Positions 1 to 64,000 of a stretch of DNA of 64,000 nucleotides are shown here, piece after piece. Origin of the DNA: Metridium senile (lineage: Eukaryota > Cnidaria > Anthozoa > Actiniaria > Metridiidae). The stretch covers positions 7,074,139 through 7,138,138 of the forward strand of contig OX459099.1 in assembly GCA_949775045.1 (NCBI GenBank), read 5' to 3'. How positions within the stretch are numbered: the stretch's first letter is position 1; each line of letters starts with the position of its first letter. Both the position numbers and the translations under genes were made by a program. A model generated the notes under the pieces. The model was not told the origin of the DNA. It saw only the letters and a program-made list of their open reading frames with translations, and ran no database searches.

Positions 1-1110
1 TTTGAGCTTCATATTAACAAAAACGTTACTTGAATAAGTACTAAATAGGATGATAACTATGTATTAAAAGGAAAAAACGGAATTCTAGAACATTTCTTTA
101 TAAAAAAAATATTTTCATCGCATTAGATTTAATATTAAAAAAAGTAGTCATGGCAAATCTTCAAAATTCAAACAAAACACAAACGACCTGAAAGTTCTTT
201 TCAAGTGGAATTAAAGACCTTAAGTATCAACCAACAAAGGTCGATTTGAAGCTTAATTATTTCAAGTTTTTTAGGTGTTTTTTTTTTTACGCTCGTTATC
301 AAACAATTTTTCTCTCAATTCAAAAAACTGACTTGAAAAAATAATTCGTTGAACTTACTTTATCGGTGATTATTTTCCTGAGGTTTTCTTCTTCTCAATG
401 ACATCGATAATATTTTGACGAATACATGTATGTACTTGAATCAGTTTTGATGAATTAAACATGGGTCATAGTTAAACTGCCAAGCTTGAAAATCCATAAA
501 TAAACTGTGCTGAAGGAAGCATTTTGAAGATAGTTTTCATAACGAATAAAGTCGCTTCTTTTTCAAATCTTTTACGTTGATGTATTCTTATTCTTCTACG
601 AAGTTGTATCCACAGACACGTGTTCTTGGCCTTTCATTATTTTCCTTTTCTTTAGTTAAATTTCCTCATTTTTGTCTCCTTCAAGTTTATTTTCTTCTTT
701 GGTACTAAGTCTTTATTCATCCAAGAAGCTACAGACACGCAGTTTCTTAGCCTTTCAGTCGTTTTCTTTTCTACTGTTAAATTTCTTCATTTTTGTATCC
801 GGCCCAAGTTTATTTTCTTCTTCGGCCAAAACTATCTTTGTTTTCTTCGATGTTCATCTTTCTCATCTTTCTCAATTGATATTTTAAATGTTGTATTTTG
901 TTGTTGCTTGTTTGACTTTTTTTGTCGATAAAAGAACAACCTGCTTTCGATCGGGCTCTGCTATTCGCATCACTTTCCCGCCGAAATGTAACAGCCAATC
1001 AGTATCGCGATGGGCACGGACGTACGCCGTTGTACGGACGTGCGCGCCCGCGATCCTATGTGGTGTCCATGAAAAATCAACTCGATGGGTTACCATTTTG
1101 TCTTAACTAT
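1..1110. other. AT-rich host DNA, no gene seen
   Basis: No convincing coding sequence is visible. The only structure is an imperfect direct duplication of about 120 bp: 590-710 and 714-832 share the pattern of a cagacacg core, a cctttca segment and caagtttattttcttctt. It looks like decayed non-coding DNA. Confidence 0.5.
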
Positions 1111-1155
1111 GGTGCTCCGCTTGCGCGGGCCTTCGGCCCGCGCGGAGCTCCGCTA

Positions 1156-1283
1156 TTAACTGAGCTTGGTCGGTCTGTACAGGAGAATCTTAGCTTGACC
1201 TTGGTCGGGTTCTCATTGCGTTCGGTCTGTTCTTTCCGACTTCACCCGAGATTCTCCTGTACAGACCTCCCGCTCGGTTAATA
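1156..1283. repeat. Inverted repeat, GC-rich hairpin
   Basis: The arm gtctgtacaggagaatct at 1173-1190 is repeated as its reverse complement at 1250-1267, and the outer bases pair further (taactgagc against gctcggtta). A second GC-rich hairpin (gcgcgggcc/ggcccgcgc) lies just upstream near 1115-1145. The GC content is unlike the flanks, so this is probably a small palindromic insertion. Confidence 0.6.
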
Positions 1284-1317
1284 AAATTGTATTATTTTAC
1301 TGAAAAAAGGGCCTATG

Positions 1318-1480
1318 TTATAAAAGAAATGGTCGATAATTAGCGTGCGTATATCCAGTTCTGAAAGCACTCTGGTAGCTAGAGTCGCACTCGGCTAAAG
1401 CCTCGTGCGACTCTTACGCTACCATCGTGCTTCCAGAACTGGATATACGCACGCTAATTATCGACCATTCCTTTAGTATA
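1318..1480. mobile_element. Palindromic MITE, family 1
   Basis: Long inverted repeat: the arm from tataaaagaaatggtcgata reads to ccagttctg and returns as cagaactgg...tatcgaccattcctttagtata. The termini TATAAAAGAAAT / ATTCCTTTA are shared with the hairpin at 7550-7747, so both belong to one non-autonomous family. Confidence 0.7.
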
Positions 1481-1639
1481 CTAAAGTGTAAGGTCTCCAA
1501 TTTCATGCCAGTAAGCTAAAGGTAACATTTGAAGACGGCTTAGCCGCTCATGACAGGGCACCCCGTCCTGCCAATTGATATTTAAAATATACTTAGTAGT
1601 CTTACGCTTTAACTCTCTATTTTACTAGCTTATGTGACC

Positions 1640-3230
1640 AATGTTGCTGGGAGGCTAGACTCCCGGGAGGGGTACTCGCTTTGTCCAAGTGGTAGGGGTG
1701 ATCGGCGTTTTAGGATAAAAATATTTTGTGTGCGTACCTTTTAGGGTTCTGGCTCAAAAATCAGTTACGTAACATGATTTCGTACCTGTAAGAGTCATTT
1801 TTACTCGGTTTTGTTGTTTTGTTGGGGTATAGAAATCGACAAGGCTTTATCAGTCCTGATGGTTACCAAATTTGATAACCCTGATTTGTTATGATATTTG
1901 AGAAACCAAACAGTAGATCAGCCAATCAGAACTCGGTTTTAGTAGGTGACGTCACATCTAAGTGAACAACAACAAAGAATCGAGATTGTACTTTGGTTAC
2001 GAAGGCAGAAGTATTATTATATTCTTCATGAGAAGATGCTATTTATTTCATAATTGAAGTATTCTTACATCAAATCTTTCAAATTTCCATTAATACCTAT
2101 CGGTCATCTTAAAGAACTTTTGTCTAAACTCAAACATAACTCTTCTGTTTTGCATAAAGATCATAATCACTTTTATATTTCTATTTGGATCATATATTAA
2201 TAACATTTTTCTTCATATAAGAGAATAGCTTAAGCCATTGGAAATACCAGGAAAATATGAAAACATTTGACTGCGAGTATTGCTGAAGGTCAACAACTGT
2301 CAACATAATTTTATAGTATTGACCTTCGTAAGATTATCATTTTGTATTCAATTTAAAACATATTCGTGTCCGATTCTACAAAGGTCTTAGACACATGCAA
2401 ACTGCATGAAACACTGGCGATTAATACAGAAGAAAAAAAGTAAAAGTAATAATAAGAATTTGGATCATAAGTTTGTACGGCTTGAAGCCCGTCTAAATTA
2501 TCAACAATTCTTGACTCTTGTTTAAAAAAAAACTTAAAATAAAATGCAATACCAAATACCATCTTTTAGCCAACATGAAATGGCTTCGTCTTAAAACCGA
2601 TTTACAAAAGTACAGCCTATTTATCGAGCAATCGAGCAACGTTTCTTGAATGTAAACAGTATGACTAGTATGGGGTGATGAGCTGGAATAGACATACTCA
2701 TACACAAAATCGAAGCGGCCCAGCGTTCTATTCACCGGCCCATGTTGAGATTTCACACAATGATAGAAGAATATCTCCTGAATACCCCTATATTTTTTTC
2801 GTGGAACCAAAAAAATCATTCGACAAGAAAACAAAACAAGTATTTGGGAAACCGGGGTTTGAATTGAGGCTTTGAAGTACCAGTGTAGTTAAGAAATTTA
2901 CTCACCGTTCACCATCATTTCGCTCTAACACTCCGGAAACATGCTGAGACTGTACTTCAGATAATTCTCTTCCACGTAGTATAAAATAATCTCGCAAAAA
3001 CATTTTGGAAAGACAATAAAGACTCAATAAATAAAATCTTACTGCGGAATTTGTTCAACACCGGAATGATGACGTCATAATCCTTTTAGCTGCAATGTTG
3101 TGGTTATCAAATTTGATAACCATCAGGACTGTTTATATGTTATTTCTATCTGTGCGTACCGTTTAGGGGTCACTTGGACAAAGGGAGTACCCCCCCCCCT
3201 CCCCCCGGGGGCTAGACTTCACTTGCGTAA
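1640..3230. mobile_element. Non-autonomous element with long inverted ends
   Basis: The left end (1640-1905) and right end (3080-3230) are mirror images. Both carry a C/G-run next to ggtactc.ctttgtccaag, a tgtgcgtaccttttagggt segment and the palindrome accaaatttgataacc (1862-1880 against 3103-3121). The 1.2-kb interior has no recognisable gene. The same terminal family recurs at 24489-24742. Confidence 0.6.
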
Positions 3231-3418
3231 CCAACATGAGGCCTTACGAAAGTGAGATAAAGTAGCTTTAATAGTGTTGATATGTAAGTCCCATTTTAGA
3301 TCGTTTGTAACAGTCACTAGCAATTTTATAGGGGTTTAGTAAAAAAACTGGACAATAAAGGGGGGAATGGTAAATATTTGGAAAACCGAGTAAAAATTAA
3401 CAGGTGATTTTGCCGACT

Positions 3419-4021
3419 AGGGCTGTCCACAAGTTGCTTCAAAAAGTCAAAAAAGTTGCTCATAATTTCCCAAAAAGTTGCTCAAAAGTTGCTCAAAAAA
3501 ACAAAAAGCTGCTTAAACGTTGCTCGAAAACATTCTGACATTTCTTATAAACAGTTTGATTATTTTGTTTTGATTTTATTGATTTTATTTATTTATTTTT
3601 AAGGCTTTCCACATGTGTGGGAGACCACAACAACAGAGCTAGGCTCCAAAAATGAGTGGCTCGATTAAAATAATAATAATAACGATACATAGAAGAAATA
3701 ATTACAATAAGCAAACAAATATAATGAATCAAAATAATTGATTACAATATACATCAATATAATTTTACAACCGCTGACCACCTGGATTTACAAATCACCA
3801 CCGGAAAGACCACTGCTTCACAAAGTGTATTCAAATACTGCAAAACCTATTGTCAAACAGTATTTGAATCTTTGGAGTAAAAAAACCCGTTTTTTGTTCT
3901 GATTGGCCCTGTTAATTGGTTTGATTTCATGTGCAAATTAAAAAAATAATAACAAAAGTTGCTCGAAATTGAAAGACTTGCTCGAAATCGGAAAATTTGC
4001 TCAAAAGTTGTGGACATCCCT
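3419..4021. mobile_element. Short TIR element, hAT-like end sequence
   Basis: The left end agggctgtccacaagttgc is matched by an inverted right end gttgtggacatccct. Just inside both ends are tandem copies of a ttgctcaaaa motif. There is no transposase. The end sequence resembles hAT termini, but no target duplication can be defined. Confidence 0.55.
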
Positions 4022-4071
4022 ATTACCGACCCCCCCCCCCCCCCTACACACTAATACATGAAAGCCCCTAA

Positions 4072-4290
4072 GTGTCGTGTATGATGTCACTTTCCACATT
4101 AAACATTGAAATCTGAAACTTGAAAGTTTCTTATCTTTCATTTTTACAATAATAGTTGTAAATGCAATTTCTTGATCTAAAATGTTCGTATTTTATTTTA
4201 ATTACAGAAGTTTAGGTGAAACGATTCTTTGTCGATTCAAGAATTTGTGAGGCTGGCAACGCCTCTTGCGAGAAACTACGCGACGTGTAG
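4072..4290. repeat. Dispersed copy related to host repeat A
   Basis: The stretch with tacaataatagttgtaaatg, the taaa.tgttcgtattttat block and cgattctttgtcgatt closely resembles 30560-30660 and the matching parts of 29060-29150 and 57505-57590. Segment A next to the Polinton is therefore part of a dispersed repeat, not unique DNA. Confidence 0.6.
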
Positions 4291-4547
4291 AAGAAATACA
4301 AATAGACGTACAAATAGCCACTGCGCATGCGTTTCATTATGCATGTTTTACATGATTGAAATTATGAAAATAAGTTGAGATTTTATCGCCTTTTGAAGTC
4401 ACGGTAGACATGTTTTAGCTGAGTATGTCAGTAAGGTTTCTTAAAGAAAAGAAAAAACAATAACAAAGCTTGAAACCATCACCAACTATCGTCGAAATAG
4501 ACTGAATGATGTTCGTTTCTCGTTCTCGTTCTCGTTAATTCTCGTTG

Positions 4548-4643
4548 CTTGTCCTTGTCCTTGTCCTTGTCCTTGTCCTTGTCCTTGTCCTTGTCCTTGT
4601 CCTTGTCCTTGTCCTTGTCCTTGTCCTTGTCCTTGTCCTTGTC
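4548..4643. repeat. (CCTTGT)n hexanucleotide microsatellite
   Basis: About 16 uninterrupted copies of the 6-bp unit, preceded by a few related ctcgtt units. Confidence 0.95.
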
Positions 4644-4962
4644 CATTAAGCTTAATTAACAGGGAATTAACAGGGCTCTATTTAAACTAAATTAGACATT
4701 TATATTCCTGTATAATTATTGATTAAAATAAAATAAAATAAAAAAATTGTTCTTGTTACCTCCTTTACAAAATCATTTCTCTTTGTCTTATACAGTGAGT
4801 GAAAATATCAGAACATATCGTGTGTGTTTGACTTTCATGCAGTGAGATAAAGATAGTTTTTACTCTAGGAATCCAACTCGGCAGAATTGTTAAAGCCACC
4901 AGAAGAAAAGTTATTTTGTCAAAGTTATTCTTGTTCTTGTTTTTTTCTTTTGTCTTATACAG

Positions 4963-5195
4963 TGAGGCCATTGAAGTGTTATGAATGCGCATCTACCAAA
5001 GACTGGAGCACATGTAATAAAGCTAAATTGGAAAGGACCTGTGATGCGGGAATCTCACACTGTTTGAAATTTGAAATGTCGGCTAAAAGTGCTAGTGGTA
5101 TGACTGGCGTAACAGAGTATTTGAAACTTTGCAGCGATGCTTGTGATGAAAAAACAATTTCGTCCAAGTGTAACAAGGAGATATCAGGCCAGTAA
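4963..5195 (+). CDS. Ly6/uPAR (three-finger) domain exon
   Basis: Internal exon of a probable GPI-anchored Ly6/uPAR-type surface protein. It begins after the 3' splice site tcttatacag and opens with the classic CYEC start of a three-finger domain. Cysteines follow in a Ly6-like order (CYEC, STC, RTC, HC, LCSDAC, KC). Reading is open to the stop at 5193-5195, and the true exon probably ends slightly before it. The donor is not clear, since no GT site gives a clean phase with the next exon. The signal-peptide exon lies upstream and was not identified. A near copy of the splice-site segment (tcttatacagtgag) occurs at 4787-4800, probably a local duplication. The family is widespread in animals and acts at the cell surface. 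The specific role is unknown. Confidence 0.65.
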
Positions 5196-5541
5196 TAGTA
5201 GTTGATAAGTAATTTATGATCATACAGTCTATGTCAATAACATTGACTGATTGTCATTAACTGATGTCAACCGAATTATTTTCTGTTAAAAAAAAATCTA
5301 GAATTGATTTTGAACTATAAACATTGTCACAAATTAATCGGCATCCATTTTAGATCGGTTACCAGCAAAAAAATTCCGGAAAAGAAATTCCGGAAAAAAG
5401 GTTGTCCTAAATTTCCGAAAATATTTGCCGAAAACTGATTTGATTTCCACCCAGAATTTCCGATTTTTTTGGTTGAATGGAAAAAGCCCTATACTGTTTA
5501 TCAATACATTTAGAAATAATTTTGGACCATTCTTTTCTTAG

Positions 5542-5666
5542 GTGTCACTTGCAAGATCAATTGCTGCATCGGAAATTTCTGTAATGCTGGCTCAGTTCCA
5601 TCGGTCAGTGGCTTCATCATGATGACAAGCGCATTGCTCTCGGTCTTGTTTCATCTTGTGCAGTAA
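5542..5666 (+). CDS. Ly6/uPAR terminal exon with GPI signal
   Basis: Terminal exon that completes the three-finger domain: after the 3' splice site ttcttttcttag the frame reads to INCCIGNFCN, the CC...CN ending diagnostic of Ly6 domains. A short linker and a hydrophobic tail (roughly FIMMTSALLSVLFHLV) ending in TAA at 5664-5666 fit a GPI-attachment signal. The tail has no cytoplasmic lysines or arginines. A possible poly(A) signal, aataaa, lies near 5767. Placement with the 4963 exon is supported by the shared fold and by lack of any other candidate within 350 bp. The exact junction is inferred. Confidence 0.65.
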
Positions 5667-5817
5667 CCGAGCCTTCAAGAAGAGGCCCGGCAGCTCGTGT
5701 TTTTATAAGTAATCATGATTTAGAGGATTTAGAGATATTTTTATATTGCATGCTTAAAATATTTAGTAATAAAAGGACAACTTTTAAAAACAACTATAAT
5801 TGTTTCTCTGAGGATGT

Positions 5818-5914
5818 AACACCACACCACACCACACCACACCACACCACACCACACCACACCACACCACACCACACCACACCACACCACACCACACCAC
5901 ACCACACCACACCA
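5818..5914. repeat. (ACCAC)n pentanucleotide microsatellite
   Basis: About 19 perfect copies of the 5-bp unit. Confidence 0.95.
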
Positions 5915-6440
5915 TCAAGCAAGGTCTCAGTCCTTAAAACAATATCCGGTAAGGTGAAATACCTCCAAAAGTACAATTTTTGACATTAATTATAAACGAA
6001 TCAAAAGCTAGTGGATCAGTAAGCAACGTCTACCACGTGACCCTGTGGTTGTTCAATTCTGGGAATTATATACAGGGGGGTCTCGATGTGGTTACCTGTC
6101 AAGCGTCAAGCGGCCTAATATTTAACCAACTTTTAACCGTAAATGACGAGAAAATACGCTGTGAAACCATTTTTACTTCAAACACTCGTATAAAATCAAC
6201 AAGTAAGGTCTCAATCCTTACTGAGTGCTTATAGCACCTACAATTTTAGGGTTTAGATCAAATCTATATATCATTTAAAGCTTCTTTGAGTTGAAAAAAT
6301 AGAGTTTTTATTTTCCGTTGACATTTTATGAGCTTACAAATTTCATTATTTTTTTATTTGTCTAGTTGTAAATGTAAATTCTATGTAATACTGACCCCAC
6401 TTGTAATTCATGTCCTGCAATAAGTGGAAATAAACAAATC

Positions 6441-7443
<1,003 letters not shown>

Positions 7444-7549
7444 ATAAAATATTTGATATAAATCGCGCGCTCTGATTGGCTGAGAAGCGTTCTCTATAAC
7501 TCAACAGTGCACGGAGCGTCGATTCGTTTGATTTTAACTACTGAATATT

Positions 7550-7895
<346 letters not shown>

Positions 7896-8602
7896 TATCT
7901 GAAGACCCTGTCCGAGTCTGTGACGTCATCGTAGGAACACCATCTTGAGATAAGTAAAACATTAGCCAAAATAAGCTGTTATTTATTTGCTTTTTGGAAA
8001 GGATTTTCAAACTTTATTGACAAAATAGCTCTTATATACACCTAAGTCCGAATTTATAAGCCAGAGATTGTTTGTGTTCCGCCTACAATGGCGTCACAGC
8101 AGGATTTTAATCCTATAGGTTTTTGACAACCGTCCATGTTAAATTAAAGGAGCTCAAGGAGCTCATGTGGTTACTCTCACTTGTTTAGTTAAGTGTTAGA
8201 AATGATGATACTATAAGCTTCTGCAGTGAAATGCTGCAATGCTATTCGAGTGGTTTTTGAATTTAGAGTAGAAGTTAAAAAAATAGAAAAATAATTATAG
8301 GTTAAATTATAGAACAAATCTATTGTAGAAATGCCTGAAAATGAAAGTATTGATAATGATATCAAAACTTCACAGTCACAAACAAATGATGACGATTCAA
8401 GTCAGTGAAGATGAAGATGAAACTGAAACATAATAATATATTTTTCTTGAAATAGAATAAATGGTAGACCCGGGTTGTTTAAAAAACGTTTCTCTATCGG
8501 AAACGAATAAATAAGTATCAAAAACTATCAAAGCAACAACAACAAAAAAGGAGGAAAAAAAAGAGAGAGAAAAGAAAAAGGAAAAAAAAAAAGTAGTGAT
8601 GT

Positions 8603-8678
8603 CAGTTGGATTCGAACTCGTAACCCTTCCAGTGTATCGCGTTCCCCAGGTGGCGTTAACCGGTTGTGCTAGCGTAGT
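8603..8678 (-). repeat. tRNA-like sequence, probable SINE head or tRNA pseudogene
   Basis: On the minus strand an A-box-like tagcacaaccgg is followed about 45 bases later by a B-box-like gagttcgaatcc, the spacing of an internal RNA polymerase III promoter, with a long T-run further downstream. I could not fold a clean cloverleaf with a confident anticodon, so this is more likely a SINE or pseudogene than a functional tRNA. Confidence 0.45.
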
Positions 8679-8785
8679 AAACTTGTGACATCACGCCAAG
8701 TTTTTGGATATATATTCATTGGTTCCGTTAAAAGGTTACACTCGGACTTACACCGCACGATGACATAGTGGTTACCTATCTTATA

Positions 8786-8923
8786 GGGGCCGGTTGTACG
8801 AAGCCCGAATAGTGCTATCCAGCGGATAAATCCTTATCCAGCGGATTAAATCTATAAAAAACCTATGCAGTGGATAACTTTTATCCGCGGATAACTTTAT
8901 CCACCCTTCGTACAACCGGCCCC
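8786..8923. mobile_element. MITE with GGGGCCGGTTGTACGAAG ends
   Basis: An 18-bp terminal sequence is repeated inverted at the right end (cttcgtacaaccggcccc). The interior holds repeated ttatccgcggat-like palindromes. About 138 bp, no coding capacity. Confidence 0.8.
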
Positions 8924-8981
8924 AGTGGTGTAATTTCTAAAAATACACAAGTAATTTTCTTATATTGATATAATGGTCTTA

Positions 8982-9168
8982 TTTCTACCTCAAAAAGGAG
9001 AATGAAAACGTACCTTAAAACGTCAAAATGCCGAACTTTTCACCGCTAACCGTCAATATTTAAAGGTGAATTTTTAACTGTCCCTTTAAATTTTGACGGT
9101 TAGCGGTGAAAAGTTCGGCATTTTGACGTTTTAAGGTACGTTTTCATTCTCCTTTTTGAGGTAGAAAA
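8982..9168. repeat. Near-perfect palindrome, about 75-bp arms
   Basis: The arm from tttctacctcaaaaaggag through acgtaccttaaaacgtc and gttcggc-type sequence is repeated in reverse complement with only a short spacer. Such a fresh hairpin suggests a recent palindromic MITE. Confidence 0.8.
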
Positions 9169-9169
9169 T

Positions 9170-10245
9170 AGTGGATGAGCCAGGGGAGATTTTGGTACCA
9201 AAATAGGGACAAAGGCTATCATACATCAAACTAGACCCTGATAGCAGGGTGGACTCGTGCCTAGCTGAAAAACTTAGCTGACTAAGCTTTTTATAGAAGT
9301 CAGATTACTCTATTTTTTGTTTATACCCAATTGCAAAAACGTATAGAATTAGAGCCTGAGGGAGACTAGATCGAGTTGCATAAAACCGGTATATTTTATC
9401 TCTTGTTTGGGTTGTGCCATGCATCGTTGAGCACAGTATCACATGTGTGCTGGATGTTTTGGTTTGCCTGTGGTTTCTTTGAAAGGGCGTGGAACGAATC
9501 GCTTGGAACTGGGTATCAGTTTTAGCATCGTTAGTTTCACATATCACTATTTGTAAAAATCTTAAACGCTGTCTCTTCTAAGTGGACATTTTGGGACCAA
9601 AGTCATCTGTTGTCGTGTAAATAGAGCTTATGGCTCAAGCGCTGAACGAGCTATGGTATAAAACCCGGGTATAAAAGTCAGTAAGACATTGAAGGTATTT
9701 TTAAATTAATTTATTTTATCAATAACTTTCATATATATGCATGAACAATATACAGTTTTTTGGTTTGTTATATTTCGATAAAAAAAACGTTTTAAAGCTA
9801 AAAGTTGTAGATATAGTAAACGTAAATTACTTATAAAGGCTAAAAAATAAGCTTAATGATCATTTTTGTGTTTATTCCAAGTTGAATGTAACTTGGAAGT
9901 TAACTCGGAAGTCGTTGAGATGATTATATAAGTTTGTTTGTTTCTTTTATAATATCGATTCAGATGATAGAAGATATCCTTTTGTTAGCCATTGTTGTAG
10001 AGCACAGCATATTCAAATTCAGTCAGTTCAACTTTTATAGGGAAATTGTTTTACTGCTGTTAATTGTATTAGTAGTATTCAGCAGTTGTTGAATCAGGTA
10101 TATCCATATTTGCCATGATATATCATCCATTTTGATTTGTTACACCAGTAGGAATTTTATTGAAAGTGGTTCTTGGAGTTTATTTATGCAGCCAACATTA
10201 TGCATGACATGCTAGCTTTGTTAGCTATTTTCTTTCAATTGTTTC
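9170..10245. other. Host DNA, nothing recognised
   Basis: AT-rich, with no convincing gene. The segment near 9215-9260 (tatcatacatcaaa, aggctatcat) resembles parts of the elements at 25929-28260. Confidence 0.4.
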
Positions 10246-10627
10246 CACAGGTAGCCCAAGCTCACTATTTGTGTTAATTTACTATAGGATATATGGGGAT
10301 TTTTCAGCATACAATTGTTTGCCTTAATTCTTAATAAAATAAAATGAAACTCTTACCGTGACTTTTTGTTGCTCTCATCAACCGTCTGACTGACTTTCAG
10401 CGATTTTCATTGGAATTTAGCTGCCTTTCCCTAACGTGTAGGAAAAAGGCAGCTAAATTCCAACGAAAATCGCTGAAAGTCAGTCAGACGGTTGATGAGA
10501 GCAACAAAAAGTCACGGTAAGAGTTTCATTTTATTTTATTAAGAATTAAGGCAAAAAATTGTACGCTGAAAAATCCCCATATATCCTATAGTAAATCAAC
10601 ACAAATAGTGAGCTTGGGCTACCTGTG
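10246..10627. repeat. Near-perfect 380-bp palindrome
   Basis: Arms of about 185 bp run from cacaggtagcccaagctc to tttagctgcctttccc and return as the reverse complement ending gagcttgggctacctgtg. The loop is only about 10 bases (taacgtgtag). A few single-base differences separate the arms. Consistent with a very young hairpin MITE. Confidence 0.85.
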
Positions 10628-11666
10628 TTGTTTCTCATAGATTTTGGTATAAATCAGTTTCTCCTGAAGTTAACATTTTTTATGTTCTACCTTCTAATAA
10701 CTTTTTGTTTGGATCCCCATTTTAGGATTGTTCATCATTCTGTTCAACTTCTGCAGATAATATGTATGGTAGATGATGATTGTTCACAAGTTGCTGAGGG
10801 GAATACAGTTAATTACTGCACCCAGGAACAAATCTTTAAGGGTAACGAAGGTGTATGTTGAGGACAGTCTTGACTCATGAAGATGCCTGATTAAGTTGAA
10901 TAGAGTATTCTTATTTTCTTGCATTCAGAAGTCTGTAGGCACTACAATTCAAATCTTTGATTCCATCTTAAGACTGTATAGTCAGTGAGAGTTTTTCCTT
11001 CATCTATATGTAATGAACATAAATTATAATTAGTTTGTATTTATTGGTTTTATTATTTTTATTTAATATGACTTACCTCAAATCCAATGGCCATAGTCCT
11101 TGTTGACTGCGCTGTATGTCTGTATTGATTATGGCACTGGCTAGTCCAGTGCTTAGTCACTATTAATTCAGAGTTGTGTTTAATCTTGGTCAGCATAAAT
11201 ATCTTGAAAAGCAAATTTTGCAATTCAGGACTAAAAGAGACAACTCTAGGTTCAAATTAAAGTTGATGTCATCATACATTAGTTTTAATTTAAAGGCATA
11301 TTTATTAATATTTGATAGATAAATAATAGATACAACACAAAGGTTGAATTGAATATAATTAATGATAAATTATAATATTAATATTATTGAAATTTGCTGT
11401 CAATTATGTGGAACTTATTATATAATAGTCTAATAAATTATTGGTATATTGATGGTATTTATTTATTTATTTACAATAACCTTTAGTTAACAGAAATTCA
11501 AAAAAACATAATTCTATGATTTTTATGTATTTGTTTTGAAAATGATGATTATAGAAAAAAAATGCATGACTCAGAAAATGTTGGCCAGTACATAATTATA
11601 TGTTTCTATAGTTGCAAATTATCAGTTAGATTTATATACTAGTAATACATTTATCAGATATCAGAG
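10628..11666. other. AT-rich host DNA, no gene seen
   Basis: No supported coding or RNA feature. Composition is strongly A+T and this may be the decayed 3' flank of the Helentron that follows. Confidence 0.4.
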
Positions 11667-13710
11667 TTAATGATTTTTTGACTTGATAGATACTTTGACT
11701 ATATCATGGTCCGAATAGTACACACCTATTACAGAGCTATCAACAATGCCAAATGTTGATGAATTGAGATAGACATGGTCCAGTAAACTTCCTGAAGATA
11801 TAAATGTTGGCTGTTGTACAATTTGATTATAATGTAGAGAATCCATAAGAGAACTCAGTGATCTTGCATCATTTTCATTGAAGTAATTTATATTAAAGTC
11901 TCCCAAAACCATGTCAATATTGTGACTATTTAAAATGCATTCTATGTTAGCTATGTACTGTGTCAAATCTGTGGATTGTTTTCGATACAAGAGTAGTGGT
12001 GATGTTGATCACAGTTAATTTTAGTCCATTTATTGTAGCAAAATATTCTTGTTCTGCAATGTGAATATTTTGTCGGATGGTTACTGCTAGACTAGAGTAT
12101 TTATCAGATGGATGGTCTTGTCTATATAGTATGAATAGATGTAAATTATCTTTTATTTGATTGTCATTGTTAGCAGGCAGGAGCAGCCTGTGTTTCTGTA
12201 AGGGCAATAATATCACTATTAAGAATGTTTTTATCATATTTTAAATCAATACTGTGTTTTTGGAGAGATCTGACATTCAATAGGGAAATGGTAATATTAT
12301 TAACATCTGTTGATATGGTATTTGATGATAATAACCTCTCTCTTAGTCTCTCATATTCTGTGGGAACTTTAGGGTTGGCTTTAATATGCTTTCCTTCTAT
12401 TTGACCAAGAATGTAAAGCCCTTGTAATGATGTACAACGACTCAAGGCAAATTTGCTCGTAATTAAATGATCTTTGTTTATTCAAGTCAAAACTAACTAC
12501 AACATTTTGTAAAGTTAAGCCTATGTACTTTGTGTACAGTACATACCCATGAGAGTGTGACAGGAAATTGTATTCTTTGTATCTCTGGAGAGGAGGCTTT
12601 TCCTGGTCTGACTTTGATTTTTGTAAGAACTGGTTCAATAGGCACTACTTCAGGTATCCTCTAGCAAAAGGATTTGAGCATTTGGTTATAGCATTCTTTC
12701 CAGCTTCATTATCATCAAATTTAATATAGATAATAGTTGGTTTGTGGGTATTTTGATTTATGTCAACTTTTATAACAGTTCCCATTTGACCAATAATTAG
12801 TCTATCAGTAATATCTATGTTTGTTGTCAACATTACTCTTGCTGTTTCGTTAATAATAATTTGAGAATCAAGTCCACCTGTGTCTGATCTACTTCTTGAT
12901 AAAACTTTGTTGATATCTTGTTGACTGACATTTTGTGGATATTGATCAACTGTGAGAATGAATTGTTGTGTTGGTATTTGGTTTAACTTTGTGAGGTTAT
13001 ACTCATCAACTGGTTTATTTTCAGCCCAAATATGCAGAGCATCGTGTGGATAGTTACTGTCATTTGGTGAGACTGACTTGGATTGAATGCATTCAATATC
13101 TTCTTGAGTTTGAGATGCTGTTCTGAATCTATTTAACAGTTCAGTGAATGTTTGGTCATCTTTTTGTCTCATTATCTCTGTCAGTTCTATCATTGTGAAG
13201 ACGGTCCATGGATGATATAGGTTGAAAGCATCATTCTTGTAATCTTCAAAGACAGGTTTTCTACGTATTGGTGGTAATTGGTATAGATCACCAACTGCAT
13301 GCTATGATACTTATTCCAGCAAATAACTTTGTGTTGGATAGGCCAAAAATTTCCTTCAATCTTTGGTGGATGTGTAGTAAAGTACTGTGGTACTTTGCTG
13401 GTACTGTGTCTCCTACTTCTCTTGGAATTGACAAAGCTGTATTTACTGTTGTACCATTTATATTTATAGCAGAGACTCCTGTGGGTGCAGTTAAACAGTA
13501 GGTAAGTCAGAATTAGTTAAACCATGCCTGAAGGTCTTTGTTGCTGTATGATAAATAGTCTTAATCAAGTGACTTTAACCAGCACCAGCACCACCAGTTA
13601 CAAACAAATATATAGGATCAACTTGATATGGTTTTAGACTATTTGCATTCTTTATTTTATTTCTACACCATGAGAGAACAATATCATATGCTTCACATTG
13701 TTTAATGAGT
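11667..13710 (-). pseudogene. Helentron helicase and endonuclease, broken
   Basis: Reading leftward, this is the C-terminal half of a Helentron RepHel protein. Near 13600 the frame gives an LFVTGGAGAG Walker A loop whose lysine codon is replaced by the stop TAA at 13575-13577. It continues through KEIFG, motif III GDLYQLPP (about 13275-13290), ELTEIMRQ (about 13180), YPHDALH, RVMLTTNIDITDRLI, the QNVVVSFDL segment and SLQGLYILG (about 12420). An endonuclease/exonuclease/phosphatase-type domain follows (LLNVRSLQKH, ALTETQ, VLGDFNINY, LDHVYL, YSDHD). Frames change at about 12640, 12440 and 12200. In living relatives such proteins nick and unwind DNA for rolling-circle transposition. This copy is dead. 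Confidence 0.8.
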
Positions 13711-14857
13711 CACATTGTGGGATAAATCAGCCCCATTCAGTGGGGTATTAATTCAACTTTGAAGGATATTCAAGAAATCCTCAAGTTGTATATACAAGGA
13801 AAATGACAGACCTGTATTACTACCAAACAACAATGGAAGCTGTGATAAGTAAATTTGAGCATTCTTATGACATTGTCGATAATTCTAATGACAATTTATG
13901 CCAAAATCAAACGTACAAAAAGTGATCTGTTGGAAATAATGCTGCACAAGATTATGTGAACATTGAAGAGAGAGAAAATAAGGCAAAAATAATAAAAAAT
14001 CCTTAGAAAGTCAACACCTAGATTATCTATCTATCTAGACAACAACCATTCTAGACTAAAAAAAATGAATATTTTTTCAAACTGCTGAATAAAATTGAAA
14101 ACTACAACCCTATAAACTACATCTGACAAAAAATAGGTGGAACATAATTTTCTTTGTGCACAATATTCAAAACCAACAAGACGTCAAGAACAGCAACAAA
14201 AAGCTAACAGCTTCACCTAGAGTTTTCATGTTTCCCCAAATCATATTCAATCCAAATTCAATAAGCAAATAATTCATTGACTATATATCATTATTAAAGG
14301 ACTAACTTTTCAAAATTCAAAACTTCAACTATTTATTTCTCTGCTTCATCTTTTGTAAACGGAAAGTGTTGATTAATTAATTATTTTTTCTTTTTTATTC
14401 ATCAGGTCTATGTAAACACCGCCAAGTTCAGGTCTTGACTTTTGTAATTTAGTGGGAAAGGAATTAATTAAAAGACTTGATCTGTCTCTCTTGTATTTCA
14501 GTTTAACTCTATTACATAAAAAAGCAGTCGAATAAACATTATGGTTCTTGAAAACTTTTTCCATACAATTCCCTCATATGATTGCACTACTCTTGCTTCT
14601 GCTCCAAATACTAATTCCATTTGTTCCAACAAATTGCACTTCACTGTCAATATATGTAATCTGTGTGCGACTGTAGAACCACCATAGCATACCACATCAT
14701 TCCAAAATACCAATAATTTAATATTATGCACTGCACATTCGCTCATTGGACGTCTCTTTACAAAATACAAAATATTCCGATGGAAGGGCTATAAACTAGT
14801 AATAATATTTACTTTTGCCTTCGATTTCTATTCACACTATTCAGTAGCCACATGCGC
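13711..14857. other. Decayed interior of the Helentron
   Basis: In an intact Helentron the Rep (HUH nuclease) domain would lie here, between the N-terminal part (15323-16846) and the helicase. I find no HUH motif. Only a short minus-strand open stretch (14498-14770) of unclear relation remains. The Rep domain appears deleted. Confidence 0.45.
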
Positions 14858-15323
14858 TCACTGAGCGTCTATTTTTATCTTTGGGGTCCATTGATCTATA
14901 TTTGTGAACATTTGCTGCAAGAAGTTCATTTTTATCTTTGGGGTCCATTGATTTATATTTGTGAACACGTGATGCAAGACGTTCATTTTTATCTTTGGGG
15001 TCCATTGATCTATATTAGTGAACATTTGCTGCAAGAAGTTCATTTTTATCTTTGGGGTCCATTGATCTATATTTGTGAACATTTGCTGCAAGAAGTTCAT
15101 TTTTATCTTTGGGGTCCATTGATCTATATTTGTGAACACGTGATGCAAGACGTTCATTTTTATCTTTGGGGTCCATTGATCTATATTTGTGACGACATGA
15201 TGCAAGAAGTTTCTTTTTATGTATATAGTCCATTGATCTGAAATTTTCTCTTTTTTTCTCTAGTTTCATTTTTTTCTGAGCAGGTTCCATTGTACTGAAG
15301 TAATATTTCTTTTTATTCTTCAT
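14858..15323 (-). pseudogene. 57-bp tandem repeats encoding KYRSMDPKDKNE
   Basis: About six to seven 57-bp tandem units. On the minus strand each encodes a 19-residue basic/acidic repeat with the core YRSMDPKDKNELLA. Lys/Arg-rich repeats of this kind are common in the N-terminal part of Helitron-type proteins, and position and strand fit the Helentron. Units alternate between an ELLAANVH and an ERLASRVH version, showing that the array grew by duplication of blocks larger than one unit. Confidence 0.65.
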
Positions 15324-15390
15324 TGTTTGTTTTTATTGGGTTGATTTATATTTTCTCAAAATGTTTTGCCGTTCACTTTTTGTCACCACT

Positions 15391-16846
15391 TCACATGTGC
15401 ATTGTAGAAAGAATATTGACAAGTACAGCTTCCTCATTGTTACAGTTTGTTTTATTAAAAATACTACACAACTTGTGTACAAGCAAATCAATATCATTTA
15501 GACTCTCAGGAATATTTAACCTACTCTTATCGACAATTATTACAAAGTACTTTGTAGTTATAGTCTTTAAATTGTGTTTTAAAATACAACTGATGTAATT
15601 ATCTGCAAAGAAAACGAAAAAGCCTGTAGTTGTATTAGTACTATTCTCTAAAATTACTTTTTTGAGCATACTTTTACTTGTCTTTGAGGTAATTGACAGT
15701 GTTCCATGGAAACTTGATGTATACTGTACAACAATATTTGCATCAAATATTTGGATTTTCTTGGGTATGTTTAATTCATCGGCAAAATTATTATCTGTCA
15801 TACTATTTGTTTTATTTTATTATTATTTAGAGGATTTCACCGAGAGCAAATACAAACTGTGTACAAACATTGAATTCAAAATAATAAAAAAACTACAATT
15901 GTAAAGGGTGAGGAAACACGCTAACGGACTCGTGGTCCCAACGAGGCGTGGCCCTATACATTGATAAAATGAATTAGTATGGTCAAGAATGCTGTCCATT
16001 GTAGCAGACTTCCAATATTATTGGCATTGCGTTACAAGTGAAAAAGAAATACAATAAACTGCAATCACTAAACAATGTCTTTTGTTAATGATAGGTGTGT
16101 CAGCTTGATTATCACCTGTTGTATTATTATCTAAGTTACCTACTTCATCATGATTGTTCACCATGTTAGTTGAAACAAAGTTCCCTTGCTTGTTCAAATG
16201 TACACCTCTAATTTCAAATTGATGAACACTGTTTGTATCACTGAGACTCACATGTTCCCTGGCTGTCGGGTAATCCACATAAATTTTTAGCATGAGAGTC
16301 AAATACTTCAAATGCAGTATCTGCAGTACAATAAATACCAACTGTCTCACATCCAATAGTCAACAGAAAAGAGTTATATCTTTGATCTATTAAAGATTGT
16401 ATTGCATTATCAAGGGACATGAAGAACATAAATCCTGGAATATAAGAATTATTGTGTAAAGACCCTGTGTAACATTCACTATAATCAAGCTGATAATTAA
16501 TCTCCTGTACTGTTACATGCATGGTAGGCAATTCTGTTAACAATAAAAATGACTGATTACATAACCTTGACAATATAGAATATAACTCATTTCCAATATT
16601 CATTATTTTAACCAAGTCTGTTGATGAAGATATTGGCTTTGTGTCTTTATAAATAAGAGCACATAAGGACATTGCAACACATTGTTGACCAGCATTCTGA
16701 CCAAATATAGCCACAGTACCCTGACAATAAGGTGCAATGATTGTTGTACTGGGTTCAATAGGATTGTTAGGGCCAGGATTTTTTGCTATATCCCTACACA
16801 GGCAGTAATTGCAATAATTAATCTTGTGGTTAAGACCCTTATACAC
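15391..16846 (-). pseudogene. Helentron N-terminal cysteine-protease-like region with 2A-like motif
   Basis: Three minus-strand pieces in shifted frames (16846-16238, 16356-16018, 15801-15391) resemble the OTU-like N-terminal region found in Helitron/Helentron proteins. The first begins with Cys-rich NYCNYCLC, followed at once by RDIAKNPGP, very close to the 2A ribosome-skipping signature D-(V/I)-E-x-NPGP but with Ala in place of Glu. QQCVAMSLCALIY then looks like the catalytic-Cys region of such proteases. FEVFDSHAKN and a frame-shifted partner carry the later His-containing segment. Frameshifts mean it is not translated intact. Confidence 0.65.
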
Positions 16847-17419
16847 ACAAGTGAATCCAGTTCAAAAGTTCTGGGTAAGTTATCTTCCACACTGTATGAT
16901 TTTCTTTTATATACTGCCCTATTAGTTTTCTTATTAACACGCTCCAGAGCAAGCATCGATATTCCAAAGTTTTAAATTCTGGCAAAATATTGCATTTATA
17001 CTCAATATTTTCCGAGTTTTCTCTCTGAAAATGTCAAAAATTAACAGATCGACCTCTTCTTGATATTTTGCAAAATACATGATCAAACTTTTGCGTATTG
17101 AACTCTCTTTTGCCAAAAAGAAGTTCTGCACAAAAAAGGGTAAAACATTCTTTTATTGATGTTATTTTTCAATCACAGTAAAAACGTCAAACATGCCAAA
17201 GAAAGGCGTGTTTATTACATGGCAGACATTTTCCAAACGATCAACATATACAATATTATGTCGAAAATTGCTTTGCAAAAAAGTTACTTCAAAAAGTAAG
17301 TTATTTAAATAATTTTTGATAATATTTTTTTTAATATCAAAATTTATCTATAATCAGTCCTTTTTTTCTTGAAAAAGAGCTTTTCATTTCAACATAATTT
17401 CCACTTGTATTGCCAGAGA

Positions 17420-17790
17420 AGAACAACTTGTGACACAGAAATTTCTGTGGCAAAGAGTCTATCTAGTACAACGGACTTTAGAAATGACGCAGAAATTTCT
17501 GTGGCAAAAAGACTACAACGGACTTTAGAAATGACACAGAAATTTCTGTGGCAAAGAGACAACAACGGACTTTAGAAATGACACAGAAATTTCTGTGGCA
17601 AAGAGTCTACAACGGACTTTAGAAATGACACAGAAATTTCTGTGGCAAAGAGTCTACAATTGAGTTTAACCATGACACAGCAATTTCTGTGGCAGAGAGT
17701 TGACAACCGAGTTTCAATGACACAGAAATTTCTGTGTCAAAGATACTATAACAGAATTGTTAAAACAATGACACAGACATTTCTGTGGCA
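17420..17790. repeat. Tandem repeats, left foldback arm
   Basis: About eight units of roughly 45 bp built on gacacagaaatttctgtggcaaagag. Each unit has an internal palindrome, cagaaatttctg. Inverted counterparts lie at 21890-22205. Confidence 0.9.
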
Positions 17791-18734
17791 GAGATTGAAT
17801 ATCAGTGTTCATAACTTGAAAATACATTTTCTAAACCTGGAAATGAGAACTGTAAGAATACAATCAAATAGTTATTATGTTTGCATGCCGGGTTCAATTT
17901 TCCTACTGCATGATAAGAGTTCACAAAATAAACTGAATGGATATGCGTTGAAATATTTCACAATTTTGCTGAATTTTAAAATGCTTTTATGTTCAGCAAT
18001 AAATTGGTTCCTCATATTTTCCTCTGTGTAAAGGCCATAGTGCAGTATTGATCAGGTACGTCCAATGATTCTATAATAATAAGATAAAAAGCACATATTT
18101 TATTCAGTTACTATAATAAGAATGAAGCTTACAATGCAAAATTTAAATGACATTTTCATGTTCATCTTTGTGCTCAAAAAGCCTATTGTAAACACTTAAG
18201 CTCAACAAATTAGACTGTTATCATATGATAAGTTTAAAGCTGTTTTGGGTCATTGATACAAATTTGCTAAAAGCAAGAAAAATGTGTCGATTAAATAAGT
18301 ATTTTTCCGTACTGAATGAGAATACATTTTATCATACATTGTAAATGTATTCAATAAAACCACAAAGTTAAAAAAAAATCATCCAGGCATATCATATCTA
18401 ATCAATTAATTCGATAACAATCAATTGATTGATAATTATAATCAATGATCAATGGATGACTTAAAAAACCTTGTGTGACCCAGATAACCAATTTATATCA
18501 ATTTACTTATTTTATTCTATAGATATGGATTTATTGATATGGATTTATTGATATGGATTTATTGATTGATTTCAAATGATCAAATGTCATACCCCGTGAT
18601 TTATGCATGTATTTTTGTATCAAAACAACAATTACAAATTCAAATAAAAATTGCTTATTAGAAACCTAACATATACATCATGATGATCTTATCAATGAAT
18701 GGTTTGAAAATAATAATAATAAAAAAACAGTTTT

Positions 18735-18870
18735 AACCCGATCATAACTAATAGATTTCAATCGATTGTAAATTTTATCGATTTATTCATAAATCGATTA
18801 ATTATTATCAAAAAGTATTTTATAATATCGATTTTTATAGAGTAATCGATTAGCTACGTCGGGTTTTAAT
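18735..18870. repeat. Small inverted repeat in foldback interior
   Basis: Ends aacccgatcat and acgtcgggtt face each other. The interior is dominated by atcgatt palindromes. Related in style to the element at 20349-20590. Confidence 0.4.
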
Positions 18871-19514
18871 TCAGCCTGATTCATTAAATGTATAAAAACC
18901 ATTTATTAAATGAATTAAATCCAGCCAAACTGTAAAACATTGTGTTTCTTATATGCGGGGTTTTACTGGCTGTGTTTTCATTAGGACACTTTAAGCTAGT
19001 GTAATTGGGAAACTCCGGAAATAAAGTGAAAACTAAAACTAAAATAAAGCTAGCTTTAAATGTACAGTGTTTTCACTAGCAAAACTGTTCTAAAAACCAC
19101 GGAAAACACCGGAAATCGCGTCCATTTTAAGCGACCTGGCGAGGTAGTTTTATCTGGCCAAGTGAACAGCTTAGCCAGTTAGAGCCAATCACAGCATTCT
19201 TCTTGACAGGTATATGTCATGTTATTTGTTTAATCGCTATATTCATAAAACAGACCATACTAAAACTTGCTTGAAATAAAGAAATATATGATCTTCAAGA
19301 GAGATTTATCTTGTCTCCAACTTATGATAACTTAGTCTCACATTTAAAGATGTCCAAGTTTAAAATTTCTATCACTTTGTTGAAACGACTGTTGGTATAA
19401 ATTTGAGCAATGTCTTACTGTTACACTCGGCTACTCCAGTGAAAATGTTGTTTACAGAATAATTGCTTCTGACAAGGTTTATCAATTTTTGCCGACATAG
19501 TATAAGTTCTACAG

Positions 19515-20335
19515 TCTGACTACAAGCAACTTTAATATTATCGACATTCTTACCTCATAAAAGCATCTATGTAGACTCGCGCCTAAATATGCATGCATTC
19601 AAAGCATTTATCCTTGTGATATTCGCAGCATTTGCAATCATGCGAAAAACGTTTCTTGTCTTTCTTCGATCGATCTCGTTGAGTTAATTAAGCCATTCTG
19701 ATGTCCAAACAAAAGCTTTAGCCAAAAGATTCGTTTTAGATGTCCCATATTCATAAAACTGCACTCGTAGACAGTACTAAAATGGCTAAATAATATGAGA
19801 AAAGCCGATATAAAAAGTCTTCGAGTAACAACTGCACTTGGTACTAACATCGCCACATGGTCTAATGGTGTTTGTTTACATACCATATTTGGATAGAACT
19901 TGCATTTTGGGCGCCAAAACATTGAAATAACAGTCTCCCAACCAATCAATGTAATGAGTTTCAAGCAGTTCGATCCAAATATGGATTGTAAACATGAGAC
20001 CGTTTCCCCATGCATGTGCCGTTGTTGATAGCTCAAACAGTTTATACGCGGACTTCTTCGTGTTATTTAGCTATTTTAGGACTGTGTACAATCGCAGTTT
20101 TATTAGTAATGGGTATCCAAAAAGCTAAAGAAGTATATTTTGCATGAATATTGTGAGTGGACATCGTAATGGCTTAAATAACTCAACCAGATCGATCGAT
20201 GGAAAATTCTGCGAATGTTGCTGTTAATATTCACAAGGATAGATAAATGCTTGGCATGCATGTATTTAGCGAGTCTACATAGACGCTTTTATAAGGTAAG
20301 AATATTGATAATATAACTTGCTTCTAAAACCAAAG
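19515..20335. repeat. Central inverted repeat of the foldback
   Basis: The segment tctatgtagactcgc with gcatttatccttgtgatatt on the left returns inverted on the right as aatattcacaaggatagataaatgc and gcgagtctacatagac. Further pairing reaches gataatatTaacttgc-type ends. Divergence is higher than in the outer arms. Confidence 0.6.
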
Positions 20336-20348
20336 CACTGTCAAATCT

Positions 20349-20590
20349 AGTATCACCCCGACCGTACCAATCGATAACTCCGACAATCGATAAACACGAC
20401 CTTAGGTTCCCACAAACGATAGTTAATGATAATCGAGGATGGTCGATAAAAATAGATAAAATCAAGACAGAAGAGACTGTGAGTATTGATTTTTATTGAT
20501 TTAATACCGAATCAATGGTGATTATCGATTGATTCGATCAGTTTTCTATGATCGATTTTTATCGATTGGTACGGTCGGGAGTGACATGCA
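20349..20590. mobile_element. MITE with CCCGACCGTACCAATCGAT ends
   Basis: The left end tcaccccgaccgtaccaatcgata is mirrored at 20566-20588 by tatcgattggtacggtcggga. About 240 bp, interior rich in atcgat. No gene. Confidence 0.7.
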
Positions 20591-21248
20591 CTGTGGTACC
20601 CCGGTTGCACAATAAACCATACCTGAAGTAAAAACCCGCATATAAGAACCACTATTTTTCTTGGTCAGGCTAAAATGGTTCTAATTCTTATATATTCCTG
20701 ATATCTAGTGTGAAATCAGGCTGAGTTATAGCTACCCTAGATGCCAAATGTTTGAGAATTGTCAAGGTTTAATAGAATAGTTTCGAGAAGTATTTTGTGT
20801 GTAATTTTAATTTGCTTTCGCTTCGCGACTCGTATGTTTCGTATAACTATATATTCCCTAAAATACGATCGACCAGCTCCCTTGTTATCTAGGGTAAGTT
20901 ATAAGTTTTAATAATAAGCAATTATTGGAATTATAAAGTTACAACGTCATGAAACAAAGTTATAAGTGGTTCTTATGTACAATCCCCCCCCCCCCCCCCC
21001 CTAAAAAAAAATTGGTATTGTGTTTTTAACATATTGTATTTTTTATCCATAATACCATAATGATGTATAATGTCTAATTGTTTTTTTTGTTTTTTAATAA
21101 AAATACATGCATATGCATGCATATATTCTCCAAACCTTAAGGGACGCCATGCATGCTATAAGGCGTGTTATAACATGATTCACTGGTGCTTTCAATAGGC
21201 TTTTTGAGCATATAAAGATGAACATATAACATCCAAAAATGTAATTTA

Positions 21249-21509
21249 CTGTGCGACTCGCCGTACAGTAGTCATTAAACATTTTTGATGAATTTTTGAC
21301 ATTTTTTTGAAATCTTTTCATCTCAAATGGACCAACCAGTTACAGACATCAAAGTTTCTAGAGTCTCCATCTGTCGATATGAACTCTGTCTGTCGATAAA
21401 AACTTGTACCTGATTGGTCCATTGAGATGTAATAATGTCAAAATAATGGCAAAAATTCATTAAAAGTTTTTCTAAGTGACTACGGTACGGCGAGTCGCAC
21501 AGTAAATTT
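21249..21509. mobile_element. MITE with ACTGTGCGACTCGCCGTAC ends
   Basis: The left terminus tactgtgcgactcgccgtac is inverted at the right end (gtacggcgagtcgcacagta). It lies only in the right arm of the foldback, so it inserted after that arm formed. Confidence 0.75.
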
Positions 21510-21889
21510 TGCATTGTAAGCCTCATTCTTATTATAGTCACTGAATAAAATATGTGCTTTTTATCTTATTATTATAGAATCCTTGGACGTACCTGATCAA
21601 TACTGCACCATGACCTTTACACAGAGGAAAATATGAGGAACCACTTTATTGCTGAACATAAAAGCATTTTAAAATTGTGAAATATTTTAACGCATATCAC
21701 CAATCAGTTTATTTTGTGAACTCTTACCATGCAGTAGGAAAATGCAACCATGCAAACATAATAACTATATTTGATTGTATTCTTACAGTTCTCATTTCCA
21801 GGTTTATTAATTAAATGGAAGGCTTAGAAAATGTATTTTCAAGTTATGAACACTGATATTCTGTGCAACTAGCTATCAACCATTATAGA

Positions 21890-22205
21890 ATCTCTCTGTA
21901 CAGAAATTTCTGTGTCATTGCTAAATTCAGTTGTACACTCTTTGCCACAGAAATTTCTGTGTCACTGTTAAATTCAATTGTAGACTCTTTGCCACAGAAA
22001 TTTCTGTGTCATTGTTAAATTCTGTTGTAGTCTTTTTGCCACATAAATTTCTGTGTCATTGTTAAATTTAGTTGTAGACTCTTTGCCACATAAATTTCTG
22101 TGCCATTGTTGAATTCAGTTGTAGACACTTTGCCACATAAATTTCTGTGTCATTGTTAAACTCGATCTTTTGTAAACTCTTTTGTAAACTCTGCCACAGA
22201 AATTA
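21890..22205. repeat. Tandem repeats, right foldback arm
   Basis: About six to seven degenerate units based on tttgccacagaaatttctgtgtcattgt-type sequence, the reverse complement of the left-arm repeats. Confidence 0.9.
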
Positions 22206-22469
22206 AACGTTTTTGTCCGACAAAAATTGTGACTTTGTAATGAAATTTTGATTTTGTCCCCATAAGGCCCCCATTAGATAGAATGTCAAATTACATTAGA
22301 ATACATAAAACACTGACGTTTTGAACTGATGGCAAAAAGATAGGTTTTCTTTCGGTTTTTGATGCTTTTTTGTTTGTGTTTTTATATAATGGAAAGTTTT
22401 GCTATAATTTACCTGTGTTTGCCAAAAAAATAAAACTTTGGAATATCCATGCTTGCTCTGGAACGTGTT

Positions 22470-22776
22470 TATTCCTGTTTGTGCACTTCCTTACTTTACA
22501 TCGACATCTGTTATCGTCATCAATGTATAATTGTTTCCCCATAGTAAGCACGAATATTATGTATCTTTGATGACTTGGGTATATTTTTTGCAATGCCCTT
22601 TTTACAGCCCTCCTTATAGCTCTTTTCTTAAAGAAAGCATGTGTAAGATGTTTTACAGGTAGACGGCTTGGTGCACGGTCTCTTTGAACAGCAAGAGAGT
22701 GAGTGTTTCTAAGATCATTGTAGTACAAGCTGACAAACTTTGCATGACGTGATCTACAATCCTTTAATGATATCAA
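22470..22776 (-). pseudogene. Helentron N-terminal fragment beyond the foldback
   Basis: A minus-strand basic reading frame (SRHAKFVSLYYNDLRNTHS, RAIRRAVKRALQKI, DDDNRCRCKVRKCTNR) runs up to the TATT next to the foldback. With the insertion and one TATT removed it would read on into the Cys-rich NYCNYCLC region left of 16936. There is an extra GT in a GTGTGT run near 16850. This ties the two sides into one ancestral Helentron gene. Confidence 0.6.
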
Positions 22777-23458
22777 TAATGTACCTTTGTCACCACCCCT
22801 TTGTCACTTACTTTAACAGACAATTCAAGTGCTTTTGATAAACACTCATCAAAGCTTACACTTAAATAAATAACATAGTAGATATGAACCAATTTGAAAA
22901 CAAAAATACACACAAAAGTTAATACCTTGACAGCTAAATTGAAAGCATTAAGCACAGAAAATAAATTAATGTAATTTTTACAACAATTCAGTAGATTATT
23001 TATAACTAGACGCATAACTGCGTGAACTCGGGATTCTCGTTGATGCTCTAGCTACGCGTTTAATTATAAGTACAATTCATGAAAATAGACGCCTGCGTGA
23101 ACGCGCACTTTCATCAGAAATTTGTTTATCTACCTATATCTGATATGAATAATTTGCAGTTTCTTTTTGTAGATTACCTGTAAAACTGTCACTAAATTGA
23201 AGTTCATAATCAGTATTAAACACATTTAAACTTGTGGGTAGTTTTGATTTCATGAGAAAATATGACCGATTGTGACAATCAGAACTGATCCTCAATATTC
23301 ATGATCATTACAAGCTCATTTGAAGAATTAATTTCATTTTTGTTATTATAAATTAAAGAACATAAACTCATTGCAGCACATTGTTGTAATTTTAAAGGTA
23401 AAAGCATTACCTTTGCTATATGGTGCTGTTATTGTCTTGCTTTTTCAACATGAATTTT
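22777..23458. other. Host or Helentron flank, no clear gene
   Basis: AT-rich. A short stretch (23340-23420) resembles the QQCVAMSLCAL coding segment of the Helentron in weak form, suggesting another degraded copy. Nothing else is supported. Confidence 0.35.
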
Positions 23459-25051
23459 GGCCGGGCTAGGGGTGGGGATTAGACTTTTTTCCGATTTTTT
23501 TTGTCAAATGCCCCGGCAAAGTACGTCTTTTTTTATTCAATAAATTTGCAAAACCTTATGTATTTTTTTTTCTTTTTTCCTTTTCTTCTTTGTTGTAATA
23601 TTTGAAGTCATTCTTGGCGGTTTTTATCCTTTTTTGAGCAGTTTAAAAAAAAATGAAATTGTAATCCTTTTTGTGGCTATAGCCAAAGGCGAAAGCCACT
23701 ATGTCGTCCTGTTGAGTGTCCGTCCGAGTGAAAGAGTTGTTAACTCGACTTGAGCCGGCGGTCAGCGGAGACTTGAGCACGTTATCATGGTTACTTGAGC
23801 ACGTGACTTACAGCGACGTGAGAATTTGCTCGAGTTAGATTTGAAGGTGAGCTGTCTCTTTTTCACCATGAATTTTCCCCTTTTATCGTCAATATCCAGG
23901 CACACTTTTCTGTGCAGTTGTAAAGTATTGGTTTATGAAAGGTTTTTCAGGTTTTCGGATGCTATGCGGCGATTTTATGATGTCAAAACGACCGTTCAAC
24001 CGAAGTTGTTTCCTGTTTATAACATGTTGGTGATCGTTAACAACCAATTTAAGGGGACAAATTGCCTTCAAGGAGTTGTTAAATCTCTTTCGAGAGAACG
24101 AAAACTTCCCTTCGGGGAACAAAAACTGCTAGTTGACAAAGTAACGAAAGTAATTATACAATTTCTGTGAAAAAGCACTTGTATATCTGTTATTTTAATA
24201 CAGCTCAAAAAGCAATGTAGTAATATTCCTTTAGATGCCAATAATCAAAACACTGGAAAACATTAGTGAAAAGTACTAATCTATCTGGAACAATAGTGTT
24301 CAAGTTATAAATTTGTTAATAAGTTTAAGGTTTAGGTTATTATTAAAACAAATGTTGTGTTATGAAATTTGTGTTTTTTGTTTATTTCAATGCAACATTT
24401 ATTTTCTATAATAGAGTAATTTTCATAAAGCTATGACAAAATTATACCATATAACAAATCTAAACCTTTCTGAAGAAAATAAAATTCTGGGGGGGGGGGG
24501 GGGGGGGGGGATTCTCCTTTAATCCAAGTGGTAGGGGTGATCGTCGTACCTTTTAGGGTTAAAATATTTCCTGTGCGTACCTTTTAGGTTCCATTTAGAG
24601 TTTTGGCTCAAAAATCCGTTGTAAGGGTCCCTTTACTCTGCTTTGTTTTATTTGTGCGTACCTTTTAGGGGTCATTTTCAAAATCTCCGCCGATCACCCC
24701 TACCACTTGGACAAAGGGAGTACCCCCCCCCCCCCCCTCCCCTGGGTGATTAGTACTATATAGTTCTAAATACCAATTTGCGTGTACGCATTACAGCCAT
24801 TTAACTATAGCCACATGCAGTCTTGGACTGGCTTTAATTCTTAAAACTGTTCTAAAAAGGACGTACATTGCCGAAAAAGACTATGCTTGGGTTGCCTGTG
24901 GTCCTTCACGGTTCTCGGTTAATTTTGCCCCTACCCCGAGAGTCGGGCTCATATATTTGGCAAATGTCCCCACCCTGGGGGACAGCATTAATGGCAAATG
25001 CCCCACTCTGGGGCTCTCAATGTTGATCTAATCCCCACCCCTAGCCCGGCC
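23459..25051. mobile_element. TIR element, GGCCGGGCTAGGGGTGGGGATTA ends
   Basis: A 23-bp terminal sequence at 23459-23481 is perfectly inverted at 25029-25051. Subterminal aaatgccccg/ggcaaatgccccac segments also face each other. The interior holds a further MITE (24489-24742) and no recognised gene. Confidence 0.75.
24489..24742. mobile_element. Short relative of the 1640-3230 element
   Basis: The G-run, then tccaagtggtaggggtgatcg at the left and the mirror image cgatcacccctaccacttgga before a C-run at the right. Internal copies of tgcgtaccttttagg match both ends of the 1640-3230 element. Confidence 0.75.
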
Positions 25052-25079
25052 TCCCCCCCCCCCCGGGGGCTTAACATTG

Positions 25080-25395
25080 ATAGGTGCATTACTGGCGGTC
25101 TCTTCGTTATTGGCTGCTACTCGAACAGCCGCTGCTAGGACAGCTCCCTCACGAATGGAAGGGGTGGCGACCTTACTGGCGGTCTCTTCGTTATTGGCTG
25201 CTACTCGAACAGCCGCTGCTAGGACAGCTCCCTCACGAATGGAAGGGGTGGCAACCATTTTTAACTGGTTGGTCTCTTCGTTGTGAGTTCCTTCAAGAAC
25301 TCCCCCACGAATTGAAGGGTTTGCGACCATAAATTCTATGGTCTCTTCGTGTTTATCTCCTAAAAGAGCACCCTTACGAATGGAAGAGGTATTCT
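25080..25395 (-). repeat. Coding-like tandem repeat, SIREGA...NEET units
   Basis: Two nearly identical 84-bp units (about 25090-25255) and two shorter, diverged ones. On the minus strand all stay open and encode a repeated pattern: an SIR-(E/K/G)-GA/GV start, an alanine-rich stretch in the long units, then NEET or HEET. The frame is open from about 25395 to 25028. No family is recognised. Conservation of the SIR and EET cores in diverged units hints at past protein selection, but it could be a plain minisatellite. Confidence 0.45.
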
Positions 25396-26227
25396 TGAGC
25401 TTTTTTTTTTTTTTTTTGACTTAAAAGTCGCTTTGGGCGATCAACATAATCGATTAATTTGCCAGAAAGAAAGGAAACGCAGTAAATTCGATGTGTTGTG
25501 TTGAACCTCATGGTCCATGGGCGCTACCGCTGGTCGAAATGCCTGTCGGTACTAGGATTCCTGTGGCGAATTATACAGACTCGTCAAGAGAAACAAAATG
25601 ACTCAAAATGTACTTCAAATTTCAATATAGTTCTTAAAACCTATGATAGAAATAAAGATTTATTATCTTTTCACATTTTTAGGGCGTGTGTGGTTGATCT
25701 AGATACGCTTTTGGGGAGTTTAGAACGATAGAGATCGACTTTTCAACTCGTGTTGACGATTCTCCTCGATCTTTCGGCTGCGCTAATTGGTTGCTGTCGA
25801 CCAATCAGGACGTATTTGCTGTCTACCAATTAAAAACTCGACGAAACCGAAGATGAACATGACCATGACGAACAAAAAATCACCAGCATTTTAAGACTCG
25901 TGCCGGCCACAGGCCTGGGCACGAGTAATTAAAGCTGATCATGAGTAGATTTCAAAAATGTATGATAGCAAGGTGGGCGTTGTCGTTAAAGGCTGTCACG
26001 TGACCTAAAATGTTGCGCAATAGCAAAAAAAATCTGTTTTTGGTATACTTCAAAGAAACAAATAATATCAAAATCTGATTTTTTATGAAATTGATTGCTC
26101 CTAATATTGTAGGTCATGTGACCGCCTTCATCAGCCACACCCACCTTGCTTTTATATATTTTTGAAGTCTTCATGCGAAAGGCTTTAATATGATATACAA
26201 CAAGCTTTGTGTCTTTGGTTTTAACTA

Positions 26228-26507
26228 CAATCATTGTCAAAACTGAGTTGGCACGATTTTAGTATTTTATTTCATAGTGACTACTTCATTTATTTTAAGT
26301 ATAAAAAATTCCCCCCATTCCCCCCACATCAATGTTGGTGTGAAATGATAGCGCATTGACAGGTCAACCACACAAGCACCAAACAATGACTCCCTCCCCA
26401 ACATTGCGAAGGGGGGGGGGGGGGGGGGGGGGGGAGGGAGTAGTAGAATTTCAGCAGATCTAACATTACTTTATCACATTCGTGCCAACACTTCTGTCAA
26501 TGATTGT
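26228..26507. mobile_element. MITE, copy 1 (CAATCATTGTCA ends)
   Basis: The terminal segment aatcattgtcaaaa...gttggcacga is inverted at the right end (tcgtgccaacacttctgtcaatgatt). It contains a long G-run. Second copy at 27538. Confidence 0.75.
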
Positions 26508-26758
26508 CTGGAACACTTTTTCATGAATTTCTTGTTTCTACAACGTCTGTAAACCAAACCAATTTGATATGACAAAACCTTCGTTGAGTTGTTTCTTTTC
26601 ATGTACTGTGAATGGCCCGTGAAGCCCAACTGTGACGTCACTTCTGTCAAGGAATAGGCCAGTGTTCCCCCATACAAGCACCTATCAAGTTTGAAAGAAA
26701 ACCCTTCTATCGCGGAAGCTAAATTCCCTTGTATTATAAGTCGTATGTATTTTATTTT

Positions 26759-26838
26759 ATTGGCTTATTATGCCAAATTACAGGAGAAATTCAATTTAAA
26801 AATTGAATTAGTCCTGTAATTTGGCATAATAAGCCAAT
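26759..26838. repeat. 80-bp palindrome
   Basis: attggcttattatgccaaat and its reverse complement with a short AT spacer. Confidence 0.85.
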
Positions 26839-27537
26839 GAAAAAATATGCCGAAAACTTAAATTTGGAAATTGCATTTATTTATAACGAGCGCGATGAAA
26901 GCATGACGTGTAATTGAGGTCAAGCGCGCGCTTGTGATAAAACCAAGTTGAGCTGAAATTCAACGGCTTATTGTAAAAATTCCACATGCATTGCGTAAAA
27001 AGATATTTTTAGTAGTAAGTAAACACAAATTTGAGTGACTAACAAACATTTTTTAAACGTTTCTGTTCAAAAATGTTATGTAGTATATAGAAAATAGAGT
27101 AGCTCAATGACCGGAAGTATTCACGTAGACCACTATATATTGAATAACACTATAAAATTAAAAAAGCAATTGCAATTATCTACATGTTAGTGGTATTTAA
27201 GTTATTTCTAGCGCTTTTACTAAACATTGCCTTGCGAAATGCATCCACAAATAGCGATTTTGCACTTTTACAAGGGGCTCCCAGCGGTACTCCGCACGGT
27301 ACTCCTTGACTAATTTGTTGATCATTGAGAGAATTTTGAATTTATCGGTCCAAAATATATATCAACATTTGCTTTGCAAATGTTCAAACACCATGGGATG
27401 ATTTTTTTCTAAAATTTGTAAATCGCGGCGAAAATATCAACGAAGTTATGTAACAAGTGCGGGTGCTTTATTTTCGGAACACAAATTAAATCAGAAATGC
27501 AAAGCATATATTTTAGAACACCTTTTGTCGTTCAGAA

Positions 27538-27801
27538 AATCATTGTCAAAAGTAGTTGGCACGATTTTAGTTTTTTTATCTCATAGTGACTACTTCATTT
27601 ATTTTAAGTATAAAAAATTCCCCCCCTTCCCCCCACATCAATGTTGGTGTGAAATGATAGCGCATTGACAGGTCAACCACACAAGCACCAAACAATGACT
27701 CCCTCCTCAACATTGCGAAGGGGGGTGGGGGAAGTAGTAGAATTTCAGCAGTGCTAAAATTACTTTATCACATTCGTGCCAACACTTTTGTCAATGATTG
27801 T
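27538..27801. mobile_element. MITE, copy 2 (CAATCATTGTCA ends)
   Basis: Nearly the same sequence as 26228-26507 in the same orientation, with a much shorter G-run. Confidence 0.75.
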
Positions 27802-28567
27802 AGATAACACCAAAATCTGATTTTTGGAATTAAATTGACCGTTTCGTGACAGGCCTTTGCTGCCACGCCATATTGCTATCATACAATTTTCAAATCTGCT
27901 CATGATAAGGTTTATTTTGATACATAATGAGCATTGTTTTCTTGAATAATACTGGAGATTATCAAATTTCTGATCGTTTTCATAGTATTGACTGTTTTGT
28001 GACATTCTAGGTCACGTGACAAGAGACAGCTGACACGCCCATCCACATTTCATATATTTTTGAAATTGTCTCGAAATAAGCTTTAATTTGATATGTTGTA
28101 AGATTTGTTTCTTTGAAGAATACCAAAAACAGATTTTTTTGGCTATTGCGCAACATTCTAGGTCACGTGGCAGCCTTTAACGACAACGCCCACCTTGCTA
28201 TCATACATTTTTGAAATCTACTCATGATCAGCTTTAATTTGATGTATGTTAGCCTTTGTCCCTCCGAGTGGTACCAATCGGCCATTTTTCGGCTCCTGGC
28301 TCATGCACTATGACAGTCAAAGTAATGACCAACGCCGTGACCATGGTGACCATATTTGCACATCTTTAGCGTCTATGACGTGATCTACTAGTTGGTCAAT
28401 ACCGGGAAATATATTTGGGTAACATTTTGACATTTGAATTTCCCTCGACCAATCAAAAAGGGGATCTACACGTGATCAACTAATGGGGTAATACTGGAAA
28501 CTCATACAGAGTAGTAATCATTTGGGGAGCCAACGCCGTGAGATAGTATACTTGGTTCAGTAGCTGT

Positions 28568-29365
28568 GTAAGCTCACTGATGGCTTTCAGTATGATATAT
28601 GTGCGTTTTGAAATGCATTCACCACGCCACAGACATGCAGACACGCACATACATACATTTTATGTATACCAATAGGTGACTAAAAAGCTTGAAACTAAGA
28701 TAAAATGATAAGATTTTAGTTTGATATATTTCTCGAACGTATATCTTTGTACACACATTGATTTCGATTTTTAAAAAAGCAAAGTGAAACCAATGTTTCG
28801 GCTATATACTGTTCTATTTTGTAATAGTTATAAGTTTAGCCAAATAGACAATGTACTGGCTATAAAAGAAGTATTTTTCTTGCAGTTTTGAGTAACTTTT
28901 TATGTATTTACTCAATCGACGAGTTGTAGACTAACTCGCAACGGGAACGCCTCTTACACGAAAGCTGATAGACTATAAAATTACCACGAGGTCATGTACG
29001 ATGTCCATAATAACTATTCATGAAAACTGAAGCTTCAAAGTTTTTTATCTCTAGCTCATTTTTACAATAATAGTTGTAAATGTAATTTGTTGATCTAAAT
29101 TGTTCGTATTTTATGTCAACGATTCTTTGTCGATTCCCAGAATTTGTGTCATTGTGCAATTTTTTTGGCTTTGTACCAGAAATAATTATTGTACTTTTAA
29201 TTAATTAACCCATTGTTTTCACTCTGCGTTAAACCAACGAATAGACTGACGACGAGATGCATTATTTTTGATATATAAACAACAGTTTAGATAAGAGAAA
29301 CGACTCTGCCGATTCCCAGAATTTGTGTCGTTGACAACGCCTATTCCCACAGGCAGCCCAAGCTC
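28568..29365. repeat. Host repeat segment A, unit 1, with empty Polinton target
   Basis: This segment recurs at 30058-30883 and 57003-57808. It ends in gcagcccAAGCTCtgggtta at 29353-29372, which is exactly the flank sequence of both Polintons joined with a single AAGCTC. It is the uninterrupted target. It is more diverged from the other two copies than they are from each other. Confidence 0.85.
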
Positions 29366-30057
29366 TGGGTTACGTCATTGAATATGCTTGTATATTGGTG
29401 AATAAAGACTCGAATTAGAACAGTTTCAGTGTCTTCACTTTATTCTTCAATATGTTTACTTCATAATTTGAATATTATACAAACTTTGTGGCATGCTGTT
29501 CTATGAATGTTATATTGTCTATGTGTGTCGTTTTTTACTCGAAAAACGACTTATTTAGGGGGAAAATTGAAGTTTTAGTTTGACCTACCTCACCTCTTAC
29601 TAATAAGAAGACAAGGCTGGACACACGCCACAAGGTCACCCTCGAACTCGGCGCCCAAAACGATACTTTCTCCAATCGAATTCCATCGAAACTTCTGGTA
29701 TAGACAGAGGGATAATTGAACTAAATCATGCCGAAATTTCATGAGAATACCTTTTGGCAAGGCAGAGCAATCGTACGATATTTGCCAAATTTCGTCAAGA
29801 ACTGAGGCTCGGTAAAATGAAGTCGGACACCGGATGTCCAACGGCTCTTGAAGCCTCGACCTGGAGATACGAAACCCATGCCCACGGAGGGACGGTACAT
29901 TCGTGTCGGAGAGGTCATTTTCCCTGCAAGTTTGTTGTTTGTGTGTCAAAACCTTTTCCTTCGATCGTTTGAATATATATTTGATGCAATTAATAATATG
30001 AATGTTAGTATATATGACCAAAACAATAATTGTAATTCTTTTAATCGTAATGTGAAG
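29366..30057. repeat. Host repeat segment B, unit 1
   Basis: Identical or nearly so to 56311-57002. The two-segment unit A-B is about 1.5 kb. A 143-codon minus-strand open frame (29590-30021) occurs in both copies, but I recognise no domain and do not call it a gene. Confidence 0.85.
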
Positions 30058-30883
30058 GTAAGCTCATTGATGGCTTTCAGTATGATATATGTGCGTTTTG
30101 AAATGCATTCACCACGCCACTTACATGCAGACACGCACATACACACATTTTATTTATATCAATAGGTGACTAAAAAGCTTGAAACTAAGATAAAATGATA
30201 TGGATTGAGTTTGATATGTTTTTCGAACGTATATCTTTGAATACACACATATATTGATTTTGATTTTTAATTAAAAGCAAAGTGAAACCAATTTTTCGGC
30301 TATATACTGTTCTATTTTGTAATAGTTATAAGTTTAGCCAAATAGACAATGTACTGGCTATAAAAGAAGTATTTTTCTTGCAGTTTTGAGTAACTTTTTA
30401 TGTATTTACTCAATCGACGAGTTGTAGACTAACTCGCAACGGGAACGCCTCTTACACGAAAGCTGATAGACTATAAAATTACCACGAGGTCATGTACGAT
30501 GTCCATAATAACTATTCATGAAAACTGAAGCTTCAAAGTTTTTTATCTCTAGCTCATTTTTACAATAATAGTTGTAAATGTAATTTGTTGATCTAAATTG
30601 TTCGTATTTTATGTCAACGATTCTTTGTCGATTCCCAGAATTTGTGTCTGACAACGCCTCAATGTGTCATTGTGCAATTTTTTTGGCTTTGTACCAGAAA
30701 TAATTATTGTACTTTTAATTAATTAACCCATTGTTTTCACTCTGCGTTAAACCAACGAATAGACTGACGACGAGATGCATTATTTTTGATATATAAACAA
30801 CAGTTTAGATAAGAGAAACGACTCTGCCGATTCCCAGAATTTGTGTCGTTGACAACGCCTATTCCCACAGGCAGCCCAAGCTC
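30058..30883. repeat. Host repeat segment A, unit 2, left flank of Polinton 1
   Basis: Carries a 20-bp stretch (30649-30668) that is absent from both other A copies. It ends in AAGCTC at 30878-30883, the left half of the target duplication. Confidence 0.85.
30878..30883. repeat. Target site duplication AAGCTC, left
   Basis: Matches 56305-56310. A 6-bp duplication is the hallmark of Polinton integration. Confidence 0.95.
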
Positions 30884-31213
30884 AGTAGTATATGGGGCAT
30901 ATGTATATGTGACCTGTAATGAGATGCCACCTATCAACCACTTCAAGTACCAGCTCAGCATCTAAACAAACCAACCGTATCCAAGGCAACCTCCCCACCC
31001 CCAGCGCGTCCCTAACAACCGCCCACCCCCACGCCTCCGTGACAGTCACGCCACCTCGACATCACGCAACGCGCGTGACCGGGCCGACGCCTGGGCCTCG
31101 GTTCGCCGGGAGGGGGGCGCGGGCGGCGTCCAAGTCGCCGACGCGCGTGAGCGCGCGCTTCGCGCGCGCGCGCGCGAGGAGGGTCGGCGGCGGGCGTCGA
31201 GTCGGTGTTTTTG
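30884..31213. repeat. Polinton 1 left terminal inverted repeat
   Basis: 330 bp matching 55975-56304 inverted, with equal length and a visible G/A mismatch in the gagga(g/a)ggtc segment. The inner third is extremely GC-rich, with CGCG-type runs and a cgcgcgcttcgcgcgcg palindrome. Polinton termini are thought to serve as protein-primed replication origins. Confidence 0.95.
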
Positions 31214-31259
31214 GGTTTAACGTTTTTTTATTTCTACATTCGTTTTACGGCGCTTTTCT

Positions 31260-31643
31260 CTAGACTCTGATGTACTGGCTGTAGGCTGGTTTCTTATACT
31301 GGTTGTAGGTGTTCTTGGCTCCCTTGTAGCCGATCTTGGCGATGGTCTTGGCCATGGTGCCCCAGCCCGGGGCGGGGCCGGACAGGATGGTGCTCAGGCC
31401 CTCGGCGATCTGCTCCTGGATGTAGGGCACGCTGCCCTTCTTGTGTCGGCGGCGCGCGACGGCACCGCCGCCCTGCTTATTCCTCCATCCCCCGCGCGGG
31501 GTCTTCTTCACCTTGCCCCACCCCTGTTGTGTGCGCTTTCGGCGCTGCTCCAGGTCCCACAGCTCGCTGGCGCCCCACATGCCCCCCAGCTGCGGGGTCT
31601 TTCTAGTCCTTCTCCTCTTGCCCGTTCGTGTTCCCTTCTTCAT
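31260..31643 (-). CDS. Basic virion core protein candidate, QxGG sites
   Basis: 127 residues, ATG at 31641-31643. Not assigned to a named family. The N-terminal 75 residues are Arg/Lys-rich and cut up by Gly-Gly motifs (QLGG, PRGG, QGGG), which look like substrates of the adenain-like protease encoded at 33402. The C-terminal 45 residues are less basic, with IQEQIAEGLSTIL and a Tyr-rich tail (YNQYKKPAYSQYIRV). It is the first of three short minus-strand basic genes next to the left terminus. By composition it resembles adenovirus-type core proteins that condense DNA. That role is inference. Copy 2 at 58185 is identical in translation. Confidence 0.75.
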   Translation of the reverse strand: MKKGTRTGKRRRTRKTPQLGGMWGASELWDLEQRRKRTQQGWGKVKKTPRGGWRNKQGGGAVARRRHKKGSVPYIQEQIAEGLSTILSGPAPGWGTMAKTIAKIGYKGAKNTYNQYKKPAYSQYIRV

Positions 31644-31674
31644 CTCGACGGTGCGTGCGGACTGATCGGGGTGT

Positions 31675-31887
31675 TCACTTGTCGAGCGCCTTTAAGCCCG
31701 CGTTGACTCCGTACCCCGCGCCGGCGGCGACGGCGCCGCCTGCGGCTGCCTTGGCGGCGGCGATCGCCAGGGGGATCAGCGCCGCGAGAAAGAAGGCGCC
31801 GCCCTTCTGAGTTCGGCGCCCCCCGCCCATCTGCTTGGCACGCGGCGATCGTCTCTTAGGTCGTCGTCCTCCGCGTTGGCGTTTCAT
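31675..31887 (-). CDS. pX-like core peptide precursor
   Basis: 70 residues, ATG at 31885-31887. The first 30 residues are Arg/Lys/Gly-rich and contain RQRGG, QMGGG and QKGG. The QKGG is immediately followed by a strongly hydrophobic, alanine-rich segment (AFFLAALIPLAIAAAKAAAGG). Short basic region, Gly-Gly cleavage site, then a hydrophobic helix is the layout of adenovirus pX/mu precursors and of pX-like proteins described in adintoviruses. Likely role: DNA condensation, membrane interaction, or both, after cleavage. The family call rests on layout, since no alignment could be run. It is flanked by two other basic GG-containing genes in the same orientation. Confidence 0.75.
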   Translation of the reverse strand: MKRQRGGRRPKRRSPRAKQMGGGRRTQKGGAFFLAALIPLAIAAAKAAAGGAVAAGAGYGVNAGLKALDK

Positions 31888-31936
31888 GACGGTGCGGTGG
31901 TTTTGAGAAAATGAGACGTGGGTCGTCGGGGTGTGC

Positions 31937-32266
31937 TTATATGCCGATCCGACCGGGGCCCATCGGAAATCGTCGCCTCCACGGGCCTCTTTGTCCTCCT
32001 TGATTATAATTTGCCAGCAGCTCGCTCATCGGTGTGCGGGTGCGACCGCCTCGCTGCTTTCTCTTCTTCTTCTTCTGTCTCTTCATGCGTGCCAGTATCT
32101 TGCTCACTGTGGCGTACGAGGGTTCGGTTCTCATTGGGAACGTGCTTCCCCCCGACTGCCTTCTCCTGCGACTTCCCCCCGTCTGGTCGTCCCAGGTGCT
32201 CTTGAGGGGCACTGATGGCATCACGCCTCCTCTCTGCCTCTTCCGTCCTCCCTTTTGTCTCGGCAT
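31937..32266 (-). CDS. Basic virion protein with six GG sites
   Basis: 109 residues, ATG at 32264-32266. Very basic, with six evenly scattered potential cleavage motifs (QKGG, QRGG, QTGG, QSGG, QRGG, QGGQ). The middle (TEPSYATVSKILARMKRQ) is the only stretch likely to form an ordered helix. It lies head-to-head with the rightward gene at 32354, leaving about 87 bp for a shared promoter. No named homologue is recognised. A DNA-binding core precursor processed into several peptides is the best inference. Confidence 0.7.
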   Translation of the reverse strand: MPRQKGGRKRQRGGVMPSVPLKSTWDDQTGGSRRRRQSGGSTFPMRTEPSYATVSKILARMKRQKKKKRKQRGGRTRTPMSELLANYNQGGQRGPWRRRFPMGPGRIGI

Positions 32267-32353
32267 GCTGCTCGGAAATGGTACATAACGGGGCGCGTGT
32301 GCTTATTTAATCATATCTCGTCAGAGACGTGGACGGTGCGGACACATCGAAGT

Positions 32354-32659
32354 ATGGGAAAGCGACGACAGTCGGGCGGTCGCCTCCAGCGCGGTGGTAA
32401 TATATTCAAGAAGCTGGGGAAGAGGTTCGGGAGCGGTATCCTCGCCAAGTCGGGAGGCGTCACCGATATGGTGGCGGGGAAGGCCGACGGGCTGTTGAAG
32501 GATCTAATTAAAAAGAAGGTGAAGAACAAGGTGGCGCGCGAGCTGTTGGTTGGGCAGCTGAACGCTGCCAGACCCATCCTGGTGCGTGAGGCCAAGAAGG
32601 CCCTGGGGCAGAGCGGGTCTGGGTGGCGTCGGCGACAACGTCGCCGCCGCCGCATGTGA
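32354..32659 (+). CDS. Small basic protein with amphipathic helix
   Basis: 101 residues. An upstream in-frame ATG (32255) exists, but 32354 fits better: it follows the TATA-like ttatttaat near 32307 and starts MGKRRQSGG like its neighbours. QSGG and QRGG are followed by NIFKKLGKRFGSGI, which can form a cationic amphipathic helix. A second helical region (LLKDLIKKKVKNKVARELL) and an Arg-rich tail complete it. The arrangement of Gly-Gly site then amphipathic helix recalls adenovirus pVI-type membrane-active proteins. This is inference. Residue 11 is Leu here and Arg in copy 2 (base 32385 T against 59310 G). Confidence 0.7.
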   Translation: MGKRRQSGGRLQRGGNIFKKLGKRFGSGILAKSGGVTDMVAGKADGLLKDLIKKKVKNKVARELLVGQLNAARPILVREAKKALGQSGSGWRRRQRRRRRM

Positions 32660-32683
32660 AACTGGTTCATTCCGTCGCTCGCC

Positions 32684-33181
32684 ATGGGGAGGAACAGCAG
32701 CGGGGAAGCGTGGCTCAAGAAGGCGCTCAAATGCAAGATCTGTGATCAGGAATGTTACAAGATGAAAGAACTCCGCAAGACTCACGAGCGCATTTTCAGA
32801 GGCATGTTTGAGTTCATGCAGAGGATGAACGAGGGGGCGTACCCCAAGACCCGGTTGCAGAAGCGGTACGTCTGCTTTCTCCGGTACGTGGCACGCACTC
32901 GAAAGGCGCCAATCCTCTTCACGTTCAAGGAGAGTCAGCTGTATCATTACATCGTCGCTTCTTGCAAGAAGCAGCGACGAACAAAGATGGAGGACAAGAA
33001 AAAAGGGATACACCTGGCTCATTACAAGTACGAGCTACCGTCGTTGGATCTCGAAGAAGAGGTGAGCGATTGGGAGCGGGAGCTCAAAGTTGAAGATGAT
33101 GGAAGTTGGGAAGAGTGGAAACCGTTGGCGGCGTTAGAACCTTACGAATCAGGTGTAAATCCTTTCGAACCCTATGATTGA
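32684..33181 (+). CDS. Cys-finger paralogue family member 1
   Basis: 165 residues, ATG at 32684, 24 bp after the previous gene. The N-terminus has CKICDQEC. Then comes a helical region and the block FTFKESQLYHYIVAS followed by CKKQ. The same plan is found in the leftward genes at 36368 (CLICREENC; YSFEEMDLYARVKTASRKK) and 36711 (CMICEDVRC; YTGEEALLFQLV), so the element carries three paralogues on two strands. The acidic C-terminus ends at TGA 33179-33181, and the same frame stays open to 33370. A possible 36-nt intron (GTAAAT...TTTTTGCAG, 33155-33190) would remove the stop. Function unknown. A small zinc-binding virion or regulatory protein is plausible. Confidence 0.75.
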   Translation: MGRNSSGEAWLKKALKCKICDQECYKMKELRKTHERIFRGMFEFMQRMNEGAYPKTRLQKRYVCFLRYVARTRKAPILFTFKESQLYHYIVASCKKQRRTKMEDKKKGIHLAHYKYELPSLDLEEEVSDWERELKVEDDGSWEEWKPLAALEPYESGVNPFEPYD

Positions 33182-33370
33182 TTTTTGCAGACGAATGTGA
33201 CCCGCTTCCCACGTGCACGGCAAAAGGCGATAGAATCAGGTGCTCTGACGGTGGCTCAAGAGATAAAGATAAAGAGATATCATCGAGACGAAGATCGACG
33301 TTACTACAGAACTATGGGTTTGTTAGATAAAAGACCTAAAGAATATCATGATAATTTCTATGATTTCTAA
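33182..33370 (+). CDS. In-frame downstream extension after TGA
   Basis: 62 codons in the same frame as the gene at 32684, with no ATG near the start (the first Met is about two thirds along). The sequence looks protein-like, rich in charged residues and ending DNFYDF before TAA. It would be expressed only by splicing of a 36-nt intron or by stop-codon readthrough. Copy 2 keeps both the TGA and the open extension. The poly(A) signal AATAAA overlaps the stop (33369-33374). Confidence 0.55.
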   Translation, partial: FLQTNVTRFPRARQKAIESGALTVAQEIKIKRYHRDEDRRYYRTMGLLDKRPKEYHDNFYDF

Positions 33371-33374
33371 TAAA
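33369..33374 (+). terminator. Poly(A) signal of the left rightward unit
   Basis: AATAAA overlapping the TAA stop at 33368. The converging protease gene has its own AATAAA within its last codons (about 33408-33413), so the two transcription units overlap by only a few tens of bases. Confidence 0.7.
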
Positions 33375-33401
33375 AGAAGAGGAAACGTTGATGGTGTTGT
33401 C

Positions 33402-34016
33402 TTATTTTTTATTTTTCTTTCTTCTGCACTTGCGTTCACACAGACACGTCTGCAGCGGCCTATGCGTTCTGCCGACGTTCTTCGACGGAAAGCGCATGAC
33501 TTTGTTCACAAACTTGAGAACGAGCGTGTCGTTGTTTATCTTTGTCTTGTTGAACTTGTTCACGAAGTTGGAGAAGGAGGCGCCGCGAGTTCGCGAGTAC
33601 AGGTACGCCAGACAGTAGTGCCCGCACACGTACGTGTCGCTGCGTTGTAGGCGCGGCATTCTTACCACGTTCACGTGTTTCAGGATCTCAGCGAGTAGGG
33701 GGTCTGTAGGATACACACGTTTCAAATGCTCCGTGCCAAACGAGTCCATGATCTCGATGCGGGTGTCTTCGAATTCTGGAGCGTACAGAGCAACCCAGTG
33801 TTGCCCCGGTTTGTCGATGGGGTCGGTGTTGAAGATCATGGCCCACGGTCGTTTGGGTTTTGTGGTCTTGTACCGTCGCAGAAGGGCAAGGGCCTGGTCA
33901 GATCCTTGGGTTCCACGATAGGTGTAATCGGGGCGGTTGTTGTAATTGGGTGGGTGAGATGCGATGGCGTCGATCTGATCGGTGCGCAGTTGGACTCTTG
34001 GAGAGATGGCCAGCAT
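33402..34016 (-). CDS. PRO: Adenain-like (Ulp1-fold) maturation cysteine protease
   Basis: 204 residues from the ATG at 34016 (open frame further upstream has no ATG). The fold of adenovirus and Polinton proteases is evident: catalytic His73 in GQHWVALY, Asp91 in IEIMDSFG, an oxyanion-type Gln124, and nucleophile Cys131 in YVCGHYC. It ends in a Lys/Arg-rich tail. In adenoviruses this enzyme cuts capsid and core precursors at Gly-Gly motifs inside the particle. The abundance of QxGG motifs in neighbouring small proteins fits. It begins 10 bp after the capsid gene stop, so the two are probably co-transcribed leftward. Confidence 0.93.
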   Translation of the reverse strand: MLAISPRVQLRTDQIDAIASHPPNYNNRPDYTYRGTQGSDQALALLRRYKTTKPKRPWAMIFNTDPIDKPGQHWVALYAPEFEDTRIEIMDSFGTEHLKRVYPTDPLLAEILKHVNVVRMPRLQRSDTYVCGHYCLAYLYSRTRGASFSNFVNKFNKTKINNDTLVLKFVNKVMRFPSKNVGRTHRPLQTCLCERKCRRKKNKK

Positions 34017-34026
34017 TTTTTTCTTC

Positions 34027-35574
34027 TTAGTAGGTGTATCGTAGAGCGAAGTTCTTGTTGCCGTCAAGCCACCCTTCTTGTTCAAAGTAGCCTATGGCTA
34101 TGATGGTGGTGTTGTCTGCTGTGGCTGCTGAAAAGTCGACCACGATGTTGACGCTCCCTGTGTTTCTTTGGTACACGTAGTTGAAGCTTTGGTCCCCGTC
34201 GGGGTTGAAGTTGTACTGGAGGATGTAGTTGCCGTCTTTGTACGATTCACGACTGATGCCTATGGAGGGGGAATTGATTCCTTGACCTGAGAACTGGAGC
34301 ATCGTGTTATATCCATTCTCTTTCAGAGGGTCGGTCAGGTCGAGGCGTTGAAAGGGAATCTCTTCCCCATTTCTGGTCACACGGACGGACGATTGGTTCA
34401 TGTCTCGGAAGTTGTTGTAGGCGTGAGCGTAACTGCCAGTCATCGAATCACCATACACGAAGACGATGTTCATGTAGTTGGGGCATGAGCCGTTGAAGAT
34501 GTTTGTCATGGTCACCTGACGGCGGTTGTCCACGCATTGGTGGCTGATCAATCGGGTGGCATAGTGAGGGAATTTGACCACTTCCTTTTTGACCAATTGT
34601 CTGTTCTCAACGTCGAGATGGATTGACGGGTTCACTTCTACCTGTGGAATCCATATGAGAGCCGAGTAGGGCACGATGGAAAACTTTGGGGCTCTGAAAT
34701 TTTGAGCGTTTGCCGCTGCCTGAGATGCCATCATGACGACGGAGGGGTCGTTCCAGGTGATTCGAAATTTCAGTTCGCATCCTGGGGGGAGGTACTTGTT
34801 GGTCTTGAACAAGGGGATCTCGGGGTAAATGATGAATTTGACGGTCTTGTTGTCGCAGCAGAGCTTGTGCCGCTGTTGGGCACCCTTGTTGTTTGCCAGG
34901 GGGTCTTTCTGGCTCAACATCTTGGTCATCCAGGCGTTGAGCTTGCCTCGGGAGGCGACTTTGTTGCCCACGGCGAAGGCATCGGTACCCAACCCATAAG
35001 TTCCTGCGTCATCTATGCTGTCGGCGGTCGCCAGATGAGGGAGGGGGTTCAAGACGTCGTGACGTCCTGGGGTGTCCTCGTACCACCCCTCCATGGTGAG
35101 CCAGGTCTTTTTATCTTCCTTGGAATAATTTAAGAGGCGATTGAAGTAGGCCTCATAATGGTAGGTGTTGGTGTTCGTGGCGCTTACGGGTTGGTTGTTG
35201 ATCATGAGTTGGATGTTTTTGATGAGGAGATGCCCTATGTTGTTTGAGGGAAAGGCGTGGGCGGCTTGGGTGAGCAGTGTCGCGTCCACACCCTCAAAAT
35301 TCACTTTGTATTCAAAGGTGATCTTGGACATGTCGATGAACGCCTCTGAGGCATTGACGACGATGTCTACGGGGTTGGTCGTGCTTTGGTGTTGCCCGTA
35401 CGCCTCGTACCGAATCTTGTTGGTGGTCACGTCCACCACCTCCTTTCGGAACAAGTCGGTGATGGCTGACTTGTAAGCTTTCTCGGGAGGGCCTGGTCCG
35501 TCGGCCTTTGACGAAGGCGCTTGCTCGAGACTGTCGTCGAGGTCATCGTCGGGGTGCGGACGCTTCGTCGGCAT
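34027..35574 (-). CDS. MCP: Major capsid protein, double jelly roll (hexon-like)
   Basis: 515 residues, ATG at 35572-35574. The N-terminal 35 residues are acidic and Pro-rich. Jelly-roll hallmarks of Polinton capsid proteins follow: IDMSKITFEYKV, NNIGHLLIKNIQLMINNQPV, TYHYEAYFNRLLNYS, TWLTMEGWYEDTPG, then in the second half KKEVVKFPHYATRLISHQ, RRQVTMTNIFNG, PNYMNIVFVYGDSMTGSY and VRVTRNGEEIPFQRLDLT. This is the protein family often annotated in animal genomes as F54H12.2-like. Trimers of it form pseudo-hexagonal capsomers. No QxGG site is visible. It sits upstream of the protease in the same orientation and is identical in copy 2. Confidence 0.92.
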   Translation of the reverse strand: MPTKRPHPDDDLDDSLEQAPSSKADGPGPPEKAYKSAITDLFRKEVVDVTTNKIRYEAYGQHQSTTNPVDIVVNASEAFIDMSKITFEYKVNFEGVDATLLTQAAHAFPSNNIGHLLIKNIQLMINNQPVSATNTNTYHYEAYFNRLLNYSKEDKKTWLTMEGWYEDTPGRHDVLNPLPHLATADSIDDAGTYGLGTDAFAVGNKVASRGKLNAWMTKMLSQKDPLANNKGAQQRHKLCCDNKTVKFIIYPEIPLFKTNKYLPPGCELKFRITWNDPSVVMMASQAAANAQNFRAPKFSIVPYSALIWIPQVEVNPSIHLDVENRQLVKKEVVKFPHYATRLISHQCVDNRRQVTMTNIFNGSCPNYMNIVFVYGDSMTGSYAHAYNNFRDMNQSSVRVTRNGEEIPFQRLDLTDPLKENGYNTMLQFSGQGINSPSIGISRESYKDGNYILQYNFNPDGDQSFNYVYQRNTGSVNIVVDFSAATADNTTIIAIGYFEQEGWLDGNKNFALRYTY

Positions 35575-35628
35575 GGTGTGAATTGATCGGAGCGAATCTA
35601 TGAATGACGGTGCTCACGGAAGACGCTT

Positions 35629-36333
35629 CTATTTGTACACGATGTTCGGGTTGCGTTTGCGGAGCTGTCGCAATTCGTGATTCAGGGTTGCCGCGTATTC
35701 TCGTTTTTTTCTTATCGGGGTGGCGCTCTTTTCCAAATTTTCCAGCTGGGTCTTGATCGCTTTCTCTCTTTGTAAGGGGGTCATTGTTATTTTTTTTTTA
35801 GCCGATGCTGCGTAAGGGTGTGCGAGTCGCTTCGGTGTTTTCTTGAGTCCTGAGGTTGATGCTTGTTCTGTCATGTAGGGGGGCGGTGGTGTGGAGCGCA
35901 CCGTGCGTGTGGGTGTCGTGAGCGAGGCGGCGGGAAGCGGTGGCTGTGGCGTTGGTGGTTGAGGTGCGGCAGGCGCCTGTGTCGTTTCCTGAGTGATGCC
36001 TGTAGGTCCTGCCAGAGCCGCCCGTCTCTGGTCGGCGTACGTTCGACTGTATGCGTTCAGGTAATCGACTTTCTCCTCCGGGGTCAGTTTTGGATTGCTC
36101 AGAATTTTCTTGATCATCGAGTCGGCTTCTTTGACAAATTCGGCGCGCGGATTCTGCGCCAACGACATGTTGACGGCCATGGCCCGCAACAGGGCGTTGG
36201 CGTCGACGCTATCGTCTGCATTAATGCCTGTTACAGCACCACCGCGTTGCTGCTTGGCGTTTTCTAACAGTTCTCGCTGACGCTCCCATGTGGACTTGGG
36301 TACTAAGTAAGCAATGTCGTCGTTTGAAGACAT
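35629..36333 (-). CDS. Hypothetical virion protein, Pro-rich centre
   Basis: 234 residues, ATG at 36331-36333. Not recognised. The N-terminal third has a QQRGG motif, which is a likely protease site. A helical region follows (FVKEADSMIKKILSN, LTPEEKVDYLNAYSRTY). The centre is Pro/Thr/Ala-rich low complexity (APAAPQPPTPQPPLPAA). The C-terminus is a charged coiled-coil-like stretch (LQREKAIKTQLENLEKS...LNHELRQLRKRN). It is 54 bp upstream of the capsid gene in the same orientation. A minor structural protein is the likeliest role. Confidence 0.7.
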   Translation of the reverse strand: MSSNDDIAYLVPKSTWERQRELLENAKQQRGGAVTGINADDSVDANALLRAMAVNMSLAQNPRAEFVKEADSMIKKILSNPKLTPEEKVDYLNAYSRTYADQRRAALAGPTGITQETTQAPAAPQPPTPQPPLPAASLTTPTRTVRSTPPPPYMTEQASTSGLKKTPKRLAHPYAASAKKKITMTPLQREKAIKTQLENLEKSATPIRKKREYAATLNHELRQLRKRNPNIVYK

Positions 36334-36367
36334 GACATTGAATGAGACAAGAGTTTAAGAGGACTGG

Positions 36368-36742
36368 TTATTTATTATTTTTCTTTCTACTACAAAATTT
36401 TTTTCTACTGGCTGTCTTGACACGGGCGTACAAATCCATCTCTTCGAAGGAGTAAAAAACGGGAGGTTTCTTCACTTTTGCGATGCACTGCAGCTGTTGA
36501 ATCATCTGCCTGTTTTCGTGTGTGTCTTCCAAAGGAGTGCCGTCTTCTAATTTCTGAAGAGTTTCCAACATTTCTCCTAAAATGGCGACGTGCTTCAAGA
36601 AGGACTGATGGTCTTCGCCAGCGAAAATGTCAGGACAGTTTTCTTCTCGGCAGATTAGGCAGACGTCGATGCTCATGCGAGACATGATGTTTCTTGCTGT
36701 AGACTGAATTTTAACGCCACTTCTTTCCTTTTCTAGCTCCAT
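36368..36742 (-). CDS. Cys-finger paralogue family member 2
   Basis: 124 residues, ATG at 36740-36742, overlapping the end of the upstream paralogue at 36711 by 32 bp. CLICREENC opens a presumed zinc-binding segment. HQSFLKHVAILGEMLETL and the block YSFEEMDLYARVKTASRKK align with the other two family members. The Lys-rich tail may bind nucleic acid. The family is not recognised outside this element. Tandem position with the 36711 gene shows local duplication. Confidence 0.75.
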   Translation of the reverse strand: MELEKERSGVKIQSTARNIMSRMSIDVCLICREENCPDIFAGEDHQSFLKHVAILGEMLETLQKLEDGTPLEDTHENRQMIQQLQCIAKVKKPPVFYSFEEMDLYARVKTASRKKFCSRKKNNK

Positions 36743-37295
36743 ATCTGACCAATTGAAACAGCAGTGCTTCTTCCCCAGTGTATCTCGGCCACAGGTTTCT
36801 AATGGATTTGCTGATACGTCGGATTCTTTTATCCAATAGCACGTTGCTGCGAGTCTCTTTGACTGTTTTTCCAGCTTTCTTGAGAGCCAGGTACCTGAGC
36901 ATTGCCTTCAAGATAGAGGGGTGTTTCTTGTACACCTCGTCGTGGGGGCATCTCACATCTTCACAAATCATACACAGGTGCTTTTTTTTAGGATAGGTCT
37001 CGATCTTCCGTATCATATGTTTTATGTGACCATCGCTGGGTTGTCCCCAGTAATCGATAGCTCGCATGGATTTCTCGTAATGGTAAGGGGGCAATAAAAA
37101 CGAATCGTCGTAGGGGACGTTTTCCAGGTATTCATCTTGCCAAGAAGGCCATGTCGTGGGGAACTTGTTTTTCCAGATCGTTTTCTTATTTTTTAGCCGC
37201 GCGTCAAGCAGATGGGCGGGAGGCTTCTCTAGATGGTTTGGTCTCATATTTCGACCCACCACACACCTCTGGGCGACGAAACGGCGAAACTTCAT
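36711..37295 (-). CDS. Cys-finger paralogue family member 3
   Basis: 194 residues, ATG at 37293-37295. The N-terminal 75 residues are unique, aromatic and basic (FPTTWPSWQDEYLENVPYDD). The family domain then starts at HLCMICEDVRC, continues through SILKAMLRYLALKKAGKTV and ends with YTGEEALLFQLVRYGARKG. It is the longest of the three paralogues and overlaps the next gene. Function unknown. Confidence 0.75.
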   Translation of the reverse strand: MKFRRFVAQRCVVGRNMRPNHLEKPPAHLLDARLKNKKTIWKNKFPTTWPSWQDEYLENVPYDDSFLLPPYHYEKSMRAIDYWGQPSDGHIKHMIRKIETYPKKKHLCMICEDVRCPHDEVYKKHPSILKAMLRYLALKKAGKTVKETRSNVLLDKRIRRISKSIRNLWPRYTGEEALLFQLVRYGARKGKKWR

Positions 37296-37304
37296 TTTTG
37301 ATCC

Positions 37305-37580
37305 TCAAGGTTTGACCAAACGTTGGCCTCTGGAATACAACGCGACGTTTCTTCCCTTAAATGTTGCTTTCACACCTCCCACGGTCGGCGTTATGTATTT
37401 GTTCATTCGTTGCGCCGTTCGCACACGCATTGGTTGAAGTTTTGAAGGAGGGCTGAAGCGTAGCACGGGTTGCGCAAACTTGACGTGAAATGGGTTGTTT
37501 ACGATTCCGTACCGCGGGGCAGTGGTCCCTAGAGGTAGTGATTTCTTCCTTCTCGAGGTATGACGGCGGCGACGTGGCAT
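37305..37580 (-). CDS. Small basic hypothetical protein
   Basis: 91 residues, ATG at 37578-37580. It opens with an Arg-rich run (PRRRRHTSRRKK) and has a net strongly positive charge throughout (VRTAQRMNKYITPTVGGVKATFKGRNVALYSRGQR). It lies nine bases from the next leftward gene and seven from the preceding one, so it is clearly part of a late-type cluster. A nucleic-acid-binding core component is plausible. No homologue is recognised. Confidence 0.65.
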   Translation of the reverse strand: MPRRRRHTSRRKKSLPLGTTAPRYGIVNNPFHVKFAQPVLRFSPPSKLQPMRVRTAQRMNKYITPTVGGVKATFKGRNVALYSRGQRLVKP

Positions 37581-37587
37581 GACGTTA

Positions 37588-38082
37588 TTAAAATTTCATT
37601 TGGAGCAACTCATCTGCGGAAGGCTTGTCGTCATCTGAGTCGTCATCCTCGGGTTCGGGTGGATTTATAGGCACGGTTTTCTTTTTGGTCATCTTCTCGA
37701 GAATCTTGTTCGACCCCGCCTCTATGGCCGACGTGGCCGCTTTTTGAGCAAACTGTTTTCCTAGAGTTTTCATCAGCGGGACTGCGGCTTTTGCTAAGGT
37801 TTTAAACGTTGCCCCCAGCATCTGTGCCGTGCTTCCTCCACGCTGCAAGGCCGAACGCTTGAATGCTTGGGGGGTCTTGTGAATTCCGCGAGCCACTCCC
37901 GAAAACCACCGCTTCGATGCTTTTGGTAATACTACGGTCGGAAGTTCCCCCTTGATGGCGCTATTGCACAATTTGTTAAGACATTTCCAATCAGCGTCAC
38001 TTGCAGCCTTCAAAGTGGGGACGACCTGGTCCTTCGGGGCTCGCGCCAGATGTCTGAGAAAGTTGAGCTGACGCTTCTCCAT
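37588..38082 (-). CDS. Conserved Polinton virion protein candidate (LRHLARA type)
   Basis: 164 residues, ATG at 38080-38082. The order of features matches a small protein found in many Polintons: N-terminal LNFLRHLARAP, an LNKLCNSAIKGELP segment, a basic middle, then an LQRGG site followed by a hydrophobic/alanine-rich region (MLGATFKTLAKAAVPLM). The C-terminus is unusually acidic (PEPEDDDSDDDKPS). The QRGG suggests proteolytic maturation. A minor capsid or core role is inferred from context. It is divergently arranged with the 38150 gene across 67 bp. Confidence 0.65.
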   Translation of the reverse strand: MEKRQLNFLRHLARAPKDQVVPTLKAASDADWKCLNKLCNSAIKGELPTVVLPKASKRWFSGVARGIHKTPQAFKRSALQRGGSTAQMLGATFKTLAKAAVPLMKTLGKQFAQKAATSAIEAGSNKILEKMTKKKTVPINPPEPEDDDSDDDKPSADELLQMKF

Positions 38083-38149
38083 AATAATATCTTGTTACCC
38101 ACCTAAAGAAATCGTTCATTCGCGAGAGAGCCAAGAAGAAGAAGTTATC
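38083..38149. promoter_or_regulatory. Short divergent promoter region
   Basis: 67 bp separate the starts of the leftward virion cluster and the rightward 38150-ATPase pair. It is A-rich with ataatatc and no textbook TATA box. It must hold both start regions unless transcripts begin inside genes. Confidence 0.4.
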
Positions 38150-39262
38150 ATGGCCGGGGTTAACGATAATGTTGCTTTTAATCCTGGTTCACCGTTTTAT
38201 GTAGATGATGATTATCTTCTTGTAAACGACGATCTATTTGCAGCTGATTACATCCCCAAAGACGAACCAGCTCCGTCTCCACCAGCGGTCCCCGCATCAC
38301 CCGGTTTAAGTGGAGCGGTTAACCAGGTCACATCCCCAGCGTCAAGATCCCTGGTATCACCAGGTTTAACTGAGTTGGTCAACCAGGCTACAGCCACTTC
38401 ACCTGGCGCTGACGACGGGGGGATGTCTGACCAGAATGCCTCCACTTCACCGTCAGCTGGTAACGCTAGTGGTGCTGAAAGTGGTGACGAAACTGGTGAT
38501 GATGAGGACGTTTCCCCTCCAATACCTTTGTCGCAATGGGATCAGGAGTCTACGATTTTACCGCTCACCGATGACGAAGTACGTGCGATGCCTCAGAATG
38601 AAAGATACGCTTACTATCTGGCGCTTCGCGCTATTCAAACGAGCTACGTCGATCGCAAACTTTCACTCCCCGATGATCTGCAGGATTCGTTCTCACACGT
38701 GGTGGGATTGGTGATGTGGCGCAAGTCAGAAGACTTCAAAAAAATGAACGAAAAAGAATTGAACGCCTATTTTGACATGTTGAGCGCATTAGAGCCTAAC
38801 ATCAAATACTACACAAAACACAGCCGAAAGTTAATAAGAGATGAAATCATGGCGTACGAAAAATACATTCAAGAAAGAGCTCATCGGGCTTTGTTTAGCG
38901 GAGTATCTTCGAAGGGTACAGACGACGACAGTACCGACGACGACGTCAGCGGGACGGACCCCACCGAACGAAACAAAAACGTGGACCAAGACACCGTGTC
39001 GAAGGCGAGACAGACAAGACTGGGGAAGGGCGATTACCAGACCATCGCCGAAACCACCACCGTCACCACCGTGCGTAAGGGAAAACGCCCTGTAGTCCAG
39101 CGCGAACATAAAAGCAAGACCGTGCCTGCTGCATCGGACACCGATGCCGACGACGAGAGTGACGACTACGCACAAGCAGGCCCCTCGCGAAAACGCAAAT
39201 CTCGTCCCCCGAAGACCAAGGCTCGTCGTAAGAAGACTTCGGTCCAAGCCCAGAAACCATGA
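38150..39262 (+). CDS. Hypothetical acidic/basic protein upstream of ATPase
   Basis: 370 residues, ATG at 38150. Not recognised. The N-terminal 120 residues are acidic and disordered-looking, with two imperfect SPGL..LVNQ/SPGL..AVNQ repeats. The centre (about 135-245) is a helical, Tyr/Leu-containing domain (MPQNERYAYYLALRAIQ, ELNAYFDMLSALEP). The C-terminus is Asp/Ser-rich, then a nuclear-localisation-like basic tail (KRKSRPPKTKARRKK). It overlaps the ATPase start by four bases (ATGA), so they are translationally linked. A packaging or scaffold-related role is only a guess. Confidence 0.75.
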   Translation: MAGVNDNVAFNPGSPFYVDDDYLLVNDDLFAADYIPKDEPAPSPPAVPASPGLSGAVNQVTSPASRSLVSPGLTELVNQATATSPGADDGGMSDQNASTSPSAGNASGAESGDETGDDEDVSPPIPLSQWDQESTILPLTDDEVRAMPQNERYAYYLALRAIQTSYVDRKLSLPDDLQDSFSHVVGLVMWRKSEDFKKMNEKELNAYFDMLSALEPNIKYYTKHSRKLIRDEIMAYEKYIQERAHRALFSGVSSKGTDDDSTDDDVSGTDPTERNKNVDQDTVSKARQTRLGKGDYQTIAETTTVTTVRKGKRPVVQREHKSKTVPAASDTDADDESDDYAQAGPSRKRKSRPPKTKARRKKTSVQAQKP

Positions 39263-39948
39263 CCAATCTAGTTAAGAAAGTCAACTACCACCGCTGGAAT
39301 CATCCAAGCAACATAATGGTGTGTGGTCCTACGAAAAGCGGAAAAACAGAATACGTGTATAAAATGCTAAAGCACCGGAAATGGTTTTTTCGCCCTGGGT
39401 TGAAAAAAGTGCTCTTCATCTACAGCGAGGAGCAAAAGATTTACGACCAAATGAAGGACGAGTTCGGCGATTCCATCACGTTTGTGCAAGGGCTTCCCGA
39501 AGACCCTTACGTCTACTTTACACACAGGGAACCTGGTATAATCATTGTCGATGACATGATGTGTGAAATAGAACAGAACGGTCGAGAGGTGTCCAAATGG
39601 TTTACCAAAGGGACTCACCACAAAAATATAAGTCTGGTACTGTTGGTTCAAAACCTGTTTCCCAAGAACATGCGAAACATCTCTCTCAATGCACATTACC
39701 TGGTTTTGTTTCAAAACCCTCGAGACAAATCGCAAGTTTCCAGACTAGGAGGTCAAGCGTTTCCTGGAGACGTGCCGTGGTTCAAGACCGTGCTTCAAAG
39801 AGTGTTCAGGATCCCTTATCGTCCTGTCGTTCTCAACTTTCACCACAGCACGCCGACCGCCGAAAGCATTTCCTGCGACCTTTTCCCGGAAGACCTGGAA
39901 AAATCAGAGAATCCCTTCCCACAAGTGTTTGTTAGAAAACAAGTTTAA
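39259..39948 (+). CDS. ATP: FtsK/HerA-type genome packaging ATPase
   Basis: 229 residues, ATG at 39259. Walker A GPTKSGKT at residues 23-30, Walker B IIIVDD at 94-99, and a polar sensor segment LVLLVQN at 126-132 are those of the A32-like packaging ATPases of Polintons, adintoviruses and relatives. The length is normal for the family. It pumps DNA into preformed capsids. Convergent with the leftward 39964 gene. AATAAA overlaps its stop codon (39947-39952). Confidence 0.95.
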   Translation: MTNLVKKVNYHRWNHPSNIMVCGPTKSGKTEYVYKMLKHRKWFFRPGLKKVLFIYSEEQKIYDQMKDEFGDSITFVQGLPEDPYVYFTHREPGIIIVDDMMCEIEQNGREVSKWFTKGTHHKNISLVLLVQNLFPKNMRNISLNAHYLVLFQNPRDKSQVSRLGGQAFPGDVPWFKTVLQRVFRIPYRPVVLNFHHSTPTAESISCDLFPEDLEKSENPFPQVFVRKQV

Positions 39949-39965
39949 TAAACATCATTTTTATT
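39947..39965. terminator. Overlapping convergent poly(A) signals
   Basis: AATAAA on the plus strand at 39947-39952 and on the minus strand at 39960-39965, one for each converging gene, in only 19 bp. Confidence 0.75.
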
Positions 39966-40398
39966 AACTATCAAACAAAGACTCTAGTACATTCTTGTCA
40001 TATTGATCTTGACCTCCCTGTTTTCTTCTCTTTTTTTTATTCAACGAGTTTCCAATCTTGTTTCCTCCTCTCTTGCGGCTGACAAGAGCGTCGGCAGATT
40101 TCTTCAAGTTCATTCTCATCTCGGTCCCCTCGTCCTGCAGTGCCTGTTTTAGATCTTTCCCCTCTATGACATCTTTTGCGACCGTTTTCATAGCCTGTAC
40201 GCCACGTTTTACTGCTTGGTCCTTTAGCTTCATTCCAACTTTTTTTGCGATTCGTAGAGTCTGGCTGCCCACACGTCTGAGACTTCCCCCGCGTTGTCTC
40301 GGACGGTAAACAGGGATCTCAAACCCTCCATACTGCGGCGTGTAGAAAGGAGTGCCCGCACCGTCTTGGTACTTCGGCACGTAGAACGGTATACTCAT
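39964..40398 (-). CDS. Conserved Polinton-type minor virion protein, GG sites
   Basis: 144 residues from the ATG at 40396-40398; the frame opens further upstream without an ATG. The N-terminus has Tyr/Pro repeats (IPFYVPKYQ, TPFYTPQYGG, IPVYRPRQRGG). A helical basic domain follows (AKKVGMKLKDQAVKRGVQAM, DVIEGKDLKQAL), then KRGG and a Lys-rich tail with QGGQ. Polintons commonly carry a protein of this layout between penton and ATPase. QYGG, QRGG, KRGG and QGG are candidate protease sites. Role in the particle is inferred. Confidence 0.7.
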   Translation of the reverse strand: MSIPFYVPKYQDGAGTPFYTPQYGGFEIPVYRPRQRGGSLRRVGSQTLRIAKKVGMKLKDQAVKRGVQAMKTVAKDVIEGKDLKQALQDEGTEMRMNLKKSADALVSRKRGGNKIGNSLNKKKRRKQGGQDQYDKNVLESLFDS

Positions 40399-40437
40399 GC
40401 CTACGGTTGCAACGAATGAATGGCTTCTCACAGTGGA

Positions 40438-42222
40438 CTACTCCTTTATAAATCGCAGAGTGACGGTACAGATGCCACCGCGCTCAAACATTATGTCCTC
40501 GCCCTTCTCATCCTTTGTTTCAAAGGTGATGTTTTGAAATGATGATTTTGTGAGCGGGTAGAACTTGATATGCTTCGACTCGTGCACGTATTGCTTGGGT
40601 TGATCCGCTGTCCCTGTCGCCTTGGCACCCAGAGGAACAATCTCCAGCAGAGGCATACGCTGCTCCCCTATTTGTTGGATGTCTACAAGATCGCACGTCA
40701 TGTGCGCCAACTTGGAACTAGCCGTAGCCGACGACAGCGACTTGATCGTGAGCACTTTCTCTACTGGATCTACAGGGATCTTCGAAAAGAGAATCGACGA
40801 CGATTGAATTATAGTTTTCCAATTCTTGAGGTTATGCTCAAAAAGGTTTTGCTCGTTCTGAGGAAATTCATACCCCGACTGCACCAGGGCCTTGACAAAT
40901 CTTTCACCATTGGCCGCGTACGCCATAGGAAGTCCTTCTTTTTTCAGCCCCAGCAAATCGTACACACCCTCAGGCATTTCCAACGACATCCAGTCTTTAT
41001 TGTTCACACCGTCGAAAAAACTAGTGTAAATGTTCAGCTTGTCGTTCATGACACGCATCCGACACCCTATAAGTCGAATGCGCTTCTCACCATCGAAGGG
41101 AGGTTTGGTGGCATAATAATGGTATTCGGTGGGACCGTGAGAGGACAGCTTTTGTGTTTTGTCTGGCTTTTCGGTGAGGAATCCGAGACGCTTCAATAAT
41201 CCTGTAGGTTTTATCGCAGCAATGTTTTCCGTTGTTTTTAAAATCAGCATCAAACGATCATCTTTTGATGGGTGCATCTTGAATGCGATGTCAGACTTGT
41301 TATGCCATAACAGGGTGAAAAAGTCGATTGGTCCGTCAAAACGCAATTGCTTGACTTTATTTATTTTTCCACTCACCCACGTTATCACTCGGTCCTCAGA
41401 GTCCGTTCCAAGCCCACCCCAGTTCGCATCATCTGAATGCCACGACCTCAGGACATTTTTTATTTTAGCATTGAAGAACTTCACAAAGGTTTCTGGACTC
41501 TTCATGTCCCCCATCTTAAAGGCAATACTATACGGTTCCGATTTCTTGAAACTGGACGTCAAACGTATGACCCACTGGGTCCTCGAAGTGATCGACACGA
41601 TCGGAGGGAACGTCACCTTCGTACACCCCACACGCCAACGAGTGTAGTCGTCCAGATTTCTCGCAGCAGGCAAAACAGCAGTAAACTTGGATGCGTTGTT
41701 GGTTTTGTAAAAGCCACGAGACTGATTTGACACAAACGTCTCGTCCATCGTCGCCAACCCAAACAAATCACGGCGTGGAGTAAATTGAAGAGCAAATGTC
41801 GTAGGCGCTTCGCTTGTCCACACTGGCTTCTTCCCGTTGCCGTCGGCTATTTTAAAAGTCATCTTCTCAAAATACTGTCCCGACACGCGACGCTCCAACG
41901 GGTGCCAAGCCTCTTGGTGACGCACAACTTGATTTCCTCCATAATTAACACGGTCCAACAACGGAAACATCCCCGATCCGACCAAGGCGTAATCCACAAT
42001 ATCCGTGTACACCATCAAGTCCCCCTTGGTGAGATCGGTGTCTACTTCGGCAGTCGTGGTGCCGATACTTTTGACCGACCACACTCCCGGCAAGCGCCAC
42101 CGTGGAACCTCGATCACAAAACTGTCCTGAGTGTTATTGACCGTCCTCTGATGGTTCTTGGAACGATTGCTATTGCCCCAGAACACAAACGAACGCCGTT
42201 GATCTCGCAGCAACTCCGTCAT
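40438..42222 (-). CDS. Penton / minor capsid protein
   Basis: 594 residues, ATG at 42220-42222, overlapping the integrase stop by four bases. The C-terminal 110 residues carry the penton signature of Polintons: TCDLVDIQQIG, RMPLLEIVPLG, SKHIKFYPLTKSSFQNI and FERGGICTVTLRF. The middle (about residue 179 on) has NASKFTAVLP...RWRVGCTKVTFPP, the usual penton N-terminal motif. The first 60 residues hold a second similar motif (NNTQDSFVIEVP...GVWSVKSIG). That leaves an N-terminal extension of about 175 residues that may be a duplicated jelly-roll. It forms the five-fold vertices of the capsid. Confidence 0.87.
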   Translation of the reverse strand: MTELLRDQRRSFVFWGNSNRSKNHQRTVNNTQDSFVIEVPRWRLPGVWSVKSIGTTTAEVDTDLTKGDLMVYTDIVDYALVGSGMFPLLDRVNYGGNQVVRHQEAWHPLERRVSGQYFEKMTFKIADGNGKKPVWTSEAPTTFALQFTPRRDLFGLATMDETFVSNQSRGFYKTNNASKFTAVLPAARNLDDYTRWRVGCTKVTFPPIVSITSRTQWVIRLTSSFKKSEPYSIAFKMGDMKSPETFVKFFNAKIKNVLRSWHSDDANWGGLGTDSEDRVITWVSGKINKVKQLRFDGPIDFFTLLWHNKSDIAFKMHPSKDDRLMLILKTTENIAAIKPTGLLKRLGFLTEKPDKTQKLSSHGPTEYHYYATKPPFDGEKRIRLIGCRMRVMNDKLNIYTSFFDGVNNKDWMSLEMPEGVYDLLGLKKEGLPMAYAANGERFVKALVQSGYEFPQNEQNLFEHNLKNWKTIIQSSSILFSKIPVDPVEKVLTIKSLSSATASSKLAHMTCDLVDIQQIGEQRMPLLEIVPLGAKATGTADQPKQYVHESKHIKFYPLTKSSFQNITFETKDEKGEDIMFERGGICTVTLRFIKE

Positions 42223-43517
42223 AGCGTCTCAACTTGCTGCGAGTCGATCCAGGCGTTGTACTTCTCCGGCCACCCCTTGTACTTGACAAGCACCTGTGTT
42301 TTCTTACTGTCGTTAGGGTCGGGTCGACGCTTCAGAATGGTCTCGATGCGGAATCGTGCGTTTTTTATATGCTCCTCGGTCACCCGTTGCAATTCCGACT
42401 CGTAAAAGGTACCCTGCAGAATCTCGTCACCCTCGTACTCTTTCAGACGATAATACGGCGGTGGACCCTTGTCGCGAGCACGAACCCTAAACCATTCTTC
42501 GGACCACTGAGGAAGGTACCCCTTTCTGAAAATTGTGACCCGCCGACTGATGCGTACCACTTCCCCCACATCAAAACTAAAGTACTTGTCCTTTCTTTCC
42601 TCGGACGCCGTCTCAAAATCGTCACGATACTTCTGGATATCCTCGTACAAGACTTTCCATACGTCCTGCTCGTTGGAACGATTGACCAACGCTGGGGGGC
42701 GCTTGATGGCTGAATGGATGCCGCGATTGTAAGCGTCGACGATCCCGGGTAAGATGTCAATCCAGCGGTAGGAGCCCGTCTCGTAAAAGTACTTGTACAG
42801 TCTCTGTTTCAAGGTGCGTTGAACGCGTTCAGCGAGAGCCGCTTTAGTGTCCGAATGCCCCGATTGAATGATCGGAGGTATGGGGTAGGTTGCCATCAGA
42901 GCCTTGACATTCTTGTTGTAAAATTCAGAACCCTTGTCTACGTATAAGATATGGGGAATGTCGTGGTCCGTCTTTCCGTCCCTTTTGTCTTTCTGCACTT
43001 TTTCAAACACCTCCTTCAACCCTCGTGCGGTTTCCTCGCCGCTCTTCTGTTTCAAAGGCGCAGTCCAAACATAGCGAGACAAAACATCTATGAGCACAAG
43101 CATCCACCCGTAACCATCGTTGACTTTCTTGTGCCACGTCAAATCGGTGAGATCCCCCTGCCATTGGTCGTCTATCGAGTAAGCAACAAAGGGTCGCCGC
43201 GGGTAGTGCTTTCGTGCGGGACGGTGCATTTGATAAGTGGTCTGATCTTGAAGCCATTGCTCTTTTTTGGTTCTGGTCTTTATGTTTTTTTCATCTTTTA
43301 CAAATGGCGACAACCCCGCCAAGGCGTGCGGGTGTTTGGCGCTTGGTTTATACCACTGACTCTTCCACTCTCGTTTCTGCTTCGACACAGGTTTCTTTTT
43401 TGCTTTTCCTCCTCCTGATTGTGCCGCGCAGAATAATTGTCCCGCCACAGCACGAGGACATGCAGCACTTATTGTGGCCTTCAACTGTTGATTCAATGTT
43501 GATTCCATCGCTCGCAT
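42219..43517 (-). CDS. INT: Retroviral-type integrase with chromodomain
   Basis: 432 residues, ATG at 43515-43517. Layout: a basic N-terminal leader containing AAQSGGG (a possible protease site), a Polinton-type HPHALAGLSPFVK and LQDQTTYQMHRPARK region, and the rve core with Asp122 (WQGDLTDLT), Asp194 (YVDKGSEF) and Glu230 (AERVQRTLK), a D-D-35-E spacing. A C-terminal chromodomain occupies about 389-432 (FRIETILKRR ... VKYKGWPEKYNAWI). It would integrate the linear element with 6-bp staggered cuts, as the AAGCTC duplication shows. Between polymerase (56 bp away) and penton on the same strand. Confidence 0.95.
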   Translation of the reverse strand: MRAMESTLNQQLKATISAACPRAVAGQLFCAAQSGGGKAKKKPVSKQKREWKSQWYKPSAKHPHALAGLSPFVKDEKNIKTRTKKEQWLQDQTTYQMHRPARKHYPRRPFVAYSIDDQWQGDLTDLTWHKKVNDGYGWMLVLIDVLSRYVWTAPLKQKSGEETARGLKEVFEKVQKDKRDGKTDHDIPHILYVDKGSEFYNKNVKALMATYPIPPIIQSGHSDTKAALAERVQRTLKQRLYKYFYETGSYRWIDILPGIVDAYNRGIHSAIKRPPALVNRSNEQDVWKVLYEDIQKYRDDFETASEERKDKYFSFDVGEVVRISRRVTIFRKGYLPQWSEEWFRVRARDKGPPPYYRLKEYEGDEILQGTFYESELQRVTEEHIKNARFRIETILKRRPDPNDSKKTQVLVKYKGWPEKYNAWIDSQQVETL

Positions 43518-43573
43518 CTGGCACAGCTGCCGACGAAATACAACTGGTCAAAAAGTTACCCATCTCGATGCTT

Positions 43574-46500
43574 TTAATAACCAAACGGTTGTGTGTAAAC
43601 TCCTTTCCGCTGACGTTTAGTGTACACTAGCTGCACTTGTTTGTCCATCTTTACCGTGCGAAGCTGCTTATGTACAGCATCCCTCACAATTCTACGTGCG
43701 TACGACACCTTTTCCTTTTCTTCCGAATTGACCAATAAGCGCTTCATAGATTCGAGATGAATCTTATCGTTCGCCGAAGGGTTGAATGTGATGCCCTTGC
43801 ACTTGACCACGGTCTCCCCTAGCTTGGTGCGATACGCGTACGATTTTGGACCCAGCGAGACAAACTCAACCAACCAGTTGGTGACGGGGGTCTTGCACTC
43901 GTCTTCCCACTGTCCCAAACACGACCCCGTGGGGATTTCTGGATCTCCTTCGTTGAGTGTGGTGTAGATAATCGAGTCCGTATCGTGGTAGACAACTCGG
44001 TCCCCGAGACGGTCCAACATCTCATACAAACGAAGACGCGCGTGTGCCGTCACACACGAGGCCACCACCGAATTACCGTAGGGCAATGCCGCAACCGATT
44101 CTTTGAATTCGGTGAATGTCACCTGTGCCATATGCCCATCACCCAGAAGCAACACGTTGTTCACCTGCAGTAGATCATTGTACATAATTTCAAAATAGCG
44201 GGCAGCATTGTCGACGTATTCGGTCTTGCTTCTGTTTGGGTTCTGTCCGAGCTTTCCCCACAGGGAATTCAAGTTCAATTTCGCGACACTACGTAACCCG
44301 GGGTTGAACTCAATCTTAGTCCTGTCCAGTCGAATCCCCTCACGCTGAAACACCTCTTCCAGATAAGCATCCTTGTCTTCGTCGGTGACACACCTCGAAG
44401 GCCACCCCGACGCCTCCATCTTTATCTTAAGATTTTGATTGATGTACTCAGCAAAAAGCGTGTCGCTTGTTTCGCAGTAATGCCACACCTCGTGCACCAT
44501 AGCGATTCGATAGCCCTTTTCCAGAGCCACCTTGAGTTCAAAGGTTGTCCACACACCATCGATCAAAGCTCGTGCGGCGTCGTCGTGCATGCACCGCGAC
44601 GGGGCGCTCTCGTCCGTCATACACGTGCGGCACAACCCAAACATCAAACGGTGATTCATGATTGTCGGCAAAACAGGGAAGTAGAGCCCTCGCGGGGGTA
44701 TTATGTCCACCTTAGCGATACCAAACCACCGTTCGTTGCGGATGTTGTCCACACACACATCCAACGGAGGAAGCATGTCGGGTGTTAAAATAGACGGATG
44801 CCCCACAGGAAACTTTTCCTGCTTCATCACTGTAGGGTACAACGAAACGACATCGATATAACGAATACGGTGCGATGGGGGCGATGATCGATGCAAAATT
44901 GTATCCACAGTATCTTCTTCTTCTCCACAGTCGTCATCGTCGGTGTCGAGATCACGAGTATATGCATACAGTCGAATCGCATTGGTACGCCCCCCACACA
45001 AGGCCGACCTCGGATTCAAAGGCATATGGCGTAAAACCGACCGCGGTGGTGTAGGATGCTGTTCGCGTTCGACATCCCAGGCATGACTCCACATCTCCAC
45101 GACAGAGTACCCTGCATGGCGCAGCGCCCTTGTACGCATGCGCGTCTTATGAAATAAGGCTACCATGCTCGTCCCCAGATAAGCGTTATACGTGTGTCGG
45201 TCCTTGAAACACTCTTCACATCCATGCCAAAAGCACCCGTGGTACTGGTAGACGGTTCGTGTGCGGGAGTCGTAGCCGTCCACCTTGGCACCTAGCAGCG
45301 TCGCCTCTCCCTCGGAAGAAAGCGCCGAACGAAGGTTAGGCAACTGCAGAGAATACAACCACTCCATGGCCTCGGCCGAATAACGGTCTCTGTGTCGGTA
45401 ACCCATAGGAGGTACGACCCCTAGCGTTTGAGGCGTTAAAAAATTTTTAGTGAACACTTTCAGACAAGTTGACGCCAGCGTAACGCACTCCGAAAAGGGA
45501 TCCACACCAAACAGTTTCACGTACAACTCTCGGTACTTCAAACACCCCCGCATCATCACTAGTACATCCTGAATGCAGTAAGCCTCCAATTCCTGCTGCA
45601 GGTGCATCACCTTCCCCTCCTGCGATTCCAACCATTCTTTTAATTCTCGTCGCGCATCGGCACTCCCCATCTCCTCATAACCATAGTAGTGTAAGGCAGG
45701 GTACGGTCCTGTGTAATCAGCATTGGCTTTAGTATTGAAGAAATGAGGAAAGAACCCCTTTCGACCTCCAGACGTTCCAAACGTTTTGGGAAACTGACGC
45801 AACGCCATGGGGATAAAGCATACCGAATCCTTGAACGTAATATTCTCAACGGTCATAGTGATCACCTTCGCCCCTTGATAAACGCATCGAGGTTTGAGAT
45901 TACGCTTTACACACTCCTCCAGGATGGGGTAAGAGTCGTACCCCTTGAAATTATGCGCTAGAAACGTGTACTCGCTCCATTTGACATGGTTTTTTCCCAT
46001 GAGCCAATCGACAAATTCAGAAATGGTGTCAAACGTCCACAGCCGTCGGCGTCCGCAACTTCCAGTGCATCCTCGAACGGCATAATCTTCAATATGGTCT
46101 TGACACTTCTCACACACCAACAACACCACGACTTTGTTCACTATATGGTTAGCCTCTAAACATTGAGTCTCAAAATCGAAAAACGCCAACCGCATACGCC
46201 TCGTGGACACGTCGCGATCTTCGGGAGAAGACGGCACCTCTCCTACACCCTTCACGAAGCACTTGTGTTCCCCACGGATCACTTGTTGACTCCCACACAC
46301 AGTGCAGTCGTATTGGTAGCAACGATGGATCGACTTCGGTTTCAACTCGTATCTCGGCTTCCCGTCCTCATCGCTCTTTGCACCCACCAGTCGATCGACC
46401 ACAGCATGGCATTCGTCGCATTGAAAACGTCGCTCACAGTGAGTGTAAACGAACCCATTCTTAATACGACGTTCTTTGTGCTTGTTATAACACAACTGGG

Positions 46501-47977
46501 ATCCAAATGACATCCCACACACATCACACACGATGTCGCACACAAGATAACGCGATCGATAATGCACTTGAGCATCTCCGCAGCGGACGCACGTTTTTGT
46601 GCACTTGTGATGCTCAGGGCTGTTGTACCCTTTCAAGCACACGTTACAGAAATAACTACGCCCTATCCACGCAGGCATGGAACGAATCCAAGTAAAATGG
46701 TGTTGACAATAATTTAAGAAAATGGGGTGCGTGCCTGCTCCGAAGCGACCCAAGATCGTGCGAAGTGATTCGTCATACACCACCAATTCAAACGGGTATT
46801 CATCAAGTTCCACATCCCCATACTCATCGTTAATTCTTTGACTCCACGTCTTAACCGTTTCCATCCCCGCAGGCATATTCCAGGTCTCCCACATGTTCAT
46901 TTCTTCGTACCAGTCGTCCAAGGGTTTAGTGCCTTCTTCCCACCCCCATTCACAGAGGGCCTGGTACAGCGCACGCCCCAAACAATTCTCTTCATCATCT
47001 TCGGTCCTCTTTGCTTTCTTACGTCCCAGTTCCTTCTCGGTGCATTTGTAGTGAGGGCGCTTCGCACCGAGCTTGTAAGGGTGATCGGTAAATTCTGCAG
47101 GACACTTGTGATTTTTGCGGTACATGTCCCCACACACCAAACACATCGTTATTGATTTATGATACATCTTGTGAGGCGACCGTACCTCATAGAGACGACC
47201 TTTCCCTTCATCTAACCAGAAGACCAAAGTTTTTTCAACCGACAACGCTCTGCTCTTCCACTTGACCTCGTGTTGTGTGTTCTCTCCACCCGGTTGATAT
47301 AATACCATAACATTCACGTCTTTGTGTTGTGAGCACCAGTGACTCAAGCAAAACATCCAGTCTTCTTCTACCTCATCCATGTCTTCAAAATCCGCTAACC
47401 CTTGCAATCTGGTGTAACGTGCAAGTATTGCCTTTACGTCTAAGGTCAAATTGGGTGTCTCCGCGAACGACCGCCCTCGAACGATGATGTTGAGTTCGAG
47501 TTTTTCGGCGAACAGCGCTTCGGTCATCCTATTATTCTTGATACTTTTCCCTCGAGCATCCAGACTCTTCACTATGGTCACGGTGATTTCAAGCGAAGTC
47601 CCCATCAGCCATTCGCGTTTCGATTGTTGAATCTTGCTCACTTCGTCAAGAAGTCTCATCCGCTGGTGCTTGAAAGAATGCGTAGGACGAAACGGTAGAA
47701 ACACAGGATAAGTCAGATCACCCCCATACAGAGTCATGGCCACACGATCGCCCGCAGAAATCCTGTCCTTTTTCCAAATCTCGTCCAAACACTCCTCAAA
47801 CAGAGTATCGATCCACTGATGTCCTCGCTCATAATCGTACTCATTTTCTTCTCGCTCTAAAGAGGATTTTGTAGTAAATTTATACTCGACAGTACGTGTC
47901 CGAAATTCTAAGGAATTTTGAAATTCAGATCTATTGATTTTGCTAAAGTACAGATGCTTCACTTCGTCTTCAGCCAT
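43574..47977 (-). CDS. POLB: Protein-primed family B DNA polymerase
   Basis: 1467 residues, ATG at 47975-47977, uninterrupted. The N-terminal 590 residues have a NCLGRALYQAL segment and FLNYCQHHFTWI, an OTU-like pair typical of Polinton POLB, then many CxxC motifs (from about 279 and 444-575). Exonuclease: D601/E603 in FFDFETQ, N676-D681 in LAHNFKGYDSY, and Y800-D804. Polymerase: motif A D1042 in YIDVVSLYP, motif B K1233-K1242 (KLNLNSLWGK), motif C DTDS at 1332-1335. The conserved YHGCFWHGC lies at 912-920. It replicates the linear genome from terminal protein. All active-site residues are present, so it could be functional. Confidence 0.96.
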   Translation of the reverse strand: MAEDEVKHLYFSKINRSEFQNSLEFRTRTVEYKFTTKSSLEREENEYDYERGHQWIDTLFEECLDEIWKKDRISAGDRVAMTLYGGDLTYPVFLPFRPTHSFKHQRMRLLDEVSKIQQSKREWLMGTSLEITVTIVKSLDARGKSIKNNRMTEALFAEKLELNIIVRGRSFAETPNLTLDVKAILARYTRLQGLADFEDMDEVEEDWMFCLSHWCSQHKDVNVMVLYQPGGENTQHEVKWKSRALSVEKTLVFWLDEGKGRLYEVRSPHKMYHKSITMCLVCGDMYRKNHKCPAEFTDHPYKLGAKRPHYKCTEKELGRKKAKRTEDDEENCLGRALYQALCEWGWEEGTKPLDDWYEEMNMWETWNMPAGMETVKTWSQRINDEYGDVELDEYPFELVVYDESLRTILGRFGAGTHPIFLNYCQHHFTWIRSMPAWIGRSYFCNVCLKGYNSPEHHKCTKTCVRCGDAQVHYRSRYLVCDIVCDVCGMSFGSQLCYNKHKERRIKNGFVYTHCERRFQCDECHAVVDRLVGAKSDEDGKPRYELKPKSIHRCYQYDCTVCGSQQVIRGEHKCFVKGVGEVPSSPEDRDVSTRRMRLAFFDFETQCLEANHIVNKVVVLLVCEKCQDHIEDYAVRGCTGSCGRRRLWTFDTISEFVDWLMGKNHVKWSEYTFLAHNFKGYDSYPILEECVKRNLKPRCVYQGAKVITMTVENITFKDSVCFIPMALRQFPKTFGTSGGRKGFFPHFFNTKANADYTGPYPALHYYGYEEMGSADARRELKEWLESQEGKVMHLQQELEAYCIQDVLVMMRGCLKYRELYVKLFGVDPFSECVTLASTCLKVFTKNFLTPQTLGVVPPMGYRHRDRYSAEAMEWLYSLQLPNLRSALSSEGEATLLGAKVDGYDSRTRTVYQYHGCFWHGCEECFKDRHTYNAYLGTSMVALFHKTRMRTRALRHAGYSVVEMWSHAWDVEREQHPTPPRSVLRHMPLNPRSALCGGRTNAIRLYAYTRDLDTDDDDCGEEEDTVDTILHRSSPPSHRIRYIDVVSLYPTVMKQEKFPVGHPSILTPDMLPPLDVCVDNIRNERWFGIAKVDIIPPRGLYFPVLPTIMNHRLMFGLCRTCMTDESAPSRCMHDDAARALIDGVWTTFELKVALEKGYRIAMVHEVWHYCETSDTLFAEYINQNLKIKMEASGWPSRCVTDEDKDAYLEEVFQREGIRLDRTKIEFNPGLRSVAKLNLNSLWGKLGQNPNRSKTEYVDNAARYFEIMYNDLLQVNNVLLLGDGHMAQVTFTEFKESVAALPYGNSVVASCVTAHARLRLYEMLDRLGDRVVYHDTDSIIYTTLNEGDPEIPTGSCLGQWEDECKTPVTNWLVEFVSLGPKSYAYRTKLGETVVKCKGITFNPSANDKIHLESMKRLLVNSEEKEKVSYARRIVRDAVHKQLRTVKMDKQVQLVYTKRQRKGVYTQPFGY

Positions 47978-48017
47978 CTAAATAAAAAACCAAGAGGCAA
48001 TTTGAACGTTCAACACA

Positions 48018-48023
48018 TTTATT
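48018..48023 (-). terminator. Poly(A) signal of the leftward early unit
   Basis: Minus-strand AATAAA 59 bases beyond the last early exon stop and just before the polymerase start. It would end the whole leftward early transcript. Confidence 0.6.
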
Positions 48024-48081
48024 TGAAATAAACAAATTTACACAAACCATATCTATTTATCCATCAGTGACGTGTGCATCA

Positions 48082-48498
48082 TCACAAAGTGAATTCTATT
48101 GCACTCAATTCATACTTAAGTTTGTGACGCAGGCGGTAACCAGAGGCTTCTAGATTTTTGAGCAAAACACCGAATACATCATCTGCATCGTTCGATTGCA
48201 AACGCATACTCTTGTATATATTCAGACGTTCCCACCACGACACATAGCCCTTTTTTTGAAGATTAAAAACTTCCAGAATACGTTTGACAAAAGTCAAACT
48301 CATGTATATGCGTTCCATTTCTACACACTCTCTCAAGTGACCGCCTGCGTACAATTCACCCCATCTCCCCCAAATCGTAATTTCAACTTTCTTGTTTTTT
48401 TCATCATTTTCATCAAAGATAAGTTGCGGCTTCCAGCGACCCAAACCCTCGACTCTTTTTCTTGACTTTTTGAAGTAATAAAGACTATTGTCTACAAC
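48082..48498 (-). CDS. Early terminal exon 7, no ATG
   Basis: 138 codons open from the 3' splice site ttgtaatttttag; the TAG of the splice site is the in-frame stop before the first codon GTT. It has no Met until well inside. NLS-like KKSRKRVEG occurs near the start, then a compact domain (VEITIWGRWGELY, MERIYMSLTFVKRILEVF, WWERLNIYKSM). No RING. The splice site overlaps the stop codon of exon 6. Family unknown. It would be expressed as an alternative C-terminus joined to exon 1. Confidence 0.6.
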   Translation of the reverse strand, partial: VVDNSLYYFKKSRKRVEGLGRWKPQLIFDENDEKNKKVEITIWGRWGELYAGGHLRECVEMERIYMSLTFVKRILEVFNLQKKGYVSWWERLNIYKSMRLQSNDADDVFGVLLKNLEASGYRLRHKLKYELSAIEFTL

Positions 48499-48505
48499 CT
48501 AAAAA

Positions 48506-49720
48506 TTACAAATCCCAGTCTAAGTTCAGAAATTCTTCGTTAAATTGTACTCTACTCATCTCGCTTATTCGCGCGTTTTCAGGAACCGTGTGCGTATCGA
48601 CAAGCAAAGGACTAAGGAGATTTTCAGAAAGATCGTAACACCGCCTGCAGCGGGTTATTCGACTATGTGCAGTCATAATAGGATAATGAATCCCGTAATC
48701 CTTTCCCCACCAAGGTGCTATCGATTCCTTGCATTTTGGACACTCGATTGAACCTACAGGAACATTACTAGCACTATACCCAGCCATCCCGACGGGGGTT
48801 TTGAACAGAGTAGGATCAGGTATTAAGTTCTGCGATGGGATATACATGCGTATATCAGCGAACCCCGTTACGAGTCGGAAATCCCTATCCTTCTGCGCTT
48901 CGGCGAGTTGACTGGGCATGTACTTGAGCAATTCCGTGTGCTTACGCTTCTTTTCAAGCATAGCGCTCAACTTTACTTGGTGCTCGGGAATAAGTTTCCC
49001 TACTACTCTAACCTTTAAATAGTTAGTATACGTACTTCTAATATATTTATTTATTTCTTCCATCCCTGAGAGAGGCAAGTTAAAAAAATTAATCATCGCG
49101 CGACAATCGGTCGGCCACATATAATGACACAAATACGTTTCAGGGTGACACGGGCACGGACACGGGTAAACTCTGATGTTTTTGATAAAATGAGCAATAA
49201 GGCACAGTGCATGAATTCGCGTCGGGGGATGACGATTAATAACAGAATCGCCACAAAGAAGTATAACCCAGCTAACCCTGGTCTTCGCAAAAGGAATTGT
49301 ATCGTCCTCGTCAACCCCGTTGACCACCTGTTTGCTACAAACAGGACAGACATGATCAACTTCTTCATTATCAACGTACGTCGCCCTAGTGCGAAGACCA
49401 TAGCTTGGCGAAGGGTGTGTGATAAAGGCACTAGTGAGCGGCACAAAAAAAGTCATGACTAGCTTATTTACAAAAGGATCTAAAATCATTTCTTCTCCCG
49501 AGTATATGTACAACTCATTGAAGTGGTTCTTCAAATAATAGGACCCCACCATCCCCAGACGTTTGCACAGTGGACGATCTTTTCTGCAGTATGGACACGA
49601 AGACTTCAGCCCTTTCAAAATTATCCATTTCACAAAACATGAAGTATGAAGCGACGCACGGCAACAATACAATGTATTCAAATCTTCATTTTTTCCACTA
49701 TCCAAACAAATCGCACATTT
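48506..49720 (-). CDS. Early terminal exon 6, RING finger protein, no ATG
   Basis: 404 codons open from the 3' splice site gattttttatttttag. The first residues are KCAICLDSG, so the RING (CAIC...YCCRASLHTSC...CPYC) starts at codon 2 and cannot be complete without an upstream exon. The remainder is 350 residues with further Cys pairs (HVCPVCSKQV; CHYMWPTDC; SIECPKCKESI...RITRCRRCYDL), giving at least two more zinc-binding sites. Likely a ubiquitin E3 ligase acting on host proteins (inference from RING). Composition is AT-rich, unlike the polymerase next door. Confidence 0.7.
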   Translation of the reverse strand, partial: KCAICLDSGKNEDLNTLYCCRASLHTSCFVKWIILKGLKSSCPYCRKDRPLCKRLGMVGSYYLKNHFNELYIYSGEEMILDPFVNKLVMTFFVPLTSAFITHPSPSYGLRTRATYVDNEEVDHVCPVCSKQVVNGVDEDDTIPFAKTRVSWVILLCGDSVINRHPPTRIHALCLIAHFIKNIRVYPCPCPCHPETYLCHYMWPTDCRAMINFFNLPLSGMEEINKYIRSTYTNYLKVRVVGKLIPEHQVKLSAMLEKKRKHTELLKYMPSQLAEAQKDRDFRLVTGFADIRMYIPSQNLIPDPTLFKTPVGMAGYSASNVPVGSIECPKCKESIAPWWGKDYGIHYPIMTAHSRITRCRRCYDLSENLLSPLLVDTHTVPENARISEMSRVQFNEEFLNLDWDL

Positions 49721-49743
49721 CTAAAAATAAAAAATCTTTATTA

Positions 49744-50505
49744 TTATCTATACTGCATCATCTTGTTGTTTACAAATTGTGCAAGACTCAAAGGATTTCT
49801 ATCTCTCAAATCAAAAAGAGGAAACATACACATAGTAACAGAACGCTTTGCAAAGTGTTCCTCAAATTCAAAAGGAAAAACAGTAACAAAAACCTCAAGA
49901 ATTCTGAGCATTGCAGTGGGAAACACTACAAAAAATTTACCTTCATTCTCAAACTCAAACTCTTTTTTCATAATGCGCAACTCTCTATTCTTTCTATAGA
50001 ATAAACTTCCGCTTAATAAACGGATACTAGGTAACGGTCTCGTACCAAAATTCGATTGAAACACAAACATGACATAGGGAGTTACAGGGTAAGATTCCCA
50101 ATTCAACCCTCCCGTTAAACTAGAAATATAACTTTTTTGAGGCGGTCTGTACCACCAAAAAGGGGTACTTGCAACCTCCGTAGAAGGAGAAATTTCAACA
50201 GGACCAACCCAAGGATAATCATTATTATCCACTTTATTTACATAGTTTAAAAGCGTCCACGGATGACCATAGTCAACATCATCGTGTATTGCTTCGTAAC
50301 ACATTAAATCCATCCCCGAATACCCCATAATCGCTTCAAATCCTACAGAAGTTATTTTTGCTCTACAATAAGGACAAGTTGGTGCATTTGCAACGGTGTG
50401 ATACCATCGGAAAATGCACTCTTTGTGAAAATGATGCATGCACTCCAAATATACTATGCCATTCTCGACGAGGAATTCCTCAATACCACCAAAGCACACT
50501 TGGCA
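49744..50505 (-). CDS. Early terminal exon 5, RING-H2 protein, no ATG
   Basis: 253 codons open from the 3' splice site tattcttgtttatag. It begins directly with CQVCFGG, the first Cys pair of a canonical RING-H2 (CQVC...ECMHHFHKEC...CPYCRAK). The rest has no recognised domain. It contains WSYPVTPY-like aromatic stretches and an acidic FEFENEGKF region. The minus-strand AATAAA after the stop (about 49730-49735) lies only about 15 bases before the exon 6 splice site, so poly(A) choice and splicing would compete. Confidence 0.7.
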   Translation of the reverse strand, partial: CQVCFGGIEEFLVENGIVYLECMHHFHKECIFRWYHTVANAPTCPYCRAKITSVGFEAIMGYSGMDLMCYEAIHDDVDYGHPWTLLNYVNKVDNNDYPWVGPVEISPSTEVASTPFWWYRPPQKSYISSLTGGLNWESYPVTPYVMFVFQSNFGTRPLPSIRLLSGSLFYRKNRELRIMKKEFEFENEGKFFVVFPTAMLRILEVFVTVFPFEFEEHFAKRSVTMCMFPLFDLRDRNPLSLAQFVNNKMMQYR

Positions 50506-50591
50506 CTATAAACAAGAATATTTTTTATTCAATTCCGGAAAATTATTCGAAAGCACGACAATCAGAACACCAGAATCAGTAAAAAATAGTT

Positions 50592-50927
50592 TTAATTACC
50601 AAAATTAACGGGACAAACGTATTCGTTATGATCGTATATTTCACATCCAACATATTCTACATTATTTGAAAAATATGGTTCAGCACCATTCCTATCTAAA
50701 AAACAAGACGCATTCGTCTTTACAACTTTAACACATTTCAATATTTCTTTTTCAAAGTTTCTTAATAATTTTTGAAGTGGATGATTAAAGCAGCATGACA
50801 TGGATGGATAACACCATATTTTATTGTCCAACAAAAAGTTATAGTAGTTATTTAATAATCGAAGAACTAACTGGTGATTAGCAATAATCCCATGAGAAGT
50901 CTTGATTACCTCTTGACCAATTGTTTC
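50592..50927 (-). CDS. Early terminal exon 4, no ATG at start
   Basis: 111 codons open after gtttgtctactag, beginning with GAA. Leu-rich helical start (HQLVLRLLNNYYNFLLDNK), then scattered Cys (SMSCCFNH, KCVKV, GCEIYD, YVCPVNFG). No known domain. Short overlapping frames around 50915-50990 leave the exact exon structure uncertain here. A second possible acceptor, cacttttag, lies near 50995. Confidence 0.5.
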   Translation of the reverse strand, partial: ETIGQEVIKTSHGIIANHQLVLRLLNNYYNFLLDNKIWCYPSMSCCFNHPLQKLLRNFEKEILKCVKVVKTNASCFLDRNGAEPYFSNNVEYVGCEIYDHNEYVCPVNFGN

Positions 50928-50984
50928 CTAGTAGACAAACGAAACATATCTAAATACAGGAAACCATTTTCTTCCTCGCAAATT

Positions 50985-51221
50985 TTATAGACCTAAAAGT
51001 GAATATGATGTATCATTTAGCTTTTCAAGTAATCTTCTGGCCTTTTCGGCATATGAATCGCAAAGTCTAAACACCTCCATCGAACATGCTGCATTATTAA
51101 CCTCTTCAAAATCATAAATAAATTTCTTTTGCTCTTCGAAAAAATTTAACACTTTTACGTGGTTACATTTATTATTTTTGTATCTTTTTCCCATCACAGA
51201 ACTCAGATTAACGATGTATTC
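50985..51221 (-). CDS. Early terminal exon 3
   Basis: 78 codons open after ttttttcatag, first codon GAA. A Met occurs at residue 9 or 10. Basic start (GKRYKNNKCNH), then a helical region (NFFEEQKKFIYDFEEVNN, YAEKARRLLEKLND). No RING and no recognised family. It matches the other early exons in splice-site style, phase and composition. Confidence 0.5.
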   Translation of the reverse strand, partial: EYIVNLSSVMGKRYKNNKCNHVKVLNFFEEQKKFIYDFEEVNNAACSMEVFRLCDSYAEKARRLLEKLNDTSYSLLGL

Positions 51222-51340
51222 CTATGAAAAAATTATCACCAGTTATCATAGTTATTTTTAATTTTTTTTAACTCTTTCATCATAATCAACCACGAATCTC
51301 CAAGTAAACGGCATCCCTACAATAATTAAAAAACTTTACT

Positions 51341-51772
51341 TTATTTTTTCTTTTCTTTTACTACTTTGCTACACGTGAACGAAAACGCCTTATTAAACAA
51401 ATCGTGGCGTTTACGAAATGAAAGATTATAAAATTCTTCATAACTTTTTCGAACAAGTCCAAAATAACGACCGTGAATGCTCTCTTGAATACATCGAGGT
51501 GGCACAAAGTCAGGTATCACACACAGTGCTTTGCGACAATACGGACAATTTATCGCGCTGCCCGATTCAAAGATTTGTTTCTTTGTCCAGAACATTTGTA
51601 ACACACACTTCCCATGAATCGATTGTCTACAACAAGGTGTATGCTCCATAGTATTTACATCATTATTTAAGAAACAAATGCCGCATACCGTGATTTCGTC
51701 TTCTTTATCATCCACTTCTTTCTTCTCTTCCTTTTTTTCCCCATTCTTCTTCACTTTTTTCTTAGGTGGTTC
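51341..51772 (-). CDS. Early terminal exon 2, RING protein with NLS, no ATG
   Basis: 143 codons open after attttttatttattag. The start PPKKKVKKNGEKK is a strong monopartite nuclear-localisation-like signal, followed by an acidic patch and a RING (CGIC...TPCCRQSIHGKC...CPYC) of the CC-x5-H-x2-C type shared with exon 6. The first Met lies inside the RING. The AATAAA poly(A) signal overlaps the stop (about 51340-51345). A nuclear E3 ligase is the natural inference. Confidence 0.7.
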   Translation of the reverse strand, partial: EPPKKKVKKNGEKKEEKKEVDDKEDEITVCGICFLNNDVNTMEHTPCCRQSIHGKCVLQMFWTKKQIFESGSAINCPYCRKALCVIPDFVPPRCIQESIHGRYFGLVRKSYEEFYNLSFRKRHDLFNKAFSFTCSKVVKEKKK

Positions 51773-51835
51773 CTAATAAATAAAAAATAAGAATTAATCA
51801 AGATGAACTTTTTTAATCAGTTCTTTACATTCTTA

Positions 51836-52243
51836 TCAGATGTTTTTTGTTACATAAGTAGCGTATTTATACTCTACTGGTTCGCACATTGCACATCTAT
51901 CTCCTTGACTTGGATATTCCTTCTCGTTACATTTCTTTTTGAAACTTGGTGCAAAAACATGTGTATAACACTTTTTCTCCTTATTTGGAATGGCTCCATA
52001 ATACTTCAACAGGTACTCATCCTCGTTCATCGTGTGTTGGTCCGTCTCGTTTATCTCGTTCGCCTCTTTTTCTCTTCTGATATTTTCTGCCATCTCACAG
52101 CGAAAGTTATGTTCGGCACACCGCCATTTCATGAATTCTATTGCTTCGGCTTCGGTGACAATTACCTGAGTATTTTCTTCACCCCACATCTCTTCTTCTT
52201 CTTCCTGAGTATTGCTAGTACTTGCTTGTTGATTATCAGCCAT
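51836..52243 (-). CDS. Early exon 1, source of the N-terminus
   Basis: The only ATG-initiated frame at the head of the leftward early block. The upstream ATG at 52315 lies between the TATA box (52326-52333) and the expected transcript start near 52300, so the ATG at 52241-52243 is preferred, giving 135 residues if unspliced. The N-terminus is acidic (NTQEEEEEMWGEENTQ). Two 5' splice sites fall exactly between codons: CAG/GTAATT after 52166 (strong) and TAT/GTAACA after 51854 (weaker). Both match the phase of all six downstream exons. The unspliced C-terminus contains DRCAMCEPVEY. Confidence 0.65.
   Translation of the reverse strand: MADNQQASTSNTQEEEEEMWGEENTQVIVTEAEAIEFMKWRCAEHNFRCEMAENIRREKEANEINETDQHTMNEDEYLLKYYGAIPNKEKKCYTHVFAPSFKKKCNEKEYPSQGDRCAMCEPVEYKYATYVTKNI
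52165..52166 (-). promoter_or_regulatory. Candidate common 5' splice site, leftward early unit
   Basis: CAG/GTAATT, phase 0, 26 codons after the preferred ATG. A good match to the metazoan consensus. A second phase-0 candidate is TAT/GTAACA at 51854/51853. Confidence 0.55.
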
Positions 52244-52325
52244 CTCAAGTCTTTTTCTTCGCTCAGTAGTTCTCTTGCTTGTAATGCTCTCAAAGTGATG
52301 TGCCAAACTGGACATATCTAACCTC

Positions 52326-52333
52326 TATATATA
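52326..52333 (-). promoter_or_regulatory. TATA box, leftward early promoter
   Basis: TATATATA, 90 bases from the opposing TATA box. Confidence 0.65.
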
Positions 52334-52394
52334 CCACACTCACACAGGTCTCCGGAAAAACGTAGGGGTCCCCCCACCCCCTACCTGATTTTCG

Positions 52395-52406
52395 CTCCGC
52401 CCCCAC
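52395..52406. promoter_or_regulatory. GC box between the divergent TATA boxes
   Basis: CTCCGCCCCCAC fits an Sp1/KLF-type site. The 80-bp spacer also holds a C-run and a cgtagggg/cccctac inverted pair. Confidence 0.5.
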
Positions 52407-52414
52407 AAACCCTC

Positions 52415-52421
52415 TATATAA
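52415..52421 (+). promoter_or_regulatory. TATA box, rightward early promoter
   Basis: TATATAA. The transcript is expected to begin near 52445, with no ATG before the 5' splice site at 52520. Confidence 0.7.
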
Positions 52422-52444
52422 CTGGTTATCTCCAACCACTTCAC

Positions 52445-52520
52445 CATTAACGATTGAACCAGTCTACACAGCGTAAAGCAAGAAAAGACACCAAAAGATC
52501 ACTTCGAAACTTCTACAAAG
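52445..52520 (+). promoter_or_regulatory. Non-coding leader exon with strong 5' splice site
   Basis: No ATG between the predicted start and CAAAG/GTAACT at 52520/52521. The nearest 3' splice site, ctctcgttgcag, ends at 52606. Further acceptors precede each downstream gene, at 52909 (ttttatttttag), 53361 (gttttttacag), 54360 (caacttgtgcag) and 54903 (tttgccctctcag). Confidence 0.65.
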
Positions 52521-52614
52521 GTAACTAGCCATTTTATTTCTATTACACAACCACCTAATGCCTGAGTCCTCGAGGGATTCTGATCCGCGCTTATCTCTCG
52601 TTGCAGAATCTCTC

Positions 52615-52719
52615 ATGGCTCAGGCACAAATTACCCGCTTTGACGATAGAACGCACCGCGTGCTCGCTACCATTTCGTATTACAACGATTATTTCGAATA
52701 CATGGGTGTGGGACTTTAA
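52615..52719 (+). CDS. Short early gene, 34 codons to TAA
   Basis: ATG eight bases after the 3' splice site at 52606. It encodes 34 residues (MAQAQITRFDDRTHRVLATI, then an aromatic stretch ending YMGVGL) before TAA at 52717-52719. The same frame continues open for 52 codons. The protein is unrecognised. Either a nonsense mutation has truncated a roughly 87-residue early protein, or the short form is real. Confidence 0.5.
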   Translation: MAQAQITRFDDRTHRVLATISYYNDYFEYMGVGL

Positions 52720-52878
52720 GATCCTCTAGACTTGCAAATCCTCAAGGAAGACGTGCAAATGGTTGACGAGTACATCAACGATTACATTCAACACCTCAAC
52801 GCAGACATATGGAGAAAAATACTTTTTTTTGACCGATTGCTCGTTCGTCAAAATCAACCATTTAAAATCCTTCACTAA
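52720..52878 (+). pseudogene. In-frame continuation after TAA
   Basis: 52 codons following the TAA without interruption to TAA 52876-52878, with a helical acidic character (LQILKEDVQMVDEYINDYI, ADIWRKILFFDRLL). There is no ATG at its start and no convincing intron around the stop. It looks like the severed C-terminal part of the 52615 gene. Confidence 0.45.
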
Positions 52879-52914
52879 AAAGTACACACCACGGTTATTT
52901 TATTTTTAGCGATC

Positions 52915-53136
52915 ATGTCGTGCTATAAATTGCAACCTTTTCATTTGAAATGTCACCATGTCATCATGCTTCTTCAACCGCCGCCAAACATAGGCAAAAC
53001 GGTCGAAGTCCCGGCGTGTCCTCACTGTAAAAAACCTGATCACTATTACCTCTGCCCACACTGTGCTCAAAATTTTTTCACGTGCCGCTGCGTCATTTCG
53101 GACTATTACAAATACTATCCAAATCAAAAAACCTAA
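52915..53136 (+). CDS. Small zinc-ribbon-like early protein
   Basis: 73 residues, ATG five bases after the 3' splice site ttttatttttag. His/Cys near the N-terminus (LKCHHV). Then CPHCKKPDHYYLCPHC and FTCRC form a treble-clef or ribbon-type zinc site. Too short to name. It is followed 14 bases later by the membrane protein at 53151 on the same predicted mRNA. Confidence 0.65.
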   Translation: MSCYKLQPFHLKCHHVIMLLQPPPNIGKTVEVPACPHCKKPDHYYLCPHCAQNFFTCRCVISDYYKYYPNQKT

Positions 53137-53150
53137 TCATTCGTCTCGCG

Positions 53151-53342
53151 ATGTTTGCTCTGATAACCGCGCTAGTCGTGCTCGTTTTGCTCTTTATTCT
53201 GATAAAAACCAAAAACAAACAGCCGGACGTGCGCCTGTGGGCCGTAAGCGTTTTTAAACAGATCACCGAAGAAGTGATCAAACAATTCCTAGTGAAAAAT
53301 GATTTAACGCGTACCATGCGCCACCAAAGAAGTCGTTTTTAG
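53151..53342 (+). CDS. Small single-pass membrane protein
   Basis: 63 residues, ATG at 53151 (an open frame further upstream overlaps the previous gene and has no better start). An N-terminal hydrophobic segment, FALITALVVLVLLFILI (residues 2-18), is followed by a basic cytoplasmic-type tail with a helical stretch (VSVFKQITEEVIKQFLVK). Small membrane proteins of this type occur in the early regions of many animal DNA viruses. No homologue is recognised. Confidence 0.6.
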   Translation: MFALITALVVLVLLFILIKTKNKQPDVRLWAVSVFKQITEEVIKQFLVKNDLTRTMRHQRSRF

Positions 53343-53364
53343 AGTATTATGTTTTTTACAGTCG

Positions 53365-53901
53365 ATGGCCGCCGCGGACGAAGACCCCATCCGATGCCCT
53401 TGTGACGTCCCCGCCAAACACTACAAGAGCAAGAAGAACATCGACTTCTCCAAATGTGGCGTAACCGTAGACCCCGACATCTACAAGAAGATGGCGCTCT
53501 GCACCACGCAAGCGGAAAAGAGAAAATTGTTGCAGAACACCGACTTGGGGTGTATGTTCAACCTCAAAACTGAAGACGTCGAACACCTACCCGATTCCGT
53601 TTTCAAGTACCCACCGTTCTGTCAACCCAAATGCCCCGAACACCATTGCTACGCTAAAATCGCCGTCTCCCACTCAACCAACAACAACAACCGATGTTTC
53701 TTTGCCTGCAGCGTCGGCTTCCCAAACATCCCTTGCGGCTTCTTCAAATGGTGCGACGACCAAGAGATCATCAAAGAAATGGAAAAACAATACTTGGAAA
53801 GTCTGGAGACGAAAACCGAGAAAAAAAAGGACGATGCCGCGCCACCCAAACGCAAGCGCGCCAAATGGATCAAAAAACCCATCGCCGTAGACGACGACTG
53901 A
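53365..53901 (+). CDS. GRF-type zinc-finger protein
   Basis: 178 residues, ATG four bases after the 3' splice site gttttttacag. An N-terminal Cys-containing region (RCPCDVP) leads to a zf-GRF domain at about 89-131: CPEHHCYAKIAVSHS, NNNRCFFACS and PCGFFKWCDD, with the characteristic CGFFKW core. The C-terminus is a charged helix and a bipartite basic NLS (KRKRAKWIKK). GRF fingers bind single-stranded nucleic acid in proteins such as NEIL3, TOP3A and APEX2, so a DNA-binding early protein is likely. The stop TGA is followed by CTA, a known leaky context, and by an open in-frame extension. Confidence 0.8.
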   Translation: MAAADEDPIRCPCDVPAKHYKSKKNIDFSKCGVTVDPDIYKKMALCTTQAEKRKLLQNTDLGCMFNLKTEDVEHLPDSVFKYPPFCQPKCPEHHCYAKIAVSHSTNNNNRCFFACSVGFPNIPCGFFKWCDDQEIIKEMEKQYLESLETKTEKKKDDAAPPKRKRAKWIKKPIAVDDD

Positions 53902-54201
53902 CTATATGAACCTTTCGAAGCAAGACAAAAGACCACTCCTCGCTTCACCCCCAGCTTTGGCACACCGTACAAACCGTTATTCAGACAAGCCTTTGGTTGC
54001 GGTCCGTTAGACCCTCACAACCCGTTCCCATCACACGCCTACCCCGCCAGTTCTTCGTTTGGATCGCCATTCGTCCGACCCACCAACAACTTTGGTCTGT
54101 TTGGTCGTCTTCCCAGGAGCACTTCTCCACCACCGCTCACGCTCGGCACACCGACCACTTCAAACGACGAAACCCCAGAATCCTACAACGTCCTCTTCTA
54201 A
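53902..54201 (+). CDS. In-frame FG/P-rich extension after UGA-CUA
   Basis: 99 codons continuing the GRF gene frame after TGA (53899-53901) to TAA (54199-54201). Rich in Phe-Gly and Gly-Thr-Pro motifs (FTPSFGTPYKP, SSSFGSPF, NNFGLFG, TLGTPTT), with no ATG at the start. UGA followed by CUA is the best documented readthrough context in animals. Translated, it would add a disordered, FG-nucleoporin-like tail to a minority of the GRF protein. Confidence 0.55.
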   Translation, partial: LYEPFEARQKTTPRFTPSFGTPYKPLFRQAFGCGPLDPHNPFPSHAYPASSSFGSPFVRPTNNFGLFGRLPRSTSPPPLTLGTPTTSNDETPESYNVLF

Positions 54202-54202
54202 G

Positions 54203-54322
54203 ATGTTCTTCTCCCTGCTCACCGTGGCTCTCATGCTGTACGAAGACTGGAGACGTTGTCACAGTCCCCACTCTTCGTTCAACCACTCATTGTATAAGGC
54301 TTTAATATCACATGTAAAGTAA
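54203..54322 (+). CDS. Small hydrophobic ORF
   Basis: 39 residues with ATG one base after the TAA of the FG-rich extension. A hydrophobic N-terminus (MFFSLLTVALMLY) is followed by a His/Ser-rich tail. The poly(A) signal AATAAA is at 54330-54335. May be a tiny membrane peptide or chance. Confidence 0.4.
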   Translation: MFFSLLTVALMLYEDWRRCHSPHSSFNHSLYKALISHVK

Positions 54323-54329
54323 ATTTTGA

Positions 54330-54335
54330 AATAAA
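54330..54335 (+). terminator. Poly(A) signal within the rightward early unit
   Basis: AATAAA 8 bases after the 54203 ORF and 25 bases before the next 3' splice site. Confidence 0.65.
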
Positions 54336-54374
54336 ACCAGTTTGTAACTCAACTTGTGCAGTCGTGTTGCAAAA

Positions 54375-54878
54375 ATGCTCTCCTCGCCACGCTACTTCGA
54401 GTACATCCTCAAAGACTTCGACGAAGTCGACGCCATTGTGCGCAAAGAGTTCGGCGATCTCGACTACCTCGACGTGCGCCACCACAACTTTCTCGATACC
54501 GGCTTTCACCGCCACGTCGTCGTGCGCAACTGCCCCTACCTAGGCGGTGTCAAAAACATGCTAGGCACGAACGCCGAGCTGGTGACCGACTCGCCTCTGC
54601 TCCTGAAGCTGGGCAAACACGTGTGGCAGTGCAGCGAGATCTCCCAGAAAGACATCCTCCGCCACGTGGGCGAACTGTGCTCACCCACCATGTGCCGCTG
54701 TCCTCACGCCGGCTGCCAAAAGATCCCCATCATCGTCCACGCAGGGCACACGTTCAACCACTTCGCCAAGTTCGCCAACGACCGTCACACCTTCGGCATA
54801 AACCTCTACCCTCACATGCAATGCCCCCACACCGACTCCGACGCCCCACGCTTCGAGGCCGCCAATCGTCTATGCTAA
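54375..54878 (+). CDS. Right-end paralogue 1
   Basis: 167 residues from the ATG at 54375, just after the 3' splice site caacttgtgcag. Not a known family, but clearly homologous to the gene at 55341. Shared elements are FEYILKDFDEVD against FSYKIHRFDGVE, a following R-x-E acidic segment, a VVVRNCP/ILVDNP strand, and LLKLGKHVWQC against YSHLGKHVISC with a D-x-L-x-x-V helix and LC after it. This copy adds Cys/His clusters at the C-terminus (TMCRCPHAGC, HMQCPHTD) that suggest zinc binding. High GC at third positions supports real coding. Confidence 0.7.
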   Translation: MLSSPRYFEYILKDFDEVDAIVRKEFGDLDYLDVRHHNFLDTGFHRHVVVRNCPYLGGVKNMLGTNAELVTDSPLLLKLGKHVWQCSEISQKDILRHVGELCSPTMCRCPHAGCQKIPIIVHAGHTFNHFAKFANDRHTFGINLYPHMQCPHTDSDAPRFEAANRLC

Positions 54879-54901
54879 CCTTATTCTTTGTTTGCCCTCT
54901 C

Positions 54902-54903
54902 AG
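54902..54903 (+). promoter_or_regulatory. Textbook 3' splice site with branch point
   Basis: tgctaac (54874-54880), a pyrimidine tract and ctctcag ending at 54903. The branch-like sequence overlaps the stop of paralogue 1. Confidence 0.7.
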
Positions 54904-55269
54904 TGTATAGAATGCCAAATGGGTGTCGCAATTATGTTTCTCGACACAACCGACAAGTGCCTGTTCTGTCAGAGGGACCACACTACGCTGCTCCGCCCCG
55001 CATGTACGTTCCGCCTAGCGAACGAGACCTTCGAGGCCATGATGAGCATACACCCGCTCCCGATTACTCAACCCCTGAGTGTGTGGCGCGACTCGTACGT
55101 GATGCACGGCGCGCAGTCCAAGCTTCTGTACGCCACAGTCCTGAACCACAAGAGGCAGCAGGACATGATGCGGGGGGACATCCTCGGGATAGCATGGGTC
55201 CAGACGATGCAGAAGCGCAGGGAGCGCATAGGCAAAGCGATACTTCTGAGTACATCCCACCGCCACTAG
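54904..55269 (+). CDS. Early zinc-finger exon or gene, overlapping a second frame
   Basis: From the 3' splice site the frame opens directly with CIECQMG and continues with KCLFCQRDH, a four-Cys zinc site, then a helical basic region (MMRGDILGIAWVQTMQKRRERI). If an ATG is needed it is at 54919, losing the first Cys pair, so an in-phase upstream exon is possible, as in the leftward unit. Codons are strongly GC-ending, which favours this frame as the main one. An alternative frame from ATG 54912 to 55298 is also open. No homologue is recognised. Confidence 0.6.
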   Translation, partial: CIECQMGVAIMFLDTTDKCLFCQRDHTTLLRPACTFRLANETFEAMMSIHPLPITQPLSVWRDSYVMHGAQSKLLYATVLNHKRQQDMMRGDILGIAWVQTMQKRRERIGKAILLSTSHRH

Positions 55270-55298
55270 AGAACGACCCCATCGTCGCCGCGGCGTGA
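54912..55298 (+). CDS. Possible overlapping gene, Pro/Tyr-rich
   Basis: 128 residues from the first ATG in the exon, overlapping the zinc-finger frame almost completely. Low-complexity, with YVPPSERD, PAPDYSTPE and EYIPPPLEND motifs resembling short proline-based docking sites. Lower GC at third positions makes it the weaker frame, but it has the first ATG downstream of the splice site. Confidence 0.3.
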   Translation: MPNGCRNYVSRHNRQVPVLSEGPHYAAPPRMYVPPSERDLRGHDEHTPAPDYSTPECVARLVRDARRAVQASVRHSPEPQEAAGHDAGGHPRDSMGPDDAEAQGAHRQSDTSEYIPPPLENDPIVAAA

Positions 55299-55340
55299 CC
55301 TCCACCAAACGCCTTTCCGCCGAAGCCGACGACGTGGCCG

Positions 55341-55907
55341 ATGATGCCTCCGCCGCCACAAACCCTCATGCCTCCGTCGTTCTACGAGACGCAGACGCAG
55401 ACGCCGCCACCGCCACCGACACCCTTCGAGCAGCCGCAGTTCTTCAGAACCCTGCCGCCGGTGCTGTTCTCCTACAAGATCCATCGCTTCGACGGCGTCG
55501 AGCCCTTCCTGCGCCAGGAGCTGGCCGATCGCAAATTCATGGTGATCGCCGAGACCGAGAACGACTTCGTGTACTACATCCTCGTGGACAACCCGGCGTT
55601 CGCTCCCCAGCAAGACTACCTGGGGCGCACGGCCTACTTCGCCGAGGACACCAAGCTGTACTCCCACCTGGGCAAGCACGTCATCTCGTGCAACCGCCAC
55701 GTGACGCACGACGACGTCCTGCTGCTCGTGCGTCTGCTGTGCTGTCGGGACAACATCCCCGTCACCTTCGCACACGTTCACCCCTACTTCTGCGGACTCG
55801 TCGACACCGTGAGGAACTCCTCCACCGGCGTCGTCGCCGTCCCGCCCCACAAGATGAGCAAGGCCTTGTCCCACCTACCCGACCTGTTCCACTTTTGGAA
55901 CCTGTAA
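55341..55907 (+). CDS. Right-end paralogue 2
   Basis: 188 residues, ATG at 55341. The Pro-rich start (MMPPPPQTL, TPPPPPTPFEQPQ) is absent from paralogue 1. The shared domain runs from about residue 42 to 140 (FSYKIHRFDGVEPFL, ILVDNPAF, YLGRTAYFAEDTKL, LGKHVISC, VRLLCC). It is the last gene before the right terminus. AATAAA at 55928-55933 would end the rightward early unit. The function is unknown. The tandem arrangement shows duplication with divergence. Confidence 0.7.
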   Translation: MMPPPPQTLMPPSFYETQTQTPPPPPTPFEQPQFFRTLPPVLFSYKIHRFDGVEPFLRQELADRKFMVIAETENDFVYYILVDNPAFAPQQDYLGRTAYFAEDTKLYSHLGKHVISCNRHVTHDDVLLLVRLLCCRDNIPVTFAHVHPYFCGLVDTVRNSSTGVVAVPPHKMSKALSHLPDLFHFWNL

Positions 55908-55927
55908 AGCAGACGAGAAAGACAAAA

Positions 55928-55933
55928 AATAAA
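55928..55933 (+). terminator. Poly(A) signal, right end
   Basis: AATAAA 20 bases after the last gene and 42 bases before the terminal repeat. Confidence 0.7.
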
Positions 55934-55974
55934 ATGTACTAAAAACCATTTTTTCAAATTAAAAACCACTCGAT

Positions 55975-56304
55975 CAAAAACACCGACTCGACGCCCGCCG
56001 CCGACCTTCCTCGCGCGCGCGCGCGCGAAGCGCGCGCTCACGCGCGTCGGCGACTTGGACGCCGCCCGCGCCCCCCTCCCGGCGAACCGAGGCCCAGGCG
56101 TCGGCCCGGTCACGCGCGTTGCGTGATGTCGAGGTGGCGTGACTGTCACGGAGGCGTGGGGGTGGGCGGTTGTTAGGGACGCGCTGGGGGTGGGGAGGTT
56201 GCCTTGGATACGGTTGGTTTGTTTAGATGCTGAGCTGGTACTTGAAGTGGTTGATAGGTGGCATCTCATTACAGGTCACATATACATATGCCCCATATAC
56301 TACT
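55975..56304. repeat. Polinton 1 right terminal inverted repeat
   Basis: Inverted match of 30884-31213, 330 bp, ending ACTACT. Confidence 0.95.
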
Positions 56305-56310
56305 AAGCTC
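56305..56310. repeat. Target site duplication AAGCTC, right
   Basis: Matches 30878-30883. Joins repeat segment B that follows. Confidence 0.95.
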
Positions 56311-57808
56311 TGGGTTACGTCATTGAATATGCTTGTATATTGGTGAATAAAGACTCGAATTAGAACAGTTTCAGTGTCTTCACTTTATTCTTCAATATGT
56401 TTACTTCATAATTTGAATATTATACAAACTTTGTGGCATGCTGTTCTATGAATGTTATATTGTCTATGTGTGTCGTTTTTTACTCGAAAAACGACTTATT
56501 TAGGGGGAAAATTGAAGTTTTAGTTTGACCTACCTCACCTCTTACTAATAAGAAGACAAGGCTGGACACACGCCACAAGGTCACCCTCGAACTCGGCGCC
56601 CAAAACGATACTTTCTCCAATCGAATTCCATCGAAACTTCTGGTATAGACAGAGGGATAATTGAACTAAATCATGCCGAAATTTCATGAGAATACCTTTT
56701 GGCAAGGCAGAGCAATCGTACGATATTTGCCAAATTTCGTCAAGAACTGAGGCTCGGTAAAATGAAGTCGGACACCGGATGTCCAACGGCTCTTGAAGCC
56801 TCGACCTGGAGATACGAAACCCATGCCCACGGAGGGACGGTACATTCGTGTCGGAGAGGTCATTTTCCCTGCAAGTTTGTTGTTTGTGTGTCAAAACCTT
56901 TTCCTTCGATCGTTTGAATATATATTTGATGCAATTAATAATATGAATGTTAGTATATATGACCAAAACAATAATTGTAATTCTTTTAATCGTAATGTGA
57001 AGGTAAGCTCATTGATGGCTTTCAGTATGATATATGTGCGTTTTGAAATGCATTCACCACGCCACTTACATGCAGACACGCACATACACACATTTTATTT
57101 ATATCAATAGGTGACTAAAAAGCTTGAAACTAAGATAAAATGATATGGATTGAGTTTGATATGTTTTTCGAACGTATATCTTTGAATACACACATATATT
57201 GATTTTGATTTTTAATTAAAAGCAAAGTGAAACCAATTTTTCGGCTATATACTGTTCTATTTTGTAATAGTTATAAGTTTAGCCAAATAGACAATGTACT
57301 GGCTATAAAAGAAGTATTTTTCTTGCAGTTTTGAGTAACTTTTTATGTATTTACTCAATCGACGAGTTGTAGACTAACTCGCAACGGGAACGCCTCTTAC
57401 ACGAAAGCTGATAGACTATAAAATTACCACGAGGTCATGTACGATGTCCATAATAACTATTCATGAAAACTGAAGCTTCAAAGTTTTTTATCTCTAGCTC
57501 ATTTTTACAATAATAGTTGTAAATGTAATTTGTTGATCTAAATTGTTCGTATTTTATGTCAACGATTCTTTGTCGATTCCCAGAATTTGTGTCATTGTGC
57601 AATTTTTTTGGCTTTGTACCAGAAATAATTATTGTACTTTTAATTAAATAACCCATTGTTTTCACTCTGCGTTAAACCAACGAATAGACTGACGACGAGA
57701 TGCATTATTTTTGATATATAAACAACAGTTTAGATAAGAGAAACGACTCTGCCGATTCCCAGAATTTGTGTCGTTGACAACGCCTATTCCCACAGGCAGC
57801 CCAAGCTC
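56311..57808. repeat. Host repeat B-A between the two Polintons
   Basis: Corresponds to 29366-30883 with an offset of 26,945 bp, falling to 26,925 after a 20-bp difference (the 30649-30668 segment is absent here). A T/A difference is visible at 57648 against 30723. It ends in AAGCTC at 57803-57808. Confidence 0.9.
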
Positions 57809-58138
57809 AGTAGTATATGGGGCATATGTATATGTGACCTGTAATGAGATGCCACCTATCAACCACTTCAAGTACCAGCTCAGCATCTAAACAAACCAAC
57901 CGTATCCAAGGCAACCTCCCCACCCCCAGCGCGTCCCTAACAACCGCCCACCCCCACGCCTCCGTGACAGTCACGCCACCTCGACATCACGCAACGCGCG
58001 TGACCGGGCCGACGCCTGGGCCTCGGTTCGCCGGGAGGGGGGCGCGGGCGGCGTCCAAGTCGCCGACGCGCGTGAGCGCGCGCTTCGCGCGCGCGCGCGC
58101 GAGGAGGGTCGGCGGCGGGCGTCGAGTCGGTGTTTTTG
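57809..58138. repeat. Polinton 2 left terminal inverted repeat
   Basis: Same 330 bp as 30884-31213. Confidence 0.93.
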
Positions 58139-58184
58139 GGTTTAACGTTTTTTTATTTCTACATTCGTTTTACGGCGCTTTTCT

Positions 58185-58568
58185 CTAGACTCTGATGTAC
58201 TGGCTGTAGGCTGGTTTCTTATACTGGTTGTAGGTGTTCTTGGCTCCCTTGTAGCCGATCTTGGCGATGGTCTTGGCCATGGTGCCCCAGCCCGGGGCGG
58301 GGCCGGACAGGATGGTGCTCAGGCCCTCGGCGATCTGCTCCTGGATGTAGGGCACGCTGCCCTTCTTGTGTCGGCGGCGCGCGACGGCACCGCCGCCCTG
58401 CTTATTCCTCCATCCCCCGCGCGGGGTCTTCTTCACCTTGCCCCACCCCTGTTGTGTGCGCTTTCGGCGCTGCTCCAGGTCCCACAGCTCGCTGGCGCCC
58501 CACATGCCCCCCAGCTGCGGGGTCTTTCTAGTCCTTCTCCTCTTGCCCGTTCGTGTTCCCTTCTTCAT
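58185..58568 (-). CDS. Basic virion core protein candidate, copy 2
   Basis: Translation identical to 31260-31643: Arg/Lys-rich with QLGG, PRGG and QGGG motifs and a Tyr-rich C-terminus. Confidence 0.75.
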   Translation of the reverse strand: MKKGTRTGKRRRTRKTPQLGGMWGASELWDLEQRRKRTQQGWGKVKKTPRGGWRNKQGGGAVARRRHKKGSVPYIQEQIAEGLSTILSGPAPGWGTMAKTIAKIGYKGAKNTYNQYKKPAYSQYIRV

Positions 58569-58599
58569 CTCGACGGTGCGTGCGGACTGATCGGGGTGT

Positions 58600-58812
58600 T
58601 CACTTGTCGAGCGCCTTTAAGCCCGCGTTGACTCCGTACCCCGCGCCGGCGGCGACGGCGCCGCCTGCGGCTGCCTTGGCGGCGGCGATCGCCAGGGGGA
58701 TCAGCGCCGCGAGAAAGAAGGCGCCGCCCTTCTGAGTTCGGCGCCCCCCGCCCATCTGCTTGGCACGCGGCGATCGTCTCTTAGGTCGTCGTCCTCCGCG
58801 TTGGCGTTTCAT
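58600..58812 (-). CDS. pX-like core peptide precursor, copy 2
   Basis: Identical to 31675-31887: basic region, QKGG, hydrophobic alanine-rich segment. Confidence 0.75.
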   Translation of the reverse strand: MKRQRGGRRPKRRSPRAKQMGGGRRTQKGGAFFLAALIPLAIAAAKAAAGGAVAAGAGYGVNAGLKALDK

Positions 58813-58861
58813 GACGGTGCGGTGGTTTTGAGAAAATGAGACGTGGGTCGTCGGGGTGTGC

Positions 58862-59191
58862 TTATATGCCGATCCGACCGGGGCCCATCGGAAATCGTCG
58901 CCTCCACGGGCCTCTTTGTCCTCCTTGATTATAATTTGCCAGCAGCTCGCTCATCGGTGTGCGGGTGCGACCGCCTCGCTGCTTTCTCTTCTTCTTCTTC
59001 TGTCTCTTCATGCGTGCCAGTATCTTGCTCACTGTGGCGTACGAGGGTTCGGTTCTCATTGGGAACGTGCTTCCCCCCGACTGCCTTCTCCTGCGACTTC
59101 CCCCCGTCTGGTCGTCCCAGGTGCTCTTGAGGGGCACTGATGGCATCACGCCTCCTCTCTGCCTCTTCCGTCCTCCCTTTTGTCTCGGCAT
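58862..59191 (-). CDS. Basic virion protein with six GG sites, copy 2
   Basis: Identical in translation to 31937-32266. Confidence 0.7.
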   Translation of the reverse strand: MPRQKGGRKRQRGGVMPSVPLKSTWDDQTGGSRRRRQSGGSTFPMRTEPSYATVSKILARMKRQKKKKRKQRGGRTRTPMSELLANYNQGGQRGPWRRRFPMGPGRIGI

Positions 59192-59278
59192 GCTGCTCGG
59201 AAATGGTACATAACGGGGCGCGTGTGCTTATTTAATCATATCTCGTCAGAGACGTGGACGGTGCGGACACATCGAAGT

Positions 59279-59584
59279 ATGGGAAAGCGACGACAGTCGG
59301 GCGGTCGCCGCCAGCGCGGTGGTAATATATTCAAGAAGCTGGGGAAGAGGTTCGGGAGCGGTATCCTCGCCAAGTCGGGAGGCGTCACCGATATGGTGGC
59401 GGGGAAGGCCGACGGGCTGTTGAAGGATCTAATTAAAAAGAAGGTGAAGAACAAGGTGGCGCGCGAGCTGTTGGTTGGGCAGCTGAACGCTGCCAGACCC
59501 ATCCTGGTGCGTGAGGCCAAGAAGGCCCTGGGGCAGAGCGGGTCTGGGTGGCGTCGGCGACAACGTCGCCGCCGCCGCATGTGA
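59279..59584 (+). CDS. Small basic protein with amphipathic helix, copy 2
   Basis: As 32354-32659 but with Arg at residue 11 (CGC) where copy 1 has Leu (CTC), just before the QRGG motif. Arg extends the basic run seen in sibling proteins, so the copy 1 Leu may be the derived state. Confidence 0.7.
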   Translation: MGKRRQSGGRRQRGGNIFKKLGKRFGSGILAKSGGVTDMVAGKADGLLKDLIKKKVKNKVARELLVGQLNAARPILVREAKKALGQSGSGWRRRQRRRRRM

Positions 59585-59608
59585 AACTGGTTCATTCCGT
59601 CGCTCGCC

Positions 59609-60106
59609 ATGGGGAGGAACAGCAGCGGGGAAGCGTGGCTCAAGAAGGCGCTCAAATGCAAGATCTGTGATCAGGAATGTTACAAGATGAAAGAACTCCG
59701 CAAGACTCACGAGCGCATTTTCAGAGGCATGTTTGAGTTCATGCAGAGGATGAACGAGGGGGCGTACCCCAAGACCCGGTTGCAGAAGCGGTACGTCTGC
59801 TTTCTCCGGTACGTGGCACGCACTCGAAAGGCGCCAATCCTCTTCACGTTCAAGGAGAGTCAGCTGTATCATTACATCGTCGCTTCTTGCAAGAAGCAGC
59901 GACGAACAAAGATGGAGGACAAGAAAAAAGGGATACACCTGGCTCATTACAAGTACGAGCTACCGTCGTTGGATCTCGAAGAAGAGGTGAGCGATTGGGA
60001 GCGGGAGCTCAAAGTTGAAGATGATGGAAGTTGGGAAGAGTGGAAACCGTTGGCGGCGTTAGAACCTTACGAATCAGGTGTAAATCCTTTCGAACCCTAT
60101 GATTGA
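59609..60106 (+). CDS. Cys-finger paralogue 1, copy 2
   Basis: Identical to 32684-33181, including the TGA stop and the candidate 36-nt intron signals. Confidence 0.75.
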   Translation: MGRNSSGEAWLKKALKCKICDQECYKMKELRKTHERIFRGMFEFMQRMNEGAYPKTRLQKRYVCFLRYVARTRKAPILFTFKESQLYHYIVASCKKQRRTKMEDKKKGIHLAHYKYELPSLDLEEEVSDWERELKVEDDGSWEEWKPLAALEPYESGVNPFEPYD

Positions 60107-60295
60107 TTTTTGCAGACGAATGTGACCCGCTTCCCACGTGCACGGCAAAAGGCGATAGAATCAGGTGCTCTGACGGTGGCTCAAGAGATAAAGATAAAGA
60201 GATATCATCGAGACGAAGATCGACGTTACTACAGAACTATGGGTTTGTTAGATAAAAGACCTAAAGAATATCATGATAATTTCTATGATTTCTAA
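60107..60295 (+). CDS. In-frame extension after TGA, copy 2
   Basis: Same 62-codon open extension as 33182-33370. Retention in both copies says little about selection because the copies are so young. Confidence 0.5.
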   Translation, partial: FLQTNVTRFPRARQKAIESGALTVAQEIKIKRYHRDEDRRYYRTMGLLDKRPKEYHDNFYDF

Positions 60296-60326
60296 TAAAA
60301 GAAGAGGAAACGTTGATGGTGTTGTC

Positions 60327-60941
60327 TTATTTTTTATTTTTCTTTCTTCTGCACTTGCGTTCACACAGACACGTCTGCAGCGGCCTATGCGTTCTGCCGA
60401 CGTTCTTCGACGGAAAGCGCATGACTTTGTTCACAAACTTGAGAACGAGCGTGTCGTTGTTTATCTTTGTCTTGTTGAACTTGTTCACGAAGTTGGAGAA
60501 GGAGGCGCCGCGAGTTCGCGAGTACAGGTACGCCAGACAGTAGTGCCCGCACACGTACGTGTCGCTGCGTTGTAGGCGCGGCATTCTTACCACGTTCACG
60601 TGTTTCAGGATCTCAGCGAGTAGGGGGTCTGTAGGATACACACGTTTCAAATGCTCCGTGCCAAACGAGTCCATGATCTCGATGCGGGTGTCTTCGAATT
60701 CTGGAGCGTACAGAGCAACCCAGTGTTGCCCCGGTTTGTCGATGGGGTCGGTGTTGAAGATCATGGCCCACGGTCGTTTGGGTTTTGTGGTCTTGTACCG
60801 TCGCAGAAGGGCAAGGGCCTGGTCAGATCCTTGGGTTCCACGATAGGTGTAATCGGGGCGGTTGTTGTAATTGGGTGGGTGAGATGCGATGGCGTCGATC
60901 TGATCGGTGCGCAGTTGGACTCTTGGAGAGATGGCCAGCAT
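60327..60941 (-). CDS. PRO: Adenain-like maturation protease, copy 2
   Basis: Identical to 33402-34016, with all catalytic residues kept (His73, Asp91, Cys131). Confidence 0.93.
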   Translation of the reverse strand: MLAISPRVQLRTDQIDAIASHPPNYNNRPDYTYRGTQGSDQALALLRRYKTTKPKRPWAMIFNTDPIDKPGQHWVALYAPEFEDTRIEIMDSFGTEHLKRVYPTDPLLAEILKHVNVVRMPRLQRSDTYVCGHYCLAYLYSRTRGASFSNFVNKFNKTKINNDTLVLKFVNKVMRFPSKNVGRTHRPLQTCLCERKCRRKKNKK

Positions 60942-60951
60942 TTTTTTCTTC

Positions 60952-62499
60952 TTAGTAGGTGTATCGTAGAGCGAAGTTCTTGTTGCCGTCAAGCCACCCT
61001 TCTTGTTCAAAGTAGCCTATGGCTATGATGGTGGTGTTGTCTGCTGTGGCTGCTGAAAAGTCGACCACGATGTTGACGCTCCCTGTGTTTCTTTGGTACA
61101 CGTAGTTGAAGCTTTGGTCCCCGTCGGGGTTGAAGTTGTACTGGAGGATGTAGTTGCCGTCTTTGTACGATTCACGACTGATGCCTATGGAGGGGGAATT
61201 GATTCCTTGACCTGAGAACTGGAGCATCGTGTTATATCCATTCTCTTTCAGAGGGTCGGTCAGGTCGAGGCGTTGAAAGGGAATCTCTTCCCCATTTCTG
61301 GTCACACGGACGGACGATTGGTTCATGTCTCGGAAGTTGTTGTAGGCGTGAGCGTAACTGCCAGTCATCGAATCACCATACACGAAGACGATGTTCATGT
61401 AGTTGGGGCATGAGCCGTTGAAGATGTTTGTCATGGTCACCTGACGGCGGTTGTCCACGCATTGGTGGCTGATCAATCGGGTGGCATAGTGAGGGAATTT
61501 GACCACTTCCTTTTTGACCAATTGTCTGTTCTCAACGTCGAGATGGATTGACGGGTTCACTTCTACCTGTGGAATCCATATGAGAGCCGAGTAGGGCACG
61601 ATGGAAAACTTTGGGGCTCTGAAATTTTGAGCGTTTGCCGCTGCCTGAGATGCCATCATGACGACGGAGGGGTCGTTCCAGGTGATTCGAAATTTCAGTT
61701 CGCATCCTGGGGGGAGGTACTTGTTGGTCTTGAACAAGGGGATCTCGGGGTAAATGATGAATTTGACGGTCTTGTTGTCGCAGCAGAGCTTGTGCCGCTG
61801 TTGGGCACCCTTGTTGTTTGCCAGGGGGTCTTTCTGGCTCAACATCTTGGTCATCCAGGCGTTGAGCTTGCCTCGGGAGGCGACTTTGTTGCCCACGGCG
61901 AAGGCATCGGTACCCAACCCATAAGTTCCTGCGTCATCTATGCTGTCGGCGGTCGCCAGATGAGGGAGGGGGTTCAAGACGTCGTGACGTCCTGGGGTGT
62001 CCTCGTACCACCCCTCCATGGTGAGCCAGGTCTTTTTATCTTCCTTGGAATAATTTAAGAGGCGATTGAAGTAGGCCTCATAATGGTAGGTGTTGGTGTT
62101 CGTGGCGCTTACGGGTTGGTTGTTGATCATGAGTTGGATGTTTTTGATGAGGAGATGCCCTATGTTGTTTGAGGGAAAGGCGTGGGCGGCTTGGGTGAGC
62201 AGTGTCGCGTCCACACCCTCAAAATTCACTTTGTATTCAAAGGTGATCTTGGACATGTCGATGAACGCCTCTGAGGCATTGACGACGATGTCTACGGGGT
62301 TGGTCGTGCTTTGGTGTTGCCCGTACGCCTCGTACCGAATCTTGTTGGTGGTCACGTCCACCACCTCCTTTCGGAACAAGTCGGTGATGGCTGACTTGTA
62401 AGCTTTCTCGGGAGGGCCTGGTCCGTCGGCCTTTGACGAAGGCGCTTGCTCGAGACTGTCGTCGAGGTCATCGTCGGGGTGCGGACGCTTCGTCGGCAT
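60952..62499 (-). CDS. MCP: Major capsid protein, copy 2
   Basis: 515 residues, identical to 34027-35574. Confidence 0.92.
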   Translation of the reverse strand: MPTKRPHPDDDLDDSLEQAPSSKADGPGPPEKAYKSAITDLFRKEVVDVTTNKIRYEAYGQHQSTTNPVDIVVNASEAFIDMSKITFEYKVNFEGVDATLLTQAAHAFPSNNIGHLLIKNIQLMINNQPVSATNTNTYHYEAYFNRLLNYSKEDKKTWLTMEGWYEDTPGRHDVLNPLPHLATADSIDDAGTYGLGTDAFAVGNKVASRGKLNAWMTKMLSQKDPLANNKGAQQRHKLCCDNKTVKFIIYPEIPLFKTNKYLPPGCELKFRITWNDPSVVMMASQAAANAQNFRAPKFSIVPYSALIWIPQVEVNPSIHLDVENRQLVKKEVVKFPHYATRLISHQCVDNRRQVTMTNIFNGSCPNYMNIVFVYGDSMTGSYAHAYNNFRDMNQSSVRVTRNGEEIPFQRLDLTDPLKENGYNTMLQFSGQGINSPSIGISRESYKDGNYILQYNFNPDGDQSFNYVYQRNTGSVNIVVDFSAATADNTTIIAIGYFEQEGWLDGNKNFALRYTY

Positions 62500-62553
62500 G
62501 GTGTGAATTGATCGGAGCGAATCTATGAATGACGGTGCTCACGGAAGACGCTT

Positions 62554-63258
62554 CTATTTGTACACGATGTTCGGGTTGCGTTTGCGGAGCTGTCGCAATT
62601 CGTGATTCAGGGTTGCCGCGTATTCTCGTTTTTTTCTTATCGGGGTGGCGCTCTTTTCCAAATTTTCCAGCTGGGTCTTGATCGCTTTCTCTCTTTGTAA
62701 GGGGGTCATTGTTATTTTTTTTTTAGCCGATGCTGCGTAAGGGTGTGCGAGTCGCTTCGGTGTTTTCTTGAGTCCTGAGGTTGATGCTTGTTCTGTCATG
62801 TAGGGGGGCGGTGGTGTGGAGCGCACCGTGCGTGTGGGTGTCGTGAGCGAGGCGGCGGGAAGCGGTGGCTGTGGCGTTGGTGGTTGAGGTGCGGCAGGCG
62901 CCTGTGTCGTTTCCTGAGTGATGCCTGTAGGTCCTGCCAGAGCCGCCCGTCTCTGGTCGGCGTACGTTCGACTGTATGCGTTCAGGTAATCGACTTTCTC
63001 CTCCGGGGTCAGTTTTGGATTGCTCAGAATTTTCTTGATCATCGAGTCGGCTTCTTTGACAAATTCGGCGCGCGGATTCTGCGCCAACGACATGTTGACG
63101 GCCATGGCCCGCAACAGGGCGTTGGCGTCGACGCTATCGTCTGCATTAATGCCTGTTACAGCACCACCGCGTTGCTGCTTGGCGTTTTCTAACAGTTCTC
63201 GCTGACGCTCCCATGTGGACTTGGGTACTAAGTAAGCAATGTCGTCGTTTGAAGACAT
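62554..63258 (-). CDS. Hypothetical virion protein, Pro-rich centre, copy 2
   Basis: Identical to 35629-36333, with the QQRGG motif and C-terminal coiled-coil-like region. Confidence 0.7.
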   Translation of the reverse strand: MSSNDDIAYLVPKSTWERQRELLENAKQQRGGAVTGINADDSVDANALLRAMAVNMSLAQNPRAEFVKEADSMIKKILSNPKLTPEEKVDYLNAYSRTYADQRRAALAGPTGITQETTQAPAAPQPPTPQPPLPAASLTTPTRTVRSTPPPPYMTEQASTSGLKKTPKRLAHPYAASAKKKITMTPLQREKAIKTQLENLEKSATPIRKKREYAATLNHELRQLRKRNPNIVYK

Positions 63259-63292
63259 GACATTGAATGAGACAAGAGTTTAAGAGGACTGG

Positions 63293-63667
63293 TTATTTAT
63301 TATTTTTCTTTCTACTACAAAATTTTTTTCTACTGGCTGTCTTGACACGGGCGTACAAATCCATCTCTTCGAAGGAGTAAAAAACGGGAGGTTTCTTCAC
63401 TTTTGCGATGCACTGCAGCTGTTGAATCATCTGCCTGTTTTCGTGTGTGTCTTCCAAAGGAGTGCCGTCTTCTAATTTCTGAAGAGTTTCCAACATTTCT
63501 CCTAAAATGGCGACGTGCTTCAAGAAGGACTGATGGTCTTCGCCAGCGAAAATGTCAGGACAGTTTTCTTCTCGGCAGATTAGGCAGACGTCGATGCTCA
63601 TGCGAGACATGATGTTTCTTGCTGTAGACTGAATTTTAACGCCACTTCTTTCCTTTTCTAGCTCCAT
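63293..63667 (-). CDS. Cys-finger paralogue 2, copy 2
   Basis: Identical to 36368-36742. Confidence 0.75.
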   Translation of the reverse strand: MELEKERSGVKIQSTARNIMSRMSIDVCLICREENCPDIFAGEDHQSFLKHVAILGEMLETLQKLEDGTPLEDTHENRQMIQQLQCIAKVKKPPVFYSFEEMDLYARVKTASRKKFCSRKKNNK

Positions 63668-64000
63668 ATCTGACCAATTGAAACAGCAGTGCTTCTTCCC
63701 CAGTGTATCTCGGCCACAGGTTTCTAATGGATTTGCTGATACGTCGGATTCTTTTATCCAATAGCACGTTGCTGCGAGTCTCTTTGACTGTTTTTCCAGC
63801 TTTCTTGAGAGCCAGGTACCTGAGCATTGCCTTCAAGATAGAGGGGTGTTTCTTGTACACCTCGTCGTGGGGGCATCTCACATCTTCACAAATCATACAC
63901 AGGTGCTTTTTTTTAGGATAGGTCTCGATCTTCCGTATCATATGTTTTATGTGACCATCGCTGGGTTGTCCCCAGTAATCGATAGCTCGCATGGATTTCT
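63636..64000 (-). CDS. Cys-finger paralogue 3, copy 2, cut by window end
   Basis: Matches the C-terminal 121 codons or so of 36711-37295. The start lies about 220 bp beyond the window. Confidence 0.75.
   Translation of the reverse strand, partial: KSMRAIDYWGQPSDGHIKHMIRKIETYPKKKHLCMICEDVRCPHDEVYKKHPSILKAMLRYLALKKAGKTVKETRSNVLLDKRIRRISKSIRNLWPRYTGEEALLFQLVRYGARKGKKWR

Follow-up and report, generated by a model that had tools for sequence, protein, structure and literature searches.

Short N-terminal exons that are common to several proteins are found in papillomaviruses (E1^E4, E8^E2) and polyomaviruses (T antigens), where the downstream frames have no ATG of their own. These are unrelated viruses, with far fewer alternative bodies than the cassette described here. 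The nearest precedent appears to be a 9-nt exon common to the polymerase and the pTP of adenoviruses. In the E2B region of HAdV-A31, Pol is listed as c4866-8042 and c13193-13201, and pTP as c8222-9982 and c13193-13201 (PMC2794291, Table 1). As far as this table goes, the likeness lies in a short phase-0 exon (9 nt, three codons) common to PolB and another body. In contrast, adenovirus E2B has two bodies, three codons and no RING, whereas the Polinton described here combines a leader of 26 codons with PolB and six further bodies; the comparison is one of layout. Adenoviruses also join the N-terminus of E4orf6 to DBP, which was proven there by RNA and protein (PMC9499273). Again, a single N-terminal piece is fused in frame with an alternative C-terminus. 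As described there, however, the join connects distinct transcription units, and the ligase role is exerted by recruitment of a cullin complex, with no viral RING. Vertebrate Mavericks have PolB, an integrase, inverted repeats, a 6-bp target duplication, (AGT)2-type ends and accessory regions in common with the present element, but the account of them in PMC8097293 reports intact elements without introns. In the literature searched, which covered few subscription papers, we recognised no description of such splicing in a Polinton or adintovirus.

A complete-looking Maverick/Polinton

The window analysed is a stretch of 64,000 nucleotides from the genome of the sea anemone Metridium senile. Positions 30884-56304 are a complete-looking Maverick/Polinton, a virus-like mobile element (no strand assigned). 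Its ends read AGTAGT...ACTACT, both are bordered by the 6-bp target site duplication AAGCTC, and the terminal inverted repeats lie at 30875-31213 and 55975-56314 (99%). Pfam searches revealed a PolB of the protein-primed type (DNA_pol_B_2, 132.3 bits against a cut-off of 25.8) and a retrovirus-like integrase with a chromodomain (rve, 36.6 against 32.6 bits; Chromo, 27.7 against 25.1 bits). The chromodomain is C-terminal, at residues 390-430 of 432. The element thus has the C-terminal chromodomain on the integrase that is named as an adintovirus criterion in PMC11071296. Matches to an A32-like ATPase (Pox_A32, 16.4) and an Ulp1/adenovirus-type protease (Peptidase_C48, 14.6) were below the curated cut-offs of 22.8 and 20.7, respectively. 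As to a double jelly-roll major capsid protein, the large minus-strand ORFs had no match in Pfam.

Minus-strand frames headed by a T-rich TAG

The initial annotation had listed six successive minus-strand frames, and all six were confirmed at the starts given there. Each of them opens directly 3' of an in-frame T-rich TAG. Body A (51344..51772) has 143 codons with a basic stretch and a RING variant. Bodies D (49747..50505, 253 codons) and E (48509..49720, 404 codons) have a RING from codon 1 and codon 2, respectively, and no function is assigned to B (50988..51221, 78 codons), C (50595..50927, 111 codons) and F (48085..48498, 138 codons). The first Met is codon 42, 10, 43, 23, 57 and 61 in the frames starting at 51772, 51221, 50927, 50505, 49720 and 48498. 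In frames 51772, 50505 and 49720, no ATG precedes the RING, and the first Met lies inside the finger.

PolB (43574..47977, minus strand) had been overlooked as a member of this set. Its frame starts at 47977 immediately after TTTTTTATTTAG, and PolB is probably the body with which the cassette ends. The own ATG of PolB sits right at the acceptor, so that PolB need not carry a tag encoded upstream. Counting PolB, seven of seven frames are headed by a T-rich TAG (p 4e-8, nominal, since the splice-site matrix was a generic metazoan one). The region holds 251 stop triplets, 60 of which are TAG, and 25 TAGs equal or exceed the lowest score among the seven frames. When frames of at least 75 codons were tested for a TAG-headed acceptor, 7/12 were positive in the cassette (the six frames and PolB), 6/53 in the host part and 5/73 elsewhere in the element. 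Of the acceptors, three are of moderate strength, ranking 22, 29 and 42 among 252 AG sites. A 26-codon frame behind the strong acceptor 51316 was not counted because, although its AG is kept in the copies, the frame is interrupted in three of them.

RING signal was found in Pfam at residues 29-80 (51772), 1-48 (50505) and 1-46 (49720). The curated cut-off of 27.3 bits was passed by 50505 (35.6), with 51772 (22.9) and 49720 (24.1) below it. The RING bodies are predicted to have E3 ligase activity. Protein relatives were sought for exons D and E. This word-based, length-limited search gave no relatives of exon D at E 0.001 among 88 candidates and none of exon E at E 0.01 among 1056 candidates. 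Short exact peptide patterns from PolB, exon D, a PolB alignment and an exon A alignment found no relatives in IMG/VR. The predicted fold of exon F (pLDDT 67.5, pTM 0.68) had no PDB or BFVD match at E 0.001, and that of exon D was unusable (pLDDT 29.8).

A predicted coding leader exon upstream of the bodies

Upstream of the bodies lies a TATA box (52326..52333, minus strand), kept in 11/11 copies. It is followed by an acidic coding exon with a start codon (52166..52243, minus strand), which comprises 78 nt or 26 codons and ends in phase 0. This leader exon had been described with two phase-0 donors. The donor after 52166 was upheld (score 5.2, GT kept in 11/11 copies). The second, 51854, was not: at least 12 donors in its stretch score better, and only 3/10 other copies keep its sequence. 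Only two of 296 GT sites, 52166 and 49941, score above 3. The latter (5.3) lies inside exon D and is as strong as 52166, which counts against the leader model; its phase-0 ATG is only two codons upstream. We also looked for a retrocopy of a spliced transcript. Among the best candidates scored, 11 leader matches were obtained in the genome and none ends at the donor (query position 155), all of them extending to at least position 351.

Conservation among genomic copies

The early region in the window was compared with its ten other copies in the same genome, one identical and nine not. Six of the seven acceptor AGs are kept in 11/11 copies, and that of 48498 in 10/11. The leader exon shows no indel in the nine non-identical copies. 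Directly past the donor, indels occur in 8/9 of these, with a net frameshift in 6/9. Around the acceptors, nine indel events were counted upstream; the exon side has a single deletion, of 3 bases, and the reading frame is preserved at the exon starts. The T tract that leads up to the TAG varies in length. In exon E, changes between the TAG and the first Met are distributed 4/4/13 by codon position. In contrast, the part of exon A before the first Met has eight non-synonymous and no synonymous changes, which counts against the leader model. The ratio of non-synonymous to synonymous sites differs little across the donor (0.57 in the leader, 0.65-0.79 past the donor) and the frame beyond remains open in the copies; an unspliced product reading on past 52166 may therefore exist.

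Bodies A, B and E are open in 9/9 non-identical copies, E without any indel. Decay is seen in single copies, with D broken in L012 and F lost in L015 and L017. Five copies have a further RING-like exon in phase 0, headed by a CAG acceptor (14.6 and 11.9 bits, below the Pfam cut-off). At the stops of A, C and D, all 11 copies have poly(A)-like signals that overlap the stop or lie next to it; within about 60 nt of the stops of B, E and F none was found.

The layout in divergent families

Related elements were searched for the TAG-headed phase-0 arrangement, and a divergent family, F3, whose PolB is 64% identical to that of the window element, repeats it. Here, a phase-0 leader precedes eight phase-0 frames that are headed by acceptors. 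RING fingers occur in four of them, and PolB comes last. Seven of the eight are TAG-headed (nominal p 6e-10), and the exon at 6058 has CAG instead. Three of the four RING exons score above the curated cut-off, one of these having been scanned in part. Counterparts of A, C and F lie at the same boundary (E 2e-22, 1e-15 and 7e-15); a frame also stands at the place of B, with similarity that is not significant. One RING exon of F3 has its stop beyond the next acceptor. A poly(A)-like signal was seen at the stop of only one F3 exon. Because of this, and of the missing signals at B, E and F, no poly(A) model is claimed.

Family F2 has a phase-0 leader of 26 codons and a PolB that starts after a T-rich TAG, with no recognisable B, D or E and an interrupted A. 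Three families thus have a PolB frame that starts in phase 0 behind a T-rich TAG; such a start was not seen in distant PolB relatives. Relatives from Exaiptasia and Actinostola have a PolB that is 62% and 48% identical, respectively. In the window family, F2 and F3, the ATG-less bodies are closely preceded by an exon with a suitable phase-0 donor.

Proposed splicing scheme and alternatives

Based on these observations, the locus is very probably an adenovirus-like early region of a Polinton, in which a coding leader is common to alternative C-terminal bodies, PolB probably among them. The initial annotation had proposed one ATG exon joined to alternative phase-0 exons, and the ten further copies and the F3 layout support this. 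A TATA-driven leftward transcript would start with the 26-codon acidic exon, which holds the only start codon that is suitable. From its phase-0 donor at 52166, splicing would lead to any one of several acceptors, and at each of these a body begins with its first codon: three with a RING, three of no assigned function and probably PolB. All products would carry a common acidic tag at the N-terminus, and those with a RING would be E3-like ligases. The sequence itself gives the sites, their phases, their conservation among copies and their recurrence in a second family; the splicing, the tagging of PolB, the ligase activity and the early timing are what we infer.

Instead, the bodies could be separate genes, each equipped with a promoter and a short ATG exon of its own. 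The TATA-like sequences found upstream of A (51871) and C (50989) would fit this. However, 52166 and 49941 are the only GT sites scoring above 3, the latter with its ATG two codons away; the spaces between bodies are short, with 7 nt from the stop of E to the acceptor of F, and in F3 one RING exon runs on past the next acceptor. We regard separate genes as improbable. A run of acceptors on one strand would also fit trans-splicing, with a leader encoded at another place in the genome. Such a leader must supply a start codon in the right phase, whereas a suitable phase-0 exon lies upstream in all three families, and we know of no spliced-leader trans-splicing in sea anemones; this explanation is a shade less probable still.

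Two further readings are very improbable, and equally so. That the frames are decayed genes with lost starts would agree with the decay of D and F in single copies, but not with A, B and E being open in every non-identical copy, nor with the F3 counterparts of A, C and F at the same boundary. The TAG that directly precedes seven of seven frames might also be read through or recoded rather than serve as part of an acceptor. We rejected this because CAG takes the place of TAG in two exons, namely the extra one of five copies and the one at 6058 in F3; the changing length of the T tract also argues against it.

If the leader-joining scheme is true, it suggests a greater age or a wider distribution of adenovirus-style splicing than has been assumed. 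It would account for RING frames that lack an ATG in such elements, and gene finders would gain a rule, namely to look for phase-0 frames that begin immediately behind a T-rich AG. A bolder version, which we consider rather unlikely, is that in this Polinton clade a single donor serves the whole left arm, RING ligases and replicative polymerase included, so that all its proteins carry a common acidic tag; that RING bodies come and go in evolution as cassettes headed by an acceptor; and that adenovirus E2B, in which Pol and pTP have a start exon in common, is a reduced relic of the same Polinton scheme.

A predicted divergent rightward unit

The opposite arm is predicted to mirror the cassette, with a leader that is non-coding and acceptors 3-8 nt before ATGs. 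The predicted leader region (52413..52520, plus strand) has a TATA near 52414 and a donor after 52520. This leader would be joined to plus-strand acceptors just before the ATGs: at 52607 (52607..52719; ATG 8 nt on, 34-aa frame), at 52910 (52910..53136; ATG 5 nt on, 73-aa frame) and at 53362 (53362..53901), where an ATG 3 nt on opens a 178-aa GRF zinc-finger protein.

A predicted leader cassette in a Maverick/Polinton element

The locus lies within a Maverick/Polinton element (30884-56304), recognised by inverted repeats of about 340 nt, the ends AGTAGT...ACTACT, a flanking AAGCTC duplication, a minus-strand PolB gene (43574-47977) and an integrase with rve domain and chromodomain. High-identity relatives of this PolB include sea anemone proteins (Exaiptasia 62%, Actinostola 48%), which makes a sea anemone the probable host. 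Together with roughly 1.5 kb of flanking DNA, the element is repeated in tandem 26.9 kb on with 99.7% identity (29360-37075 and 56305-64000), reflecting either a tandem duplication of recent date or an effect of the assembly. In the host flank, a long strand-asymmetric tandem repeat was observed at 6438-7900 (GC skew about -0.5).

On its minus strand, the putative early region supports a predicted cassette in which one leader would be joined to phase-0 bodies including PolB and an extra RING-like exon. As described in the initial annotation, the six frames from 51772, 51221, 50927, 50505, 49720 and 48498 (predicted exons A-F) start right after an in-frame TAG, each preceded by a T-rich run. 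Their first Met codons are codons 42, 10, 43, 23, 57 and 61. The RING begins at codon 1 of exon D (50505) and at codon 2 of exon E (49720), again as noted before. The ATG-bearing upstream exon was likewise recovered; this leader (52243-52166) has 26 codons and ends at a phase-0 donor, 52166. The PolB frame, absent from the initial list, has the same kind of start at 47977 (TTTTTTATTTAG followed directly by ATG).

Splice sites were scored with a generic splice matrix, and p-values are therefore nominal. The region contains 251 stop triplets, 60 of them TAG, and 25 TAG score at least as high as the weakest of the seven frames (nominal p 4e-8). In the cassette 7 of 12 frames passed the same acceptor test, against 6 of 53 in the host part and 5 of 73 elsewhere in the element. 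Three acceptors are moderate only (ranks 22, 29 and 42 of 252). Only two of 296 GT sites scored above 3, namely 52166 (5.2) and 49941 (5.3); the latter lies inside exon D, with a phase-0 ATG just two codons upstream. A further high-scoring acceptor-like site on the minus strand, 51316, precedes a phase-0 frame of 26 codons, but three of the nine non-identical copies have this frame interrupted.

Conservation among copies in the genome

Searching the genome (389 Mb, 169 contigs) with the leader gave 11 matches, including the window itself and its tandem repeat, which is 100% identical over the early region. Ten fetched early regions, nine of them non-identical, were compared with the window. 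The GT of donor 52166 is kept in 11/11, as are the TAG acceptors at 51772, 51221, 50927, 50505, 49720 and 47977; that at 48498 is kept in 10/11. The second donor proposed initially, 51854, is not supported, its sequence being kept in 3 of 10 other copies. Past donor 52166, indels occur in 8/9 non-identical copies with a net frame-shift in 6/9, and the leader has none. Around the acceptors we counted nine indel events in 189 upstream columns, and one in 189 exon columns (three bases, copy L012), the AGs themselves being free of indels. Variable columns numbered 20 upstream and 13 in exons.

The frames of A, B and E stay open in all nine non-identical copies. In five copies exon C has lost 2 nt close to its end, and exon D is broken in L012 and has a stop near its end in L016. 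L015 lacks nearly all of exon F and L017 most of it, yet both keep E and PolB open; thus bodies can be lost singly.

By crude counts of variable sites rather than tree-based rates, pN/pS between TAG and first Met was 0.23 for exon E (variation 4/4/13 by codon position), 0.20 for D, 0.42 for C and 0.45 for F; exon A had 8 non-synonymous and 0 synonymous changes. The PolB N-terminus gave 0.08. The leader (0.57, seven changes) and the sequence beyond its donor (0.65-0.79), where the reading frame also stays open in copies, have close ratios, so the difference there is made by indels. Just past the donor (52165-52145, minus strand) the window reads VIVTE, and the leader of the divergent family F3 (L050:1870-2289) contains VIVEN; we take both to resemble SUMO-interacting motifs, perhaps by chance.

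Five copies (L012, L013, L015, L016 and L017) have about 200 additional bases between exons C and D. These hold a phase-0 open frame after TTTTTTACTGATTCCAG (TTCAG in L017) that starts CSDC...CHCKFHGEC...CRNC, with small changes between copies. In the three copies measured it spans 77 codons, the other two phases stopping after 6 codons and 1 codon. As it is headed by CAG, the TAG criterion played no part in its selection. Its cysteines form a RING-like pattern beginning at codon 1; Pfam scores were 14.6 and 11.9 bits in the two copies scanned, below the cut-off of 27.3, and a single weak tblastn match (4e-4) was found to an F3 RING. The exon is mostly absent from the window and the four other non-identical copies.

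The arrangement in divergent families

A PolB search revealed F2 (69%) and F3 (64%), two more families in which PolB is full-length, and the arrangement sought in related elements was present in F3. There, the leader frame begins MATNNQSSQ and has its best donor, GAAGATGAG followed by GTACGT, 140 codons on in phase 0. Behind it lie eight acceptor-headed phase-0 frames, seven headed by TAG (nominal p 6e-10) and one by CAG, with all eight acceptors within the top 27 of 177 AG sites. Counterparts were found for A (E 2e-22), C (1e-15) and F (7e-15, not among the tblastn matches at E 1); the frame in B's place showed no significant similarity to B. In three RING frames the fingers sit at codons 1, 2 and 1, and the PolB frame begins KTRSM.... 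Of the four fingers, three score above Pfam cut-offs, one of these having been scanned in part, and that of the A counterpart scores below. The stop of one RING exon falls past the next acceptor, a placement easier to reconcile with alternative acceptors than with independent genes.

F2 has a 26-codon phase-0 leader with a second donor of equal score, and its PolB frame opens after TTTGTTTGTAG (KARNM...). Its exon A, however, is interrupted, and no recognisable B, D or E was found. A phase-0 leader is common to all three families. The proposal of one ATG exon feeding phase-0 bodies is supported by the kept sites and the F3 layout; to the set come PolB, as a probable body, and an additional RING-like exon, and donor 51854 is removed.

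The opposite arm

In the rightward unit of the same promoter region (52400-53901, plus strand) a single donor scores well, 52520 (4.7, against 0.2 for the runner-up). Acceptors 53362, 52910 and 52607 rank 1, 2 and 5 of 164 AG sites and lie 3, 5 and 8 nt before the ATGs of 178-, 73- and 34-aa frames. This donor/acceptor arrangement is present in 11/11 aligned copies. In the F3 rightward arm, two good donors occur in the first 900 nt, and when its 172 AG sites are ranked, four of the top six are followed by an ATG at a distance of 1-2 nt. A coding leader is thus predicted from sequence for one arm and a non-coding leader for the opposite arm.

Putative function and comparison with known systems

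Exon D scores above the curated cut-off for RING_2, and its sequence also matches RNF4 RING chains. A CCRxSxHxxC variant is common to exons A and E, both of which score below the curated cut-off; A had no match among solved structures. A word-based, length-limited search of the protein collection found no relatives of D or E (88 and 1056 candidates). The RING bodies may have E3 activity, and any purpose assigned to the acidic leader tag would be tentative.

Intact vertebrate Mavericks are reported as intron-free (PMC8097293). PolB relatives of 35-38% from this genome mostly start either behind a TAA that lacks a T-rich run or behind a TAG whose run is weaker; as far as tested, the scheme thus appears limited to this clade. 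The nearest scheme to the shared leader is adenovirus E2B: PMC2794291 annotates HAdV-A31 Pol and pTP with one common 9-nt exon (c13193-13201). A second adenovirus case, described in PMC9499273, joins the E4orf6 N-terminus to DBP.
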